IMG/VR virus record: IMGVR_UViG_3300048837_002364
Coordinates: 1-43,343 of that record
Direction: 5' to 3' (one strand)
Origin: a virus
DNA: 43,343 nucleotides
Shown here: positions 1 to 43,343 of the stretch, one piece after another
How positions within the stretch are numbered: position 1 is the stretch's first letter
How the letters are laid out: the number at the start of each line of letters is the position of its first letter
The notes under the pieces: model-generated
Database searches by the model: none
Told to the model about the DNA's origin: nothing
The model's input: the letters and a program-made list of their open reading frames with translations, nothing else
Program-made: the position numbers and the translations under genes

Positions 1-630
1 ATGAGCATTGAACTTTTGAACATAGACTGCATGGAATACCTGGCAACGCTGCCGGACAAGGTTTTTGATTTGGCGATTGCTGACCCGCCGTATGGCATAG
101 GCATTAACGTAAACATGGGACGGAGAAAAGGCGACGCAAAGAGCAAATACAAGAAGTTTGCCGGAGAAGACAAAAACATACCGAACGAGGATTATTTTTC
201 CCAACTAGATAGGGTGAGCAAAAACCAGATTATATGGGGGGGTAACTACATGACAGATTACCTATACCCTTCGCCGTGTTGGATTTTGTGGGACAAGGGG
301 TTTTCAGAAGATGTGACTTTTGCTCAGTATGAAATGGCGTGGACATCTTTTAAGAGCAGTGCCAAGAAGTACGATTTTAATGCTGCGGCGAACAAGGACA
401 GGATTCACCCAACCCAAAAGCCAGTGAAGCTTTACGAATGGCTCTTAACGAACTACGCCAAACCAGGGCAACGGATTTTAGACACCCATCTAGGAAGCGG
501 AAGCAGCGCGATAGCAGCGCACTATTTCGGGGTTGATTTTGTGGGGTGCGAACTTGATACGGACTATTACAACGCAGCAAAGAAACGCTTTGAACAGGCT
601 ACCGCGCAACTGGCGATGTTTGGGGCATAA
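1..630 (+). CDS. DNA methyltransferase (adenine-N6 or cytosine-N4), cassette-borne
   Basis: This 209-aa protein would methylate DNA bases using S-adenosylmethionine. The catalytic motif DPPYG is at residues 28-32, HPTQKPV begins at 136, and a glycine-rich AdoMet-binding loop (LGSGSS) lies near 164-169. That order (DPPY first, AdoMet loop last) is the beta-type arrangement. No restriction partner is visible, so it is probably an orphan enzyme, perhaps protecting phage DNA. It is clearly more AT-rich than the phage genes to its right. Its TAA stop overlaps the R'' box of an attC site at 625-681, as in many integron cassettes. The start is the first base of the window, so the ribosome binding site and the 5' cassette boundary are not visible. 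The family call is secure; the target sequence is unknown. Confidence 0.9.
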   Translation: MSIELLNIDCMEYLATLPDKVFDLAIADPPYGIGINVNMGRRKGDAKSKYKKFAGEDKNIPNEDYFSQLDRVSKNQIIWGGNYMTDYLYPSPCWILWDKGFSEDVTFAQYEMAWTSFKSSAKKYDFNAAANKDRIHPTQKPVKLYEWLLTNYAKPGQRILDTHLGSGSSAIAAHYFGVDFVGCELDTDYYNAAKKRFEQATAQLAMFGA

Positions 631-681
631 CGCAGAAGTCAGCGGCGCCGGCACGGCGTCCGCTGGAATGACGGGTTAGCG
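625..681 (+). other. attC site of the methyltransferase cassette
   Basis: A 57-bp imperfect palindrome runs from R'' GCATAAC (625-631) to R' GTTAGCG (675-681). The arms GTCAGCGG and CCGCTGGAATGAC between them can pair with a few unpaired bases, the usual attC shape. The upstream stop codon sits inside R''. The cassette recombination point would lie after G675. Confidence 0.75.
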
Positions 682-699
682 GTTTTTGCGGAGAACGAC

Positions 700-969
700 A
701 TGGACATAGTTGAAAAGCTGAAACTGTATAGCAGCCTTGGCCCAGAGAATTACATAGCCGGAAGCCTTGCTATAACCGCAATGACGGAAGCCGCAACAGA
801 GATTGAGCGATTGCGCGGCGCACTCGCCGACATCATCAATCCAATCGGAGCGATGCAGAGGGACTTGGAGGATGGCTATCGACTTGATGGCGCGATGGCG
901 GTAGCGATGGCGAACGATCCTGAGCATTACAAGCGGATTGCGCGTGCGGCCTTGACCGCTAACACGTAA
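700..969 (+). CDS. hypothetical protein in a gene cassette
   Basis: An 89-aa acidic, mostly helical protein of unknown function starts at ATG 700 behind a GGAGA ribosome binding site. It lies in a cassette that begins at the core site G^TTAGCGG (675-682). The cassette ends with the exact complement CCGCTAAC at 956-963, just before the stop codon. I do not recognise a domain. Similar short helical proteins with an N-terminal kinase-like name in databases are usually uncharacterised phage or cassette products; here I make no functional claim. Confidence 0.6.
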   Translation: MDIVEKLKLYSSLGPENYIAGSLAITAMTEAATEIERLRGALADIINPIGAMQRDLEDGYRLDGAMAVAMANDPEHYKRIARAALTANT

Positions 970-993
970 TAGACACCTAAACAGGTGCATAAC
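956..993 (+). other. truncated attC (R'' box only)
   Basis: CCGCTAAC at 956-963 is the perfect complement of the 5' core of the same cassette at 675-682, so it is the expected R'' box. The following bases do not form the usual GC-rich arm and no GTTRRRY box follows. Read on the minus strand, 957-1022 contains several GTTA-type repeats, but these have no supported role. The rest of 994-1082 holds nothing I can assign. Confidence 0.5.
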
Positions 994-1082
994 ACATGAA
1001 AAACCCGGCAAACACACCTAACACCTACCGTATGCCGTGCATCGGATGCTGGCAGTGGGGTAGCCCTACCCTATCCAGCCCC

Positions 1083-1121
1083 AAAAAAACCGCACCACGC
1101 CAATCCTGGCGGCCCGTTTTT
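1083..1121. terminator. bidirectional rho-independent terminator
   Basis: A CGCCA/TGGCG hairpin (1098-1111) is flanked by seven A residues on the left (1083-1089) and five T residues on the right (1117-1121). It can therefore stop transcription from either side. It lies exactly where the leftward late operon ends and where rightward cassette transcripts arrive. Confidence 0.7.
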
Positions 1122-1321
1122 CAGGCGCCGGACTTGGTGTAGGCCACCAGATAGTCCACGTCGAGCTCGGTGTCGATGCCGTCCCGCCGCATTTCGAGCG
1201 CGGCCTGTAAGGCGGCGGCGTGCATGTGGCGTTTGACGATGGCGACGGCTTCGTCCTCTTCGACGCAATCCAGCAGCACACTGAATCTCAGTTGGGCGTT
1301 GCAGGATACGCGGACGGCCAT
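1121..1321 (-). CDS. small hypothetical protein, last gene of the late operon
   Basis: A 66-aa protein starting MAVRVSCNAQ, with ATG at 1321 almost touching the stop codon of the upstream gene at 1323. It has alternating charged and hydrophobic stretches and no membrane segment or known motif. The ORF can be extended upstream to 1369, but that would run into the preceding gene, so the shorter start is preferred. Its place at the end of the lysis cluster suggests a late accessory role; the function is unknown. Confidence 0.6.
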   Translation of the reverse strand: MAVRVSCNAQLRFSVLLDCVEEDEAVAIVKRHMHAAALQAALEMRRDGIDTELDVDYLVAYTKSGA

Positions 1322-1322
1322 A

Positions 1323-1880
1323 TCACCAACGAATCTCCACGTACCAGCCAGCGAACCAGTCACCATCACTGAAGGCCTGCGCGCGCGCCCCGGCGTGCAA
1401 CGCCTTCACCCGCAACAGGTCGTGCTCGGCGTAAATCATCCCGACCTGGTTGCCGTTCTTCATTCCATAGGCCATGCCGACAGCGCCGCGCTTGCCAGGC
1501 CCGATCCACGGCAATGGCTCGGGTCTTGCATACACATGGCTGTCGCCAGTCTCGGTGTCCAGAACTGCGGTCAGGCTATATTCCCTTTCCTCTGCGTCCA
1601 GCTTTCCGGTGGCAATGGCTTTTTTCGCTTGATCAGCAACCACGTCCTGCGGGAGGTTGAGGGCTTGCTTGGTTTTTTGCGGGTAGACATAGACGATTTT
1701 CGGGCGCTCGATGATCTTTTCCACGGTGCGCACTTCATTTGCCGGTGGTAGCGCGACGGACTGCCCAACTTCCGGCGCGGGGCGCGGCCAAAATGTCCAC
1801 CCTGCCGCCAGCACGACGGCGAGGATGGCGTATGGGATCAGCGGGCCAGCAAGCCAAGAATCGCGCACAGAAGCCCCCAC
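1323..1880 (-). CDS. membrane-anchored lysis-cassette protein, possible spanin-like
   Basis: The reading frame is open up to 2078, but the upstream part overlaps the endolysin. The plausible starts are two GTG codons at 1880 and 1868, giving 181-185 aa. The N-terminal hydrophobic helix (LIPYAILAVVLAAG) is followed by a proline-rich linker and a soluble domain of about 130 aa, so one transmembrane anchor with the bulk in the periplasm is likely. Position directly after the endolysin is where phages place spanins. The sequence does not show the long coiled coil of a typical Rz, so the spanin call is only inference. Confidence 0.55.
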   Translation of the reverse strand: MGASVRDSWLAGPLIPYAILAVVLAAGWTFWPRPAPEVGQSVALPPANEVRTVEKIIERPKIVYVYPQKTKQALNLPQDVVADQAKKAIATGKLDAEEREYSLTAVLDTETGDSHVYARPEPLPWIGPGKRGAVGMAYGMKNGNQVGMIYAEHDLLRVKALHAGARAQAFSDGDWFAGWYVEIRW

Positions 1881-1948
1881 ATAAAGCCAATCACAAGCCC
1901 CAGCCAGCAGGCCAATATCTCGCGCTGACTCACTGAACTGAAAGACAT
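1838..1948 (-). CDS. 36-aa single-span membrane peptide
   Basis: A short ORF begins with MSFSSVSQRE at ATG 1948 and is preceded by a strong AAGGA ribosome binding site about six bases upstream. It encodes one hydrophobic segment (residues about 12-34) ending LLAR. It overlaps the end of the endolysin gene and the start of the next frame. Tight overlaps of this kind are common in lysis cassettes, where small antiholins or spanin subunits hide. No lipobox is visible, so it is not an obvious Rz1. Confidence 0.4.
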   Translation of the reverse strand: MSFSSVSQREILACWLGLVIGFMWGLLCAILGLLAR

Positions 1949-2445
1949 CGTTCTTTCCTTTCAAGACTTCGTTTCCACACACCCCAGCAGCGCTTGTTCG
2001 GCTGCCCGTTGATCGTTGTCGAGCAGTCGTAGCCGCCGCTGAACTTATAGCGCGTGTAGGCGTCGCAGGCATCGGCATAGCGGCCTGCGTTGGTGTAGAG
2101 CACCATCGAGCTGCGGCAGGCGGTCGGCACGCCGTACTGGTAGGAGAAGTCCACCAGGATGTCGTATTCGACCTGGTGCATCGGCGCGACCACGCAGCGC
2201 TTCAGACCAGCCTCGTCCTTCTGGATATGCGCAATGCTGCGCACGATGGCCTTGACCGGCGTGATCGTGTCGCCCATCTGTACCGGCGTGCCGTCATCCC
2301 GGAAGGTCGAGCCCAGCCCCACGGTCGGGCGGTCGTTCCTGGTCGGGATGACGGCCGTGTCGGTATAGTGCTCATTGATGGCAATGCCGGCGAACCCGGC
2401 GGCGGACAGCACCAGCGCGGCGATCGGCAGGCGCGGGCGGATCAT
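1930..2445 (-). CDS. SAR endolysin, lysozyme (GH24-like) family
   Basis: A 171-aa muramidase that would cut the glycan strands of peptidoglycan. Residues 6-23 form a weakly hydrophobic helix rich in Ala and Gly, typical of signal-arrest-release endolysins, which sit in the inner membrane until it depolarises. The catalytic pattern follows at once: Glu25 in NEHY, then Asp38, then Thr41 in the loop PTVGLGST. The start at 2445 gives an ATGA overlap with the holin stop and has a G-rich ribosome binding site. The longer start at 2466 is less likely. Several cysteines in the C-terminal half may form disulfides. Confidence 0.85.
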   Translation of the reverse strand: MIRPRLPIAALVLSAAGFAGIAINEHYTDTAVIPTRNDRPTVGLGSTFRDDGTPVQMGDTITPVKAIVRSIAHIQKDEAGLKRCVVAPMHQVEYDILVDFSYQYGVPTACRSSMVLYTNAGRYADACDAYTRYKFSGGYDCSTTINGQPNKRCWGVWKRSLERKERCLSVQ

Positions 2446-2627
2446 TGCTTGACCCCCCGGAACCAATAGCCGAGCACCGTACCGGCGATCGGCCCAACCG
2501 CCGCCGAGAACTCCTGCCAGGAAATCCCGGCACGTAAATAAGCCATCGCTGACACGCCGATGTAGCCGACCACGACAAGCGCGGTCAGGATCGCGGTGAA
2601 ATTGAAGGACTTGCCTTCAGTCGTCAT
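2442..2627 (-). CDS. putative holin
   Basis: A 61-aa protein with two hydrophobic stretches (about residues 9-30 and 40-56) separated by a short charged turn, ending FRGVKQ. Size, double hairpin topology and position immediately upstream of the endolysin with a 4-base overlap fit a small phage holin. No sequence family is recognised with certainty. Confidence 0.65.
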   Translation of the reverse strand: MTTEGKSFNFTAILTALVVVGYIGVSAMAYLRAGISWQEFSAAVGPIAGTVLGYWFRGVKQ

Positions 2628-2832
2628 CCCGCATGCTCCGTTGTGCGACGAACCGCGCCACTAGCGCGCCCATCACCACGACGAACACCACGACGGCGAA
2701 TGCCCTGCGCGGCATGTACGCGCCGAGCATCGGCACGACCGCTTCGGCGCCGGACAGCACGCCCGCGGCCAGCATGAGGCGCACGCTCCATGCCTTTCGC
2801 GCGATGCGTTTCCAGTCATCGAGCAGCTTCAT
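2617..2832 (-). CDS. phage membrane protein, DUF7940/holin-like
   Basis: A 71-aa protein whose N-terminus (MKLLDDWKRIARKAWSVR) matches the recurrent start of a small phage membrane family annotated as DUF7940 and usually treated as holin-related. Two membrane helices follow (about 19-40 and 44-62), with a charged C-terminus. It overlaps the next gene by 11 bases. Together with the adjacent 61-aa gene it may form a holin pair. Confidence 0.65.
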   Translation of the reverse strand: MKLLDDWKRIARKAWSVRLMLAAGVLSGAEAVVPMLGAYMPRRAFAVVVFVVVMGALVARFVAQRSMRDDD

Positions 2833-3029
2833 CGGTGTTTCGCATTTTCCCAGTCATCCGAGCACTCGCGCGAACAGAACAACCTGCCGGAATTCACATC
2901 CTCGCCGCAGAAATGGCACGCCCCGCACGGATCAAGTTCGCGCGATTCCATGCGTCGGCGAACCTTCGCCAGCCCGTCGGCAATAATGTCTTCGATGCGC
3001 TGTTCAGCGCTGCCGGCGTCATCGCTCAT
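2829..3029 (-). CDS. small C4 zinc-ribbon protein, DksA/TraR-like finger
   Basis: A 66-aa protein with four cysteines arranged CHFC-x9-CSREC near residues 38-55, resembling the C4 finger of short TraR/DksA-type phage proteins. The N-terminal half is an acidic helix. TraR-like proteins bind RNA polymerase, but whether this one does is unproven. The start codon overlaps the preceding stop (TGATG). Confidence 0.6.
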   Translation of the reverse strand: MSDDAGSAEQRIEDIIADGLAKVRRRMESRELDPCGACHFCGEDVNSGRLFCSRECSDDWENAKHR

Positions 3030-3298
3030 CAGTTGAGGTGTTTTCTCATCCAGTCGAGTGCGCCAGCGCCGATCAGGCCGATGGTCATGAGAATAAATGA
3101 CAGGACCAGCGACCCGGCGATTTTTTCTTCAATCCGTTTTTTGCGCTGGATGCGTTCTTCGCGCTCTTGCATGAGCAGCGCGAGGAACGCGTGCTGGTCG
3201 GAGTGCCGTTCAGGATCGATCCAGAACACGCGATGCTCTTCCTTCATTTTTTCCAGAATAGCGGACGCGAGCGCGTCGGGGTCTATCGTCATCGTCAT
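3029..3298 (-). CDS. small tail-anchored membrane protein
   Basis: An 89-aa protein: a soluble, highly charged helical region with an EEKIA-type coiled coil, then a single C-terminal membrane helix (about residues 63-82) and the tail RKHLN. The chosen ATG at 3298 lies just after the upstream stop; an alternative ATG is two codons later. Its function in the lysis/tail junction is unknown. Confidence 0.6.
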   Translation of the reverse strand: MTMTIDPDALASAILEKMKEEHRVFWIDPERHSDQHAFLALLMQEREERIQRKKRIEEKIAGSLVLSFILMTIGLIGAGALDWMRKHLN

Positions 3299-3303
3299 CG
3301 CTT

Positions 3304-3534
3304 TCAAACCAACTGCACACCGTAATTCCACGCAGCGGCCACCAACCCGCCCGCTATCGTCGCGGCGGCATCCAGCCAGTCGGCCGGGTGGGTGCGACGG
3401 TCCCATAATTCCTTGCCGATGGCGGCGCCAGCCACCAACAGCAGCGCATAGAGCGGCGGCAGGACGGCGACGGCCAGGCCGAAGATGGCGCATCCAGCCC
3501 AGGCGTGGGCCTGTTTGTCGAGTGGGATCATCAT
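3304..3534 (-). CDS. small membrane protein next to the tailspike
   Basis: A 76-aa protein starting MMIPLDKQAHAWAG. Hydrophobic helices lie at about 12-38 and 58-72, with a KELWDRR segment between them. The IPLDKQAHA-type start is seen in small phage and YfiM-like inner-membrane proteins. The start at 3534 makes an ATGA overlap with the tailspike stop; 3546 is an alternative. Its role is unknown. Confidence 0.55.
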   Translation of the reverse strand: MMIPLDKQAHAWAGCAIFGLAVAVLPPLYALLLVAGAAIGKELWDRRTHPADWLDAAATIAGGLVAAAWNYGVQLV

Positions 3535-5489
3535 CCGATCAGCCATTTCGTGCCGTCGCTGTAAACAGGCACGATGTTCGCCCCGCCCCCGGCGACAATG
3601 GAGGCAAACGTGGTCACGGTAGCGTCACTGACCATGTGCCGCGCGCCCTGCCCGACAGAGGCAGCGGTGGGCAGGTTCGCCACGGTGACAGCGCCGACGC
3701 TGCGGTCGGCAACCCCAACGTTTGCGATGCGCTTTCCGTTGGCTCCTGAACCGTCATAGATGTCGTTTGTGCCGTGTCCCTGGCAGTTGTTGCCGACGAT
3801 GATGTTGTAGTCGCCGTTATCAACGGCAATGCCATTCGGCTGCGTGTAAAGCGGCCCGGTCGGGCTGCATGTGTTGCCGATGAAAGTTGTGCCGCTGGTC
3901 GAGGCGGTCGTCCAAATCCCGTAGGTCTTGTTCCCAGTCGCCTTGTTGCCAATCACAAGGCTATCGGTACAGGCATCAAGATGCAGACCAGCCGCGCCGT
4001 TGTTGTAGAGGTTGCAATTGCTGACGGTCAACTCGTTGCACAGGATGGCATAGATGCCGTCCTTGTAGTCCGTCGCATCGCGGCCACACGACACCCAGGT
4101 ATCGGAAACCGTGGGGCGGTCAAGGTCTGTCAGGCGGATGCCGTTGTCGAGGCAGCTATCCACGTCGCAGTTGTGGATGATGACGTTATCGACCGTGAAT
4201 GCGGCCTTGCCCGCCGTGCGGTCGATCCAGATGCCGAAATCGGTACAAGCCGTGATGATGCAATGGTTGATGCTGACTGCCGCCGTGTCCTCGATCCAGA
4301 TGCCACCCGCGCCGCCCGACACGAAGCAATCGGTGAGGTAGATCCATGAGCCGACTCCGGTATATCCCCACATCCCACGAAAGCCGACTTGATTGCCCCA
4401 CAACGAAACGCGGGTCAGATACAGGAGCGTGCTGTAATCGTTGAAGATGCCTTGAGCGAACGCACCGTTAACGGTAACGTCCGTGATGTAGGTATGCTCC
4501 GCGCTGAACACTCGAATGCCCCGCGTCGTGGTCGTTTCAGGGGTGTAGATCAGCATGTCGCGCACGTGCATGCGCTGGCGCTTGTTGGTTGGATAGGGGT
4601 TATCCTCGATGCGGACAATGGCCGTAGGATGAACGCCGGCCTTCTTGTAGAGGACGGACTTGCGCCCTTCGCCGTAGAAAATCTGGCCGTCAACCGTCAT
4701 ATCCAGGACGCCGTTGATCAGGTACAAGCCACACGGCAGGAACACGTCATAACCCGTATCGAGCGCGGCCTGAATCGCCGCGGTTACGATAGTGGCATCC
4801 TGCGATGCAATGCCGGCGTCCTGCAATTTGATGTAGGCGATTTGCGAGGCTGGCAGGAAATCGAACACGCTCACGGTTTGGCGCATCTTCTCTTGCGCCG
4901 TGGTGGCTACCGCGCCCGTCCCGGCCTGAATGAAACCGACCAGCGCCGAGCCTGCGGCTTGCGCCATCTCGATCAGCGTCGTTCCGGTCGTCATGGCAAA
5001 TACGGTCAGCGCCCCGAGCGCATCGAAACCAAGCGCCTTGTTGGCGCGGTCATTGGACGGCAGTTCGGTAATCTCGTCGCTCGGCGTGGACACGCTGAAC
5101 TTGACGCTGCGCGCAACCGATTCGGCAACCTGCTGAATCAGCATGGTCAATCTGTCAAGCGCGGTATTGATGACGGTCGGATAGAACCCGCCCATGTTGG
5201 TCAGTTCGACCGGCTGAAGGATGTCGATGTCGGAGGTGATGGTCAGGGTGTATCCGGTCGCCAGCGCAGCCGGCAGGGTCAGCGTCCCGCCCGGATTGCT
5301 GTCTTGGTCAGCGTTGAGGCTGACGGTGAAATCAGACGACAGCACCAGCACGGTCTCTGCGCCGGCTGAATCGGCCTTAATGACATAGAGGTCAGCGGCG
5401 CTGAAAACCTTGAAGGTGAACGGGAAATCGACAGTTACATCATTCCCGTCGAATGGCCCGGCCTTGCGATCCGTTGTCGAGATGGTCAT
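3531..5489 (-). CDS. tailspike with parallel beta-helix domain
   Basis: A 652-aa receptor-binding protein. Residues 1-160 resemble the virion-attachment domain of podovirus tail fibres (opening MTISTTDRKAGPF). Residues about 230-600 consist of short repeated turns rich in Gly, Asn, Val and Ile (for example NHCIITACTDFGIWI), the pattern of a right-handed beta-helix as in pectate-lyase-like tailspikes. The C-terminus is a short beta-rich cap ending DGTKWLIG. Such spikes often degrade surface polysaccharide; the catalytic residues cannot be picked out here. A promoter-like motif lies just upstream (5516-5549), and the ribosome binding site is TAGGAGCGG. Confidence 0.85.
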   Translation of the reverse strand: MTISTTDRKAGPFDGNDVTVDFPFTFKVFSAADLYVIKADSAGAETVLVLSSDFTVSLNADQDSNPGGTLTLPAALATGYTLTITSDIDILQPVELTNMGGFYPTVINTALDRLTMLIQQVAESVARSVKFSVSTPSDEITELPSNDRANKALGFDALGALTVFAMTTGTTLIEMAQAAGSALVGFIQAGTGAVATTAQEKMRQTVSVFDFLPASQIAYIKLQDAGIASQDATIVTAAIQAALDTGYDVFLPCGLYLINGVLDMTVDGQIFYGEGRKSVLYKKAGVHPTAIVRIEDNPYPTNKRQRMHVRDMLIYTPETTTTRGIRVFSAEHTYITDVTVNGAFAQGIFNDYSTLLYLTRVSLWGNQVGFRGMWGYTGVGSWIYLTDCFVSGGAGGIWIEDTAAVSINHCIITACTDFGIWIDRTAGKAAFTVDNVIIHNCDVDSCLDNGIRLTDLDRPTVSDTWVSCGRDATDYKDGIYAILCNELTVSNCNLYNNGAAGLHLDACTDSLVIGNKATGNKTYGIWTTASTSGTTFIGNTCSPTGPLYTQPNGIAVDNGDYNIIVGNNCQGHGTNDIYDGSGANGKRIANVGVADRSVGAVTVANLPTAASVGQGARHMVSDATVTTFASIVAGGGANIVPVYSDGTKWLIG

Positions 5490-5515
5490 GCGCGCCGCTC
5501 CTAGTGTCTACGGTA

Positions 5516-5549
5516 AATTTATCCGCAGCACAAGGTGATACGCGCACCC
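5516..5549 (-). promoter_or_regulatory. late promoter-like motif, copy 1
   Basis: On the minus strand a GGGTGCGCGTATC block is followed, exactly 13 bases later, by GATAAATT, a -10-like element. The same layout occurs at 14553, 20154 and 24954. It lies between the 2246-aa gene and the tailspike, so it would give the tailspike and lysis genes their own transcript. Confidence 0.6.
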
Positions 5550-8500
5550 TCAGTCCTTCGGCGGCGGGCCGAGCAGGATAGACGTTGCGGGCGCATCGCC
5601 CTCGGCCCAGGCGTTCCAGCCGCGCCAGCTGCGCAGGATTTGCGTGGTCGGAACACCCAGCGCGGCGCCAAACAGGCGCACGGCCGACATGACCGCAGCC
5701 TCGTCGGCCTCGCCCTGGCTGACCTGGGTGGCGAACTTGCCGAGGTCGGCTACCACCCGCCCGACCGGCGGGCCGGCGTAGTCGTAGCCTTCGGCCATGC
5801 CGGACAGTTCGCGCACCCCGACCACGGTTCCCAGCGTGTAGCCGAGCTGCGCCTGCGCCATTTCTCGCGCGCAGTCGCCTTCCTCCCAGCACGCCTCGCC
5901 GCGCATCATGGCTAGGATCATCGCCGGGCCCAGCGCCGGGACAACCATCAGCAGCATCATGTCGGACAGCCAGCCGGCCACCGCCAGCGGATTCTTGAAG
6001 TTGGTCTGCGCGGTCGACTCGGCGGCGAGGTTCAGCGTGGTGTTGAAGTAGCTGTAGAACATGGTCAGCATCGGGTGCTTGCGCTGCAGTTCCGCCATGT
6101 CCTTGTTCTGCCCGCCGCCCTGCGAGTCGAGCACGGCCTGGTCGGCCAGTGCCACGGCGTCGGCGTCCTCCACCCCTTCGGCCAGCGCCTTGTCATAGGC
6201 GCCGATCCAGGTCGGAATGTCGGCGACCATCTGCATCTTTTGCATGAGCATGAACAGGCTGGCGTCGTAGACCGTGCGGATCTTGCTGTGCCCGTGGCTG
6301 ACCCGGTTGCGGATTTCATGCAATTCGCGGTTGAAGGTCTTGGCGCGCAGGCGCATGAACTCGGACTTCTCGCCGACCCATTTCAGGGTGTTTTCCATGC
6401 GCGCGATGTCGCCAGCCCAGCGGCCGATGCCGTGCATCACCGGCTTGGCGCCGATGCGGACCACCGACTGCAGCAGGCCGAACGGCTGCAGGAACGCGGT
6501 CGTCAGCGAGAAACCCATCGTCGAGCGTGAGACGTTGGCGCGCAGGTACAGCAGCGCCGTGTCGAGCGCGGTCTGCCGGCCCATGTCGCCGGCAGCAATC
6601 CCGGTCAGCGCGTCCTTCATGGTGCGGATGACGGCGGTGCCGTAGTGGGTGCGGATGGCCTGGTTGATCGGCTTGGCGTCAAGCAGGCGGTTGGCGTCGA
6701 TTAGCCATTCGTGCCAGGCGAGGTCGTGGGTGACTTCGCCGACGTGCTGGGTGATGACGTCGAGCGTCTTTCGCACCGGGCGCTTGACGCTCTCCGTCCG
6801 CGCCTTGGTATGGCCGCGCTTGGTCGAGGCGCGGGTGTAGGCGCCGCGCTTCATTTCCTCGGCGATCTCGGCGGCTTCGTGCTTCTCGGCGCGGTCGTCG
6901 CGGTTCGAGTCGTACTTAATGGGGTAATAGCCGCCCGACAGGCTGACGTTCTCGCCGTCGACCATCACGGTGAACGGCAATGCCTTCACCTTGTCCGGCG
7001 CGCGACCGGTGACGCGCTTCTCCTTGGCCTCGATCTGCGGCCAGTAGGAGTCGATGAACGCCCACACGTCTTGAACGAATTGCCACTCGGCGCGGGTCAG
7101 GGTGTTGAGGATGGCCTGTACCTGGTACTCGGTCCAGCCGTCGCCTTCCATCACGCGCAGGCGGTTCGTTTCGTTGCCCCAGTTCAATGCGACGGACAGC
7201 CGCCCGGCGCGGGTCAGGCTGGCATTGATCGCCTTGATGAATCGCTTGTCGCCGTTGAGCCCGCCCTTCAAGGCCAGCATGGGCTTGTAGATTTCCATGA
7301 GGCGAACCGTGGCGTCCTCAACCATCGACGCCTCGCGGGTTCCGGCTTCGTTCATGCCACGCACGAACACGCGCCAGAACGGACCCGCATCCTTGCCGCC
7401 GTCCATCTGCCGCACCAGGCTGGCGAGCTTGCGGTGCCCCGCCCGGAAGTTCTCGACGAACTGCTTGAAGCGACCCGGTTCCTCCAGTTCGACCGGGCGC
7501 TCGGTGCCGCCGTTCTCGACGATGCTGCCGGCGACTTCCTCGACGATGGCCTTGAACTCGCGCTTGTCCTGCGCGGTCAGCAGCTTGTGCTTCAGCCGGC
7601 CCAGGTGCTCGATCTGCTTGATCGTGTCGACCAGGCCGCGGAATTCCTCGACGGTCAGGTTCTTGTAGTGGGTGCGGTTGGCCTCGTTCTCCAGCCCTTC
7701 CGGCACGTCCGGCTCGATGCCGGCCTCGCGCTGCGCCGCCAGCCATTCGGCGAACGAGGCGCGGCGGTCGAGCGCCTTGAGGCTCGCCGGGCGCAGGTCG
7801 AACCGTTCCAGCAGCGCCTCGATCTGGTCCTGGTAGGCGGGGTCGAGGCTCTTGCTGCGCTTGTCGAACTTCTTCAGGTAGCGCAGGGCGGCGGCGACGT
7901 CATCCTGCGCGTCGTGCGCGGCCCGTGTGGCGTACAGGTTGACCAGGTGATTGCGCTTCTCGGCTGCGGCTTCGGCCAGGTTGCCGGCCTTGACCGCGGC
8001 CTCGGCAGCCTTGGCGGCGCGCACTTCGGCATTGGCATACTGACCGGGGCGGATGTCGCGCACCTTCAGGCGGGCGATCATCTGCGCGGCGAACTCGCGG
8101 GCGGCGGACGCCATCACCTTCGGCTTGCCGGCCGCCTTCGCCAAGGCGTTCAGTTCGGTCGCCACCATGCGGGCGCGGGCTTCGTTGTGGATCGCGCGGT
8201 CGGCCTCGCGCTCAATGGCCTCGGGCGTGGCAAGTTCGCCGTTGCGCTCCAAGAGCTTGGCATCGGTCAGCGCGTTGATCGCGTCCTTCGGCGCCGGCAC
8301 GGAAGCCAGGGCTCGCACCAACTCGTCGCCGGAACTGAACTCGAACAGGTCGGCCACCAGGTCGGGATCAAGCCCGCCCTTCGCCGTCATCCGGCGCGCG
8401 GCCAGGATCTCGACGACTTCGGCCGGCAGTGAGTCCGCGTCCAGCCGCCCGGCCTGCAATCCGGCCGGGTTGGCGACGTCGCGGTTTTCGCCCTCGTAGT

Positions 8501-11500
8501 CGTAGGAACTGGAATACTGCGCCTCGCCGGACAATTCCCGGCTGAAGCGGTCATAGAACTCGGCCAGGTCCAGCTTGCCGTGCTCGTCGGCTTCCAGGTA
8601 GCCCAGCCGTGCCAGCCGTTCGGCCATGAGGTCAGCCGGCTCGCCTTCGGTGATTCTCCAGACGGGCTTACCGAACACGCCGGATTGCGGCTTGCTCTTG
8701 GGGTCGATGCCCCATTCCTTGACGGCGAAGTCCTTGGGGATGCCGCCCAACTTGGCGATCGCCGCGAACAGCGAGTCGCGCTGCGGGTCGACGTTCTCCG
8801 GGTCGGCCTTGGGCGCCTGACCCTTGTCGTCCGCCGTGAGCTTGCGGGTCAGGAAGTCCCAAGCCCGGTAGACGGGCTGGCTCATGACCTCGCGCCGCGC
8901 CTCGATCATCGCCTCGGCGCGGAGTGCCTTGGCCTCCTTCTGGAGCTTCCGCACCATCCGGCCGCGCGCATTGTGCAGCCATTGCATGTCGCGCAGCCCC
9001 TTGGCCTGCAAGTCCTGAATGGCCGCGTTGGTCGCGTCTATCCCCTGCGCCTGATACTTGGCGTAGTCTTCCGGCGACATGCCCGACTTGGCCGGGTCGG
9101 AGAACAGCGGCATCATCGAACGCGCCTGCTCGGCCAGCGCGATTTCCTCCCGAGTCGCAATCATGCGGTCGAACACCGAGCGCACTTCATCGTTCAGCTT
9201 GCCGGCCTCTGGATTGCGGGTCAGGAAGTCCTTGAGCGACTTGTAGACGTTGACCATCCACGCGGCGAAGCGTTGGAACACGGGTTGCAGTTCAAGGCTG
9301 GGGGCGCGGCCTGAGAACAGATAAGCCTCGAAGGATTCTGCCGTCCGTTCGTGGTGGCTGCGCTGTTCCTCGAAGTCCATCGTGTGCCACTGGCGCAGCT
9401 GCTCGGTCACATCCCCTTGGATGCCGTGCCACGTCAGCAGGCGGGAAACGTCGTCGACGATCTGCTGTTCGCCGGGCGTCAGGTCAGGCTTGCCGAGCAA
9501 TTCGCTTGCAAGCTGGATGTCGGACTCGAAAAAGTAATGGGCGGATTCGTGTAAAAATGATGTAAGATCGGCGTTATCCAGCAATGTAATCGTATTAGTA
9601 GACGGGTGGAAAGCCGCCCGAGGAAGGCGTGCACTTTGGCTAAAACTGTTCCCATTACCTGCGAGAATTGCGGCACCAGCTTCAGACGATTCCCGTCCGT
9701 TGTTAAGCGTCACGCTCGCCACTTTTGCAGCCGCGAGTGCTGCCTCGCGCACAAGAAGGCCAACCGGGTTGGATGTATCAACTCCATTGGCTACCATCAG
9801 GTCAGCATTGAATGCAGGACTGTCCTCGTTCATCGCCTCGTCATGGAGCAGCACCTTGGCCGCGCTCTCAGACCCGGCGAGGTTGTTCACCATATCAACG
9901 GGGACCGATCCGACAATCGCATCGAGAACCTTCGCGTCATCGAGAACAGCAGCACGCATATGCGAGAGCATGGCCGCGAACGCTGGGACACCGACGAGGC
10001 CGTCAGGCTGCGCGCCGAGGGCCGCACCTTCAAGGACATCGGCAAACTGCTTGGGGCCAAATCCAGCACGGTCTACAAGCGCCTGCGCGACAATGGCCTG
10101 ATTGTTCCCTTCGTCCGCAAGGGCACGAAGCGCGACCGCTCCGTCTTGTGAGGCCGACTGATTCAGGATGTTGGGGTCGGCGGGGTTGAATTGATCCACA
10201 GGCTTCGGCTCGCGGATCATCCGCTCCATCGTGCTGAAGTCCTTGTTCTTGCCCTTGTTCTCGACGAAACCGAACCGCTTGTAAAACTCGGTCAGCCGCT
10301 TCTTGTTGCCACCGAAGTCTGACGATGGCGTGAGCATGACGCGCTGCCAGGTGCGGTCGGCGTAATCGACAAGCGCCTGCATTGCAGCAGTTCCCTTGCC
10401 TGCGCCGCGATCCGATTCAGGCACGACAATCTGCGACAGGGTGATTGCCCCGGTCTTCTCGCTGATCGCGTGCTTAATGCCTGCCGCATCCCATTGCTGG
10501 CGCACGGCGTCAAGCGTCACTCCTTGGCTGAACTGCTGCCCCGTCACCGCCTCGCCCTGCACCTTCATCCCGCGCTGCTGGTGGAACGCCTCGGGCGTCA
10601 TGCCGAGCTGCGCCGCCCTGACCGCTGAATATGCACTTGCCAGCGTGGCATAGGCTTCGTTGACCTGCGGCGTGAAGCGGCCTGCCGTGTTCAGTTGCCC
10701 GAGGATGTCCTGCTTCACCACGTCCTGCGAGGCGCGGAAGGTGTCGGCGTCCTGCCGGTCGGTGAGGATTCTTTCGACTTCGGCTTGCAGTTCCGCCCCC
10801 TGGTTCTGCATGTAGTCCTGCGCTTCGGCGCGGGTGAAGCCGTCAGGCTCGGTCTTCAGGTGATCAAGCAGTTGCGGCGCAAGTTCGGTCGGGGCGATCC
10901 GCGCGGCGTATTCGGCAACCGGGATGGCGATGTCGCCGCCGGTGAGGATGGCGCGGTCGAGTTGGTCGCGGACTGCCGGGGACATTTCCGCGAGTTGCGG
11001 CGCCATGCCGGACTGCATGAGAAACTTGCCGTCGATGAACACGGTATCGACCGGGCCATCCTCGGCAGCAGCGGCGACGAATGACTGGAAATCATCGGGT
11101 GAGCGTTGCAGCAGCTTGTCGGATGCGGCGAGCTTGTTCAGGTTCTCGACGAAGGCGGCGCCGCGCTCGGCCTGCTGCGCCTTCATGGCACGGTTCTCGG
11201 CATAGCCCACGGCACGGCTGACGCCTTCCATCAGCGTGACCTGGCCGCCGGTTCCGACCATCGTCGCAATCAGGGTTTGTGCCGCGGCGTTGGGGCGCTC
11301 TTTCAGGTACTCGGCGAACGGCTTGTCGGGGTTGAGCACCGCCCATTCATTCAGGTCTTGCAGCACGGTGGCGGCCTGCTCACCCGGAATCTCGCGCGCC
11401 ATGTTGTGCGCCAGCGTCTTGAGGAACGGCGTGCCCTGCTTCAGGTCACCAAGCAACTTGCCGAGCGGAATCTTCTCGGTGACGTATTCGATGGCCGCCT

Positions 11501-12290
11501 GCGATCCGCCGAACACGGTAGATGCGACCGGACTCATACCATTGTCGCGCCCCTGGCCGTAGGACTCGCCGAATACCGGGGCGACCATCGCGCCGAGCGC
11601 GGCTTCCTGTCCACCAGGGAGGAAAGCCATCGGCAGGGCGGCGAGGTTGCGCGACAGCGAGGCGATGCCGCTGTAGAATCCGGAACTGAACACGTCGTCG
11701 CCCTGCGGCATTTCGGCCTTAGCGCGTCCAGCGATGCCCTGCTGGTACTCGGCAAGCCCGGCCGCGGTGCGGCGCAGCGGGTTTTCCGGCAGGATGGTGC
11801 CGGTCAGCGGGTCGAGCAATGGGGCGGCAAGTTCGAACGGGGCGCGCGCCAGGCCGACCGCGCCGGCACTGGCGCTGCGCAGGCCGGACACGGCGGCGCT
11901 GCCGGTGTTGCGCAGCACCTGCTCGATCATGCCCATGTTCTCGGTGTCGTCATGGGCCAGCTTGGCGTTGTCGCCGGTTGCCACCCACTTGGCCGTCTTC
12001 GGTGATTCCTGCGCCAGCCGCACCGCCTCGTCGTAGCGGGCACGGCGCTCGGCTTCCTCGGGGAACATGTCGACCTGTTCCGGCGTCATGCCGGCGTCGA
12101 TGGCGGTTTTTCTGAGTTTCGCGTACTCGTCCGGGTTGGTCTTGTGCGCCGTGGCAAAAGCGTTGAGAACGGCGTCTTCCTGCTTGTAGCGCGTCAGCAG
12201 GTCGTTGTTGGCATGTGGAACGTCAAAGCCAGGCACGCTGCCCGCGTCCTCTTGTTTGAAGCGGGTCAGCAGGTCGTTCAGTTCGCTCAT
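5550..12290 (-). CDS. giant internal virion protein with multiple domains
   Basis: A 2246-aa protein, probably ejected into the host with the DNA, as expected for the largest protein behind the T7-like core genes. The N-terminus carries two near-identical NDLLTR(F/Y)KQEDA repeats (residues 5-15 and 29-39). A GNAT-like acetyltransferase region is near 585-690, with the loop DRGAGKGTAAMQ. A metallopeptidase-type HESAH motif is near 913. A long C-terminal helical region ends with a hydrophobic segment near 2110-2130. This is the layout of large polyvalent phage proteins. Residues of about 713-885 are read from the antisense strand of an inserted HNH gene and probably do not belong to the ancestral protein. 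Its ATG overlaps the upstream stop by four bases. Confidence 0.8.
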   Translation of the reverse strand: MSELNDLLTRFKQEDAGSVPGFDVPHANNDLLTRYKQEDAVLNAFATAHKTNPDEYAKLRKTAIDAGMTPEQVDMFPEEAERRARYDEAVRLAQESPKTAKWVATGDNAKLAHDDTENMGMIEQVLRNTGSAAVSGLRSASAGAVGLARAPFELAAPLLDPLTGTILPENPLRRTAAGLAEYQQGIAGRAKAEMPQGDDVFSSGFYSGIASLSRNLAALPMAFLPGGQEAALGAMVAPVFGESYGQGRDNGMSPVASTVFGGSQAAIEYVTEKIPLGKLLGDLKQGTPFLKTLAHNMAREIPGEQAATVLQDLNEWAVLNPDKPFAEYLKERPNAAAQTLIATMVGTGGQVTLMEGVSRAVGYAENRAMKAQQAERGAAFVENLNKLAASDKLLQRSPDDFQSFVAAAAEDGPVDTVFIDGKFLMQSGMAPQLAEMSPAVRDQLDRAILTGGDIAIPVAEYAARIAPTELAPQLLDHLKTEPDGFTRAEAQDYMQNQGAELQAEVERILTDRQDADTFRASQDVVKQDILGQLNTAGRFTPQVNEAYATLASAYSAVRAAQLGMTPEAFHQQRGMKVQGEAVTGQQFSQGVTLDAVRQQWDAAGIKHAISEKTGAITLSQIVVPESDRGAGKGTAAMQALVDYADRTWQRVMLTPSSDFGGNKKRLTEFYKRFGFVENKGKNKDFSTMERMIREPKPVDQFNPADPNILNQSASQDGAVALRALADEGNNQAIVAQALVDRAGFGPKQFADVLEGAALGAQPDGLVGVPAFAAMLSHMRAAVLDDAKVLDAIVGSVPVDMVNNLAGSESAAKVLLHDEAMNEDSPAFNADLMVANGVDTSNPVGLLVREAALAAAKVASVTLNNGRESSEAGAAILAGNGNSFSQSARLPRAAFHPSTNTITLLDNADLTSFLHESAHYFFESDIQLASELLGKPDLTPGEQQIVDDVSRLLTWHGIQGDVTEQLRQWHTMDFEEQRSHHERTAESFEAYLFSGRAPSLELQPVFQRFAAWMVNVYKSLKDFLTRNPEAGKLNDEVRSVFDRMIATREEIALAEQARSMMPLFSDPAKSGMSPEDYAKYQAQGIDATNAAIQDLQAKGLRDMQWLHNARGRMVRKLQKEAKALRAEAMIEARREVMSQPVYRAWDFLTRKLTADDKGQAPKADPENVDPQRDSLFAAIAKLGGIPKDFAVKEWGIDPKSKPQSGVFGKPVWRITEGEPADLMAERLARLGYLEADEHGKLDLAEFYDRFSRELSGEAQYSSSYDYEGENRDVANPAGLQAGRLDADSLPAEVVEILAARRMTAKGGLDPDLVADLFEFSSGDELVRALASVPAPKDAINALTDAKLLERNGELATPEAIEREADRAIHNEARARMVATELNALAKAAGKPKVMASAAREFAAQMIARLKVRDIRPGQYANAEVRAAKAAEAAVKAGNLAEAAAEKRNHLVNLYATRAAHDAQDDVAAALRYLKKFDKRSKSLDPAYQDQIEALLERFDLRPASLKALDRRASFAEWLAAQREAGIEPDVPEGLENEANRTHYKNLTVEEFRGLVDTIKQIEHLGRLKHKLLTAQDKREFKAIVEEVAGSIVENGGTERPVELEEPGRFKQFVENFRAGHRKLASLVRQMDGGKDAGPFWRVFVRGMNEAGTREASMVEDATVRLMEIYKPMLALKGGLNGDKRFIKAINASLTRAGRLSVALNWGNETNRLRVMEGDGWTEYQVQAILNTLTRAEWQFVQDVWAFIDSYWPQIEAKEKRVTGRAPDKVKALPFTVMVDGENVSLSGGYYPIKYDSNRDDRAEKHEAAEIAEEMKRGAYTRASTKRGHTKARTESVKRPVRKTLDVITQHVGEVTHDLAWHEWLIDANRLLDAKPINQAIRTHYGTAVIRTMKDALTGIAAGDMGRQTALDTALLYLRANVSRSTMGFSLTTAFLQPFGLLQSVVRIGAKPVMHGIGRWAGDIARMENTLKWVGEKSEFMRLRAKTFNRELHEIRNRVSHGHSKIRTVYDASLFMLMQKMQMVADIPTWIGAYDKALAEGVEDADAVALADQAVLDSQGGGQNKDMAELQRKHPMLTMFYSYFNTTLNLAAESTAQTNFKNPLAVAGWLSDMMLLMVVPALGPAMILAMMRGEACWEEGDCAREMAQAQLGYTLGTVVGVRELSGMAEGYDYAGPPVGRVVADLGKFATQVSQGEADEAAVMSAVRLFGAALGVPTTQILRSWRGWNAWAEGDAPATSILLGPPPKD
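9636..10151 (+). CDS. HNH endonuclease lying antisense inside the giant virion gene
   Basis: A 171-aa homing-type HNH nuclease. Cysteines 9, 12, 31 and 35 form a zinc finger. The HNH core is VHHINGDRSDNRIENLRV (His85, His86, Asn94, Asn98), and a helix-turn-helix follows at about 121-155. I chose TTG 9636 because a GAGGAAGG ribosome binding site lies eight bases upstream; the frame also has a GTG at 9606. The gene runs opposite to the surrounding late gene and its codons are in exact register with it. Because it contains no TTA, CTA or TCA codons, the minus frame stays open. Such nucleases usually spread their own gene between phages. Confidence 0.85.
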   Translation: MAKTVPITCENCGTSFRRFPSVVKRHARHFCSRECCLAHKKANRVGCINSIGYHQVSIECRTVLVHRLVMEQHLGRALRPGEVVHHINGDRSDNRIENLRVIENSSTHMREHGRERWDTDEAVRLRAEGRTFKDIGKLLGAKSSTVYKRLRDNGLIVPFVRKGTKRDRSVL

Positions 12291-13912
12291 TTACCGAGTT
12301 CTCGCAGGTAGTAGGTACGCAGCCGGTCAGGCGTGACCATCACCCCGGAGTCGCGGAATGTCTTGGTGATGCGATCCCTGTCGGCTTGCGGGATGACGAT
12401 GCTGTCCTTGTTCTCGACTTCGTAATATTTCTTCTTCTGCGTTCCGGTTGAAGTAGAGAACAATCCGGTCTGCTTGTAGTAGCTTCCCACCTCGACAAAC
12501 TGCCGGTTGATGATCTTGTCCTTTTCCTCGCGGGTGAGCGCGCGCCCGCGCTGCTGCTGCTCGGCATAGATTTCCTCGTCGATGCGCGACTCGATCATGC
12601 CGCGCAGCGCCTTGTCCTTCTTGCTCTTGTTCTCGATGCCGTTGCGCAGGAAGGCGTTGTTGAGCGCGTGCTTGGACACCGACACCGACTCGGCCTCGTT
12701 GGCGAGCTTTTCCTTCTTGCGCAGCAGGCTCGACACCTGGGTCTGCGTGAAACCCTGCTTCAGCAACGAGGAAATCTCTGCAGGGCGGGCGTTGATGAGC
12801 GCGTCGTCGTTTTCGTACAGGGTGAAATAGGCTTCGTCGCGGGCATCTCGCTGGGCTTCCTTGTTCGCCGCCGCAAGGTGGTTGGCCTCGGCGCGCTGGG
12901 CGTTGCGAATGGCGATCTTGTCGCGCCCGTCCATGCGCGCCCACACCGACGCCGGAATCTTCTTGCCTTCGGCGTACAAGCCCCACGCCGAATCACCAGC
13001 GTCCCGCTGGTCGCGCTCGCGGATGGTGGTTTCCTCGGCGTCGAGCGTCTTGATGCGGGTGATGACGGCATCCTCCTCCTTGCCGGAAAATTTCTCGCGC
13101 GCCAGCTTCAGCGCCTCGGCGGCGTTGCCGTCCGCCATCGCCCACACTGCGGCGGCGCCGTCCTGGGTCTTCTTCTCGAAGTCGCCCACTTCGATCAGGT
13201 TCATCGCCTTGGCGCGAACCGCCATGCTCATGGTCGGCGCGTTCTCGTCATAGTAGGCTTTAGCCAGATCAATCCGGTCGGCGTCGGCCATGCCCTGAAT
13301 AATGCCGGCGTGCATCGGACTCAAAGCCTGCGCCAGCTTGGATTCCTTGATCTTGTCATCCCATCCCTGGTCTTTCGCCATCTCGTCGATGGTCGTGCGG
13401 ATGGCTTCGGCCGACTGCTTCCTGATCTTCTCGTCGCCCCACAGCAGGTTTGCCTGGTTGGTTGCGGTGTCGATGGTTGCCGCCCACGTCTCGCGGCGCA
13501 TTTCCTTCTGCTGCTCGACCATGTGCGAAGACAAGTTGCCGTACAACTGCGCCCGGATCGGCGCAGCCTGCGCCCGCAATGCCGCGCGCTGGGCATCGTT
13601 GCCAAGGGTCGCCTCGATGGCGTCTAGGTGCTTTTGCAGCTTCTCGTCGTACTCGTCAGGCAAGGCCTTGCCGTCAGGCCGTTCCAGCGCGTTGCGCCCG
13701 GTCAGACTGAACGCTTCAACCTGCGCGTCGGTGCGGAACTTCACCAACTGGTTCATGGCGTCGTCCACCCGTACCTTGTTGGCTTCGTTCTGGATGTCGA
13801 ACGCGATGCGGCCAAGCTCGCCGCCAAGGTTCAGCATGGACTGCCCGAGTTGCTGGGTCTGTTTTGCTGCGAAGTTTTCAGTAGGCGCGAAGCGCAAAGG
13901 CACGAATGGCAT
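12287..13912 (-). CDS. internal virion protein, T7 gp15-like position
   Basis: A 541-aa, mostly helical and charged protein without membrane segments. It begins MPFVPLRFAPTENF, a start often seen in podovirus internal core proteins. Size and order (after the small gp14-like protein, before the giant protein) match the second ejection protein of T7-like cores. I chose ATG 13912 because it directly follows the upstream stop at 13918; the frame extends to 13954 only by overlapping it. The stop overlaps the next ATG. Confidence 0.7.
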   Translation of the reverse strand: MPFVPLRFAPTENFAAKQTQQLGQSMLNLGGELGRIAFDIQNEANKVRVDDAMNQLVKFRTDAQVEAFSLTGRNALERPDGKALPDEYDEKLQKHLDAIEATLGNDAQRAALRAQAAPIRAQLYGNLSSHMVEQQKEMRRETWAATIDTATNQANLLWGDEKIRKQSAEAIRTTIDEMAKDQGWDDKIKESKLAQALSPMHAGIIQGMADADRIDLAKAYYDENAPTMSMAVRAKAMNLIEVGDFEKKTQDGAAAVWAMADGNAAEALKLAREKFSGKEEDAVITRIKTLDAEETTIRERDQRDAGDSAWGLYAEGKKIPASVWARMDGRDKIAIRNAQRAEANHLAAANKEAQRDARDEAYFTLYENDDALINARPAEISSLLKQGFTQTQVSSLLRKKEKLANEAESVSVSKHALNNAFLRNGIENKSKKDKALRGMIESRIDEEIYAEQQQRGRALTREEKDKIINRQFVEVGSYYKQTGLFSTSTGTQKKKYYEVENKDSIVIPQADRDRITKTFRDSGVMVTPDRLRTYYLRELGK

Positions 13913-13917
13913 GGTTC

Positions 13918-14529
13918 TCAGGCGAAAGCGCCCTCCTTGGAAAGCCCGTACCACTTGCCGGCAACCTGGGCGGCACCGGACAGCAGCGAGGAACTGAACG
14001 CGGAATTCGGGCTGATGCTCTTGGCCGAACCACGCGCCGCGCCGGCCTCCATGCTGTAGTTGAACGACTGCGCCTGCGCCCCGGCCATGATCGACGCGGC
14101 CTGCGCCGAACCGCTCGCCTCATATCCCCACGCAGCACGTGCGGCGTCGGCCCGCACCGAATCAATCTCGTCCCACATCACGGTATCGGTGCTGGCCTGA
14201 ATCTCGACTGGCGTGCCTTCCGACATATCCAGACCGCGCGCCGCCATGCTGGCCCGCTGGGAACCCTTGACCTGGGCGCCCTTCTTCATCAGCTTGACGA
14301 CATCATCCTCGGCCTTGGCGCGGGCGTTGGATGCCGCCACCCCGGCCGCTGCTGTCGCTGCACCAGCAGCAGACGCGCCAGCAGCCAGCGCCATCCTTGA
14401 GTTGGCGTCGGCAATGATCGCCTGGCCTTCGAGGTTAAGCTGGTTCGATTTGGCGGACTGGCGCGCGCCGATGGCGTTGGTGAACATGCCAACGGTTTGC
14501 AGCGCGACGGAACTTATTGCAAACGACAT
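13918..14529 (-). CDS. internal virion protein, T7 gp14-like
   Basis: A 203-aa protein with a long Ala-rich helical region (about 46-75, ASAAGAATAAAGVAAS) and a VDS-rich middle. Its opening MSFAISSVALQTVGMF is like the short ejection proteins that form the first part of the podovirus internal core. An AGGAGG ribosome binding site lies seven bases before the ATG, and a promoter-like motif lies upstream at 14553-14586. Confidence 0.7.
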   Translation of the reverse strand: MSFAISSVALQTVGMFTNAIGARQSAKSNQLNLEGQAIIADANSRMALAAGASAAGAATAAAGVAASNARAKAEDDVVKLMKKGAQVKGSQRASMAARGLDMSEGTPVEIQASTDTVMWDEIDSVRADAARAAWGYEASGSAQAASIMAGAQAQSFNYSMEAGAARGSAKSISPNSAFSSSLLSGAAQVAGKWYGLSKEGAFA

Positions 14530-14552
14530 GCCGCCTCCTGGTCAATGCCCTG

Positions 14553-14586
14553 AAAATACCGCCCGCTCATGCGGATACGCGCACCT
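14553..14586 (-). promoter_or_regulatory. late promoter-like motif, copy 2
   Basis: AGGTGCGCGTATC on the minus strand, 13 bases, then GGTATTTT. It is the weakest of the four copies in its -10-like part. It sits between the tail nozzle gene and the internal virion protein genes and even overlaps the nozzle stop codon. Confidence 0.55.
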
Positions 14587-16772
14587 TATCCACCGAGCGC
14601 AACTTCCAGCGTCATGGCGACAACGGTCAGAGGCAGAGGGTCGGACTGGCGAACGCAAATCTGCGCGCCGTTGCCCCAGGATGGCGAAACGGCAACCGAG
14701 ACTTCCTCGCTCCTTAGTGCTGGCGGGGCGCCGTAAACCTCAGTGGTGCGCTGCTTGACCTCGGTTAGATTGGTGAATGATGGCCCGACGAATATCCCGC
14801 TGGAACGGTAGACCCTGAGCCACACCTTGTTGACGTTCTTGGCATGTCCCTGGCCGTAGCTGCCGTCATTCAGCATCGCCGCCATCGGCAAGGTCTGCAG
14901 GTCGGCGGTGATGGGAAGCCCGACCTGTACCACGCTGGCCTCAACGTCGAGTGTGATCGAACCACCCGTCACCACCTTCTGCGGATGAACGGCGCCATCG
15001 GCAAGGATTGAAACCGTCTCTCCTTCAAGGTGATCCAGCCCGGTGATGGTATCCGCCGCCACGCCGTTATAGGTCAGGCCGCAATCAACAAAAAATGCAT
15101 CTTCCTGCGCTGTGAACTGGCGCGAATGCAGGCGCTCGACGTAGCGCACGTCAGACCCGTTGATGTTGCGCTTGACCACCACATACAGTACATCTTCGTC
15201 GCCTTCAGCCACCACACAGACCGACTCGAACAGCCCATCTGTGTCGTGCTGGTGCCAGGCGCCGACCTGCTGTTCAGGGACGTAGGTCAGCCCGATCAGC
15301 TTGCCGTTGCTGCTGACGAACCACACGACCGGCTGCGGCGCCTTGGAATATGCCATGTCGCTGATGGCCAGGCCGTCGAACAGGTGCGGCGCACGCAGGC
15401 ACAGATCGCCGGTAATGAAGCCGGCCGCGTCCTGGTTGTACGCCAGTTCCCGCACGTGCCCACCACGGGCAGCGCAATACAGCAGGGTGTTGTTGATGAT
15501 GGCCGGCTGGACGTTGGACGCGCCGACGTAGGACTGCGGGCGCACGCTGATGGTTGCCGGGGTGATGGCGTCGGAATTGACCGATGTCACCCGCCATTCG
15601 GCGGCAGAGGTCAGCAGCACCAGGCCCGACATCGGCACGATATGGCGGATGGTGTTGGCTTCCCGCGCCGCCACCTTGAACGCGATACGGTCGTCATCCT
15701 TCACCGGCAGGGAATAGCTGAAGTCCGACTCGGTGCCTGATTTCGTCATCCAGATGTTCTGCGGCTTGTTGCCGGTGCCGGCGAACACACGCCGCTGCTC
15801 GAAGTAGGAAACCGCAGCCGGGTAATCGCCCGCGCCGCCGAACACGGTGTCATAGGTCGGCGGGGTCTTGCTCATGTCGGGCGCGATGTTGTCGTCGACG
15901 ATGGAAAGCCCGGTCGTGCTGCCGATGTAGCCGTAGGAGCCGCCCTGCAATTTGTAGACGTAGTAGCGCGAGGCGCCCGTCACTGCCGACCATGCAACGG
16001 TGACGGTGAATCCAGACGTAAACAGGTTGCCGGTACAGGTGGCCGGACTGGAGCCGACCGACTCGCTCATACCATCCGCGCTGATCGTGGTGATTACGTA
16101 CTTGTACGTATAAGTCGCATCGACCGCGCTCGGGGTTGCGCTCTGCCCGGTGGGCGCTGCAATCGCAGCAGCGAATGAAACCGCCGCCAGTTGCCAGTTG
16201 GTCGCGCCATAACGCCTGAGTTCGCGCGGCGCGTAGCCAGGATGAACCAGGGTAAGCACGTCGGCTGACTGCACATAATGGATGTCGAACAGGTCGGCTT
16301 CTGCGTAGGGGTTGGGAATCTCGTATTCCCCGGTCGCAGGCATCGGATACCAGTAGGTCGCGTTTGGCGGCGCGTTGCCAGTGGTGGCGGCGATGCAGTA
16401 ATAATTTACCCCAGCGCTGGTGCACATATCTCCAATCACATACGCCGTTGCCCCATTGTAGGCGGCAGTACTTCCGGCCAGCAGCGTTGCCCCTGCGGTA
16501 TGAAAGCGGAAATAGCCGGCCCCCATTTCCAGTACCATCGTCTGCGTGGTCGAGTAGGTGAACGACAGCAGCTTGACCTTCTTGGTCGAGTCCTTGACCA
16601 CGCGCACGTACTCGAAGCCGGCGCGGTTCTCGGCTGGACCGTGCGGCTTGGGGATAAAGTTCCTGCACAGCGCGAGGCCGGACTGATACTTCGCATCGTC
16701 AATCCGCCCGAACAGTTCCGGTGTGACTTCGCCACCACTGAACGAGCGCTGCAGGTTGCGGATGTTCGCCAT
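14586..16772 (-). CDS. tail nozzle/hub protein, T7 gp12-like
   Basis: A 728-aa beta-rich protein. The N-terminus (FSGGEVTPELFGR, then LCRNFIPKPHGP) is the characteristic opening of podovirus tail tubular protein B family members, which form the distal nozzle of the short tail. Its order after the gp11-like gatekeeper supports this. The ATG is two bases from the upstream stop, so the two are probably translated together. Confidence 0.8.
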   Translation of the reverse strand: MANIRNLQRSFSGGEVTPELFGRIDDAKYQSGLALCRNFIPKPHGPAENRAGFEYVRVVKDSTKKVKLLSFTYSTTQTMVLEMGAGYFRFHTAGATLLAGSTAAYNGATAYVIGDMCTSAGVNYYCIAATTGNAPPNATYWYPMPATGEYEIPNPYAEADLFDIHYVQSADVLTLVHPGYAPRELRRYGATNWQLAAVSFAAAIAAPTGQSATPSAVDATYTYKYVITTISADGMSESVGSSPATCTGNLFTSGFTVTVAWSAVTGASRYYVYKLQGGSYGYIGSTTGLSIVDDNIAPDMSKTPPTYDTVFGGAGDYPAAVSYFEQRRVFAGTGNKPQNIWMTKSGTESDFSYSLPVKDDDRIAFKVAAREANTIRHIVPMSGLVLLTSAAEWRVTSVNSDAITPATISVRPQSYVGASNVQPAIINNTLLYCAARGGHVRELAYNQDAAGFITGDLCLRAPHLFDGLAISDMAYSKAPQPVVWFVSSNGKLIGLTYVPEQQVGAWHQHDTDGLFESVCVVAEGDEDVLYVVVKRNINGSDVRYVERLHSRQFTAQEDAFFVDCGLTYNGVAADTITGLDHLEGETVSILADGAVHPQKVVTGGSITLDVEASVVQVGLPITADLQTLPMAAMLNDGSYGQGHAKNVNKVWLRVYRSSGIFVGPSFTNLTEVKQRTTEVYGAPPALRSEEVSVAVSPSWGNGAQICVRQSDPLPLTVVAMTLEVALGG

Positions 16773-16773
16773 C

Positions 16774-17382
16774 TCAGCGCCCCGCGATCCAGGCCGGGTT
16801 ATGCGTCGGCGTGGTCTTGCGCTGATTGGCGTCTGAAATCTTCGCCTGTGCCAGCGTCATGCCGAAGTGACCGAGACAGGCCTTGCTCTCAGCCTTGCCG
16901 GCATCGCCCTTGATGATCGGCCCGGCCAGGTATGAGGCCAGCAGCCAGCCCAGGGCATCGACGAACAGCGGCGAGAAGCGCGTGGTGTCCGTGACCCGTG
17001 TGGTGTAGATCAGGCTCGCGTTGGCGCAGTTGGTGAGGATAACCTGACCATCGTCCGCATCAACCATCTGGTCGAACGCTTCGGTGTCATCCTGCGCGCT
17101 GCCCGTTTCGGGCAGGATCTTCAGCAGGCGCAGGTAGTTGGCTGGAACGGCGTAGGCATACGCCCATTCCCATGTGTCGGAAGCGGCGGACAGCGCCAGC
17201 ACCACGCGCTTGGTGGCGAAACGCCAGTCGTGCATTTCCAGCATGGTGTCCCGAGCGATGGAATAGAACCGCGCGCATTGCTCGGCCTGCGCGGAACCCT
17301 CGGGCGGGTCGATGCTCGCCACAGTGGCATCGTCACCAAGTCGGGCAAGGGCGAGGTTGCAGATGTCGATTTCGCTGCTCAA
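16774..17382 (-). CDS. tail tubular protein A, T7 gp11-like
   Basis: A 202-aa protein starting MSSEIDICNLALARLGD, with CARFYSIARDTMLEMHDWRFA at about 36-56. Both stretches are typical of the podovirus adaptor/gatekeeper ring that joins the portal to the nozzle. The C-terminal part carries the DALGWLLASYLA helix. It follows a terminator at 17401-17424, so it may rely on readthrough. Confidence 0.85.
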   Translation of the reverse strand: MSSEIDICNLALARLGDDATVASIDPPEGSAQAEQCARFYSIARDTMLEMHDWRFATKRVVLALSAASDTWEWAYAYAVPANYLRLLKILPETGSAQDDTEAFDQMVDADDGQVILTNCANASLIYTTRVTDTTRFSPLFVDALGWLLASYLAGPIIKGDAGKAESKACLGHFGMTLAQAKISDANQRKTTPTHNPAWIAGR

Positions 17383-17400
17383 GGCATTCCCCCATCATTC

Positions 17401-17424
17401 AAAAACGGGGGCGCAATGGCCCCC
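17401..17424 (-). terminator. rho-independent terminator
   Basis: On the minus strand a GGGGGC/GCCCCC stem with a six-base loop is followed by GTTTTT. It lies between the 72-aa gene and the gp11-like gene, separating the head group from the tail group. Confidence 0.75.
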
Positions 17425-17448
17425 GGAAGTTACTGCCGGGAGGACTCG

Positions 17449-17667
17449 TTAAACCAGCGCGTCATCGCCCTGCGCCTTGTGTTCGGCGTGGGCAAGTTCG
17501 GACAGGGTTTCAGGCGACTTGTCTTCCGGCTTGGCCTTGCCTTTCGGCTTGGCCTTGTCGGCTGGCGTGAACCACTTGCCCTTAGTGCCATCCGGCACCT
17601 CGAACACATCACCGGGGCGGCGACGTGAACCGCCGTAAAACCCCAACGTGTTGGCGATTACTTTCAT
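17449..17667 (-). CDS. small hypothetical structural-region protein
   Basis: A 72-aa protein starting MKVIANTLGFYGGSRRRPGD, with FEVPDGTKGKWFTP after it, and a Lys/Pro-rich acidic tail. Proteins with this beta-rich start and a disordered tail occur at the same place (after the capsid genes) in many phages. The role is unknown; head completion is possible. Confidence 0.65.
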   Translation of the reverse strand: MKVIANTLGFYGGSRRRPGDVFEVPDGTKGKWFTPADKAKPKGKAKPEDKSPETLSELAHAEHKAQGDDALV

Positions 17668-17675
17668 GTCAGACC

Positions 17676-18116
17676 TCAGATGCCGTCAGGCGTTGCGATC
17701 CACTTGGCCGGGTTGGCCGTGAGGAAGGCGTTGATCTTGCCGCTGGTCAGGTTGCCGCTCGCGGTTTCCCACAGACCAAGATACCGCTCGTAGGTCTGCT
17801 CGACGGGCAGCGGGTAGATGAACGTGCGTCCAGCGGTGTATGCGGTGTAAGCGATCGCGCCAGTGGTCAGGTGCGTGGTCTTCGAGGTCGCCAGGTTGGC
17901 GGTGCTGTCGGATACCAGGTCAAAGGTGACGTTGCCGGCGCCGCCAAACGCTGTATCGACCTGGATGACCAGATACAGCGGTTCACCGTTGCCGATGTCC
18001 TTCAGCGTCTGCGAAGCGCCGAGGTCGATCACGTCCGTATTCGGCGCGATGGCGTTGGTGGTGTTGAGCGCGATGGCGGCCGCGTCAGCGAATTCGAGGA
18101 AGTTGTCGAGAATCAT
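17676..18116 (-). CDS. capsid cement protein, Bbp16-like
   Basis: A 146-aa beta-rich protein (MILDNFLEFADA) with the YERYLGLWETASG stretch near its C-terminus. The overall look and the position right after the major capsid gene match the Bbp16 cement protein of the BPP-1 group, which decorates and stabilises the shell. It is separated from the capsid gene by a weak hairpin. Confidence 0.75.
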   Translation of the reverse strand: MILDNFLEFADAAAIALNTTNAIAPNTDVIDLGASQTLKDIGNGEPLYLVIQVDTAFGGAGNVTFDLVSDSTANLATSKTTHLTTGAIAYTAYTAGRTFIYPLPVEQTYERYLGLWETASGNLTSGKINAFLTANPAKWIATPDGI

Positions 18117-18138
18117 GGTGCAGTCCTTTCGTTAGATT

Positions 18139-18158
18139 GCCCCGGACTCAGCTGGGGC
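18139..18158 (-). terminator. weak hairpin between capsid and cement genes
   Basis: GCCCC (18139-18143) pairs with GGGGC (18154-18158). No T-run follows on the minus strand, so it is more likely an attenuator or mRNA-stabilising hairpin than a full terminator. Confidence 0.35.
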
Positions 18159-18166
18159 TTCACAGT

Positions 18167-19165
18167 TTAGATGCCGGATTCGGTCGACAGCAGGGCGTCG
18201 ACGCGGCGGATGGGAACGCCCAGGAACTTGTTGACCAGCTTGCCCTGCGCGTCCTCGACCGTCTTGAACGCCAGGGTGCCTTTGTTGGCCGCCTGGTCAT
18301 CGATGGCGTCGAGGGTGTCGCGGTTGGCGTAGAAGGCCGGGCGCCCCATGCCGAGGCTGGGGATGCGGCGCATCGCCTTGCGCATCAGCGAGTCGAGCAC
18401 GGGGCCGGTTGCGCCAGACGCAACGATGTCCTCCAGGTCGAAGTTGATGCGCACGACATAGCGCCAGTCTCGCACGGACAGGCCGCAATCCCAGCGGTAG
18501 TGCGTGCGGTAGGCTTCCATCCGGCCGCCGGCGCCGTCGATGTTCTCAATGGTGACCTGCCCTTTGTCTTCCATGTGCAGGCCGGCCATCGAACCCTTCG
18601 GGTAGATGCCGTGGACAGTGTTCGGCCCCCACACAACCAGCCAGATCGAGGCGTTGTCGGAACCGTCCGGGGTAGCCGCCGAGGTCAGGATGTTGGTGCC
18701 GTTCTCGGCCGCCTGGTCGTTGAAGCGAGGAGCGAATCCGGTGAAGGCTTCCGGCTCGGTCGACTCGTTGCCGTAGAACAGCGTCGAGACGAGTTCCTGG
18801 TTGATGCCCTCGATGTGGGCTCGATCCTCAGACAGGCGGAAAGCAGCGGTGTTGCCGTTGAGGTCGGCCAGTGCCTTGTCCACTTCGGCGTAGGCTTCCA
18901 GCATGCCGCAGGCGTCGGTGACTTGCAGGACGCGCGACTTGCCGGGCTGGACGCCGCCATACAGCTTGCGCCAGGTCGGGGTCGGCAGGCCGGTACGGAC
19001 AGTGGTGCGGTGGCCGGTCGGCAAGTTACCTTCGACCCAGACCATGTCTTCAAGGACTTCGTTGGTCTGCGTCAGCATTTCGCTGATGGTGGCGATCTTG
19101 CCGTCAGGGTCGAGCCGCTTGGTCAGATCGAGCAGGGTGGGGTGAGTAGTAGCGAGCGTCGTCAT
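18167..19165 (-). CDS. major capsid protein, BPP-1 type
   Basis: A 332-aa protein with the sequence look of the BPP-1-like HK97-fold capsid subunit. The N-terminal part contains LDLTKRLDPDGKIATISEML and NEVLEDMVWVEGN, followed by a capsid-like central region and a C-terminal FLGVPIRRVDALLSTE, a common ending for this family. It lies between scaffold and cement genes, the normal head order. No long delta domain is visible, which fits the presence of a separate scaffold. Confidence 0.85.
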   Translation of the reverse strand: MTTLATTHPTLLDLTKRLDPDGKIATISEMLTQTNEVLEDMVWVEGNLPTGHRTTVRTGLPTPTWRKLYGGVQPGKSRVLQVTDACGMLEAYAEVDKALADLNGNTAAFRLSEDRAHIEGINQELVSTLFYGNESTEPEAFTGFAPRFNDQAAENGTNILTSAATPDGSDNASIWLVVWGPNTVHGIYPKGSMAGLHMEDKGQVTIENIDGAGGRMEAYRTHYRWDCGLSVRDWRYVVRINFDLEDIVASGATGPVLDSLMRKAMRRIPSLGMGRPAFYANRDTLDAIDDQAANKGTLAFKTVEDAQGKLVNKFLGVPIRRVDALLSTESGI

Positions 19166-19177
19166 GGTTGACTCCTG

Positions 19178-19828
19178 TTAATTCATGTTGGGAAACATAC
19201 GTTTTGCCGGATCGGCCTGCGCCACGTTGCCGGAGCGGCCAGGGACGAATCCATCTTCACTGATTGCCTTGCCGGCCCTGACAAACGCCCGGATCAGTTC
19301 CGGATGATTGCCAAGTCCGGTTTCATCCAGCAGCGTGCGCAGTTCAGGCGTGCCGAAGGTGTCGATGGCCTTCTTCGCCAAGGCGAGGTTTTCGGTCAGC
19401 TTGTCGCCGCCGAACTCCTTGTCCGCCTTGGAATCGTTCTGCCATTGCTCACGGACGTTCGCCAGTGCTTCTTCCTGCTTGGCGGCGAGCGCGGGCGCGA
19501 TCTTGTCGAGTATCGCTTGCGCTGCTTCTTGCGGAAGGTTCAATTCCTTGGCGGCTTCCGAGAATCCTTCGAGCACCTTGGGGTCGAACTGCCGGCCTTC
19601 AGGAGCCTTGAACTCGTATGCCTCTGGTGTGCCCTGCGGATTCGCCTGCTCGCCTTCGGTCTTGCCGGCCTCGGCCGTTGTGGTGGCCTCGGTGGTCTGC
19701 CCTTCGGTTGCCTGCTGAGTTTGGCCGGCGGCTGCCGCTGCGGTAGCGGCTTCCGTTGCGGCCGTCGTGGACGTGGCTGCGCCTTCAGTGGGATTTGCGG
19801 CTTCAGTCGTCTGTTGAGTCGGTTCCAT
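19178..19828 (-). CDS. scaffolding protein
   Basis: A 216-aa protein. The first 70 residues are low complexity (Ala, Thr, Glu, Gln), followed by a helical acidic middle (PKVLEGFSEAAKELNLP) and a C-terminus ending DPAKRMFPNMN. Disordered N-terminus, helical core and position immediately upstream of the capsid are typical of phage scaffolds. The start lies inside the end of the Bbp19-like gene. Confidence 0.8.
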   Translation of the reverse strand: MEPTQQTTEAANPTEGAATSTTAATEAATAAAAAGQTQQATEGQTTEATTTAEAGKTEGEQANPQGTPEAYEFKAPEGRQFDPKVLEGFSEAAKELNLPQEAAQAILDKIAPALAAKQEEALANVREQWQNDSKADKEFGGDKLTENLALAKKAIDTFGTPELRTLLDETGLGNHPELIRAFVRAGKAISEDGFVPGRSGNVAQADPAKRMFPNMN

Positions 19829-20147
19829 TTCTTTCCTCGATTGCGGTCGCTTCTTTCAGCATGACCGTGTAAAGCTCGGGGCAGGATGCGTGGATGATTG
19901 CCAGCAGGCGGTTGCCGTTGTTGCGGTTTCCTTCGTTGAACGCCATCTGCATACTGTTGGTGTTGAACGAAAGCCGGAACACGCCAGCCTGATCCAGCAA
20001 GCGCCACACAATCCGGCGCCCCTGCCTGCACTTCATCAACCACTTAACATCCGACGCTTCCGTATCCTTCGCCAGCTTGTTGCGCGTTGCCGTATCTTCC
20101 TTCGCGCGCTCCTGGCTGCGGATGTCGGTCGGGTCGTAACTGCTCAT
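19803..20147 (-). CDS. Bbp19-like phage protein
   Basis: A 114-aa protein with the conserved core WLMKCRQGRRIVWRLLDQAG followed by FNEGNRNNGNRLLA, the pattern of the Bbp19-like family found with BPP-1-type head genes. Its exact role in the head is not known to me. The ATG at 20147 lies only six bases after the -10-like element of a promoter motif and no ribosome binding site is present, so the mRNA is probably leaderless. Confidence 0.75.
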   Translation of the reverse strand: MSSYDPTDIRSQERAKEDTATRNKLAKDTEASDVKWLMKCRQGRRIVWRLLDQAGVFRLSFNTNSMQMAFNEGNRNNGNRLLAIIHASCPELYTVMLKEATAIEERNGTDSTDD

Positions 20148-20153
20148 GATGGC

Positions 20154-20187
20154 AATCTATGCTGTGATGCTTGAGGTACGCGCACCC
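20154..20187 (-). promoter_or_regulatory. late promoter-like motif, copy 3
   Basis: GGGTGCGCGTACC on the minus strand, 13 bases, then CATAGATT. It shares extra identical bases with copy 4 between the two blocks. With the usual 7-base distance, transcription would begin at the A of the Bbp19-like start codon. Confidence 0.65.
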
Positions 20188-20205
20188 AAGAATGGCAGGC
20201 AACAA

Positions 20206-20230
20206 GAAACCGCCCTTGTGAGGCGGTTTC
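20206..20230 (-). terminator. hairpin terminator after the appendage gene
   Basis: GAAACCGCC (20206-20214) pairs perfectly with GGCGGTTTC (20222-20230). On the minus strand it is followed by TTGTTGCC, a weak T-rich tail. It ends the portal/appendage transcript just before the promoter motif that serves the capsid genes. Confidence 0.65.
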
Positions 20231-20271
20231 GACGGAGGCGAAGGTCATGGGGTTCAGGCGGATTGCACTAG

Positions 20272-21969
20272 CTAGTGCTCAAGCTCCCACAGCACCGTGC
20301 TTGTATCCGTGCCGCTGGTGCTGTTGATGACGAACGAAGTGCCAGCCGTGACAGTGCCGAGCGTGAGAATCCCAGGCGTGCCACCCGTCGTCTGGTGGCA
20401 CAGCTTAATGCGGCTGTTCGCGTGTACCTTCGACGTGTTGACCGTCACAGTACCGCCAACCAGCGTAGCGACACCGCGTACCGTGGAGCTGATCGTGCCG
20501 GTAACAGGGCCATTCAGCGTGCAGCCCTTCTCGACGTTCACCGTGCCAGAAACGTTGTTGATCGAATTGGTCGCGCCCTCGACGTAGGTGTTGTGCAGGT
20601 TGATGGTCGCTCCGTTGTTGATGATGCCGGTCGCGCCCGTACCGAACGCGCGAATCGCGGTGTTGAACAGGTTGACCGTGGCAGCGGCTCCGGTCTCGAT
20701 GCCTACCGTGTTCGACGCGACGCCGGATGTGTTCTTGATGTCGATGCAGCCACCGTACCAGTTCACGATGCACGGAGAGCCGATGTAGAACTCACCCCAA
20801 TTATCGAAGGCGCTGCCGGCGACGTTCGGTTTGTTGGCGTAGTCGATATGCTGAACGATCCGATGATTGTAGAAGTTGAACGTACCAAGATCGGTGGCAG
20901 CCGCCATGCCCATGCTCATCGGGTTCATGTTGCCGCCGATGCTGTCGGTATCGTTGTACGGGATCGTCACCGAGTCGATGAATTCGACAATCGTGTTGTC
21001 GTTGCTAGCTGTTACCCGACCGCCATATTTAAACCAGCCGTTTCGCGTTTCGCGGATGGTACTACGGATAAATCGCGTGAATCCGCCAGCGATGACAGGT
21101 GCCTGCGAAGCACCATTCATGTGGGTATTGTTGTTGAGGTGGTCGATGTTGCAATTGATGAACGTCAGTTCAGCGCCGCCCCACGCCTCCGGCGACACCG
21201 TGCCGAATGAGTCCATGTCACCCCACGCCTCGATGCCTTTGAACGTGAGGTTTGTAAACGTATTCTCGTACAGATTTTGAAATAACCAGTTCGGTGAACT
21301 GGTGTTTTCGGAAATTGCTATGCTGGCACCGTCGAGTGCCGCGATATTGATACCGGGTTGCATCACGGTCCCGGTTGGAGTTCCCGCAGTACTCGGGATA
21401 GTCGTAGTGTTGTGATCACCTGGCAGCAGCAGAATCGTGACGGGGTTGATCCGATACAGGCGGATCGTCGCTGATGCTACGATGCTCGTATCAAATTTCT
21501 CGTACAACTCGATGTAGGCAACCGTGTCAATTGTCGTCGTATCCCAAGACTTGATCTTGAAATACTTGGTCGAGGCGTTGACCTGAAGTAGACCGTGTGC
21601 CAGAACGCCGTGCGCTCCAGAGCCGAGCGTTTTGCTGAAACCTGTCAGTCCTGCAGCGGTCATGCTAGGTGTTGTGCTAGTGGAGAGCAGAGTTGTTGCC
21701 GTGAGCGTATCAACCAGCTCGATGCGGCTTCCCGCCGCGTCAATTGCTTCTTGAATGGTGGCGTACATGCCGCCAGCCCCGACAGTGAGGATGTCACCGA
21801 GCAATGATACTGTAGCGCCTGTTTGATCAACTAGCACGGCGTTGCCGTTGGCGTCGGTTACAATACGTCCAAATATCGACTCGCCGCCGTCCCGATCCTT
21901 GACGCCAACAATGTCACCCGTGTCGGTGTCGTAGAGCCACGCTTGTCCCGCCTTCATGTAAGTGCTCAT
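20272..21969 (-). CDS. beta-helix appendage protein in the head module
   Basis: A 565-aa protein. The N-terminal 60 residues carry a short beta-rich adaptor (MSTYMKAGQAWLYDTDTG), followed by GGMYATIQEAIDAA, the typical entry of a pectate-lyase-like beta-helix, then many short Asn/Gly/Thr turns. The last 50 residues (RIKLCHQTTGG and FVINSTSGTD) are a common trimer-tip ending of phage fibres. It lies between portal and capsid genes rather than with the tailspike, so it may decorate the head or form a second receptor-binding spike. The location in the virion is inference. Confidence 0.7.
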   Translation of the reverse strand: MSTYMKAGQAWLYDTDTGDIVGVKDRDGGESIFGRIVTDANGNAVLVDQTGATVSLLGDILTVGAGGMYATIQEAIDAAGSRIELVDTLTATTLLSTSTTPSMTAAGLTGFSKTLGSGAHGVLAHGLLQVNASTKYFKIKSWDTTTIDTVAYIELYEKFDTSIVASATIRLYRINPVTILLLPGDHNTTTIPSTAGTPTGTVMQPGINIAALDGASIAISENTSSPNWLFQNLYENTFTNLTFKGIEAWGDMDSFGTVSPEAWGGAELTFINCNIDHLNNNTHMNGASQAPVIAGGFTRFIRSTIRETRNGWFKYGGRVTASNDNTIVEFIDSVTIPYNDTDSIGGNMNPMSMGMAAATDLGTFNFYNHRIVQHIDYANKPNVAGSAFDNWGEFYIGSPCIVNWYGGCIDIKNTSGVASNTVGIETGAAATVNLFNTAIRAFGTGATGIINNGATINLHNTYVEGATNSINNVSGTVNVEKGCTLNGPVTGTISSTVRGVATLVGGTVTVNTSKVHANSRIKLCHQTTGGTPGILTLGTVTAGTSFVINSTSGTDTSTVLWELEH

Positions 21970-21980
21970 GTTTTCTCCTG

Positions 21981-22487
21981 TCAGAGTAGAAATCCACGCT
22001 GTTGCATAAAATCAACAGGGTGCTTCGCGTGCTTTTGCTGATTGCACGTCGCGCGCAAAAGCTGGATGTTGTCGTCCCTATTTGTGCCGCCAAGCGCCAG
22101 CGGCATGATGTGGTCTAGGTGGTAGTCGTCACCAAGCGGTTGAGCGCAACCGCAGGCACATTTTCCGCGCTGAAGACTGAACAGCCTGGCAGCAAGGTTG
22201 GGCGACAACTTCATTCCATCCGCCCGCTTCCTTGCCCGATAGTTCTGCGTGATTACTTGACGCGCGTGCGGATTGGCCGCATGCCATTTCGCGTTTGACT
22301 CTTTTAGCTTTTCAGGATTTGCGGAGCGCCACTTTTTGGTCGACTCAGCAACTTTTATTCTGTTCTTATCGTTGTACCGTTTCCTTGCCGCCTTTACTTT
22401 TTCTTGATTTGTCGCGCGCCACTCTCTGCGGCATGCGTTACACGCTCTGCCTTCCAATTCGGCACCGCACTTTCCGCACGTTTTCAT
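21981..22487 (-). CDS. HNH endonuclease, free-standing
   Basis: A 168-aa nuclease. Two CxxC pairs at residues 4-7 and 16-19 form an N-terminal zinc knuckle, a Lys-rich helical linker follows, and the HNH core is CACGCAQPLGDDYHLDHIMP with LLRATCNQQK after it. Its ATG overlaps the portal stop (ATGA), so it is cotranslated with an essential gene, a common place for selfish nucleases. Confidence 0.85.
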   Translation of the reverse strand: MKTCGKCGAELEGRACNACRREWRATNQEKVKAARKRYNDKNRIKVAESTKKWRSANPEKLKESNAKWHAANPHARQVITQNYRARKRADGMKLSPNLAARLFSLQRGKCACGCAQPLGDDYHLDHIMPLALGGTNRDDNIQLLRATCNQQKHAKHPVDFMQQRGFLL

Positions 22488-24148
22488 GTGTATCCGCTAT
22501 ACGCACGTGTGACATCGGTTAATCCATTCTTTCCGCTGGTGTCCGCTGCGGCCAGGTCTTTGGCGGTACGTGCGCGCTGCTCCATGCTGTCCTGCAATGC
22601 CTGCGCCTGCGCAGCCTGCGCCCGCTGCTGGCGTATCAATGCCACCTTGTCGCCAGGCACAACCAGTTCCGGGTCGATGCCCAGCATGTCGGCGTAGGCG
22701 TCGGCCCAGCGGTCGGCATCGAACTTGTCAAGCACTTCCGGCTTGATGCCGGCGACTGCCCCAAGGTTGCCGACGAAGCGATCCACCGAGTTGGTTGCAA
22801 TGGCGCGCTGCGCCTGGGCAAGCATGGAAACAAACTCGACGTTCAGTTCCATGCCTTGCAGCTCCTGCGGCGGCGGCGGCACGATGTTGGCCTCGACCAT
22901 GCGGGCGAAGGTCATTTCGATCAGCGGGTCAAGGATTTCGTTGTGCATGCGCTCCAGCACCGGCCCCAGCATCAACAGCTTTTCCTCGTGACGCTCGGCC
23001 ACTTCGGTCGCGGTCATATTGCGGTTGTCACCGCCTGCCAGCATCAGGAACAGGTCGGCATAGAAGCTTGACTTGATGCGCTCGCGCACGTCGCGGATGT
23101 CTTCGAGCAGATAGGACAGATTGAGGTTGACTTCCCATGCCGTGCGAATGCCGCCAGTAGGCGAAGCTGAATCGACATAGGTCACGCCGCCAGGCAGTTG
23201 ATCAACGCCCCGGTTCTGCATGCTTGTCGGTGCCTGCAATGGCGGCTTGGTCTGGTAGTCGATGCCCTGCGCCTTGCGCAATTGCTCGTGCTGCAATTGC
23301 TTGATGTCGCCCAAGGCTTCCATCGCCGGGCTGTTTCCGTAGATGTCGCCGCCAGAGGTCATCCAGCGCGGACACAATGCCGGGAATGTCTTGAAGCCAG
23401 ACTCGCGCAGAAACTTGTCTTCATTGCCGCCCGCCTCGATGTAGACGGACTGATACGCCATGTTCTGCGCGTCACGCTTCGACGCATCGCGCGCCTTGCG
23501 AGGCTCGATGGCCTGAAGTACCGGAATCCAACTATCGAGCTGGTTGCGATCGTGCATGGCCTGTACCGTGCTGCTGCACTTGTCGCGCCCGAACTGCTCG
23601 ACCATCTGGCCGACTGTCATTTCGTATTCGCGGAAAATGGTATTGACCCGGCCACGGTGATCGGCGGCAAGGCAGAACTCGCCGGTCGTGATTTGATAGT
23701 GGTGAATGACGTTATCGAAGTCTGGCAGCACGATGCTGGATGCCGTACCGAACGCGCCCAATTCCTCGTACATCGAATGCAGCGAGCGATAGGTGTTCGA
23801 CTTTGCGAAGATCATCTGCATGATGCGGGTGACATCGGCCAGCCACGCCTTGACCGCCGCCGATTCGTCAAGCCCTGGATCGGCAGTCGTGAGGCGAAAC
23901 CAAGGCCGCGCCGGGCTGGTCATGCCTGCCATCATCCCTGCCGCAAGCACACTCAGCGCCCGCGTGCCAGTCGAGTCATAAATGTTGTTGTGTCGCTTGT
24001 CGCCCTTGTTGCGGTCAGACGTAAAGAACCGCCCGGCACGCGGGAGCAGATAAGTGCTGATCTCCTGCCAGTGCGCGTCCCAACTTGCCCGCTCGTTCTT
24101 GAGCGATGACGAGCGCGAGCGAACTTTCTGCTGCTTTGTTTGCTCCAT
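22484..24148 (-). CDS. portal (head-to-tail connector) protein
   Basis: A 554-aa protein of the podovirus head-tail connector family: the N-terminal helix MEQTKQQKVRSRSSSLKNERASWDAHWQEISTYLLPR region, an NNIYDSTGTRALSVLAAGMM stretch near 55-75, and a long C-terminal helical barrel. Twelve copies would form the ring through which DNA is packed. Earlier GTG (24151) is possible; ATG 24148 overlaps the upstream stop (TGATG). Confidence 0.9.
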   Translation of the reverse strand: MEQTKQQKVRSRSSSLKNERASWDAHWQEISTYLLPRAGRFFTSDRNKGDKRHNNIYDSTGTRALSVLAAGMMAGMTSPARPWFRLTTADPGLDESAAVKAWLADVTRIMQMIFAKSNTYRSLHSMYEELGAFGTASSIVLPDFDNVIHHYQITTGEFCLAADHRGRVNTIFREYEMTVGQMVEQFGRDKCSSTVQAMHDRNQLDSWIPVLQAIEPRKARDASKRDAQNMAYQSVYIEAGGNEDKFLRESGFKTFPALCPRWMTSGGDIYGNSPAMEALGDIKQLQHEQLRKAQGIDYQTKPPLQAPTSMQNRGVDQLPGGVTYVDSASPTGGIRTAWEVNLNLSYLLEDIRDVRERIKSSFYADLFLMLAGGDNRNMTATEVAERHEEKLLMLGPVLERMHNEILDPLIEMTFARMVEANIVPPPPQELQGMELNVEFVSMLAQAQRAIATNSVDRFVGNLGAVAGIKPEVLDKFDADRWADAYADMLGIDPELVVPGDKVALIRQQRAQAAQAQALQDSMEQRARTAKDLAAADTSGKNGLTDVTRAYSGYT

Positions 24149-24522
24149 CACATCCCCAGCAGGGTTGACTTGCCGAGAACCATGTCTTCCTTCTTCACCC
24201 CGGCGGGGCCGGTCAGCATGGTCCCTGACACCCCGCCACGCCCGGCAGATGAAGCCGCGTCCAGCATGGAACGTGTATCGGGGCGCTTCTGGTTGGCCGC
24301 GTTGAACTTCTGGTCGGCAGCCTTGGCCTGCGCGGCATAGTCGGCAGCCTGCGCGGCTGATTGCTGCTCGTAGGCCTTGAGTTGGGCGTCGGCATCGGCC
24401 TGGGCTTGAGCATTGGCCTCGCGCTGCGCGTCAATCGCCGCATCCGCCTGTTTCTTGCTGGTGTATGCGCTGTATCCGGCCACGACTGCTGTCGTGACAG
24501 CGGCGACGATTGCGAAACTCAT
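24148..24522 (-). CDS. small Ala/Gln-rich phage protein
   Basis: A 124-aa protein: N-terminal hydrophobic helix (about 3-19, AIVAAVTTAVVAGYSAY), then a long Ala/Gln/Asp coiled-coil-like helix (25-75) and a glycine-rich end. The design recalls small gp14-like membrane-active or head-tail proteins. Overlaps by four bases with both neighbours indicate tight coupling with the portal gene. Function unproven. Confidence 0.6.
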   Translation of the reverse strand: MSFAIVAAVTTAVVAGYSAYTSKKQADAAIDAQREANAQAQADADAQLKAYEQQSAAQAADYAAQAKAADQKFNAANQKRPDTRSMLDAASSAGRGGVSGTMLTGPAGVKKEDMVLGKSTLLGM

Positions 24523-24947
24523 GTCAAAGCCCCCTGTGTTACATTGCCCAGCGCCGGGTTGCGCGACTGCAACCTGTCGGCCTCGGTCGTCATGGCTTCC
24601 TCAATGGCGGAAATATCGGTCAGTTCAGTCGGGATGATCGTTGTCCACCACGTCTCAGCGTGTGTTACACCGGCCCGCTTCGCCCCAGCCTTGGCCGGCA
24701 GCACATGGAACCCGGTCAGCCGGCGCGGCCCCTCGTCGGTCGTCACGGTGATGTCGCCATACAGCACGCAGATGTTGTCCATCTCAGTCAGTGCGCCAGT
24801 CAGCGCCACGCCGGCAGGAATGAAAATGGTGCGGGCGTACATGCCGCCATGAACCAGGTGCGTGGTAGACAGGTCAACCTGTGGAAACAGCGCCAACTCG
24901 CGCTCAAGCGCGCGAACCGCATCAATTGGAATGACGGATATGTCCAT
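24519..24947 (-). CDS. hypothetical cupin-like phage protein
   Basis: A 142-aa protein starting MDISVIPIDAVRALE, with a beta-rich middle (YARTIFIPAGVALTGAL, ICVLYGDITVTTDEG) that looks like a small cupin barrel. It is a known companion of portal genes in this phage group, with unknown function. ATG 24947 is seven bases after the -10-like element of promoter copy 4, so it would be at the 5' end of the mRNA; ATG 24953 is the alternative. No ribosome binding site is present. Confidence 0.65.
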   Translation of the reverse strand: MDISVIPIDAVRALERELALFPQVDLSTTHLVHGGMYARTIFIPAGVALTGALTEMDNICVLYGDITVTTDEGPRRLTGFHVLPAKAGAKRAGVTHAETWWTTIIPTELTDISAIEEAMTTEADRLQSRNPALGNVTQGALT

Positions 24948-24953
24948 GTGCAT

Positions 24954-24987
24954 AATCTATGCGTGGCCGCTTGTGGTACGCGCACCC
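24954..24987 (-). promoter_or_regulatory. late promoter-like motif, copy 4
   Basis: GGGTGCGCGTACC on the minus strand, 13 bases, then CATAGATT. It is the first promoter-like element of the late region, directly upstream of the cupin-like gene and portal. Confidence 0.65.
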
Positions 24988-25004
24988 GCTGCTACACTGA
25001 CGGC

Positions 25005-25157
25005 ATGGGATTCACGCTCGAAATACTAAGGGAAATAGTCTGGAGGCTACGCAGGCCGACATGGCGAAAGACTTGGGCTTGGCTCTCCTGCGGCAGCGGC
25101 ATGCGCTTGATCGTACTGGTCGGCTCGGTCGCCTATCTGTTGTTGGCGTGGCTATAG
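25005..25157 (+). CDS. possible 50-aa membrane peptide, opposite strand
   Basis: An ORF starting MGFTLEILREIVWRLRRP at ATG 25005 encodes a basic amphipathic N-terminus and one membrane helix (MRLIVLVGSVAYLLLAWL). It runs against the surrounding genes in the only sizeable gap of the late region and overlaps the end of terminase by 25 bases. TACACT at 24992 with TTGTGG 16 bases upstream could be a promoter. There is no good ribosome binding site, so the call is tentative. Confidence 0.3.
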   Translation: MGFTLEILREIVWRLRRPTWRKTWAWLSCGSGMRLIVLVGSVAYLLLAWL

Positions 25158-27673
25158 GGGTCGTAATCTCTCGATTTACTGGTGTTTCGGTAGGCATTGA
25201 GCGGGTTGCGCTTGGCCACCGGGAAAGCAAACGTCAGCACCAGCGCGTCGGCTTTGTCGGGTGAACGCCCGAGCTTGTCCTTGATGATGCCCTTGTCCAC
25301 GATCCTGAACTTGTCTCCCTGGTAGACGAACGTGGTCGCGCACAGTTCTTCCTTCAGTTCCTTGTCGTCAGGCAATGCCCCGCCTGCTTTCACCCACGCA
25401 GCCATCTCGAAGTACATCTCGCTGCGCTTGTTGAAATAGCGGTAGTCGGACGCCCGCCCGCCGAACTGCACGCCCACCACGTCATGCCCGAGCCTGCGCA
25501 TGGCGTCTATCACGCCCGCCCCATAGCCCCCGGTTTCGTCAACGAAGAACGCCTCGGCCTGGCTGTCCTTCTGGTCGCGGATGAACTGGTCTGCCAGCAG
25601 CATCGTGTCTGGAATGCGCAGAGTGCGGATGGGGAACGCCTGGCGCCCCTGCCGCTTGGCGATGGCGCTCGAATCATCGCCCTGCCGTGCCACGTCTCCG
25701 CCCAGCACGACAGGCTCGTTTTGGATTTGCTCAAGCCGGTAATGCCGGGCCATCGCCGCGTCAACGTCATCCGGGCCAAGTAGGGAATTGAAGCCGGTCG
25801 GCGGGAACAGGCCGAGGATGGTCGCCATCACCCAAGGGTTGTCGCGGCCATGGGTGCGGATCATCTCGCGGGCGTGCTCGACGCTGACCCGTGGCGTGCG
25901 CTTGGGGTCGTCCGGGTCGGCGGTGATGGTGATGATCTCCCACGCCTCGCCGGCCTTCGTGCAAGACTCGTACAGCAAGCCGCTTGTGCTGGTCGGGTTG
26001 CCGGCCTGGATGATCGCGGCGTCCCGAGGATTTCCGGTGAATATCTGCGCCGCCGCGCGTCCGACCGATACCGGCATTTCGCCCGTCTCGTCAAGCAAGA
26101 CGAACGGGAATTGACTATGCAGGCCGGACAATGCCCGGCCTATCGCCTCGGCGTTGGCGTCCTTGGCGAACGATCTTGCCGACAGGAACCATGTTTCCGG
26201 GTGTTCGTTGGCGTAGATCTTTTCCTTGGTCCAGGTGAACGCAGCTTTCAGGAACGCGCTGCGCTGCTGCCACTTGGACATCTCAGCCCACAGGTTGTCT
26301 TTCAGGTTGTCGGCGGTGATCGACAGCGCCGCGCCCTTTGGGTGCTCGCCCTTGGCCGCAAAGCAGGCCAGCCGATGCCAGCCCATCCACGCCAGAGTCG
26401 CGGAATTGTGCGTGACGATGAAATCGTTGGCGAGGTAACAGGCCAGCGGGTGCGCAACCTGTATGCACATCGCCTCGCCGTCACCAATACGCTCTATTTT
26501 TTCAATCCAGCGCGTCATGTACCGGCTCTGCGGAGCGGCCCAGCGGTCAGCCTTTCGCTTGAGCAGGAACGGGCAGAACGGCAGAGACAGCGTGACGCGG
26601 TAGACGGTCAGGCACTCAACCATGCCACCATCTTTGCCATTGTACTTACCTCGCTTTGTGCGAATCGCCATCGCTTTACCGCCAAGCGACCGCACCAGCC
26701 ACGCCACATCCTCGGCCAAGCCCTTTGACGTGACATCAAAAGAAATACTGCGATCAGACGCTATCGTCCCGTCTGTATCCAACAATCCGGCAAGAACATC
26801 CTTTCGCTGCTGAATCGACGCCCGCATATACTGCTGGGGGACGCGGCGCTCATGGCTTGGTATGTTGTTTACCCTATCCAAACGTAACCCAGACGAAAGA
26901 CCGTGAACCGTAGCGGCTCTGCCGCCATCACGCCGAGTTATCAGGTATCCGCGACGTACAACTTCAGCGTCTATCCCTTCGTCCTGCCAGGAAACGCGAG
27001 CGCCGCGCTGCCCCCTGCATCCGTCACCAAGCCACGCTCCCAACACATAAGGATCACAAGCCAAGTCGGCCTCAGGGTATTCAATCGCTCCCTGTTGCGG
27101 TATTTCAAACTGCCGCCTAGTACGACCATCGTTGCTGTCATTGCGAGCCATAATCTCAATCAGGCTCAACGTTGACCAGCCATCTTCTGGTGTTCTGTAG
27201 TGGCCTTGCGCCACAGCCAAACGCTCTTTGTGCTCTGTCCAATCAACGGATGCGCGCTGCTTGACGTGACGGCGCTCAGTCCTACCACGCACGCGCCACA
27301 GGTGTTCTGCACAGCAATCAGTAGAAGTGCCATCATCAAACGTCACGCGGTACAGAGGCAACGTGCCACGCCACGTCTGCGCAACAACGCGAGTTGGCGT
27401 GCCATCCAAAGCAAACACCATATCGCCAGGCACAATGTCACCCCATCGGCGCAAGCCGTCAGGCGTCTCAATCAACATATCGACAGGCTGCGCTTTCCCC
27501 GGCCCGGTACACGCCTTCATGCACAGACGCCGCGCCGGGTTATAGTCGCCGCCCAATTCGCGCATGGCGTCAACCTGCCACGGGTCAGGCGTTACGCCGA
27601 AGCAGTCAACGGCGAACTTTACCGGGTCGCGCCGCCATTCCTGGATGCGTAATCGGGCTTTCTCAACCGTCAT
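25133..27673 (-). CDS. terL: terminase large subunit, interrupted by an intein
   Basis: An 846-aa precursor of the DNA-packaging motor. The N-extein ends ACTGPGK (Walker A) at residue 60, and the C-extein starts at Ser424, so splicing restores GPGKS. Walker B is FPFVLLDETGE in the C-extein, and acidic nuclease residues appear in GGDVARQGDDSSAIA, FFVDETGG and DKADALVL. The spliced protein would be about 483 aa, a normal size for a podovirus terminase. It overlaps the small subunit gene by 11 bases. The protein is inactive as a motor until the intein leaves, because the insertion breaks the P-loop. Confidence 0.95.
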   Translation of the reverse strand: MTVEKARLRIQEWRRDPVKFAVDCFGVTPDPWQVDAMRELGGDYNPARRLCMKACTGPGKAQPVDMLIETPDGLRRWGDIVPGDMVFALDGTPTRVVAQTWRGTLPLYRVTFDDGTSTDCCAEHLWRVRGRTERRHVKQRASVDWTEHKERLAVAQGHYRTPEDGWSTLSLIEIMARNDSNDGRTRRQFEIPQQGAIEYPEADLACDPYVLGAWLGDGCRGQRGARVSWQDEGIDAEVVRRGYLITRRDGGRAATVHGLSSGLRLDRVNNIPSHERRVPQQYMRASIQQRKDVLAGLLDTDGTIASDRSISFDVTSKGLAEDVAWLVRSLGGKAMAIRTKRGKYNGKDGGMVECLTVYRVTLSLPFCPFLLKRKADRWAAPQSRYMTRWIEKIERIGDGEAMCIQVAHPLACYLANDFIVTHNSATLAWMGWHRLACFAAKGEHPKGAALSITADNLKDNLWAEMSKWQQRSAFLKAAFTWTKEKIYANEHPETWFLSARSFAKDANAEAIGRALSGLHSQFPFVLLDETGEMPVSVGRAAAQIFTGNPRDAAIIQAGNPTSTSGLLYESCTKAGEAWEIITITADPDDPKRTPRVSVEHAREMIRTHGRDNPWVMATILGLFPPTGFNSLLGPDDVDAAMARHYRLEQIQNEPVVLGGDVARQGDDSSAIAKRQGRQAFPIRTLRIPDTMLLADQFIRDQKDSQAEAFFVDETGGYGAGVIDAMRRLGHDVVGVQFGGRASDYRYFNKRSEMYFEMAAWVKAGGALPDDKELKEELCATTFVYQGDKFRIVDKGIIKDKLGRSPDKADALVLTFAFPVAKRNPLNAYRNTSKSRDYDPYSHANNR
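26405..27493 (-). other. class 3 intein with LAGLIDADG endonuclease
   Basis: The 363-residue intein spans precursor residues 61-423. It starts with Ala (AQPVDMLIETPDG), not Cys or Ser, and ends VTHN before Ser+1. The class 3 signature is present: Trp126 in block B (EHLWRV), Cys403 in block F (AMCIQV) and Thr421 in block G (VTHN). Two LAGLIDADG-type helices, VLGAWLGDG (210-218) and VLAGLLDTDG (293-302), indicate a homing endonuclease. Class 3 inteins splice through the block F cysteine. The endonuclease appears intact by motif. Confidence 0.92.
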
Positions 27674-28073
27674 GGTCGCCCGTAATCAGCGATTCGAGGC
27701 CGATCTTGCCGGAATGCTCGATCTTGTTGCGCTCGACGTACTTTTCTGGACGATGGCCCTTCAGCAGTATCTCCAGCATCCTGTCCGAGTATTCCTTGTA
27801 GATTGCCGTTATAACGCCCTGGTGGACGACAGGTTTGTCTATCCCATCAACCGCCCGCCTCCACGCTTCGCGCTCAAGCTTGTCAGCCGCTTCTTCCTCT
27901 GCGTCATCCCATCCCTCGGCGAATTTGGCGTCCTTCTCGCGCCACTCGTATGCCGTCCGTCGGCCAATGCCAGCGGCACGCGCTGCCTCGGACACGTTGC
28001 AGGTTTCGCGCAAAACCACCAGGAAGCTCTCGCGCGCGCGATCCGTGCGTGCTGTGCGGCGTGCTTTAACCAT
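27663..28073 (-). CDS. terS: terminase small subunit
   Basis: A 136-aa protein starting MVKARRTARTDRARESF. An N-terminal helix-turn-helix (about 18-40, NVSEAARAAGIGRRTAYEW) would recognise the packaging site; an acidic helical middle would form the ring. The C-terminal HRPEKYVERNKIEHSGKIG is a familiar ending of small terminases. ATG 28073 overlaps the upstream stop; the longer frame to 28109 is less likely. Confidence 0.85.
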   Translation of the reverse strand: MVKARRTARTDRARESFLVVLRETCNVSEAARAAGIGRRTAYEWREKDAKFAEGWDDAEEEAADKLEREAWRRAVDGIDKPVVHQGVITAIYKEYSDRMLEILLKGHRPEKYVERNKIEHSGKIGLESLITGDHDG

Positions 28074-28248
28074 AAGAATTCTCCTTGCGAAGCTGGGCCT
28101 CATACTCATCTCGAAGCTTTATGAACCTTGAGACGAACCAATCGTAGAATGCGCGCATTGATCCATGCTGCTTCATAGCGAAGCGCCGCGCGTAATCTGG
28201 CGCAATAATGACAAAGCCCCAAATAATCGACTTCGCGCCTTTTCCCAT
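28066..28248 (-). CDS. small hypothetical protein
   Basis: A 60-aa basic protein (MGKGAKSIIWGFVII...) with a helical, charged C-terminal half. Its end overlaps the small terminase start and its start is four bases from the upstream stop, so it is part of the operon. I recognise no family. Confidence 0.5.
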   Translation of the reverse strand: MGKGAKSIIWGFVIIAPDYARRFAMKQHGSMRAFYDWFVSRFIKLRDEYEAQLRKENSYG

Positions 28249-28252
28249 TTCA

Positions 28253-28483
28253 TTATCCCCTCATCACTTTCTTGAACGCCGCCGCAATCTGGCAGCGCCT
28301 TGTAGCCTTGCAGATACATGCCACCGTGCTTTTCGGTATTTCCATGATCTTGCAAATCTCCCCGTAACTTAATCCTTCATCACGCAGTCTCAGAACGTGC
28401 TCGATTTCCCTATCCGTGTATCGGGCATTATGATGGTCCTCTCCTATGCGCAGCCCGCGCTCGTTTACCGCAATCACGATCAT
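28253..28483 (-). CDS. helix-turn-helix protein
   Basis: A 76-aa protein. YTDREIEHVLRLRDEGLSYG and EICKIMEIPKSTVACICK (about 24-60) form a clear resolvase/sigma-like helix-turn-helix. The basic C-terminus suits DNA binding. ATG 28483 is preceded by AGTGGA; the open frame upstream to 28549 overlaps the previous gene. A regulator of late transcription would fit this place, but nothing proves it. Confidence 0.6.
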   Translation of the reverse strand: MIVIAVNERGLRIGEDHHNARYTDREIEHVLRLRDEGLSYGEICKIMEIPKSTVACICKATRRCQIAAAFKKVMRG

Positions 28484-28493
28484 GGTATTCCAC

Positions 28494-28694
28494 TTAGTCA
28501 CGGAACAGCTTGGGCCATCTTGATCGGACTTCCTCATGCGCCCGGTCAACAGCCTTGCGCCTGGCGAGTCTAGGGTCGAGCGCGGTCGGGTCGAGCGGGG
28601 TTTCTGCGGCCTCCTTCAGCAGCCTTGCCGCCGGCAGGGGAAGGGGGCTGTGAATCTCGTCGCCCGTGTTGATGGTCTTCTCGTCTTCGCTCAT
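28494..28694 (-). CDS. small hypothetical protein
   Basis: A 66-aa protein starting MSEDEKTINTGDEIHSPLP, with RLARRKAVDRAHEEVRSRWP in the second half. It is acidic at the start and basic at the end. It overlaps the Ref-like gene by four bases. Unknown function. Confidence 0.5.
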   Translation of the reverse strand: MSEDEKTINTGDEIHSPLPLPAARLLKEAAETPLDPTALDPRLARRKAVDRAHEEVRSRWPKLFRD

Positions 28695-28972
28695 GCCGCC
28701 AGCAGCCTCATCACGTTGGATAAAAGTTCCCGCTCAGTCACGCCATATACGGCCTCGAAGCGCCGCTTCCCCATGCCATGATAGCCTTCATCGCCGCGAT
28801 GGTGGTACGCGCACAGGCCAATGGCGTCGTAATGGCTGGACCGCTGCCCCATACCCTGCCCATCGCGCAGATGGTGGATTTCCGCCGGCGTGCCGGGTGT
28901 ACCGAGAACGGCGCAGAGGATGCAGCCCAGCTCTGCCACGGCGTTGAGGTGGCGCTTCTCGGCGCGGGTCAT
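28691..28972 (-). CDS. Ref-like (RecA-dependent) HNH nuclease
   Basis: A 93-aa protein with the compact zinc/HNH pattern GCILC (16-20), EIHHLRDG (31-38) and GLCAYHHRGDEGYHG (52-66). This matches the Ref family known from phage P1 and many prophages, nucleases that cut DNA at RecA-coated D-loops. Its place beside NinB fits a recombination module. The start overlaps NinB by four bases. Confidence 0.8.
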   Translation of the reverse strand: MTRAEKRHLNAVAELGCILCAVLGTPGTPAEIHHLRDGQGMGQRSSHYDAIGLCAYHHRGDEGYHGMGKRRFEAVYGVTERELLSNVMRLLAA

Positions 28973-29343
28973 GCCGCAATTTCCTCATCGGCCAACCATC
29001 GCGCCTTGCACACGGCCGCGCACCAGCGCACAGGCGGGCAGTTCAGGCCTTGGCTGCTCGGGTCGTCTCCAATGTGAAAGGCCATCGTTATCGCGTCTAT
29101 GCACTGGTCTTTGCTCAGGTCTAGGCTTGATCCGCCCAGCATGATAAACCCGGCGCGGCCTTCGCCCCGGTCGATGGCCGGCATCATCCGCCAGCCAAGG
29201 ATCGTGCCGCTGATCATGTGGCGCCAGTCGTCTTTCGAAAGCCGGTTGCCGTGCCAGTTGATCTGCGCGGCCAGGTCGCCACAGGCAGCGTTCAGGATCT
29301 TCCTCTGCTGCTCGGTCAGTGCTTCGCGCCAAGGTTCGCTCAT
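28969..29343 (-). CDS. ninB: NinB-like recombination mediator
   Basis: A 124-aa protein of the NinB (lambda Orf) family, which helps load recombination proteins on SSB-coated DNA. Matching stretches are LNAACGDLAAQINWHGNRLS (17-36), DDWRHMISGTILG, and the C-terminal PVRWCAAVCKARWLADEE. The size is close to that of lambda NinB. Confidence 0.75.
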   Translation of the reverse strand: MSEPWREALTEQQRKILNAACGDLAAQINWHGNRLSKDDWRHMISGTILGWRMMPAIDRGEGRAGFIMLGGSSLDLSKDQCIDAITMAFHIGDDPSSQGLNCPPVRWCAAVCKARWLADEEIAA

Positions 29344-29459
29344 TCAAACCCCCTGCGCGCCGGCTTGGCGTCCAGCGCGGCCCGCAGCAGCGCAGCTTCC
29401 GTTTCGGCCTTCATGGCGCGCTGCAGCAGCGCAATGTCCATCTGCAGTTCAACGTGCAT
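29340..29459 (-). CDS. short helical protein
   Basis: A 39-aa ORF starting MHVELQMDIALLQRAMK, ending in a four-base overlap with NinB. It is one amphipathic helix. Although short, the tight operon spacing on both sides supports translation. The longer frame to 29522 would overlap the upstream gene. Confidence 0.4.
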   Translation of the reverse strand: MHVELQMDIALLQRAMKAETEAALLRAALDAKPARRGFE

Positions 29460-29463
29460 GGTT

Positions 29464-29652
29464 TCATCCGCGCTTGGTGGCGCGCTCCCAGATGGTGTCC
29501 AGCGTCTCAATCTGCTTCGCACTGGGCCTGCGCCCTTCGGCCAGTTGCCGCTGCAGCGAGTCCACGAAGCCGAGTTCCCAGTCGCTCAGGCGCTCGCTGC
29601 GCTTCTCGCAGTCCTCCAGCAGGGTCACGTACTCGTCAGCCCACGTAGTCAT
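29464..29652 (-). CDS. small hypothetical protein
   Basis: A 62-aa helical protein starting MTTWADEYVTLLEDCEKRSE, with LSDWELGFVDSLQRQLAEG and KQIETLDTIWERATKRG. Such short helical proteins with a late Trp are common in phage replication operons but have no assigned function. The start lies inside the end of the previous gene (17-base overlap). Confidence 0.55.
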   Translation of the reverse strand: MTTWADEYVTLLEDCEKRSERLSDWELGFVDSLQRQLAEGRRPSAKQIETLDTIWERATKRG

Positions 29653-29863
29653 CTTCGTCCTCCGGCCATCCGTGGCACAAGCATTCGCAGGGGTCTTCCG
29701 GGCCATCGCCGCCGTAGCGAATCCAGGCGCACATGCTGCCGTCGTGGTGCGCGCAGGCGCAACCGTAGGTGCCTCGCGGCCCTTCGGCGTCCGTGGCTTC
29801 GTCCACCGGCCGCCCAACTGACGGTTCGAGCGGACCCACAACGGCCCGGCTACTTTGTCCCAT
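29636..29863 (-). CDS. small Cys/His-rich protein at a cassette boundary
   Basis: A 75-aa acidic protein with several Cys and His (CACAHHDGSMC, CECLCHG), likely metal binding. ATG 29863 comes directly after GTTGAAC, the R' box of the RNA ligase cassette attC, and its ribosome binding site GGAGG is inside that attC. Insertion of the cassette has therefore built or replaced this gene's translation start region. Confidence 0.55.
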   Translation of the reverse strand: MGQSSRAVVGPLEPSVGRPVDEATDAEGPRGTYGCACAHHDGSMCAWIRYGGDGPEDPCECLCHGWPEDEDDYVG

Positions 29864-29913
29864 GTTCAACCTCCTGCGCGGGCCGTTGCGGTCCGCTCAA
29901 CCTAGCGTTATGC
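29864..29913 (-). other. attC site of the RNA ligase cassette
   Basis: On the minus strand R'' GCATAAC (29913-29907) and R' GTTGAAC (29870-29864) bound a 50-bp palindromic segment with GCGGACC/GGCCCGC arms. The R'' box is the exact complement of the cassette's 5' core GTTATGC at 30569-30563. The ligase stop codon lies inside R''. Confidence 0.8.
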
Positions 29914-30537
29914 CCCAAAGTCCCGGCATTTGATTTTCGTAATGATCCGGTGTCCGTTGCGCGTCTTGAGTTCGGTTTTTGGCCTCGCCACAATTCCCTC
30001 GGCCTGGAACTCTCCCCACGTCGAAACAATCCCGGTCTTTGCCGCCGCAATAGCATCGTGCAGCGTGCCTTCTCCGATGATCGGCACAACATCAAGGCCC
30101 ATCTTCCCGGCTATGTCCTCAACGTCTGCGCGTTGCAGCCACCAGTCGCCAACCTTCACGTCGAAAAGCACAAAGTCTTGGTCTTGCCGGTAGTTGCCGC
30201 CGCCTTTCTGAATCTTCGCGCCGTAGCCCTCGCCGTAGAGGCAGGCGTCACAACCAAACGTCTCTTGCATCTTCTCGGCCAAAGGCAAAAACCTTTCATT
30301 CAGCCGCGCCACAAGTTGCGCCGGTATCTGCGCCGCGTCAGTTTTCCCGCCAAAGGTAATGCCACCGCCCTGCAACATCACGCGGATATTGGTGCCGTCA
30401 ACCTTCTCTGTAAAAACCCAAGTGTTCCCGGCCAAAAATTCAAATTCAGGCAGTGTCCATTGGCCTTCCAACAGCGTCTTGCCGTTGCGCTCCATGTCGC
30501 GCTTGAAAACAGTTTGTATCTTGTGGTACTCGTTCAT
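29908..30537 (-). CDS. RNA ligase (Rnl2-like), carried as an integron cassette
   Basis: A 209-aa nucleotidyltransferase. Lys45 in TEKVDGTN is the adenylated lysine of the KxDG motif. FQAEGIVARPK and the ending ITKIKCRDFG match motifs IV and V. The short size fits the minimal Rnl2-like ligases, which could repair tRNA or other RNA cut by host defences; that role is inference. The gene lies between two attC sites and points the same way as the surrounding phage operon. ATG 30537 has a GGAGTG ribosome binding site. Confidence 0.85.
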   Translation of the reverse strand: MNEYHKIQTVFKRDMERNGKTLLEGQWTLPEFEFLAGNTWVFTEKVDGTNIRVMLQGGGITFGGKTDAAQIPAQLVARLNERFLPLAEKMQETFGCDACLYGEGYGAKIQKGGGNYRQDQDFVLFDVKVGDWWLQRADVEDIAGKMGLDVVPIIGEGTLHDAIAAAKTGIVSTWGEFQAEGIVARPKTELKTRNGHRIITKIKCRDFGA

Positions 30538-30562
30538 TTTTCACTCCATAGTTTGGTTTGTG

Positions 30563-30624
30563 GCATAACACGGCGGCCAACAGCGACCGCGCTGAAGCGC
30601 GGCGCGTTACCTTATGCGTTAGAA
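30563..30624 (-). other. attC site upstream of the RNA ligase cassette
   Basis: On the minus strand R'' TTCTAAC (30624-30618) and R' GTTATGC (30569-30563) bound a 62-bp palindrome. Over about 57 bases it is over 90 percent identical to the attC at 39990-40050. It is preceded by a further core-like GTTAGGC at 30648-30642, only 24 bases away, so the cassette that owned this attC has lost its gene. Confidence 0.8.
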
Positions 30625-30655
30625 CCCACGGTTACTTTCTGGCCTAACAAGGCCA

Positions 30656-31045
30656 TCACGCCATCCCCGATTGAATGCTGACGGTGCGGCGCACCGCACC
30701 TTGCCCGCCTTGATTTGGGATCGGGTTTCCTGGAACGTGGATGTACCGACCTTTGCCGCCTTTCGGCCTGGCCGGCTTTTCGTTTTCGGCGCGGCGTGCA
30801 TGTTCGCGCACCGATGCAGCCGGCGCGGTAGTCTCGACCAGTGCCGAATACGTGCAATCACGGCTTGGTCCGTTACGTTCGACCTCGCCGAGCCGCAGCA
30901 TCGCCAGCACAAGACGGGTTACTGCCTCGGTGCGCATTCCTAGCGCACTGGCGATCCTCGCCGACGAAGCGCGGTTTCCGCGGTTCAGGTAGTCGAGGAT
31001 GCGCTGACGGTTCTGTGCGGCAGCTTCGAGTTTGCCCATGTTCAT
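30656..31045 (-). CDS. winged-helix DNA-binding protein
   Basis: A 129-aa protein. QNRQRILDYLNRGNRASSARIASALGMRTEAVTRLVLAMLRLGEVER (about 11-57) is a clear winged helix-turn-helix, followed by a basic, probably disordered tail. ATGA overlap with the gene upstream supports start 31045. It is the last phage gene before the captured cassette. Confidence 0.65.
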   Translation of the reverse strand: MNMGKLEAAAQNRQRILDYLNRGNRASSARIASALGMRTEAVTRLVLAMLRLGEVERNGPSRDCTYSALVETTAPAASVREHARRAENEKPARPKGGKGRYIHVPGNPIPNQGGQGAVRRTVSIQSGMA

Positions 31046-31236
31046 ATTTGTCCCTTTCTGATTTCTTCAGCGATGGCGGCGAATGTCTCTTGTGCTGCTT
31101 CAATGTCGCGCCGCGCTGCCGCCTTGGCCGTTTCATATTCGCCAAGCTCGCGCAGGTTGTAGCGTTCAGCGACGGCCTCGAAGTCGGCGACGAATTGCTT
31201 TGAAACTGTTACCCGATTACCAGCGGACATATTCAT
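31042..31236 (-). CDS. small helical protein
   Basis: A 64-aa protein starting MNMSAGNRVTVSKQFVADF and ending AAIAEEIRKGQI, rich in Ala and Glu and probably fully helical. It overlaps both neighbours. Function unknown. Confidence 0.5.
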   Translation of the reverse strand: MNMSAGNRVTVSKQFVADFEAVAERYNLRELGEYETAKAAARRDIEAAQETFAAIAEEIRKGQI

Positions 31237-32170
31237 CCCCCAACTGATAGAAGTTCATGCTTTCCCGGTTGAACATCAGATTGCAGTTGCCGATCCAGCC
31301 ATCCCCGTTGCGCTGCGCTTCGACCGTCAGGCTGGCATCCGGCTCGTCGCCGCGCTTCTCTGGATTCTTTTCCTTTTCCTTGTTCCTCCAGACGGACAGG
31401 ACGTTTTCCGCCATATCCGCAATCTCGCTTGCGCCCTTGATGTCGTGGAGCTTGGCCGGCTTTGAGTCGTCGTTTCCCTTCCTGGCGTGGGCGACAAGGT
31501 GAATATGGAGCGGGTAGGAATGGGCGACCACCTGAACCTGATCGACAAACTGCTTCTGCCCGGCGTAGTCGTCAGGGGCCATGCCGCACTTCATCAGCGA
31601 ATCAATCAGGATATGGTCAACGTGGATATGCTCGGCGACGTAGCGGCACAGTGCGATAACTTCCCTGGCCGACAAACTGCCCTGGGTGTCGTAAAGCCAC
31701 ACCCGTTCGGTGACGTAGCGCATGAAGGCGTTAAGGTCTTCGGCGGTCGGCTGCGTCGTCTCGGCGTGTTGGTAAAGCATTCGCTCCAAAACACGCTCCG
31801 GCCTGAACTCAGGCGAGAAGATGAAAATGCGCTTGCCGTGTCGGATGGCTTCGTTGAACGCCTGGGAAATCAGAAGACTCTTTCCGTGGCCCTTGTATCC
31901 GGCCCAAATCGTCAGCTCATTGCGGCGAAACTCGAACTTGCCGCGAAGGTGGCTGAACGGCAGGCGGGTTGCGTGGGTATCGCCTTCCGCCCTGCCGACG
32001 ATCAAATCCCGCACCGCCAGCTTGTAATCCGTGGCCGGTCTGACGTTGTGGCTGACCTTGCCATTCATGTACTGCGTCAAGTCAAGGTCGCGCAGCAGGT
32101 TGGGGGACTCCATGATCCTGCCAGCCAGTTTGTCGAGGGTGCTGGCCCCCGCCTGATCCCTAGTCTGCAT
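31217..32170 (-). CDS. replicative helicase, DnaB/Twinkle-like
   Basis: A 317-aa RecA-fold ATPase. Walker A is WAGYKGHGKSLL (about 88-99), the Walker B region is HVDHILIDSLMKCG, and HIHLVAHARKG is motif H4-like. The C-terminal GDGWIGNCNLMFNRES is typical of phage DnaB-like helicases. It lacks an N-terminal primase, which the neighbouring zinc-domain gene may supply. ATG 32170 overlaps the end of that gene. Confidence 0.85.
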   Translation of the reverse strand: MQTRDQAGASTLDKLAGRIMESPNLLRDLDLTQYMNGKVSHNVRPATDYKLAVRDLIVGRAEGDTHATRLPFSHLRGKFEFRRNELTIWAGYKGHGKSLLISQAFNEAIRHGKRIFIFSPEFRPERVLERMLYQHAETTQPTAEDLNAFMRYVTERVWLYDTQGSLSAREVIALCRYVAEHIHVDHILIDSLMKCGMAPDDYAGQKQFVDQVQVVAHSYPLHIHLVAHARKGNDDSKPAKLHDIKGASEIADMAENVLSVWRNKEKEKNPEKRGDEPDASLTVEAQRNGDGWIGNCNLMFNRESMNFYQLGDEYVRW

Positions 32171-32588
32171 GGCAAATCCTCGCTGCATCCTGAAGGCGCT
32201 CAACAGCAAGCATCAACCGTTTGCGGTTCACGTCATCAAGCGGCTCACCGTTCGCCACTTGAGCACCAGACAAGGCAACAATCAGGCTTTCGGTCGAAAC
32301 CGCTGCCAGCACATCACGCGGATTGAATGGCATCCGCTCCGGCTTGTTCGGCTGGTACGGGTCTGCTTCGCGCTCCGGGTAGATGTCGGAGAACGTCATC
32401 CCGACCGCACCGAGGATCGAATCAACCGAGCACCCGGCGAAGCAATGAATCAGCACCCGGCCATCGTCCTTTTCCGTGACGGTCATGGACGGGTTCTTGT
32501 CTTCATGGGCAGGACAACAGGCGATCCAGCTTTCGCGCCCGGTGCGCTTGACCTTCGTGAGCTGGGCGAGGAACTTGTCTGCGATCAT
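32160..32588 (-). CDS. primase zinc-binding (CHC2-like) protein
   Basis: A 142-aa protein. WIACCPAHEDKNPSMTV and VLIHCFAGCSVDSIL (about 20-60) form the CHC2 zinc domain that recognises template DNA in primases. No TOPRIM or polymerase domain follows, so it is either a loader for host primase or a split primase. The ATG overlaps the organiser stop by four bases. Confidence 0.75.
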   Translation of the reverse strand: MIADKFLAQLTKVKRTGRESWIACCPAHEDKNPSMTVTEKDDGRVLIHCFAGCSVDSILGAVGMTFSDIYPEREADPYQPNKPERMPFNPRDVLAAVSTESLIVALSGAQVANGEPLDDVNRKRLMLAVERLQDAARICHAD

Positions 32589-33469
32589 GCCTCCACCCCG
32601 CTGTCGTAAACCCGGCTCGACTTCACCTCGCCACCTTCGATCTTGAAAACCGTGCGGTAACGCTTCTCGCCATCGAGCCATACCCTGTTACGGTAGGACT
32701 CATCAACCTGTGCCTGCATGGCAGCGCGCCTGGATTCAAGAATCGCAGCACGTCTCTCCTCAAGGCTAGTGTCTAGCTTGGGTTTGGACTCGACCTCGAT
32801 AGGCTTGCTGTCCTTCACCCACTCGGCGTTAAAGCCCTGCCAGTTCCGTTCACAGCACATCCGCAGCACATCGTTGATCGCCCAACCGGACTTTCCGACT
32901 TCACGGACAAAACCATCCAGCGCGGTTTTCGTATTGCGGGCCTTTTTGGCTGACCTGACAGCCAACCAATCCGAAACCAAATCGGGTTTAGCCCCAAGCT
33001 TCAGCAATTTGGACTTGAAACAGAAACCAGCGTCAGCGCCTATATGTTTTTTATTCTTATCTTTCTCTTCTCTAGGTAACGCATCCGGTAACGCATCGTC
33101 CGTTACCTTTCCCGTTTCGTTTGCGTTAGTTTTTGCCTTGTGTTTTTCCACGCGTTTCGCCGTCAAGGCCCGTGCCTTGGCGCTTTCAGACGTATGGCTG
33201 TCAAATTTAGGCATCACCAACGTCTTGTCGCGCTGTTCAAGCCAGCCGACAAATGCCATTGCCTCACCGAATCCAGCAACGCTGGATATACGATCAGGCA
33301 ACGCATAGGTAACGCCGAAAGCGTTACCGTCTGTAGTGTGTTTATCGAACCATTGCCAGACACGAATCAGCTTGCCCACCACAGCATCGGGGTCAAGATT
33401 AAGCATTCCGGCGATGGCATGAACTTCAGGTTTATCCGGAAGTTCAAGATCAATTTTCATCCACGCCAC
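32585..33469 (-). CDS. replisome organiser-like replication protein
   Basis: A 294-aa protein. It begins V(M)AWMKIDLELPDKPEV, the familiar opening of phage replication initiators that pair with a DnaB-like helicase. GTG 33469 is preferred because AAGGAGG lies five bases upstream. The middle is a charged linker; the C-terminal part includes ALDGFVREVGKSGWAINDVL. A DNA-binding winged helix is likely in the first 100 residues. The origin is probably within or near this gene but I cannot locate iterons. Confidence 0.7.
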   Translation of the reverse strand: MAWMKIDLELPDKPEVHAIAGMLNLDPDAVVGKLIRVWQWFDKHTTDGNAFGVTYALPDRISSVAGFGEAMAFVGWLEQRDKTLVMPKFDSHTSESAKARALTAKRVEKHKAKTNANETGKVTDDALPDALPREEKDKNKKHIGADAGFCFKSKLLKLGAKPDLVSDWLAVRSAKKARNTKTALDGFVREVGKSGWAINDVLRMCCERNWQGFNAEWVKDSKPIEVESKPKLDTSLEERRAAILESRRAAMQAQVDESYRNRVWLDGEKRYRTVFKIEGGEVKSSRVYDSGVEA

Positions 33470-33695
33470 AACAACCTCCTTCTCGCGCTCCTGCCTGCGC
33501 ATCCTTCTCTTGATAGGGTGACGGCGTACCAGCACGACAGGAGATGTGCTGGCCGGATGCCTCCGTGCCGTCATTGAGAAAACTCTTGGCACGTTCCCGC
33601 GCCAGTTCGGTAAAAATCTTGCAATGCGCCCGCGCGTCATCCATGCGTCCCGCAGCAAACGCCTTCTGCATCAGGTTGGCTTGCAGGTCGATCAT
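33450..33695 (-). CDS. small hypothetical protein
   Basis: An 81-aa protein starting MIDLQANLMQKAFAAGRMDD, then HCKIFTELARERAKSF, with a disordered end. ATG 33695 is preceded by GAGG; a TTG at 33710 is possible. It overlaps the organiser start by 20 bases. Confidence 0.5.
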   Translation of the reverse strand: MIDLQANLMQKAFAAGRMDDARAHCKIFTELARERAKSFLNDGTEASGQHISCRAGTPSPYQEKDAQAGAREGGCCGVDEN

Positions 33696-33706
33696 GGATA
33701 CGCGCC

Positions 33707-34006
33707 TCAAAACAGATCCCCCTGCCCCACAACCGGCAACCCAACTGGCCGGATGGTGATGCCTGAATACCTGTCCTTGCGCCTGGGCTTCTCGACCAGT
33801 TCGCCGGTTTCGTTCAGCAGTTCAAAAATTCTGGCGCTGACCGTTGACTTTTCCATCGTCAGCATCCTGGCAATCTCACCTATCGACCAATCCCCGCCCC
33901 TGGATTCGATGAACTCCAGAATGCTGGTGCGCTGGGCGCTGGCCTTGCCGCTCATGCGGTGGGCGTCGAAAGAATCGCAGGCCGTTGGTTGTTGGGCGAT
34001 CCTCAT
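33707..34006 (-). CDS. winged helix-turn-helix protein
   Basis: A 99-aa protein with SILEFIESRGGDWSIGEIAR and MEKSTVSARIFELLNETGEL (about 28-70), a MarR-like winged helix. It is probably a DNA-binding regulator or replication accessory. The start overlaps the RusA stop by four bases. Confidence 0.65.
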   Translation of the reverse strand: MRIAQQPTACDSFDAHRMSGKASAQRTSILEFIESRGGDWSIGEIARMLTMEKSTVSARIFELLNETGELVEKPRRKDRYSGITIRPVGLPVVGQGDLF

Positions 34007-34353
34007 GCCGTCACCCTCACCGAAAGCGCCCCGCCAGCAACCGGATGGCCGATTTCTGCAACAATCTTGACGATCTGGCTATCGTCGCGGTAAGCCACGT
34101 TGTTCAGCGCGTCCATCACAACTTTTAGGCAGTTATCCAGGTCAATCCGTGTTTTGCTCGGTAGTCCCTTTTTTGTCAGCTTCGGGTGCAGCCTGATCGC
34201 CACCTCAACGGAGATGTTGTGGTGGTACTTCCCACCCTCTACGGCATACGTCGCACCCACCGAACGCTTATATTTAGTGGCTTCGCATGACAGCACCATG
34301 CGCCCGTTAAAATTGCGCCAGTAACGGTTTGCCGACACCGGATACGGCATCAC
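34003..34353 (-). CDS. rusA: RusA-family Holliday junction resolvase
   Basis: A 116-aa endonuclease that resolves four-way junctions before packaging. It begins (V)MPYPVSANRYWRN, and the acidic active-site stretch is TRIDLDNCLKVVMDALN, followed by YRDDSQIVKIVAE. These are the conserved RusA Asp residues. GTG 34353, seven bases after GGAAGG, is the likely start; ATG 34350 is an alternative. Confidence 0.88.
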   Translation of the reverse strand: MMPYPVSANRYWRNFNGRMVLSCEATKYKRSVGATYAVEGGKYHHNISVEVAIRLHPKLTKKGLPSKTRIDLDNCLKVVMDALNNVAYRDDSQIVKIVAEIGHPVAGGALSVRVTA

Positions 34354-34556
34354 GATCCAGCCTTCCGCGCTTCCCATTCCTTGAGAATCGCAGCTTCCAA
34401 TTCCTTGCGCCTCGGATCCACATTCGTGTGCGAGAGATACGCGCGTCGCTCGGCCAGCGGCACCGTCAAGAGATAACGCGCTTCGCAGGCCAGCCTGTAG
34501 GTGGGCAGGTATGTCGGACTCGGATTTGAATCGCAAGATGGACATAGGCAACTCAC
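34350..34556 (-). CDS. small phage protein, DUF7696-like
   Basis: A 68-aa protein starting at GTG 34556 in a GTGA overlap with the upstream stop. CLCPSC is a zinc knuckle and CEARYLLTVPLAERRAYL then ELEAAILKEWEAR resemble a small phage family (DUF7696). The longer frame would run through the previous gene. Confidence 0.5.
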   Translation of the reverse strand: MSCLCPSCDSNPSPTYLPTYRLACEARYLLTVPLAERRAYLSHTNVDPRRKELEAAILKEWEARKAGS

Positions 34557-34768
34557 CTCGCAATTTCGCCGCCAACGTGCCACGCATCTTCGAACCACAC
34601 CATCGGCTCGCCATCCGCGCCATGATCGCGCACAAACTCGACGCACTCGCGGGCATTGCCTGGGGTGGCTGCCTTGCCGTTTCTGCGGCAGATCACGCGC
34701 AAGTCGCGCGAGTGCATAAAATGGACGCAAGACGGGCAATGCGGCAAATTGTCGCGGTCGTTACCCAT
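34553..34768 (-). CDS. small zinc-finger-like protein
   Basis: A 71-aa protein starting MGNDRDNLPHCPSCVHF, with further Cys at RVICRRNG and NARECVEF, so a four-Cys metal site is likely. Its promoter must lie upstream of the terminator at 34803-34839 or readthrough must occur. Unknown function. Confidence 0.55.
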   Translation of the reverse strand: MGNDRDNLPHCPSCVHFMHSRDLRVICRRNGKAATPGNARECVEFVRDHGADGEPMVWFEDAWHVGGEIAR

Positions 34769-34802
34769 GCCGTCACACCATGCCCTTGTTCTTCCCGCCG
34801 GC

Positions 34803-34839
34803 AAAAAAAAGCCCCGGCCGGGCGCTTTCCAGCCGGGGC
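34803..34839 (-). terminator. strong rho-independent terminator
   Basis: On the minus strand GCCCCGGC pairs with GCCGGGGC across a 13-base loop and is followed directly by eight T residues. It stops the repressor transcript, so replication genes to the left need antitermination or another start. Confidence 0.85.
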
Positions 34840-34903
34840 GACCTTGCAACAGGAGCAGCACAAATGCCCGGTGTGCCAGCGGGTGAAGATGTTCGGGATG
34901 GCA

Positions 34904-35137
34904 TCACGCCGCCTTCCGGGGAAGGCCATCACGCTTGTTCGGGTAAATGTCTGGACGAATCTCGTGAGGCGTTACGCGCCAGCCCAGCGACAGGCAAACG
35001 GGGATGACGTATTCAGACTTCAGTTCTGCGCCATCGTCGTCCCATATCTTGACGGCCTGCCGCGTCACGTTGCACACCTTCGCCAGCGCGGCGCGGTTGC
35101 CGTCGAAGTAACCATTAAGGAGTTGCGTAATGTTCAT
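34904..35137 (-). CDS. Cro/YdaS-like repressor
   Basis: A 77-aa protein. MNITQLLNGYFDGNRAALAK then VCNVTRQAVKIWDDDG (about 17-36) is a Cro/YdaS-type helix-turn-helix. The C-terminus is basic and short, so there is no dimerisation or cleavage domain as in lambda CI. ATG 35137 is six bases after a -10 hexamer, so the mRNA is probably leaderless. Its own promoter overlaps two operators, which suggests autoregulation. Confidence 0.75.
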   Translation of the reverse strand: MNITQLLNGYFDGNRAALAKVCNVTRQAVKIWDDDGAELKSEYVIPVCLSLGWRVTPHEIRPDIYPNKRDGLPRKAA

Positions 35138-35143
35138 GGCGAC

Positions 35144-35183
35144 AGTTAAGCACGCTTTGCCAGCAAAGTCAATACCGCTTAAC
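35144..35183 (-). promoter_or_regulatory. repressor promoter with operators O1 and O2
   Basis: On the minus strand TTGACT (35172-35167) and TTAACT (35149-35144) are 17 bases apart. O1 (35145-35160, GTTAAG-4-CTTTGC) covers the -10 and O2 (35168-35183, GTTAAG-4-ATTGAC on the minus strand) covers the -35. Confidence 0.75.
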
Positions 35184-35218
35184 ATATTTTCGGCAAAAAT
35201 CCTTTTTTTGCTTATTTG

Positions 35219-35258
35219 GTTAAGAGTGCTTGACTTCTGGTGTTTAGTGTGCTTTACT
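35219..35258 (+). promoter_or_regulatory. early rightward promoter with operators O3 and O4
   Basis: TTGACT (35230-35235) and TTTACT (35253-35258) are 17 bases apart and would start transcription near 35265. O3 (35219-35234, GTTAAG-4-CTTGAC) and O4 (35242-35257, GTTTAG-4-CTTTAC) overlap the two promoter boxes. The leader down to 35407 contains no gene. Confidence 0.75.
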
Positions 35259-35407
35259 ACACACATCGGCAGCACACACGGCGTACCGGAGACGGAACCA
35301 AGTGCAGCGATAACCCACGGCAAGTACCTGACCCCGAGCGGGCAGGGCCGCTAGGCGGCTTCACCGGGGAGCAGTACCAGCCAGTAACCAGACAAGAGGA
35401 CAGGACG

Positions 35408-35731
35408 ATGAACCAGATGCTTTGTGGATACCGCGACGACCCGCGCCAGTGGGATGAACCCGAGGCCATTGAGGAAGAAGACCCGCTCACCGACGCCGAA
35501 AAGCGCCTCGAATGGCTCTGCGACGAATGGGCCAGCGCTCAGACCGATGACCATTACGACACATGGCGCGACATTCGGATGATGGTTCACGGCGCAATGC
35601 AGGCGCTCAACTATTGCACCCGTGACGACCGCCACGATGACCGGATGGCGTTGATGACATTAGTCAGCTTGGCTTTCGAGTACAGCTTGGCTTGCATTCA
35701 ACAAGGCAAATACGAAGGAGCCGCAGCATGA
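35408..35731 (+). CDS. first early gene, hypothetical
   Basis: A 107-aa acidic protein starting MNQMLCGYRDDPRQWDEPEA, mostly helical, with many Asp and Trp residues. It is the first gene behind the early promoter, with AGGACG before its ATG at 35408. Early acidic proteins often act on host factors, but no domain is recognised. Its stop overlaps the next ATG. Confidence 0.6.
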   Translation: MNQMLCGYRDDPRQWDEPEAIEEEDPLTDAEKRLEWLCDEWASAQTDDHYDTWRDIRMMVHGAMQALNYCTRDDRHDDRMALMTLVSLAFEYSLACIQQGKYEGAAA

Positions 35732-36012
35732 AACTGACCAAGATTTACACCTATTGGAGCACGCTTGGCGGAGTGTTTACTGAGCCGATGATGTTCATAA
35801 CATACTGCGACAGAAGCGAAGATGACGGCAAATTCGGTCATCAGGAGCACGTTGTAGATATTGATGTGGTCGAGCCAAGCAAGGCCGATGCTGTGCAAGC
35901 TGTTGTAGCGGAGCTTAAAGCAAGGCAGGCAGAGCATCGGGTCAGCATTGCGCAGATTGATGATCGTATCAATTCTTTGCTTTGCATCGAGCACAAGGAG
36001 GAAGTGCAATGA
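35728..36012 (+). CDS. early hypothetical protein
   Basis: A 94-aa protein starting MKLTKIYTYWSTLGGVFTEP, beta-rich at the start, then a long helix (SKADAVQAVVAELKARQAEHR). It overlaps both neighbours by four bases. GAAGGAG precedes the ATG. Unknown function. Confidence 0.55.
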   Translation: MKLTKIYTYWSTLGGVFTEPMMFITYCDRSEDDGKFGHQEHVVDIDVVEPSKADAVQAVVAELKARQAEHRVSIAQIDDRINSLLCIEHKEEVQ

Positions 36013-36170
36013 CCAACCTGACGATGAGACAGCGCAGCCAGCTTGTTCAGGTGGCCGAGCGCGGCCTGAACCGTGAGCCGTCAGCGGATCGCGGCGACTA
36101 CATCGTGGCAGCAGTCGGCATCGTCGGTTGTGTCGTGATCCTGATTCTGGCCGCGCTGGGGGTTGTATGA
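36009..36170 (+). CDS. early small membrane protein
   Basis: A 53-aa protein with a soluble, basic N-terminus and one C-terminal membrane helix (YIVAAVGIVGCVVILILAAL). ATGA overlaps at both ends. Small early membrane proteins can serve superinfection exclusion; here it is only a possibility. Confidence 0.55.
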   Translation: MTNLTMRQRSQLVQVAERGLNREPSADRGDYIVAAVGIVGCVVILILAALGVV

Positions 36171-36400
36171 GCCATCCGATCATTCTCCCCGCCGATCTTG
36201 ACGTGGTTTCCCGTTGGGCCGAATGCAACGCCCGTAACTCGGTTATGTGCTGGCGTGCGCTATCCAATGTCCTGCTGGCCTATGCGCGGATTGAGGTTCA
36301 TTGCGAGCGTTTCGCCGTGGCAAACGATCTTCTCACCCTGTCGGAATTGGCGCAGCAACACGCGATCATTCTGGCCCCTTTCGAGGACATAGCAGCATGA
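36167..36400 (+). CDS. early hypothetical protein
   Basis: A 77-aa helical protein starting MSHPIILPADLDVVSRWAE, translationally coupled to its neighbours (four-base overlaps). No motif is recognised. Confidence 0.5.
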   Translation: MSHPIILPADLDVVSRWAECNARNSVMCWRALSNVLLAYARIEVHCERFAVANDLLTLSELAQQHAIILAPFEDIAA

Positions 36401-36597
36401 ACGTACAAGTGATCCGCAAGCCTGCCTTGCATTGCCCTATTCCCTACGGCCACGCGCTTTACAAGGGATACGTCCCGCACGAAGACACTGACATTCGCAA
36501 GACGTGGGCGCGGGCGATTCAAGCCGACATGCTTGACGACTTCGAACTAACCGAGCAATCCGCTCACCTTGACCTTATGGGGGAATTCCAGACATGA
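36397..36597 (+). CDS. early hypothetical protein
   Basis: A 66-aa protein starting MNVQVIRKPALHCPIPYGHA, with KGYVPHEDTDIRKTWARAI. Coupled to the previous gene by four bases. No family recognised. Confidence 0.5.
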   Translation: MNVQVIRKPALHCPIPYGHALYKGYVPHEDTDIRKTWARAIQADMLDDFELTEQSAHLDLMGEFQT

Positions 36598-36797
36598 GCG
36601 ACGGCGGCTTGCGATGGTGGGAAGAAATTGGGCAATCCGAACAACTGAGCAACGAACAAAGGAGCAACGAACATGAGCATTTCAGCACTGATTTTGGGCG
36701 AGAGTGGGACCGGGAAATCGACCAGCCTGCGCAATCTCGACCCGGCGCAAACCCTGCTTATCCAGGCAATCCGCAAGCCGCTACCGTTCCGTTCTAA
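36594..36797 (+). CDS. possible small overlapping ORF
   Basis: A 67-aa frame starts in an ATGA overlap with the previous stop and runs 125 bases into the Sak4-like gene. Only the first 26 residues lie in non-overlapping sequence, and the rest reads like an out-of-frame shadow. It may simply carry ribosomes to the next start. Confidence 0.25.
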   Translation: MSDGGLRWWEEIGQSEQLSNEQRSNEHEHFSTDFGREWDREIDQPAQSRPGANPAYPGNPQAATVPF

Positions 36798-37314
36798 GGA
36801 CTGGAAGCCGGTCAAGGATGGCGGCAACATCATCGTCACCGACCAGGCCGCAGACATCATCAAGGCCATGCGCAAGACCACGCGGCAAGTGATCGTCATT
36901 GACGACTGGCAGTACATCCTGGCGAACGAGTACATGCGGCGCACCGATGAAACCGGCTACGCGAAGTTCACCGACATCGGTCGCAAGGCGTGGGACATCC
37001 TCACCGCTGCGTCTGATCTGGCTGATGGGAAGCGGGTCTACATCCTCGCCCACACGCAGAGCGACGAACACGGGCGCAGCCGCATCAAGACCATCGGCAA
37101 GATGCTTGACGAGAAGATTACCCCGGAGGGCATGTTTTCCATCGTCCTCAATACCGCCGTGCAGAACGGCAACTACCTGTTCGCCACCCGCAACAACGGG
37201 GCAAACACGACGAAAAGCCCGCTTGGGCTGTTCGACGACGAACTGATTGATAACGACCTTGCCGCAGTTGACGCTGCGATTTTCACCTACTACGGCTTGC
37301 AAGAAGCCGCTTAA
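36673..37314 (+). CDS. Sak4-like RecA-fold ATPase (AAA_24)
   Basis: A 213-aa ATP-binding protein. Walker A is LILGESGTGKST (7-17), Walker B is VIVIDDWQ (about 73-80), and VYILAHTQSDEHGR is a sensor-like motif. This is the compact RecA core of phage Sak4 annealases, which pair single strands during recombination with the help of SSB. The SSB-like gene follows directly. An AAAGGAGC ribosome binding site precedes ATG 36673. Confidence 0.8.
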   Translation: MSISALILGESGTGKSTSLRNLDPAQTLLIQAIRKPLPFRSKDWKPVKDGGNIIVTDQAADIIKAMRKTTRQVIVIDDWQYILANEYMRRTDETGYAKFTDIGRKAWDILTAASDLADGKRVYILAHTQSDEHGRSRIKTIGKMLDEKITPEGMFSIVLNTAVQNGNYLFATRNNGANTTKSPLGLFDDELIDNDLAAVDAAIFTYYGLQEAA

Positions 37315-37332
37315 CCCACGGAGCTACAGAAA

Positions 37333-37950
37333 ATGGATTATCAACTCGATACGAACGCAGCAAAGAAAGCCGATGTCATCTTTTCCAAGATCGACAGCAA
37401 GGGCAAATACCTGGGCGTCCTGACCCGCGCCGAGAAAGTCACCAGCCAGAAAGGTTCGGTCGGCGTCGATCTGTCATTCAAGGCGGAAGGCGGCGAATCG
37501 GCGGATTACCTGACGCTCTGGACGCACAACAAGGATGGCAAGCAGTTGATGGGATTCAACACGCTGATGGCGATTATGACCTGCCTGCGTGTGCGCGAAC
37601 TCAAGGCGCAGGATGGCGAAATCGAAAAGTACGACAACGACAAGAAAGCCCGCGTCAAGGTCGTGGTGCCGCTGTTCCGTGAGTTGATGGACAAGCCGCT
37701 GGGGCTGCTGATCCACATGGAGGAATACGCCAAGACCGCAGGCGGCACAGCATGGAAGCCTGTCATTGCCGCCGCGTTCGACAAGGACGAATTCACCGCC
37801 AGCGAAATCCTGAACAAGGCCGTGCAACCCGAAGCCCTCGCCAAGATGGTGCAGGCGTTGCGCGACCGCCCGCTGAAGGGTGCCGCGCCGAGCGCCACAG
37901 GCACATTCAACAGCGAAGTGCCTGCCGACTTTGACGATGTTCCTTTCTGA
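37333..37950 (+). CDS. SSB-like single-strand DNA-binding protein
   Basis: A 205-aa protein. The body is beta-rich and may be an OB-like fold. The C-terminus is ADFDDVPF, the acidic tail by which SSBs contact partner proteins. Its position between a Sak4-like ATPase and an exonuclease supports a role in phage recombination. The fold itself cannot be proved by eye. Confidence 0.65.
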   Translation: MDYQLDTNAAKKADVIFSKIDSKGKYLGVLTRAEKVTSQKGSVGVDLSFKAEGGESADYLTLWTHNKDGKQLMGFNTLMAIMTCLRVRELKAQDGEIEKYDNDKKARVKVVVPLFRELMDKPLGLLIHMEEYAKTAGGTAWKPVIAAAFDKDEFTASEILNKAVQPEALAKMVQALRDRPLKGAAPSATGTFNSEVPADFDDVPF

Positions 37951-37963
37951 CGGAGAAAAGACC

Positions 37964-38902
37964 ATGAACCTGTATCTCGATATTGAGACGGTGCCGAGCA
38001 CCGACCCGGAAGTGATTGAAACCCTGTCGGCCAAAATCACCGCTCCTGCCAATTATAAAAAGCCTGAAAGCATTGCCGAATGGGAACGCGACAACAAGCC
38101 GCAGGCCGTCGCTGATGCCGTTGGCAAGACTTCATTCGATGGTGCATATGGCCGCATCGTCTGCATCTGCTACGCCTTCGAGGACGGCAAGGTGTTCTCG
38201 GTTCACGGCGACGATGAAAAGACCCTGCTGGAACAGTTCTACAGCCACGTCTACGACCTTTCAACTGGCGACTTCCGGGGCTATACGTCTGACGTTCCGC
38301 TGACCATCGTTGGGCACAACGTCGCCGGGTTTGATCTGCCGTTCCTCAAGCATCGCTCGATCATCAATCGCGTGACGCCGCCAGCCGCAATCCTGAAGGC
38401 GATGAACGCCCGCCCGTGGGATAACTGCATTGCCGACACGATGCTGATGTGGTCGCAAGACCGCGAGAAGCGGGCCAGCATGGACAAGCTGTGCAAGGCG
38501 TTCGGCATCGAAGGCAAAGGCGACTTCGACGGATCGATGGTTGCTGCTACCTGGCCGGTTGATCCGCAGAAAGTTGTGGATTATTGCTGTGCTGACGTGG
38601 AGCGCACCCGTGCGCTTTACTACCGCATGACGTTCGATCAACGGGGGAAAGCGGATGCCGGAAGCGGGGAACTTAAGCCCCAGGAACTACGCCAGCAACC
38701 GGAAGCAGCGATTACCCCACCCGTTCAAATCACACGCGAGCCGCAAGGCGCGGTGATTCCAGACGCCGCCATGATTACCGAGTTCCTGGCGCTTCAGGCT
38801 TGCAGCCCGGCAGCGAAGAAGGAAATGCGCGCGACCCTGGAACGCTGGGAAACCTATCGCTGCAAGATGGTTGCGGCGCGTGGCATGGCAGCAGCAGAGT
38901 GA
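37964..38902 (+). CDS. DEDD 3'-5' exonuclease (PolB-exonuclease-like)
   Basis: A 312-aa nuclease. Exo I is MNLYLDIETVP (Asp5, Glu7), Exo II is IVGHNVAGFDLPFL, and Exo III is VVDYCCADVERTR with the Tyr-x3-Asp spacing of the DEDDy type. It matches free-standing exonucleases related to family B polymerase proofreading domains. The C-terminal 100 residues are unrelated and partly disordered. The start ATG 37964 follows CGGAGAAAAG. Confidence 0.85.
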   Translation: MNLYLDIETVPSTDPEVIETLSAKITAPANYKKPESIAEWERDNKPQAVADAVGKTSFDGAYGRIVCICYAFEDGKVFSVHGDDEKTLLEQFYSHVYDLSTGDFRGYTSDVPLTIVGHNVAGFDLPFLKHRSIINRVTPPAAILKAMNARPWDNCIADTMLMWSQDREKRASMDKLCKAFGIEGKGDFDGSMVAATWPVDPQKVVDYCCADVERTRALYYRMTFDQRGKADAGSGELKPQELRQQPEAAITPPVQITREPQGAVIPDAAMITEFLALQACSPAAKKEMRATLERWETYRCKMVAARGMAAAE

Positions 38903-39144
38903 AACCGAAATGCTACAACCGCCCGCATTTCAGAGACACCGTGATGGTTCAGGATGGGTATTACCAAAAAACGGTAATGAATCATCTCGGCAACGCGGTT
39001 CAAATACTGCAACCGCGCATGTCTCGGATCAGCGACCCGATGAGCAAAGGCTGTCAGCAGCACGGCCCGCTGGGCGAAGCGACCTTGCACCCGGAGCGGT
39101 GGGATTGCGTCGGGTGTGTCCACAAGCCAAAGGATTCAGCTTGA
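38899..39144 (+). CDS. small zinc-knuckle protein with GTG start
   Basis: An 81-aa protein starting at GTG 38899 in a GTGA overlap with the exonuclease stop. The C-terminus contains ERWDCVGCVHKPK, a CxxC knuckle. No function is assigned. The tight overlap and the next tiny ORF indicate a translated operon. Confidence 0.55.
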   Translation: MKPKCYNRPHFRDTVMVQDGYYQKTVMNHLGNAVQILQPRMSRISDPMSKGCQQHGPLGEATLHPERWDCVGCVHKPKDSA

Positions 39145-39206
39145 ATAGAGCAGACCTGTTGGACGATTTAGGTCTGGTATCGGCGCCGGGAGGCTATCCG
39201 CGATGA
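39141..39206 (+). CDS. 21-aa coupled micro-ORF
   Basis: TTG 39141 overlaps the upstream stop (TTGA) and the micro-ORF stop overlaps the next ATG (ATGA). The peptide is MNRADLLDDLGLVSAPGGYPR, with a GGGAGG inside it that can serve as ribosome binding site for the next gene. It may be a real peptide or just a translational bridge. Confidence 0.4.
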   Translation: MNRADLLDDLGLVSAPGGYPR

Positions 39207-39520
39207 ATTTGAAATACCGAAGACTCGGCTACCAATACGCGCATGACCTGCCGGAACAATGGAGCGAGGAAGACGACATTGAAGAACTGGCAGAAGCCGC
39301 AGCGGAGGACTATTGGCGCAACTGGCGCAACCACGATGGCTGGGAAGCAAGGTGGCCGCTGACGTTCGAGATTCTGCTGCCGAACGGAGAGGTGCTCGGC
39401 ATGTGCAGCGTATCCCTTGATATAAAGCCGGTGTTCGTCGTGACGACACATAACGACGAAGCTCACCGGAGGGACGCCGCAGGCGGCCCGTCCGGTGGAG
39501 CGGATTGTTCGGCGGCGTAA
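39203..39520 (+). CDS. phage protein with an attC-encoded tail
   Basis: A 105-aa protein starting MNLKYRRLGYQYAHD. Residues 1-82 form an acidic helix and a beta-rich domain (LTFEILLPNGEVLGMCSVSLD). From residue 83 on, the frame reads through an attC site (39448-39513), so the last 23 residues are cassette-site sequence. The ATG overlaps the micro-ORF stop. It links the phage early operon to the cassette run. Confidence 0.55.
   Translation: MNLKYRRLGYQYAHDLPEQWSEEDDIEELAEAAAEDYWRNWRNHDGWEARWPLTFEILLPNGEVLGMCSVSLDIKPVFVVTTHNDEAHRRDAAGGPSGGADCSAA
39448..39513 (+). other. attC site, first of the right-hand run
   Basis: R'' ACATAAC (39448-39454) and R' GTTCGGC (39507-39513) bound a 66-bp palindrome with GCTCACCGGA/TCCGGTGGAGC arms. 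The owner cassette's expected start GTTATGT is not found upstream, so its 5' end was lost or replaced by phage sequence. Confidence 0.75.
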
Positions 39521-39534
39521 CTACGGAGGGCAAC

Positions 39535-40002
39535 ATGACTGAACAGACAGTGTGGAAGGCAAGCGTTCGCGGGGAAACGTGCCACTTCGGGCACGAAGGC
39601 ACGGCGCGGGCGTGGTGCGGCCCAAATGGTACGGTTGAGAAGTTGGTTATCAGGATGCCGACCGAAGTGCCAAAGGGCGCCGTGGAACGCGAACTGGCGA
39701 CCGCTCGCGGCCTGTGCAGCAGCGTTTGCGATGACGACGCGCTGAACGAGGCCGACGCCGAGGTGATGAAGCTGCGGCAGATTGAGGAGGCGGCGGAACT
39801 TGCCTGCGGCCTGCTGTGGATGGTGGAAGAACGGAGCGAGAAGGTGCGGACGGCATACCATGCGCTGCGCGATGCGCTCGGCGGCTCGGGAAGCAAGGGA
39901 CTCGGCAAGGCCATCAAGCGGGCCATCGATGCCGGCCACGAAGCCGACCATCCGCCCGGCGCGGACTGGTGGGCAGGCAAGAAAGAGACGCCGAACGCAT
40001 AG
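39535..40002 (+). CDS. hypothetical cassette protein
   Basis: A 155-aa protein with an N-terminal beta-rich part containing WKASVRGETCHFGHEG and a helical C-terminal half (EVMKLRQIEEAAELACGLL). The ribosome binding site is GGAGGG, just inside the cassette, whose 5' core is GTTCGGC (39507) and whose R'' is the exact complement GCCGAAC (39990). No function recognised; the final residues overlap the attC. Confidence 0.6.
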   Translation: MTEQTVWKASVRGETCHFGHEGTARAWCGPNGTVEKLVIRMPTEVPKGAVERELATARGLCSSVCDDDALNEADAEVMKLRQIEEAAELACGLLWMVEERSEKVRTAYHALRDALGGSGSKGLGKAIKRAIDAGHEADHPPGADWWAGKKETPNA

Positions 40003-40050
40003 GTAACGCGCCGCGCTTCAGCGCGGTCGCTGTTGATCACCGTGTTAGGC
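39990..40050 (+). other. attC site
   Basis: R'' GCCGAAC (39990-39996) and R' GTTAGGC (40044-40050) bound a 61-bp palindrome. Its central part is identical over 33 bases to the attC at 30563-30624 on the other strand. Confidence 0.85.
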
Positions 40051-40072
40051 ACGGCGCAACCAGGAGATTTAA

Positions 40073-40300
40073 ATGAAACACACGGCAATAAGTTTGGGGT
40101 GGGATGGGGTTGTGGCTCAACTTGTGCATTCGGATAAGGATGACAAGAACAGCAAACAGCACAAGCTGATTTTATTTCAGCAGCAGATATTAGAAGAACA
40201 CGTTTGCGCACCAGCGCAATCGGTTGAAGTGTTCGGAGCCACGGCAATCTTGAAACTGCGTGACGCGCTGCTTGAAGCATACCCGCTTGAGAGTGCCTAA
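40073..40300 (+). CDS. small hypothetical cassette protein
   Basis: A 75-aa protein starting MKHTAISLGWDGVVAQLVHS, with a C-terminal helix (ATAILKLRDALLEAYP). The cassette starts at GTTAGGC (40044) and ends at GCCTAAC (40295), an exact complement. AGGAGA lies six bases before the ATG, and the stop is inside R''. Function unknown. Confidence 0.6.
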   Translation: MKHTAISLGWDGVVAQLVHSDKDDKNSKQHKLILFQQQILEEHVCAPAQSVEVFGATAILKLRDALLEAYPLESA

Positions 40301-40357
40301 CGCCAAGGTAAGCGGCGGCGGTGCTTTCCCGCCGTCCGCTTGACCGACGTGTTATGT
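40295..40357 (+). other. attC site
   Basis: R'' GCCTAAC (40295-40301) and R' GTTATGT (40351-40357) bound a 63-bp palindrome with AGCGG/CCGCT arms. It shares TTGACCGAC before R' with the attC at 41030-41092. Confidence 0.85.
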
Positions 40358-40382
40358 TTCTTTGCGTAGATACAAAAACATC

Positions 40383-40411
40383 TTGACATGGTTTGATTGT
40401 GTATATACACT
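40383..40411 (+). promoter_or_regulatory. cassette promoter with palindrome
   Basis: TTGACA (40383-40388) and TACACT (40406-40411) are 17 bases apart, a near-consensus promoter. The perfect palindrome GTGTATATACAC (40399-40410) overlaps the -10 and looks like an operator. It lies inside a cassette, ahead of three coupled genes. Confidence 0.65.
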
Positions 40412-40444
40412 GAACTCACGATCAACGAACCAAGGAGTTAAACC

Positions 40445-40639
40445 ATGGGCGCCAAACTGCAAGCCTTCACCTTCCTCAAGTCTATCGGCCTGATCGAGCG
40501 GGCGACGGACGCCCGTTACCTCGGTTGCCATGGCGGCGACCATTTCTTTGGTCTGGTTGGCGGCGATGTGTGCGCCGTCGATCTCGTTACCCGCACCGTG
40601 AAGTCGAGCGGTGTTGTGGTGCTCCGGGGCGCAGCATGA
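40445..40639 (+). CDS. cassette ORF 1 of a three-gene cassette
   Basis: A 64-aa protein starting MGAKLQAFTFLKSIGLIERA, with GCHGGDHFFGLVGGDVCAVD and a beta-rich end. AAGGAG lies ten bases before the ATG. No family recognised. Its stop overlaps the start of the next gene, so the three genes are probably made together. Confidence 0.55.
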   Translation: MGAKLQAFTFLKSIGLIERATDARYLGCHGGDHFFGLVGGDVCAVDLVTRTVKSSGVVVLRGAA

Positions 40640-40869
40640 GCGCCCTTTTGGATGCGGCGAAGGTCTGGCGAGACCTTGCTATGCAAGAGATTCGGCTGGC
40701 GGAAATAGACGCCAGATACGGGGACACGACATCGCACAAGAAACGCGCGGAGATTTACACCCGATGCGCTGAGGCGCTAGAGATCCAGCACAAAACAGGC
40801 GTTGCGGTCTGCTCTTGCTGCCACAAACCCCTTGGTGAAGGCATGAAGCATGGCGGATATTTCCACTAA
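40636..40869 (+). CDS. cassette ORF 2 with zinc knuckle
   Basis: A 77-aa protein starting MSALLDAAKVWRDLAMQEIR; the first 55 residues are helical. CSCCHKPLGEGMKHGGYFH at the end is a Cys/His metal site. It is coupled to ORF 1 by four bases and overlaps ORF 3 by 20 bases. Function unknown. Confidence 0.55.
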   Translation: MSALLDAAKVWRDLAMQEIRLAEIDARYGDTTSHKKRAEIYTRCAEALEIQHKTGVAVCSCCHKPLGEGMKHGGYFH

Positions 40870-41035
40870 GCGCGGCGGCGCGGGGCGCGGCCAAGGGCGC
40901 AAGCCCTTGGCAAAGACGGGCGAGTTGATGAAGGCCCGCCCGATCAGGGTGACCGACGAGGAGTGGGAGAAGTGCAAGCGTCTCGGCGGCGCTGCCTGGG
41001 TGCGATCGCGCATCAAGGCGGCTCGTGAAACATAA
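40850..41035 (+). CDS. cassette ORF 3, basic DNA-binding-like protein
   Basis: A 61-aa basic protein. GGAGRGQGRKPLAKTGELMK is the recurrent GRGQGRKP opening of small phage and plasmid proteins, followed by PIRVTDEEWEKCKRLGGAAW, which looks like a ribbon-helix-helix or AT-hook-like DNA-binding unit. It may bind the palindrome at the cassette promoter, but this is inference. The stop overlaps R'' of the attC. Confidence 0.55.
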   Translation: MADISTKRGGAGRGQGRKPLAKTGELMKARPIRVTDEEWEKCKRLGGAAWVRSRIKAARET

Positions 41036-41092
41036 CGCCGAAGGTAACCCGCCTGCCGCTTGCGGCAGGTCGGGTTGACCGACGGGTTGGGC
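41030..41092 (+). other. attC site
   Basis: R'' ACATAAC (41030-41036) and R' GTTGGGC (41086-41092) bound a 63-bp palindrome with a GCCTGCCGC/GCGGCAGG hairpin. R'' is the exact complement of the cassette start GTTATGT at 40351. Confidence 0.85.
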
Positions 41093-41113
41093 GGAGTACT
41101 GCGAGGGCTGACT

Positions 41114-41497
41114 ATGACCATTGAAACGAGAACCACAGGAGATTTGCTGTACCTGCTGCAACGGCAGTACCCCCACGGCGTGACGACGTTCGCGCCTTGC
41201 CCGATCTGTGGCACTGGCTCACGCGGCGGCGGGTACTGCGCGAAGTGCATTTGTTCTGAACTAACTCGGCGCGGAGTGCATGCGGCACTGGTCAGCGGGC
41301 TGCATTTGATGCTGGAGCAGCGCCGCGACTTGAACGGCCGTATTGCAAACACGACAGAGGCGATACAGGAACAGGCCGACGAGATGCGGCAATGGGCAAC
41401 GACGGTGGAAGACACGCCGCCCAACGCCATAGCTCAGGGTCGCGAGCCGCGCAGCGGCGAAGAGTCCCCTGGAGCGCCGGGTTGTGCCACGGCTTGA
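41114..41497 (+). CDS. cassette protein with zinc ribbon and attC-encoded tail
   Basis: A 127-aa protein. PCPICGTGSRGGGYCAKCIC (29-48) is a four-Cys zinc ribbon, followed by a long helix. From about residue 102 the frame reads through the attC (41419-41487), so the last 25 residues are attC-encoded. The cassette starts at GTTGGGC (41086) and its R'' is the exact complement GCCCAAC (41419). Function unknown. Confidence 0.6.
   Translation: MTIETRTTGDLLYLLQRQYPHGVTTFAPCPICGTGSRGGGYCAKCICSELTRRGVHAALVSGLHLMLEQRRDLNGRIANTTEAIQEQADEMRQWATTVEDTPPNAIAQGREPRSGEESPGAPGCATA
41419..41487 (+). other. attC site
   Basis: R'' GCCCAAC (41419-41425) and R' GTTGTGC (41481-41487) bound a 69-bp palindrome with GCTCAGGG/CCCTGGAGC arms. 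Confidence 0.75.
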
Positions 41498-41509
41498 ACG
41501 GAGAACGAA

Positions 41510-41974
41510 ATGCAGCAATGCGAACGACTGAGAAAGTACAACCGCTGGAGACGCGGCGACAAGCGCCTGAAGATGCCAGACCCGAAAGAACTCGGGGAAC
41601 TGATCGACGGCGTAGCCGACCGGCTGGAAGTGCTGGAGCGCGAACACACGGAGTTTTTCGACCGCTGGCACGACGAACGCCGGAGGCGCGAAGCACTGGA
41701 GCGAGCAATCATCCAGCACCAAGCGGACGTGCGGTACGCAACACAGGGGGCCGCGCTCTTCGGCCTCGCCTGGAATGGAGGGTTAGACGTGGACGAATTT
41801 GAGCGGTGGTGGGAAAACCAAGCATATTTTGAAGAAGCTCAGGTATGGCTTGCTCGAGAGGCATGGATTGCAGCACTGAACCGGGCAATCGAAGTGATGC
41901 CGGGCGGCAGCGTGACTGACCCGCAATGGGTATGCGACAAGCTGCGAGAATTGGGTGGCACACGAGGCGGCTAA
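41510..41974 (+). CDS. hypothetical cassette protein
   Basis: A 154-aa helical protein starting MQQCERLRKYNRWRRGDKRL, with a strongly charged coiled coil (about 37-65) and a Trp-rich middle (ERWWENQAYFEEAQVWLARE). GGAGA precedes the ATG. The ATA-free GC-rich codon use resembles the phage more than the left-hand methyltransferase does. Its cassette start (GTTGTGC) does not complement its R'' (GGCTAAC), unlike the neighbours, which suggests an exchange or mutation. Confidence 0.55.
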   Translation: MQQCERLRKYNRWRRGDKRLKMPDPKELGELIDGVADRLEVLEREHTEFFDRWHDERRRREALERAIIQHQADVRYATQGAALFGLAWNGGLDVDEFERWWENQAYFEEAQVWLAREAWIAALNRAIEVMPGGSVTDPQWVCDKLRELGGTRGG

Positions 41975-42027
41975 CGCCCGCAATGAGCGGCCCGCTTCAG
42001 CGGGTCCGCTCGATTAAAGAGTTGGGC
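41969..42027 (+). other. attC site
   Basis: R'' GGCTAAC (41969-41975) and R' GTTGGGC (42021-42027) bound a 59-bp palindrome with GAGCGGCCCGC/GCGGGTCCGCTC arms. The upstream stop TAA lies inside R''. Confidence 0.85.
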
Positions 42028-42040
42028 AACGGAGACAGCC

Positions 42041-42247
42041 ATGAGCAGGATTGACTACAGAACCAAGGAAGGCCAGGAAGAGGAAGTGCTGGCGCAGGTT
42101 TTGAAGCACGGCGGGTTTTCTGTGTTTTGGGTGACGGAGAACCAGAAACGGGCGCACGCAGCGGAGCGGCTGCAAGATCGCGGCGCGATCATCCGCGACG
42201 GCGGCGCATACCCGTGGTGCGCGTACAAGGTGCCCAACTTAAATTAG
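42041..42247 (+). CDS. small hypothetical protein of the last cassette
   Basis: A 68-aa protein starting MSRIDYRTKEGQEEEVLAQV, with a compact alpha/beta pattern and VFWVTENQKRAHAAERLQ. GGAGA is eight bases before the ATG. The cassette starts at GTTGGGC (42021) and reaches R'' GCCCAAC (42232), after which the attC is missing. Confidence 0.6.
   Translation: MSRIDYRTKEGQEEEVLAQVLKHGGFSVFWVTENQKRAHAAERLQDRGAIIRDGGAYPWCAYKVPNLN
42232..42247 (+). other. truncated attC, R'' box only
   Basis: GCCCAAC (42232-42238) complements the cassette's own 5' core at 42021. The following sequence is AT-rich and has no palindrome or R' box, so the attC is cut off here. From 42248 to 42326 I see nothing assignable. 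Confidence 0.6.
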
Positions 42248-42326
42248 ACAGCATAAAAATTACCCCTATGGGCTGGCCATGTCAATCTACTGATATCCAG
42301 TCCATTGTTCTCTATGCACTATCATC

Positions 42327-42355
42327 TTGCCTTACGTTTTAGGGCAGCCTAAACT
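42327..42355. promoter_or_regulatory. candidate intI promoter and attI-like site
   Basis: TTGCCT (42327-42332) and TAAACT (42350-42355) are 17 bases apart and could drive intI. Between them GTTTTAGGGC (42336-42345) and GCCTAAAC form an inverted repeat. Its minus-strand reading GCCCTAAAAC, then GTAAGGC, resembles the end of the class 1 integron attI site as I recall it, where the last box is GTTAGGC. The spacing is shorter, so an attI assignment is tentative. Confidence 0.4.
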
Positions 42356-42362
42356 TTTACGG

Positions 42363-43343
42363 ATGGAACCCCGCCAAATCTCTCCCCAATCCCCTCGTCT
42401 ACTCGATCGCCTCAGGGCGACAATTCGTGTGCGGCACTACAGTATCCGCACAGAAGAAGCCTATGTGGATTGGGCACGTCGGTACATTCTGTTTCACGAT
42501 AAACGTCATCCCGAAGAGATGGGCCCCGTGGAATTGACGGCCTTTTTGACGCATCTTGCCACAGAACGTGGGGTTTCGGCATCAACGCAGAATCAGGCGA
42601 AGTCGGCGCTGTTGTTTTTGTACCGAGAGGTATTGGGGCTTGAGTTGCCGTGGCTGGATGAGGTGGTGGCGGCCAAGCCGGGCAAGCGTTTGCCGGTGGT
42701 GCTGACGCAAGTGGAAGTGCGTCGCCTGCTGGATGCAACTTCAGGGACAATGGGTTTGGTGATCAGCCTGTTATATGGCACGGGGATGCGTTTGTTGGAG
42801 GGCCTGCGCCTGCGCGTGAAGGATGTGGAATTCACGCGCAGGGAAATTATTGTGCGGGCAGGCAAGGGCAATAAGGACAGGGTGACGGTGCTGCCGGAAA
42901 ACCTGATACTGCCGTTGCAAAGGCATCTGGATAAGGTAAGGGCATTGCATGAGCGTGATCTGGCGGCCGGGTTTGGCGCGGTGTACTTGCCGGATGCGCT
43001 GGCGGTCAAATATCCGAATGCGGCACGGGCGTGGGGTTGGCAGTATGTGTTCCCTTCCGTGCAGCGTTCGGTTGATCCGCGTAGCGGTACGGAGCGGCGC
43101 CATCATCTGCACGAAGCCAGTGTGCAGCGTGCAGTACGCGAGGCCGCGAAACTGGCCGAGATCCACAAGCCGGTGACACCGCATGTGCTGAGGCATTCAT
43201 TCGCCACGCATTTGTTGCAGGCGGGCTACGACATCCGCACGGTGCAGGAATTGTTGGGGCACAAGGACGTGGCCACCACCATGATCTATACGCACGTGCT
43301 GAATCGCGGTGGGCGCGGGGTGGTGAGTCCGCTGGATCACTGA
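42363..43343 (+). CDS. intI: integron integrase (tyrosine recombinase)
   Basis: A 326-aa site-specific recombinase that joins attC and attI sites. The catalytic set is complete: Arg143 (GMRL), Lys171 (GKGNKDR), His274 and Arg277 (TPHVLRH), His300 (LGHKD) and Tyr309 (MIYTH). The integron-specific insertion that separates IntI from other tyrosine recombinases is present at about 203-232 ([20 protein letters not shown], then WGWQYVFPS). Length and residue spacing are close to IntI1. ATG 42363 is preferred; TTG 42327 would add 12 residues. It points the same way as the cassettes and ends at the last base of the window. Confidence 0.93.

Follow-up and report, generated by a model that had tools for sequence, protein, structure and literature searches.

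An RNA ligase gene in a podoviral replication operon as probable cargo of an integron-type cassette

The replication operon of the phage described here contains a gene for an RNA ligase with a candidate integron recombination site (attC) on either side, which raises the question of what the mobile unit is and how it reached an ordinary phage operon. The window, i.e., the whole stretch of DNA analysed, is a metagenomic virus contig of 43,343 bases from IMG/VR. The record contains terminase and head–tail connector genes, recognised with Pfam and PHROG, and the host of the ligase block is probably a podovirus, with the block placed in its replication operon. The operon runs in the order helicase, small gene, helix-turn-helix (HTH) gene, ligase, gene for a 75-aa protein, small genes and NinB. 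The DnaB-like helicase (31217–32209, minus strand) matches Pfam DnaB_C; the neighbour 5′ of the insert (30656–31045, minus strand) features a weak MarR/AsnC-type HTH, and the neighbour 3′ of the insert (28969–29343, minus strand) matches Pfam NinB. The block is codirectional with these genes and is located about 9 kb from the main attC run, and the coordinates agree with the original prediction of a minus-strand insert away from the main run and in line with its own operon.

Several other features of the window were recorded. An intein with a LAGLIDADG-type homing endonuclease interrupts the large terminase gene (25133–27673). An HNH-endonuclease-like open frame (9606–10151, plus strand) lies, as judged by eye, on the strand opposite to a continuous 2246-aa frame (5550–12290). 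A YdaS-like protein of the Cro/toxin type (34904–35215, minus strand) scored 27.8 bits, just under the Pfam cut-off of 30; its gene is part of the divergent early region, and the only Phage_integrase-family gene of this phage is intI.

The ligase gene (29908–30537, minus strand) encodes an Rnl2-like protein of 209 aa, consisting of the nucleotidyltransferase domain only. The protein matched the Pfam RNA_ligase family (PF09414) with 73 bits against a cut-off of 27, and PHROG 548 was matched as well. The nucleotidyltransferase motifs are intact, namely KVDG (motif I, KxDG), EGIV (motif IV) and KIKC (motif V). T4 Rnl2 is the best match in the PDB both by sequence (1s68, E = 6e-5) and in a Foldseek search (2hvr, E = 1e-10) with the AlphaFold model of the protein (pLDDT 88), so that family, motifs and fold all agree with the Rnl2-like RNA ligase predicted originally. 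The Rnl2 C-terminal domain is absent, the open frame stopping after motif V. T4-kind phage ligases mend tRNAs cut by anticodon nucleases. By family resemblance, the ligase of the window would reseal nicks in RNA, plausibly in tRNAs cut by anticodon nucleases of the host. Such tRNAs are a candidate substrate only, for no kinase partner was recognised in the gene set inspected and the protein lacks the C-terminal domain of Rnl2.

The flanks of the ligase were assessed with a covariance model, R1, built from nine attC sites taken from the main run and from further viral contigs, with both ligase flanks left out. R1, a small purpose-built model whose E-values are approximate, covers one attC class only, as the sites of the published phage CALIN in TJE1 were not found by it. 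The loci compared below were reached with a handful of query genes and two attC search patterns, and the counts are thus no census. The upstream flank, t1 (30563–30624, minus strand), a near copy of the attC at 39990–40050, was matched by R1 (30624–30563, minus strand) with 40.7 bits and E = 3.6e-10. The downstream flank, t2 (29812–29913, minus strand), is a long attC whose loop contains a Shine–Dalgarno (SD) sequence and an ATG; it was matched (29909–29816, minus strand) with 20.9 bits and E = 6e-4, the lower score being due to the long loop. R1 also recovered further sites on which it had not been trained (a2 and a5 of the main run and the attC at 625–681), and scored the benchmark attC-aadA7 at E = 5e-16. 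A separate structural scan demanding the layout of extrahelical bases returned t2 and four main-run sites, with a mean of 0.6 matches in shuffled windows, and the folding of the t2 hairpin was better than that of all 200 shuffles (z = −4.07).

The core boxes GTTATGC (30569–30563) and GCATAAC (29913–29907) were found where they had been predicted, at the ends of the ligase segment. The left boxes are TTCTAAC (30624–30618) in t1 and the same GCATAAC (29913–29907) in t2, and the right box of t2 is at 29818–29812. According to R1 and folding, both sites have paired R and L boxes and two extrahelical bases. By these tests of sequence and structure t1 and t2 are attC sites, for which recombination is predicted, and the claim that the ligase lies between two attC is upheld by a model that excluded both. 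A CALIN is recognised by a pair of attC lying no more than a few kb from each other, with intI absent from that range; t1 and t2 are about 0.7 kb apart and intI is 12 kb off, which makes the pair a CALIN. Both sites recur elsewhere. The exact t1 core was found in 12 other viral contigs with a varying left flank, and three contigs (L182, L183 and L188) have the t1-type attC and the downstream methyltransferase in common, but not the upstream gene. The same attC as t2 occurs in L079, L080, L083, L087, L088 and L089.

Which side of an attC belongs to the mobile unit was derived from polarity, calibrated with attC-aadA7 and 80 bacterial integron (intI) loci. R1 is directional: attC-aadA7 scored 56.3 bits with its bottom strand and 12.1 bits with its top strand, and 208 of 208 R1 matches in the 80 bacterial loci were on the strand that would be the bottom one in a canonical array. 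The strand matched by R1 is therefore the attC bottom strand. With genes called by ATG plus SD, 65 of 67 viral cassette genes are on the R1 strand versus 13 of 60 bacterial ones; genes on the opposite strand number two in viruses (both in record G029) and 47 in bacteria. The Fisher test of 65:2 versus 13:47 gives p = 5e-20, treating as independent cassettes that are not. Longest-ORF calling is noisier (56:26) than calling by ATG plus SD (65:2). Among pairs of viral contexts with a common attC and one common flank, the flank was the 3′ one in 15 cases and the 5′ one in none; the corresponding numbers for bacterial loci, in the same R1 orientation, are 15 and 3. The geometry of the unit, an attC plus a segment on one side, is thus the same in phages and bacteria.

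Phage units consequently have the structure attC–gene, with the gene turned round within the unit and the attC at the 5′ end of the gene. In a canonical cassette the attC is 3′ of the gene and its bottom strand is opposite to the coding strand, an arrangement from which t1, t2 and 65 of the 67 viral cassettes depart. A canonical cassette reading of the ligase is not supported by the polarity and pair tests. Comovement of attC and gene holds for t2 and the 75-aa gene, while the ligase has different attC beside it in different relatives. An initial idea, in which the next cassette borrows a start codon from t2, was dropped after these tests, since an attC and the gene following it are one unit. 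No published report of a reversed cassette class was found.

Translation starts inside attC are frequent in the phage sites. In 22 of 47 long viral attC the loop contains an SD sequence and a start codon from which an open frame leaves via the right box and continues for at least 40 codons. No long viral attC has such a start in the opposite direction; the counts are 0 of 60 for short viral attC and 4 of 55 for long bacterial ones. The translated right arm yields recurring peptides, e.g., VGPLEPSVGR. In the window, the gene for the 75-aa cysteine-rich protein (29636–29863, minus strand), with relatives in L079–L085, takes its first 16 or so codons from the t2 hairpin and right box. Both its SD sequence AGGAGG (29875–29870) and its ATG (29863) lie in the loop of t2, with the right box 45 nt further on, and the frame traverses the box. 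The use of a ribosome binding site within the attC, as originally proposed, is borne out; the start at the R′ box is not.

The 75-aa gene had been regarded as the next phage gene. Instead, it is the first gene of a second cassette, and a single-cassette insert was rejected: homology to L079, L080 and L081 indicates two cassettes, the second starting at t2. This second cassette (29352–29907, minus strand) contains t2, the 75-aa gene, a gene for about 60 aa and a truncated third gene, and it is 88.8–91.8% identical to L079, L080 and L081 down to position 29351. Phage homology on the NinB side, seen with L039, begins at 29369. Judging from these two limits, the 3′ border is a non-attC junction (29351–29369) near NinB, which would have taken off the end of the second cassette. 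The 5′ border is the left box of t1, 32 bases past the stop codon of the HTH gene. By attC polarity, the crossovers are predicted to fall in the left boxes, at 30619/30618 and 29908/29907. Because of this polarity the ligase unit would be t1 with the ligase, rather than the stretch from GTTATGC to GCATAAC; left boxes and the pair test delimit the ligase cassette, comprising the t1 attC, a leader and the ligase, at 29908–30618 (minus strand). The insertion as a whole is therefore less precise than had been supposed, its 3′ edge being a truncated cassette.

A comparison with related phages lacking the cassette, as suggested along with the original prediction, was made at the level of gene order. 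The block is absent from L066, in which an HTH-like gene is followed directly by NinB, from L063, in which a small ORF precedes NinB, and from L065, with one short gene between; gene order alone was compared, the sequences being too diverged for base-exact alignment with the insert site. A search of viral contigs for relatives of the HTH gene found none. The proposal that cassettes enter more than one place of a phage genome without an attI is supported by the position of the block away from the main run and by other records with separate clusters: virus records G001, G026 and G029 have at least two separate attC clusters each. A single detected attC is present in G002, G004 and G021. The phage record G029 (L071, L196–L198) carries attC clusters at three places.

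The viral relatives of the ligase number 36, and the four closest (L002–L005, 82–91% identity) have attC on one or both sides. DNA similarity to L002 covers 29905–30569, i.e., from the left box of t2 to the right box of t1. Ligases without attC are those of L006 (73%), L007 and MW202615 (74% at the DNA level), along with most of the more distant ones; an R1 search near the annotated RNA ligases of MW202615 and MW202524 gave no attC. Such homologues had been named beforehand as evidence against a cassette. They exist in part, and in the ligase tree, where the attC-flanked ligases cluster, L006 and MW202615 are placed beside or among them, so that the two seem to be related to the source gene and not to contradict the cassette. 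The pattern would fit a phage ligase turned cassette gene. Different contigs have different attC adjoining the ligase, so that ligase and attC appear to have been re-paired. When 399 genomes from the host order were searched, the ligase, run without a positive control, had no match and the 75-aa protein one weak match (E = 7e-4).

The main array is situated at the other end of the window. Its attC sites, all on the plus strand, are a1 (39448–39513, 62.1 bits with R1), a2 (39990–40050, 47.6 bits), a3 (40295–40357, 71.8 bits), a4 (41030–41092, 68.4 bits), a5 (41419–41487, 45.3 bits) and a6 (41969–42027, 60.0 bits), and a further attC (625–681, plus strand, 50.9 bits) follows the methyltransferase at the start of the window; a1, a3, a4 and a6 were in the training set of R1, whereas a2, a5 and the site at 625–681 were not. 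PADLOC recognised no defence family among the tested main-run cassette genes except the methyltransferase, and a repeat finder gave nothing informative on direct repeats. The array is joined to the attI of a Thiobacillus-type integron (42229–42362, minus strand, by homology to L093) exactly at the attI R box, followed by the integron integrase gene intI (42363–43343, plus strand; TIGR02249, 474 bits, cut-off 265). The region 42229–43343 is 96% identical to the attI–intI region of a Thiobacillus MAG (L093), the similarity beginning at the R box, and the distance from the attI motif to intI is about equal in the window, L093, L095 and L097. Junctions of the same geometry between array and intI occur in four other records (G031, G032, G040 and G045). 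Terminase was recognised in 10 of 25 attC-bearing virus records, and Phage_integrase-family genes in only 5 of the 25, each of which has an integron integrase at the end of its array. At the end of the phage array in G040 (C1:652–2397), an integron integrase (minus strand) lies beside a second tyrosine recombinase (plus strand). In L079, L080, L084, L085 and L088 (G036, G037, G041, G042 and G045), attC runs reach about 13 sites in the stretch read, and many of their genes encode DNA methyltransferases and small cysteine-rich proteins.

A second copy of the phage, L038, is 100% identical to the window where compared (23972–29463 and 1–1964), with an overlap of about 29.4 kb. Beyond window position 1 it contains the end of the cassette gene at 41896–41974, two attC, one other gene and the methyltransferase of 1–630; its cassette order differs there from that of the window, with the switch at a left box. 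No intI was found in the stretch of L038 seen beyond window position 1. From this comparison the phage map is circular or permuted, with the array spanning the window ends, and in L092 the array is continuous across them. In cassette content the two copies of this phage are not alike.

Phage genomes appear to have recombined with a host attI, and the window is perhaps an integrated prophage; alternatively, intI is carried by the phage. An ATG opens the window and a stop codon closes it, and proviruses trimmed by provirus callers begin and end at gene ends. The R-box junction, these window ends, the lack of intI in that part of L038 and the absence from the record of any Pfam Phage_integrase-family tyrosine recombinase other than intI together led us to a wider, tentative reading, which we consider possible but not the likelier case: beta-proteobacterial phages would keep a pool of their own with inverted genes and start-codon-bearing attC, and host IntI would both shuffle it and lysogenise the phage, inserting the whole genome at attI as a giant cassette. 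A search for the portal protein in 12 bacterial genomes with related intI, aimed at prophages and run without a positive control, gave no match.

The preferred explanation of the ligase locus is that the ligase is cargo of an integron-type cassette, accompanied by a truncated second cassette, in units reversed with respect to bacteria and inserted by IntI, and we hold this to be probably correct. Palindromes are common in phages, and the ribosome site and start codon within t2 suggest a role in expression, so the flanks might be ordinary phage hairpins, i.e., terminators or translation-control stems, that merely resemble attC. The core boxes, stem layout and both extrahelical bases fit attC, however; a model that had not seen the flanks finds t1 at a significance (4e-10) to be set beside that of attC-aadA7 (5e-16), and in other contigs the same sites join different genes, which makes ordinary hairpins highly improbable. 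A misassembly of phage and bacterial integron contigs would be in keeping with the metagenomic origin and with the meeting of array and Thiobacillus-type attI–intI at 42229, but we give it no more credit: phage backbone is present on both sides of the ligase locus, the approximately 7 bases common to both sides of the attI junction are too few for an assembler misjoin, and the four records named above have junctions of the same geometry. Somewhat less remote, yet still improbable, is a canonical cassette in which the ligase belongs to t2 on its 3′ side and the next gene borrows the t2 start codon. The overlap of the ligase stop codon with the left box of t2 is indeed as in canonical cassettes. 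Yet t2 with the same 75-aa gene is found behind different upstream genes, no viral pair has a common attC and upstream gene while lacking the common downstream side, and the extrahelical bases indicate the opposite polarity.

The main rival to insertion at a GTT core concerns the route. The block may have arrived by homologous or illegitimate exchange between attC-bearing phages, the attC being real cassette sites elsewhere but passengers here, with no integrase acting at this locus. This mosaicism would account for the second cassette being cut off near NinB without a core site; in its favour, too, t1 nearly duplicates a2 of this genome, phage genomes are mosaics, and many of them contain these units. 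Against it, the 5′ edge of the block is a left box, and single attC are found at unrelated places in G002, G004 and G021. We regard whole-block exchange as unlikely, though as a serious contender. The cassette explanation itself has to accommodate the 3′ edge of the block, which is no attC junction, the ligases at 73–74% identity without attC, an unstable pairing of ligase and attC, and the derivation of the data from metagenome contigs, with 2 of 67 viral cassettes (both in G029) canonical.

On the cassette explanation, the integron integrase would most likely come from the host and be of the Thiobacillus type, and it would place units in attC already present or at GTT cores of the phage genome. 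Since the gene faces away from the attC and often starts inside it, a unit has its own translation start, and it could be expressed from whichever phage operon receives it, without attI or Pc. The opposite gene orientation across related phages points to a cassette pool maintained by the phages themselves. Integrons are viewed as gene-capture devices of bacteria, whose cassettes are read out from attI. Should inverted, start-bearing cassettes able to lie in ordinary operons be carried by many phages, integron integrases would also serve the plasticity of phage genomes, and standard annotation, with the gene first and the attC last, would tie such attC to a gene that is not theirs. Methyltransferases and an RNA ligase, the cargo observed, are of the kind that helps a phage past host defence.

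Among known systems, T4 Rnl2 has the same nucleotidyltransferase motifs and fold as the phage ligase, which differs in its length of about 209 residues, without the Rnl2 C-terminal domain. The attC of cassettes in bacterial chromosomal integrons (Thiobacillus and relatives, L093–L172) have the same fold, one model finding both, and the unit is likewise an attC plus a segment on the same side; the difference is the inversion of the gene within the phage unit (13:47 in bacteria vs. 65:2 in viruses). Translation signals inside integron recombination sites are also known from ORF-11 of attI1 and short ORFs in attC, which act by reinitiation (review PMC8876359). There, translation of the short ORF terminates before ribosomes start again at the cassette gene, whereas in phage attC the frame runs from the start codon into the gene, giving an N-terminal extension.

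Integrons and CALINs of phages have been described (Qi 2023, PMC9892861), with Tetrasphaera phage TJE1, Pseudoalteromonas phage PH101 and MW202573 as examples, and 5 of 6 phage attC assayed in that study recombined with attI1. The likeness extends to attC-bounded genes, the lack of a phage intI and methyltransferase cassettes. The polarity of gene and attC is not discussed in the text of that paper as available; by R1, the published CALIN of MW202573 has reversed polarity. Insertion of cassettes outside the integron, at attG sites with a GTT core and without attI, is reported by Loot et al. 2024 (as relayed in PMC12901181 and PMC11389934), and GTT-core insertion of this kind would fit the ligase block, which differs, as far as those accounts go, in the phage operon as recipient, the reversed gene polarity and the truncated second cassette. 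Relative to the phage CALINs, the ligase cassette and the arrays at two places of one genome are new members.
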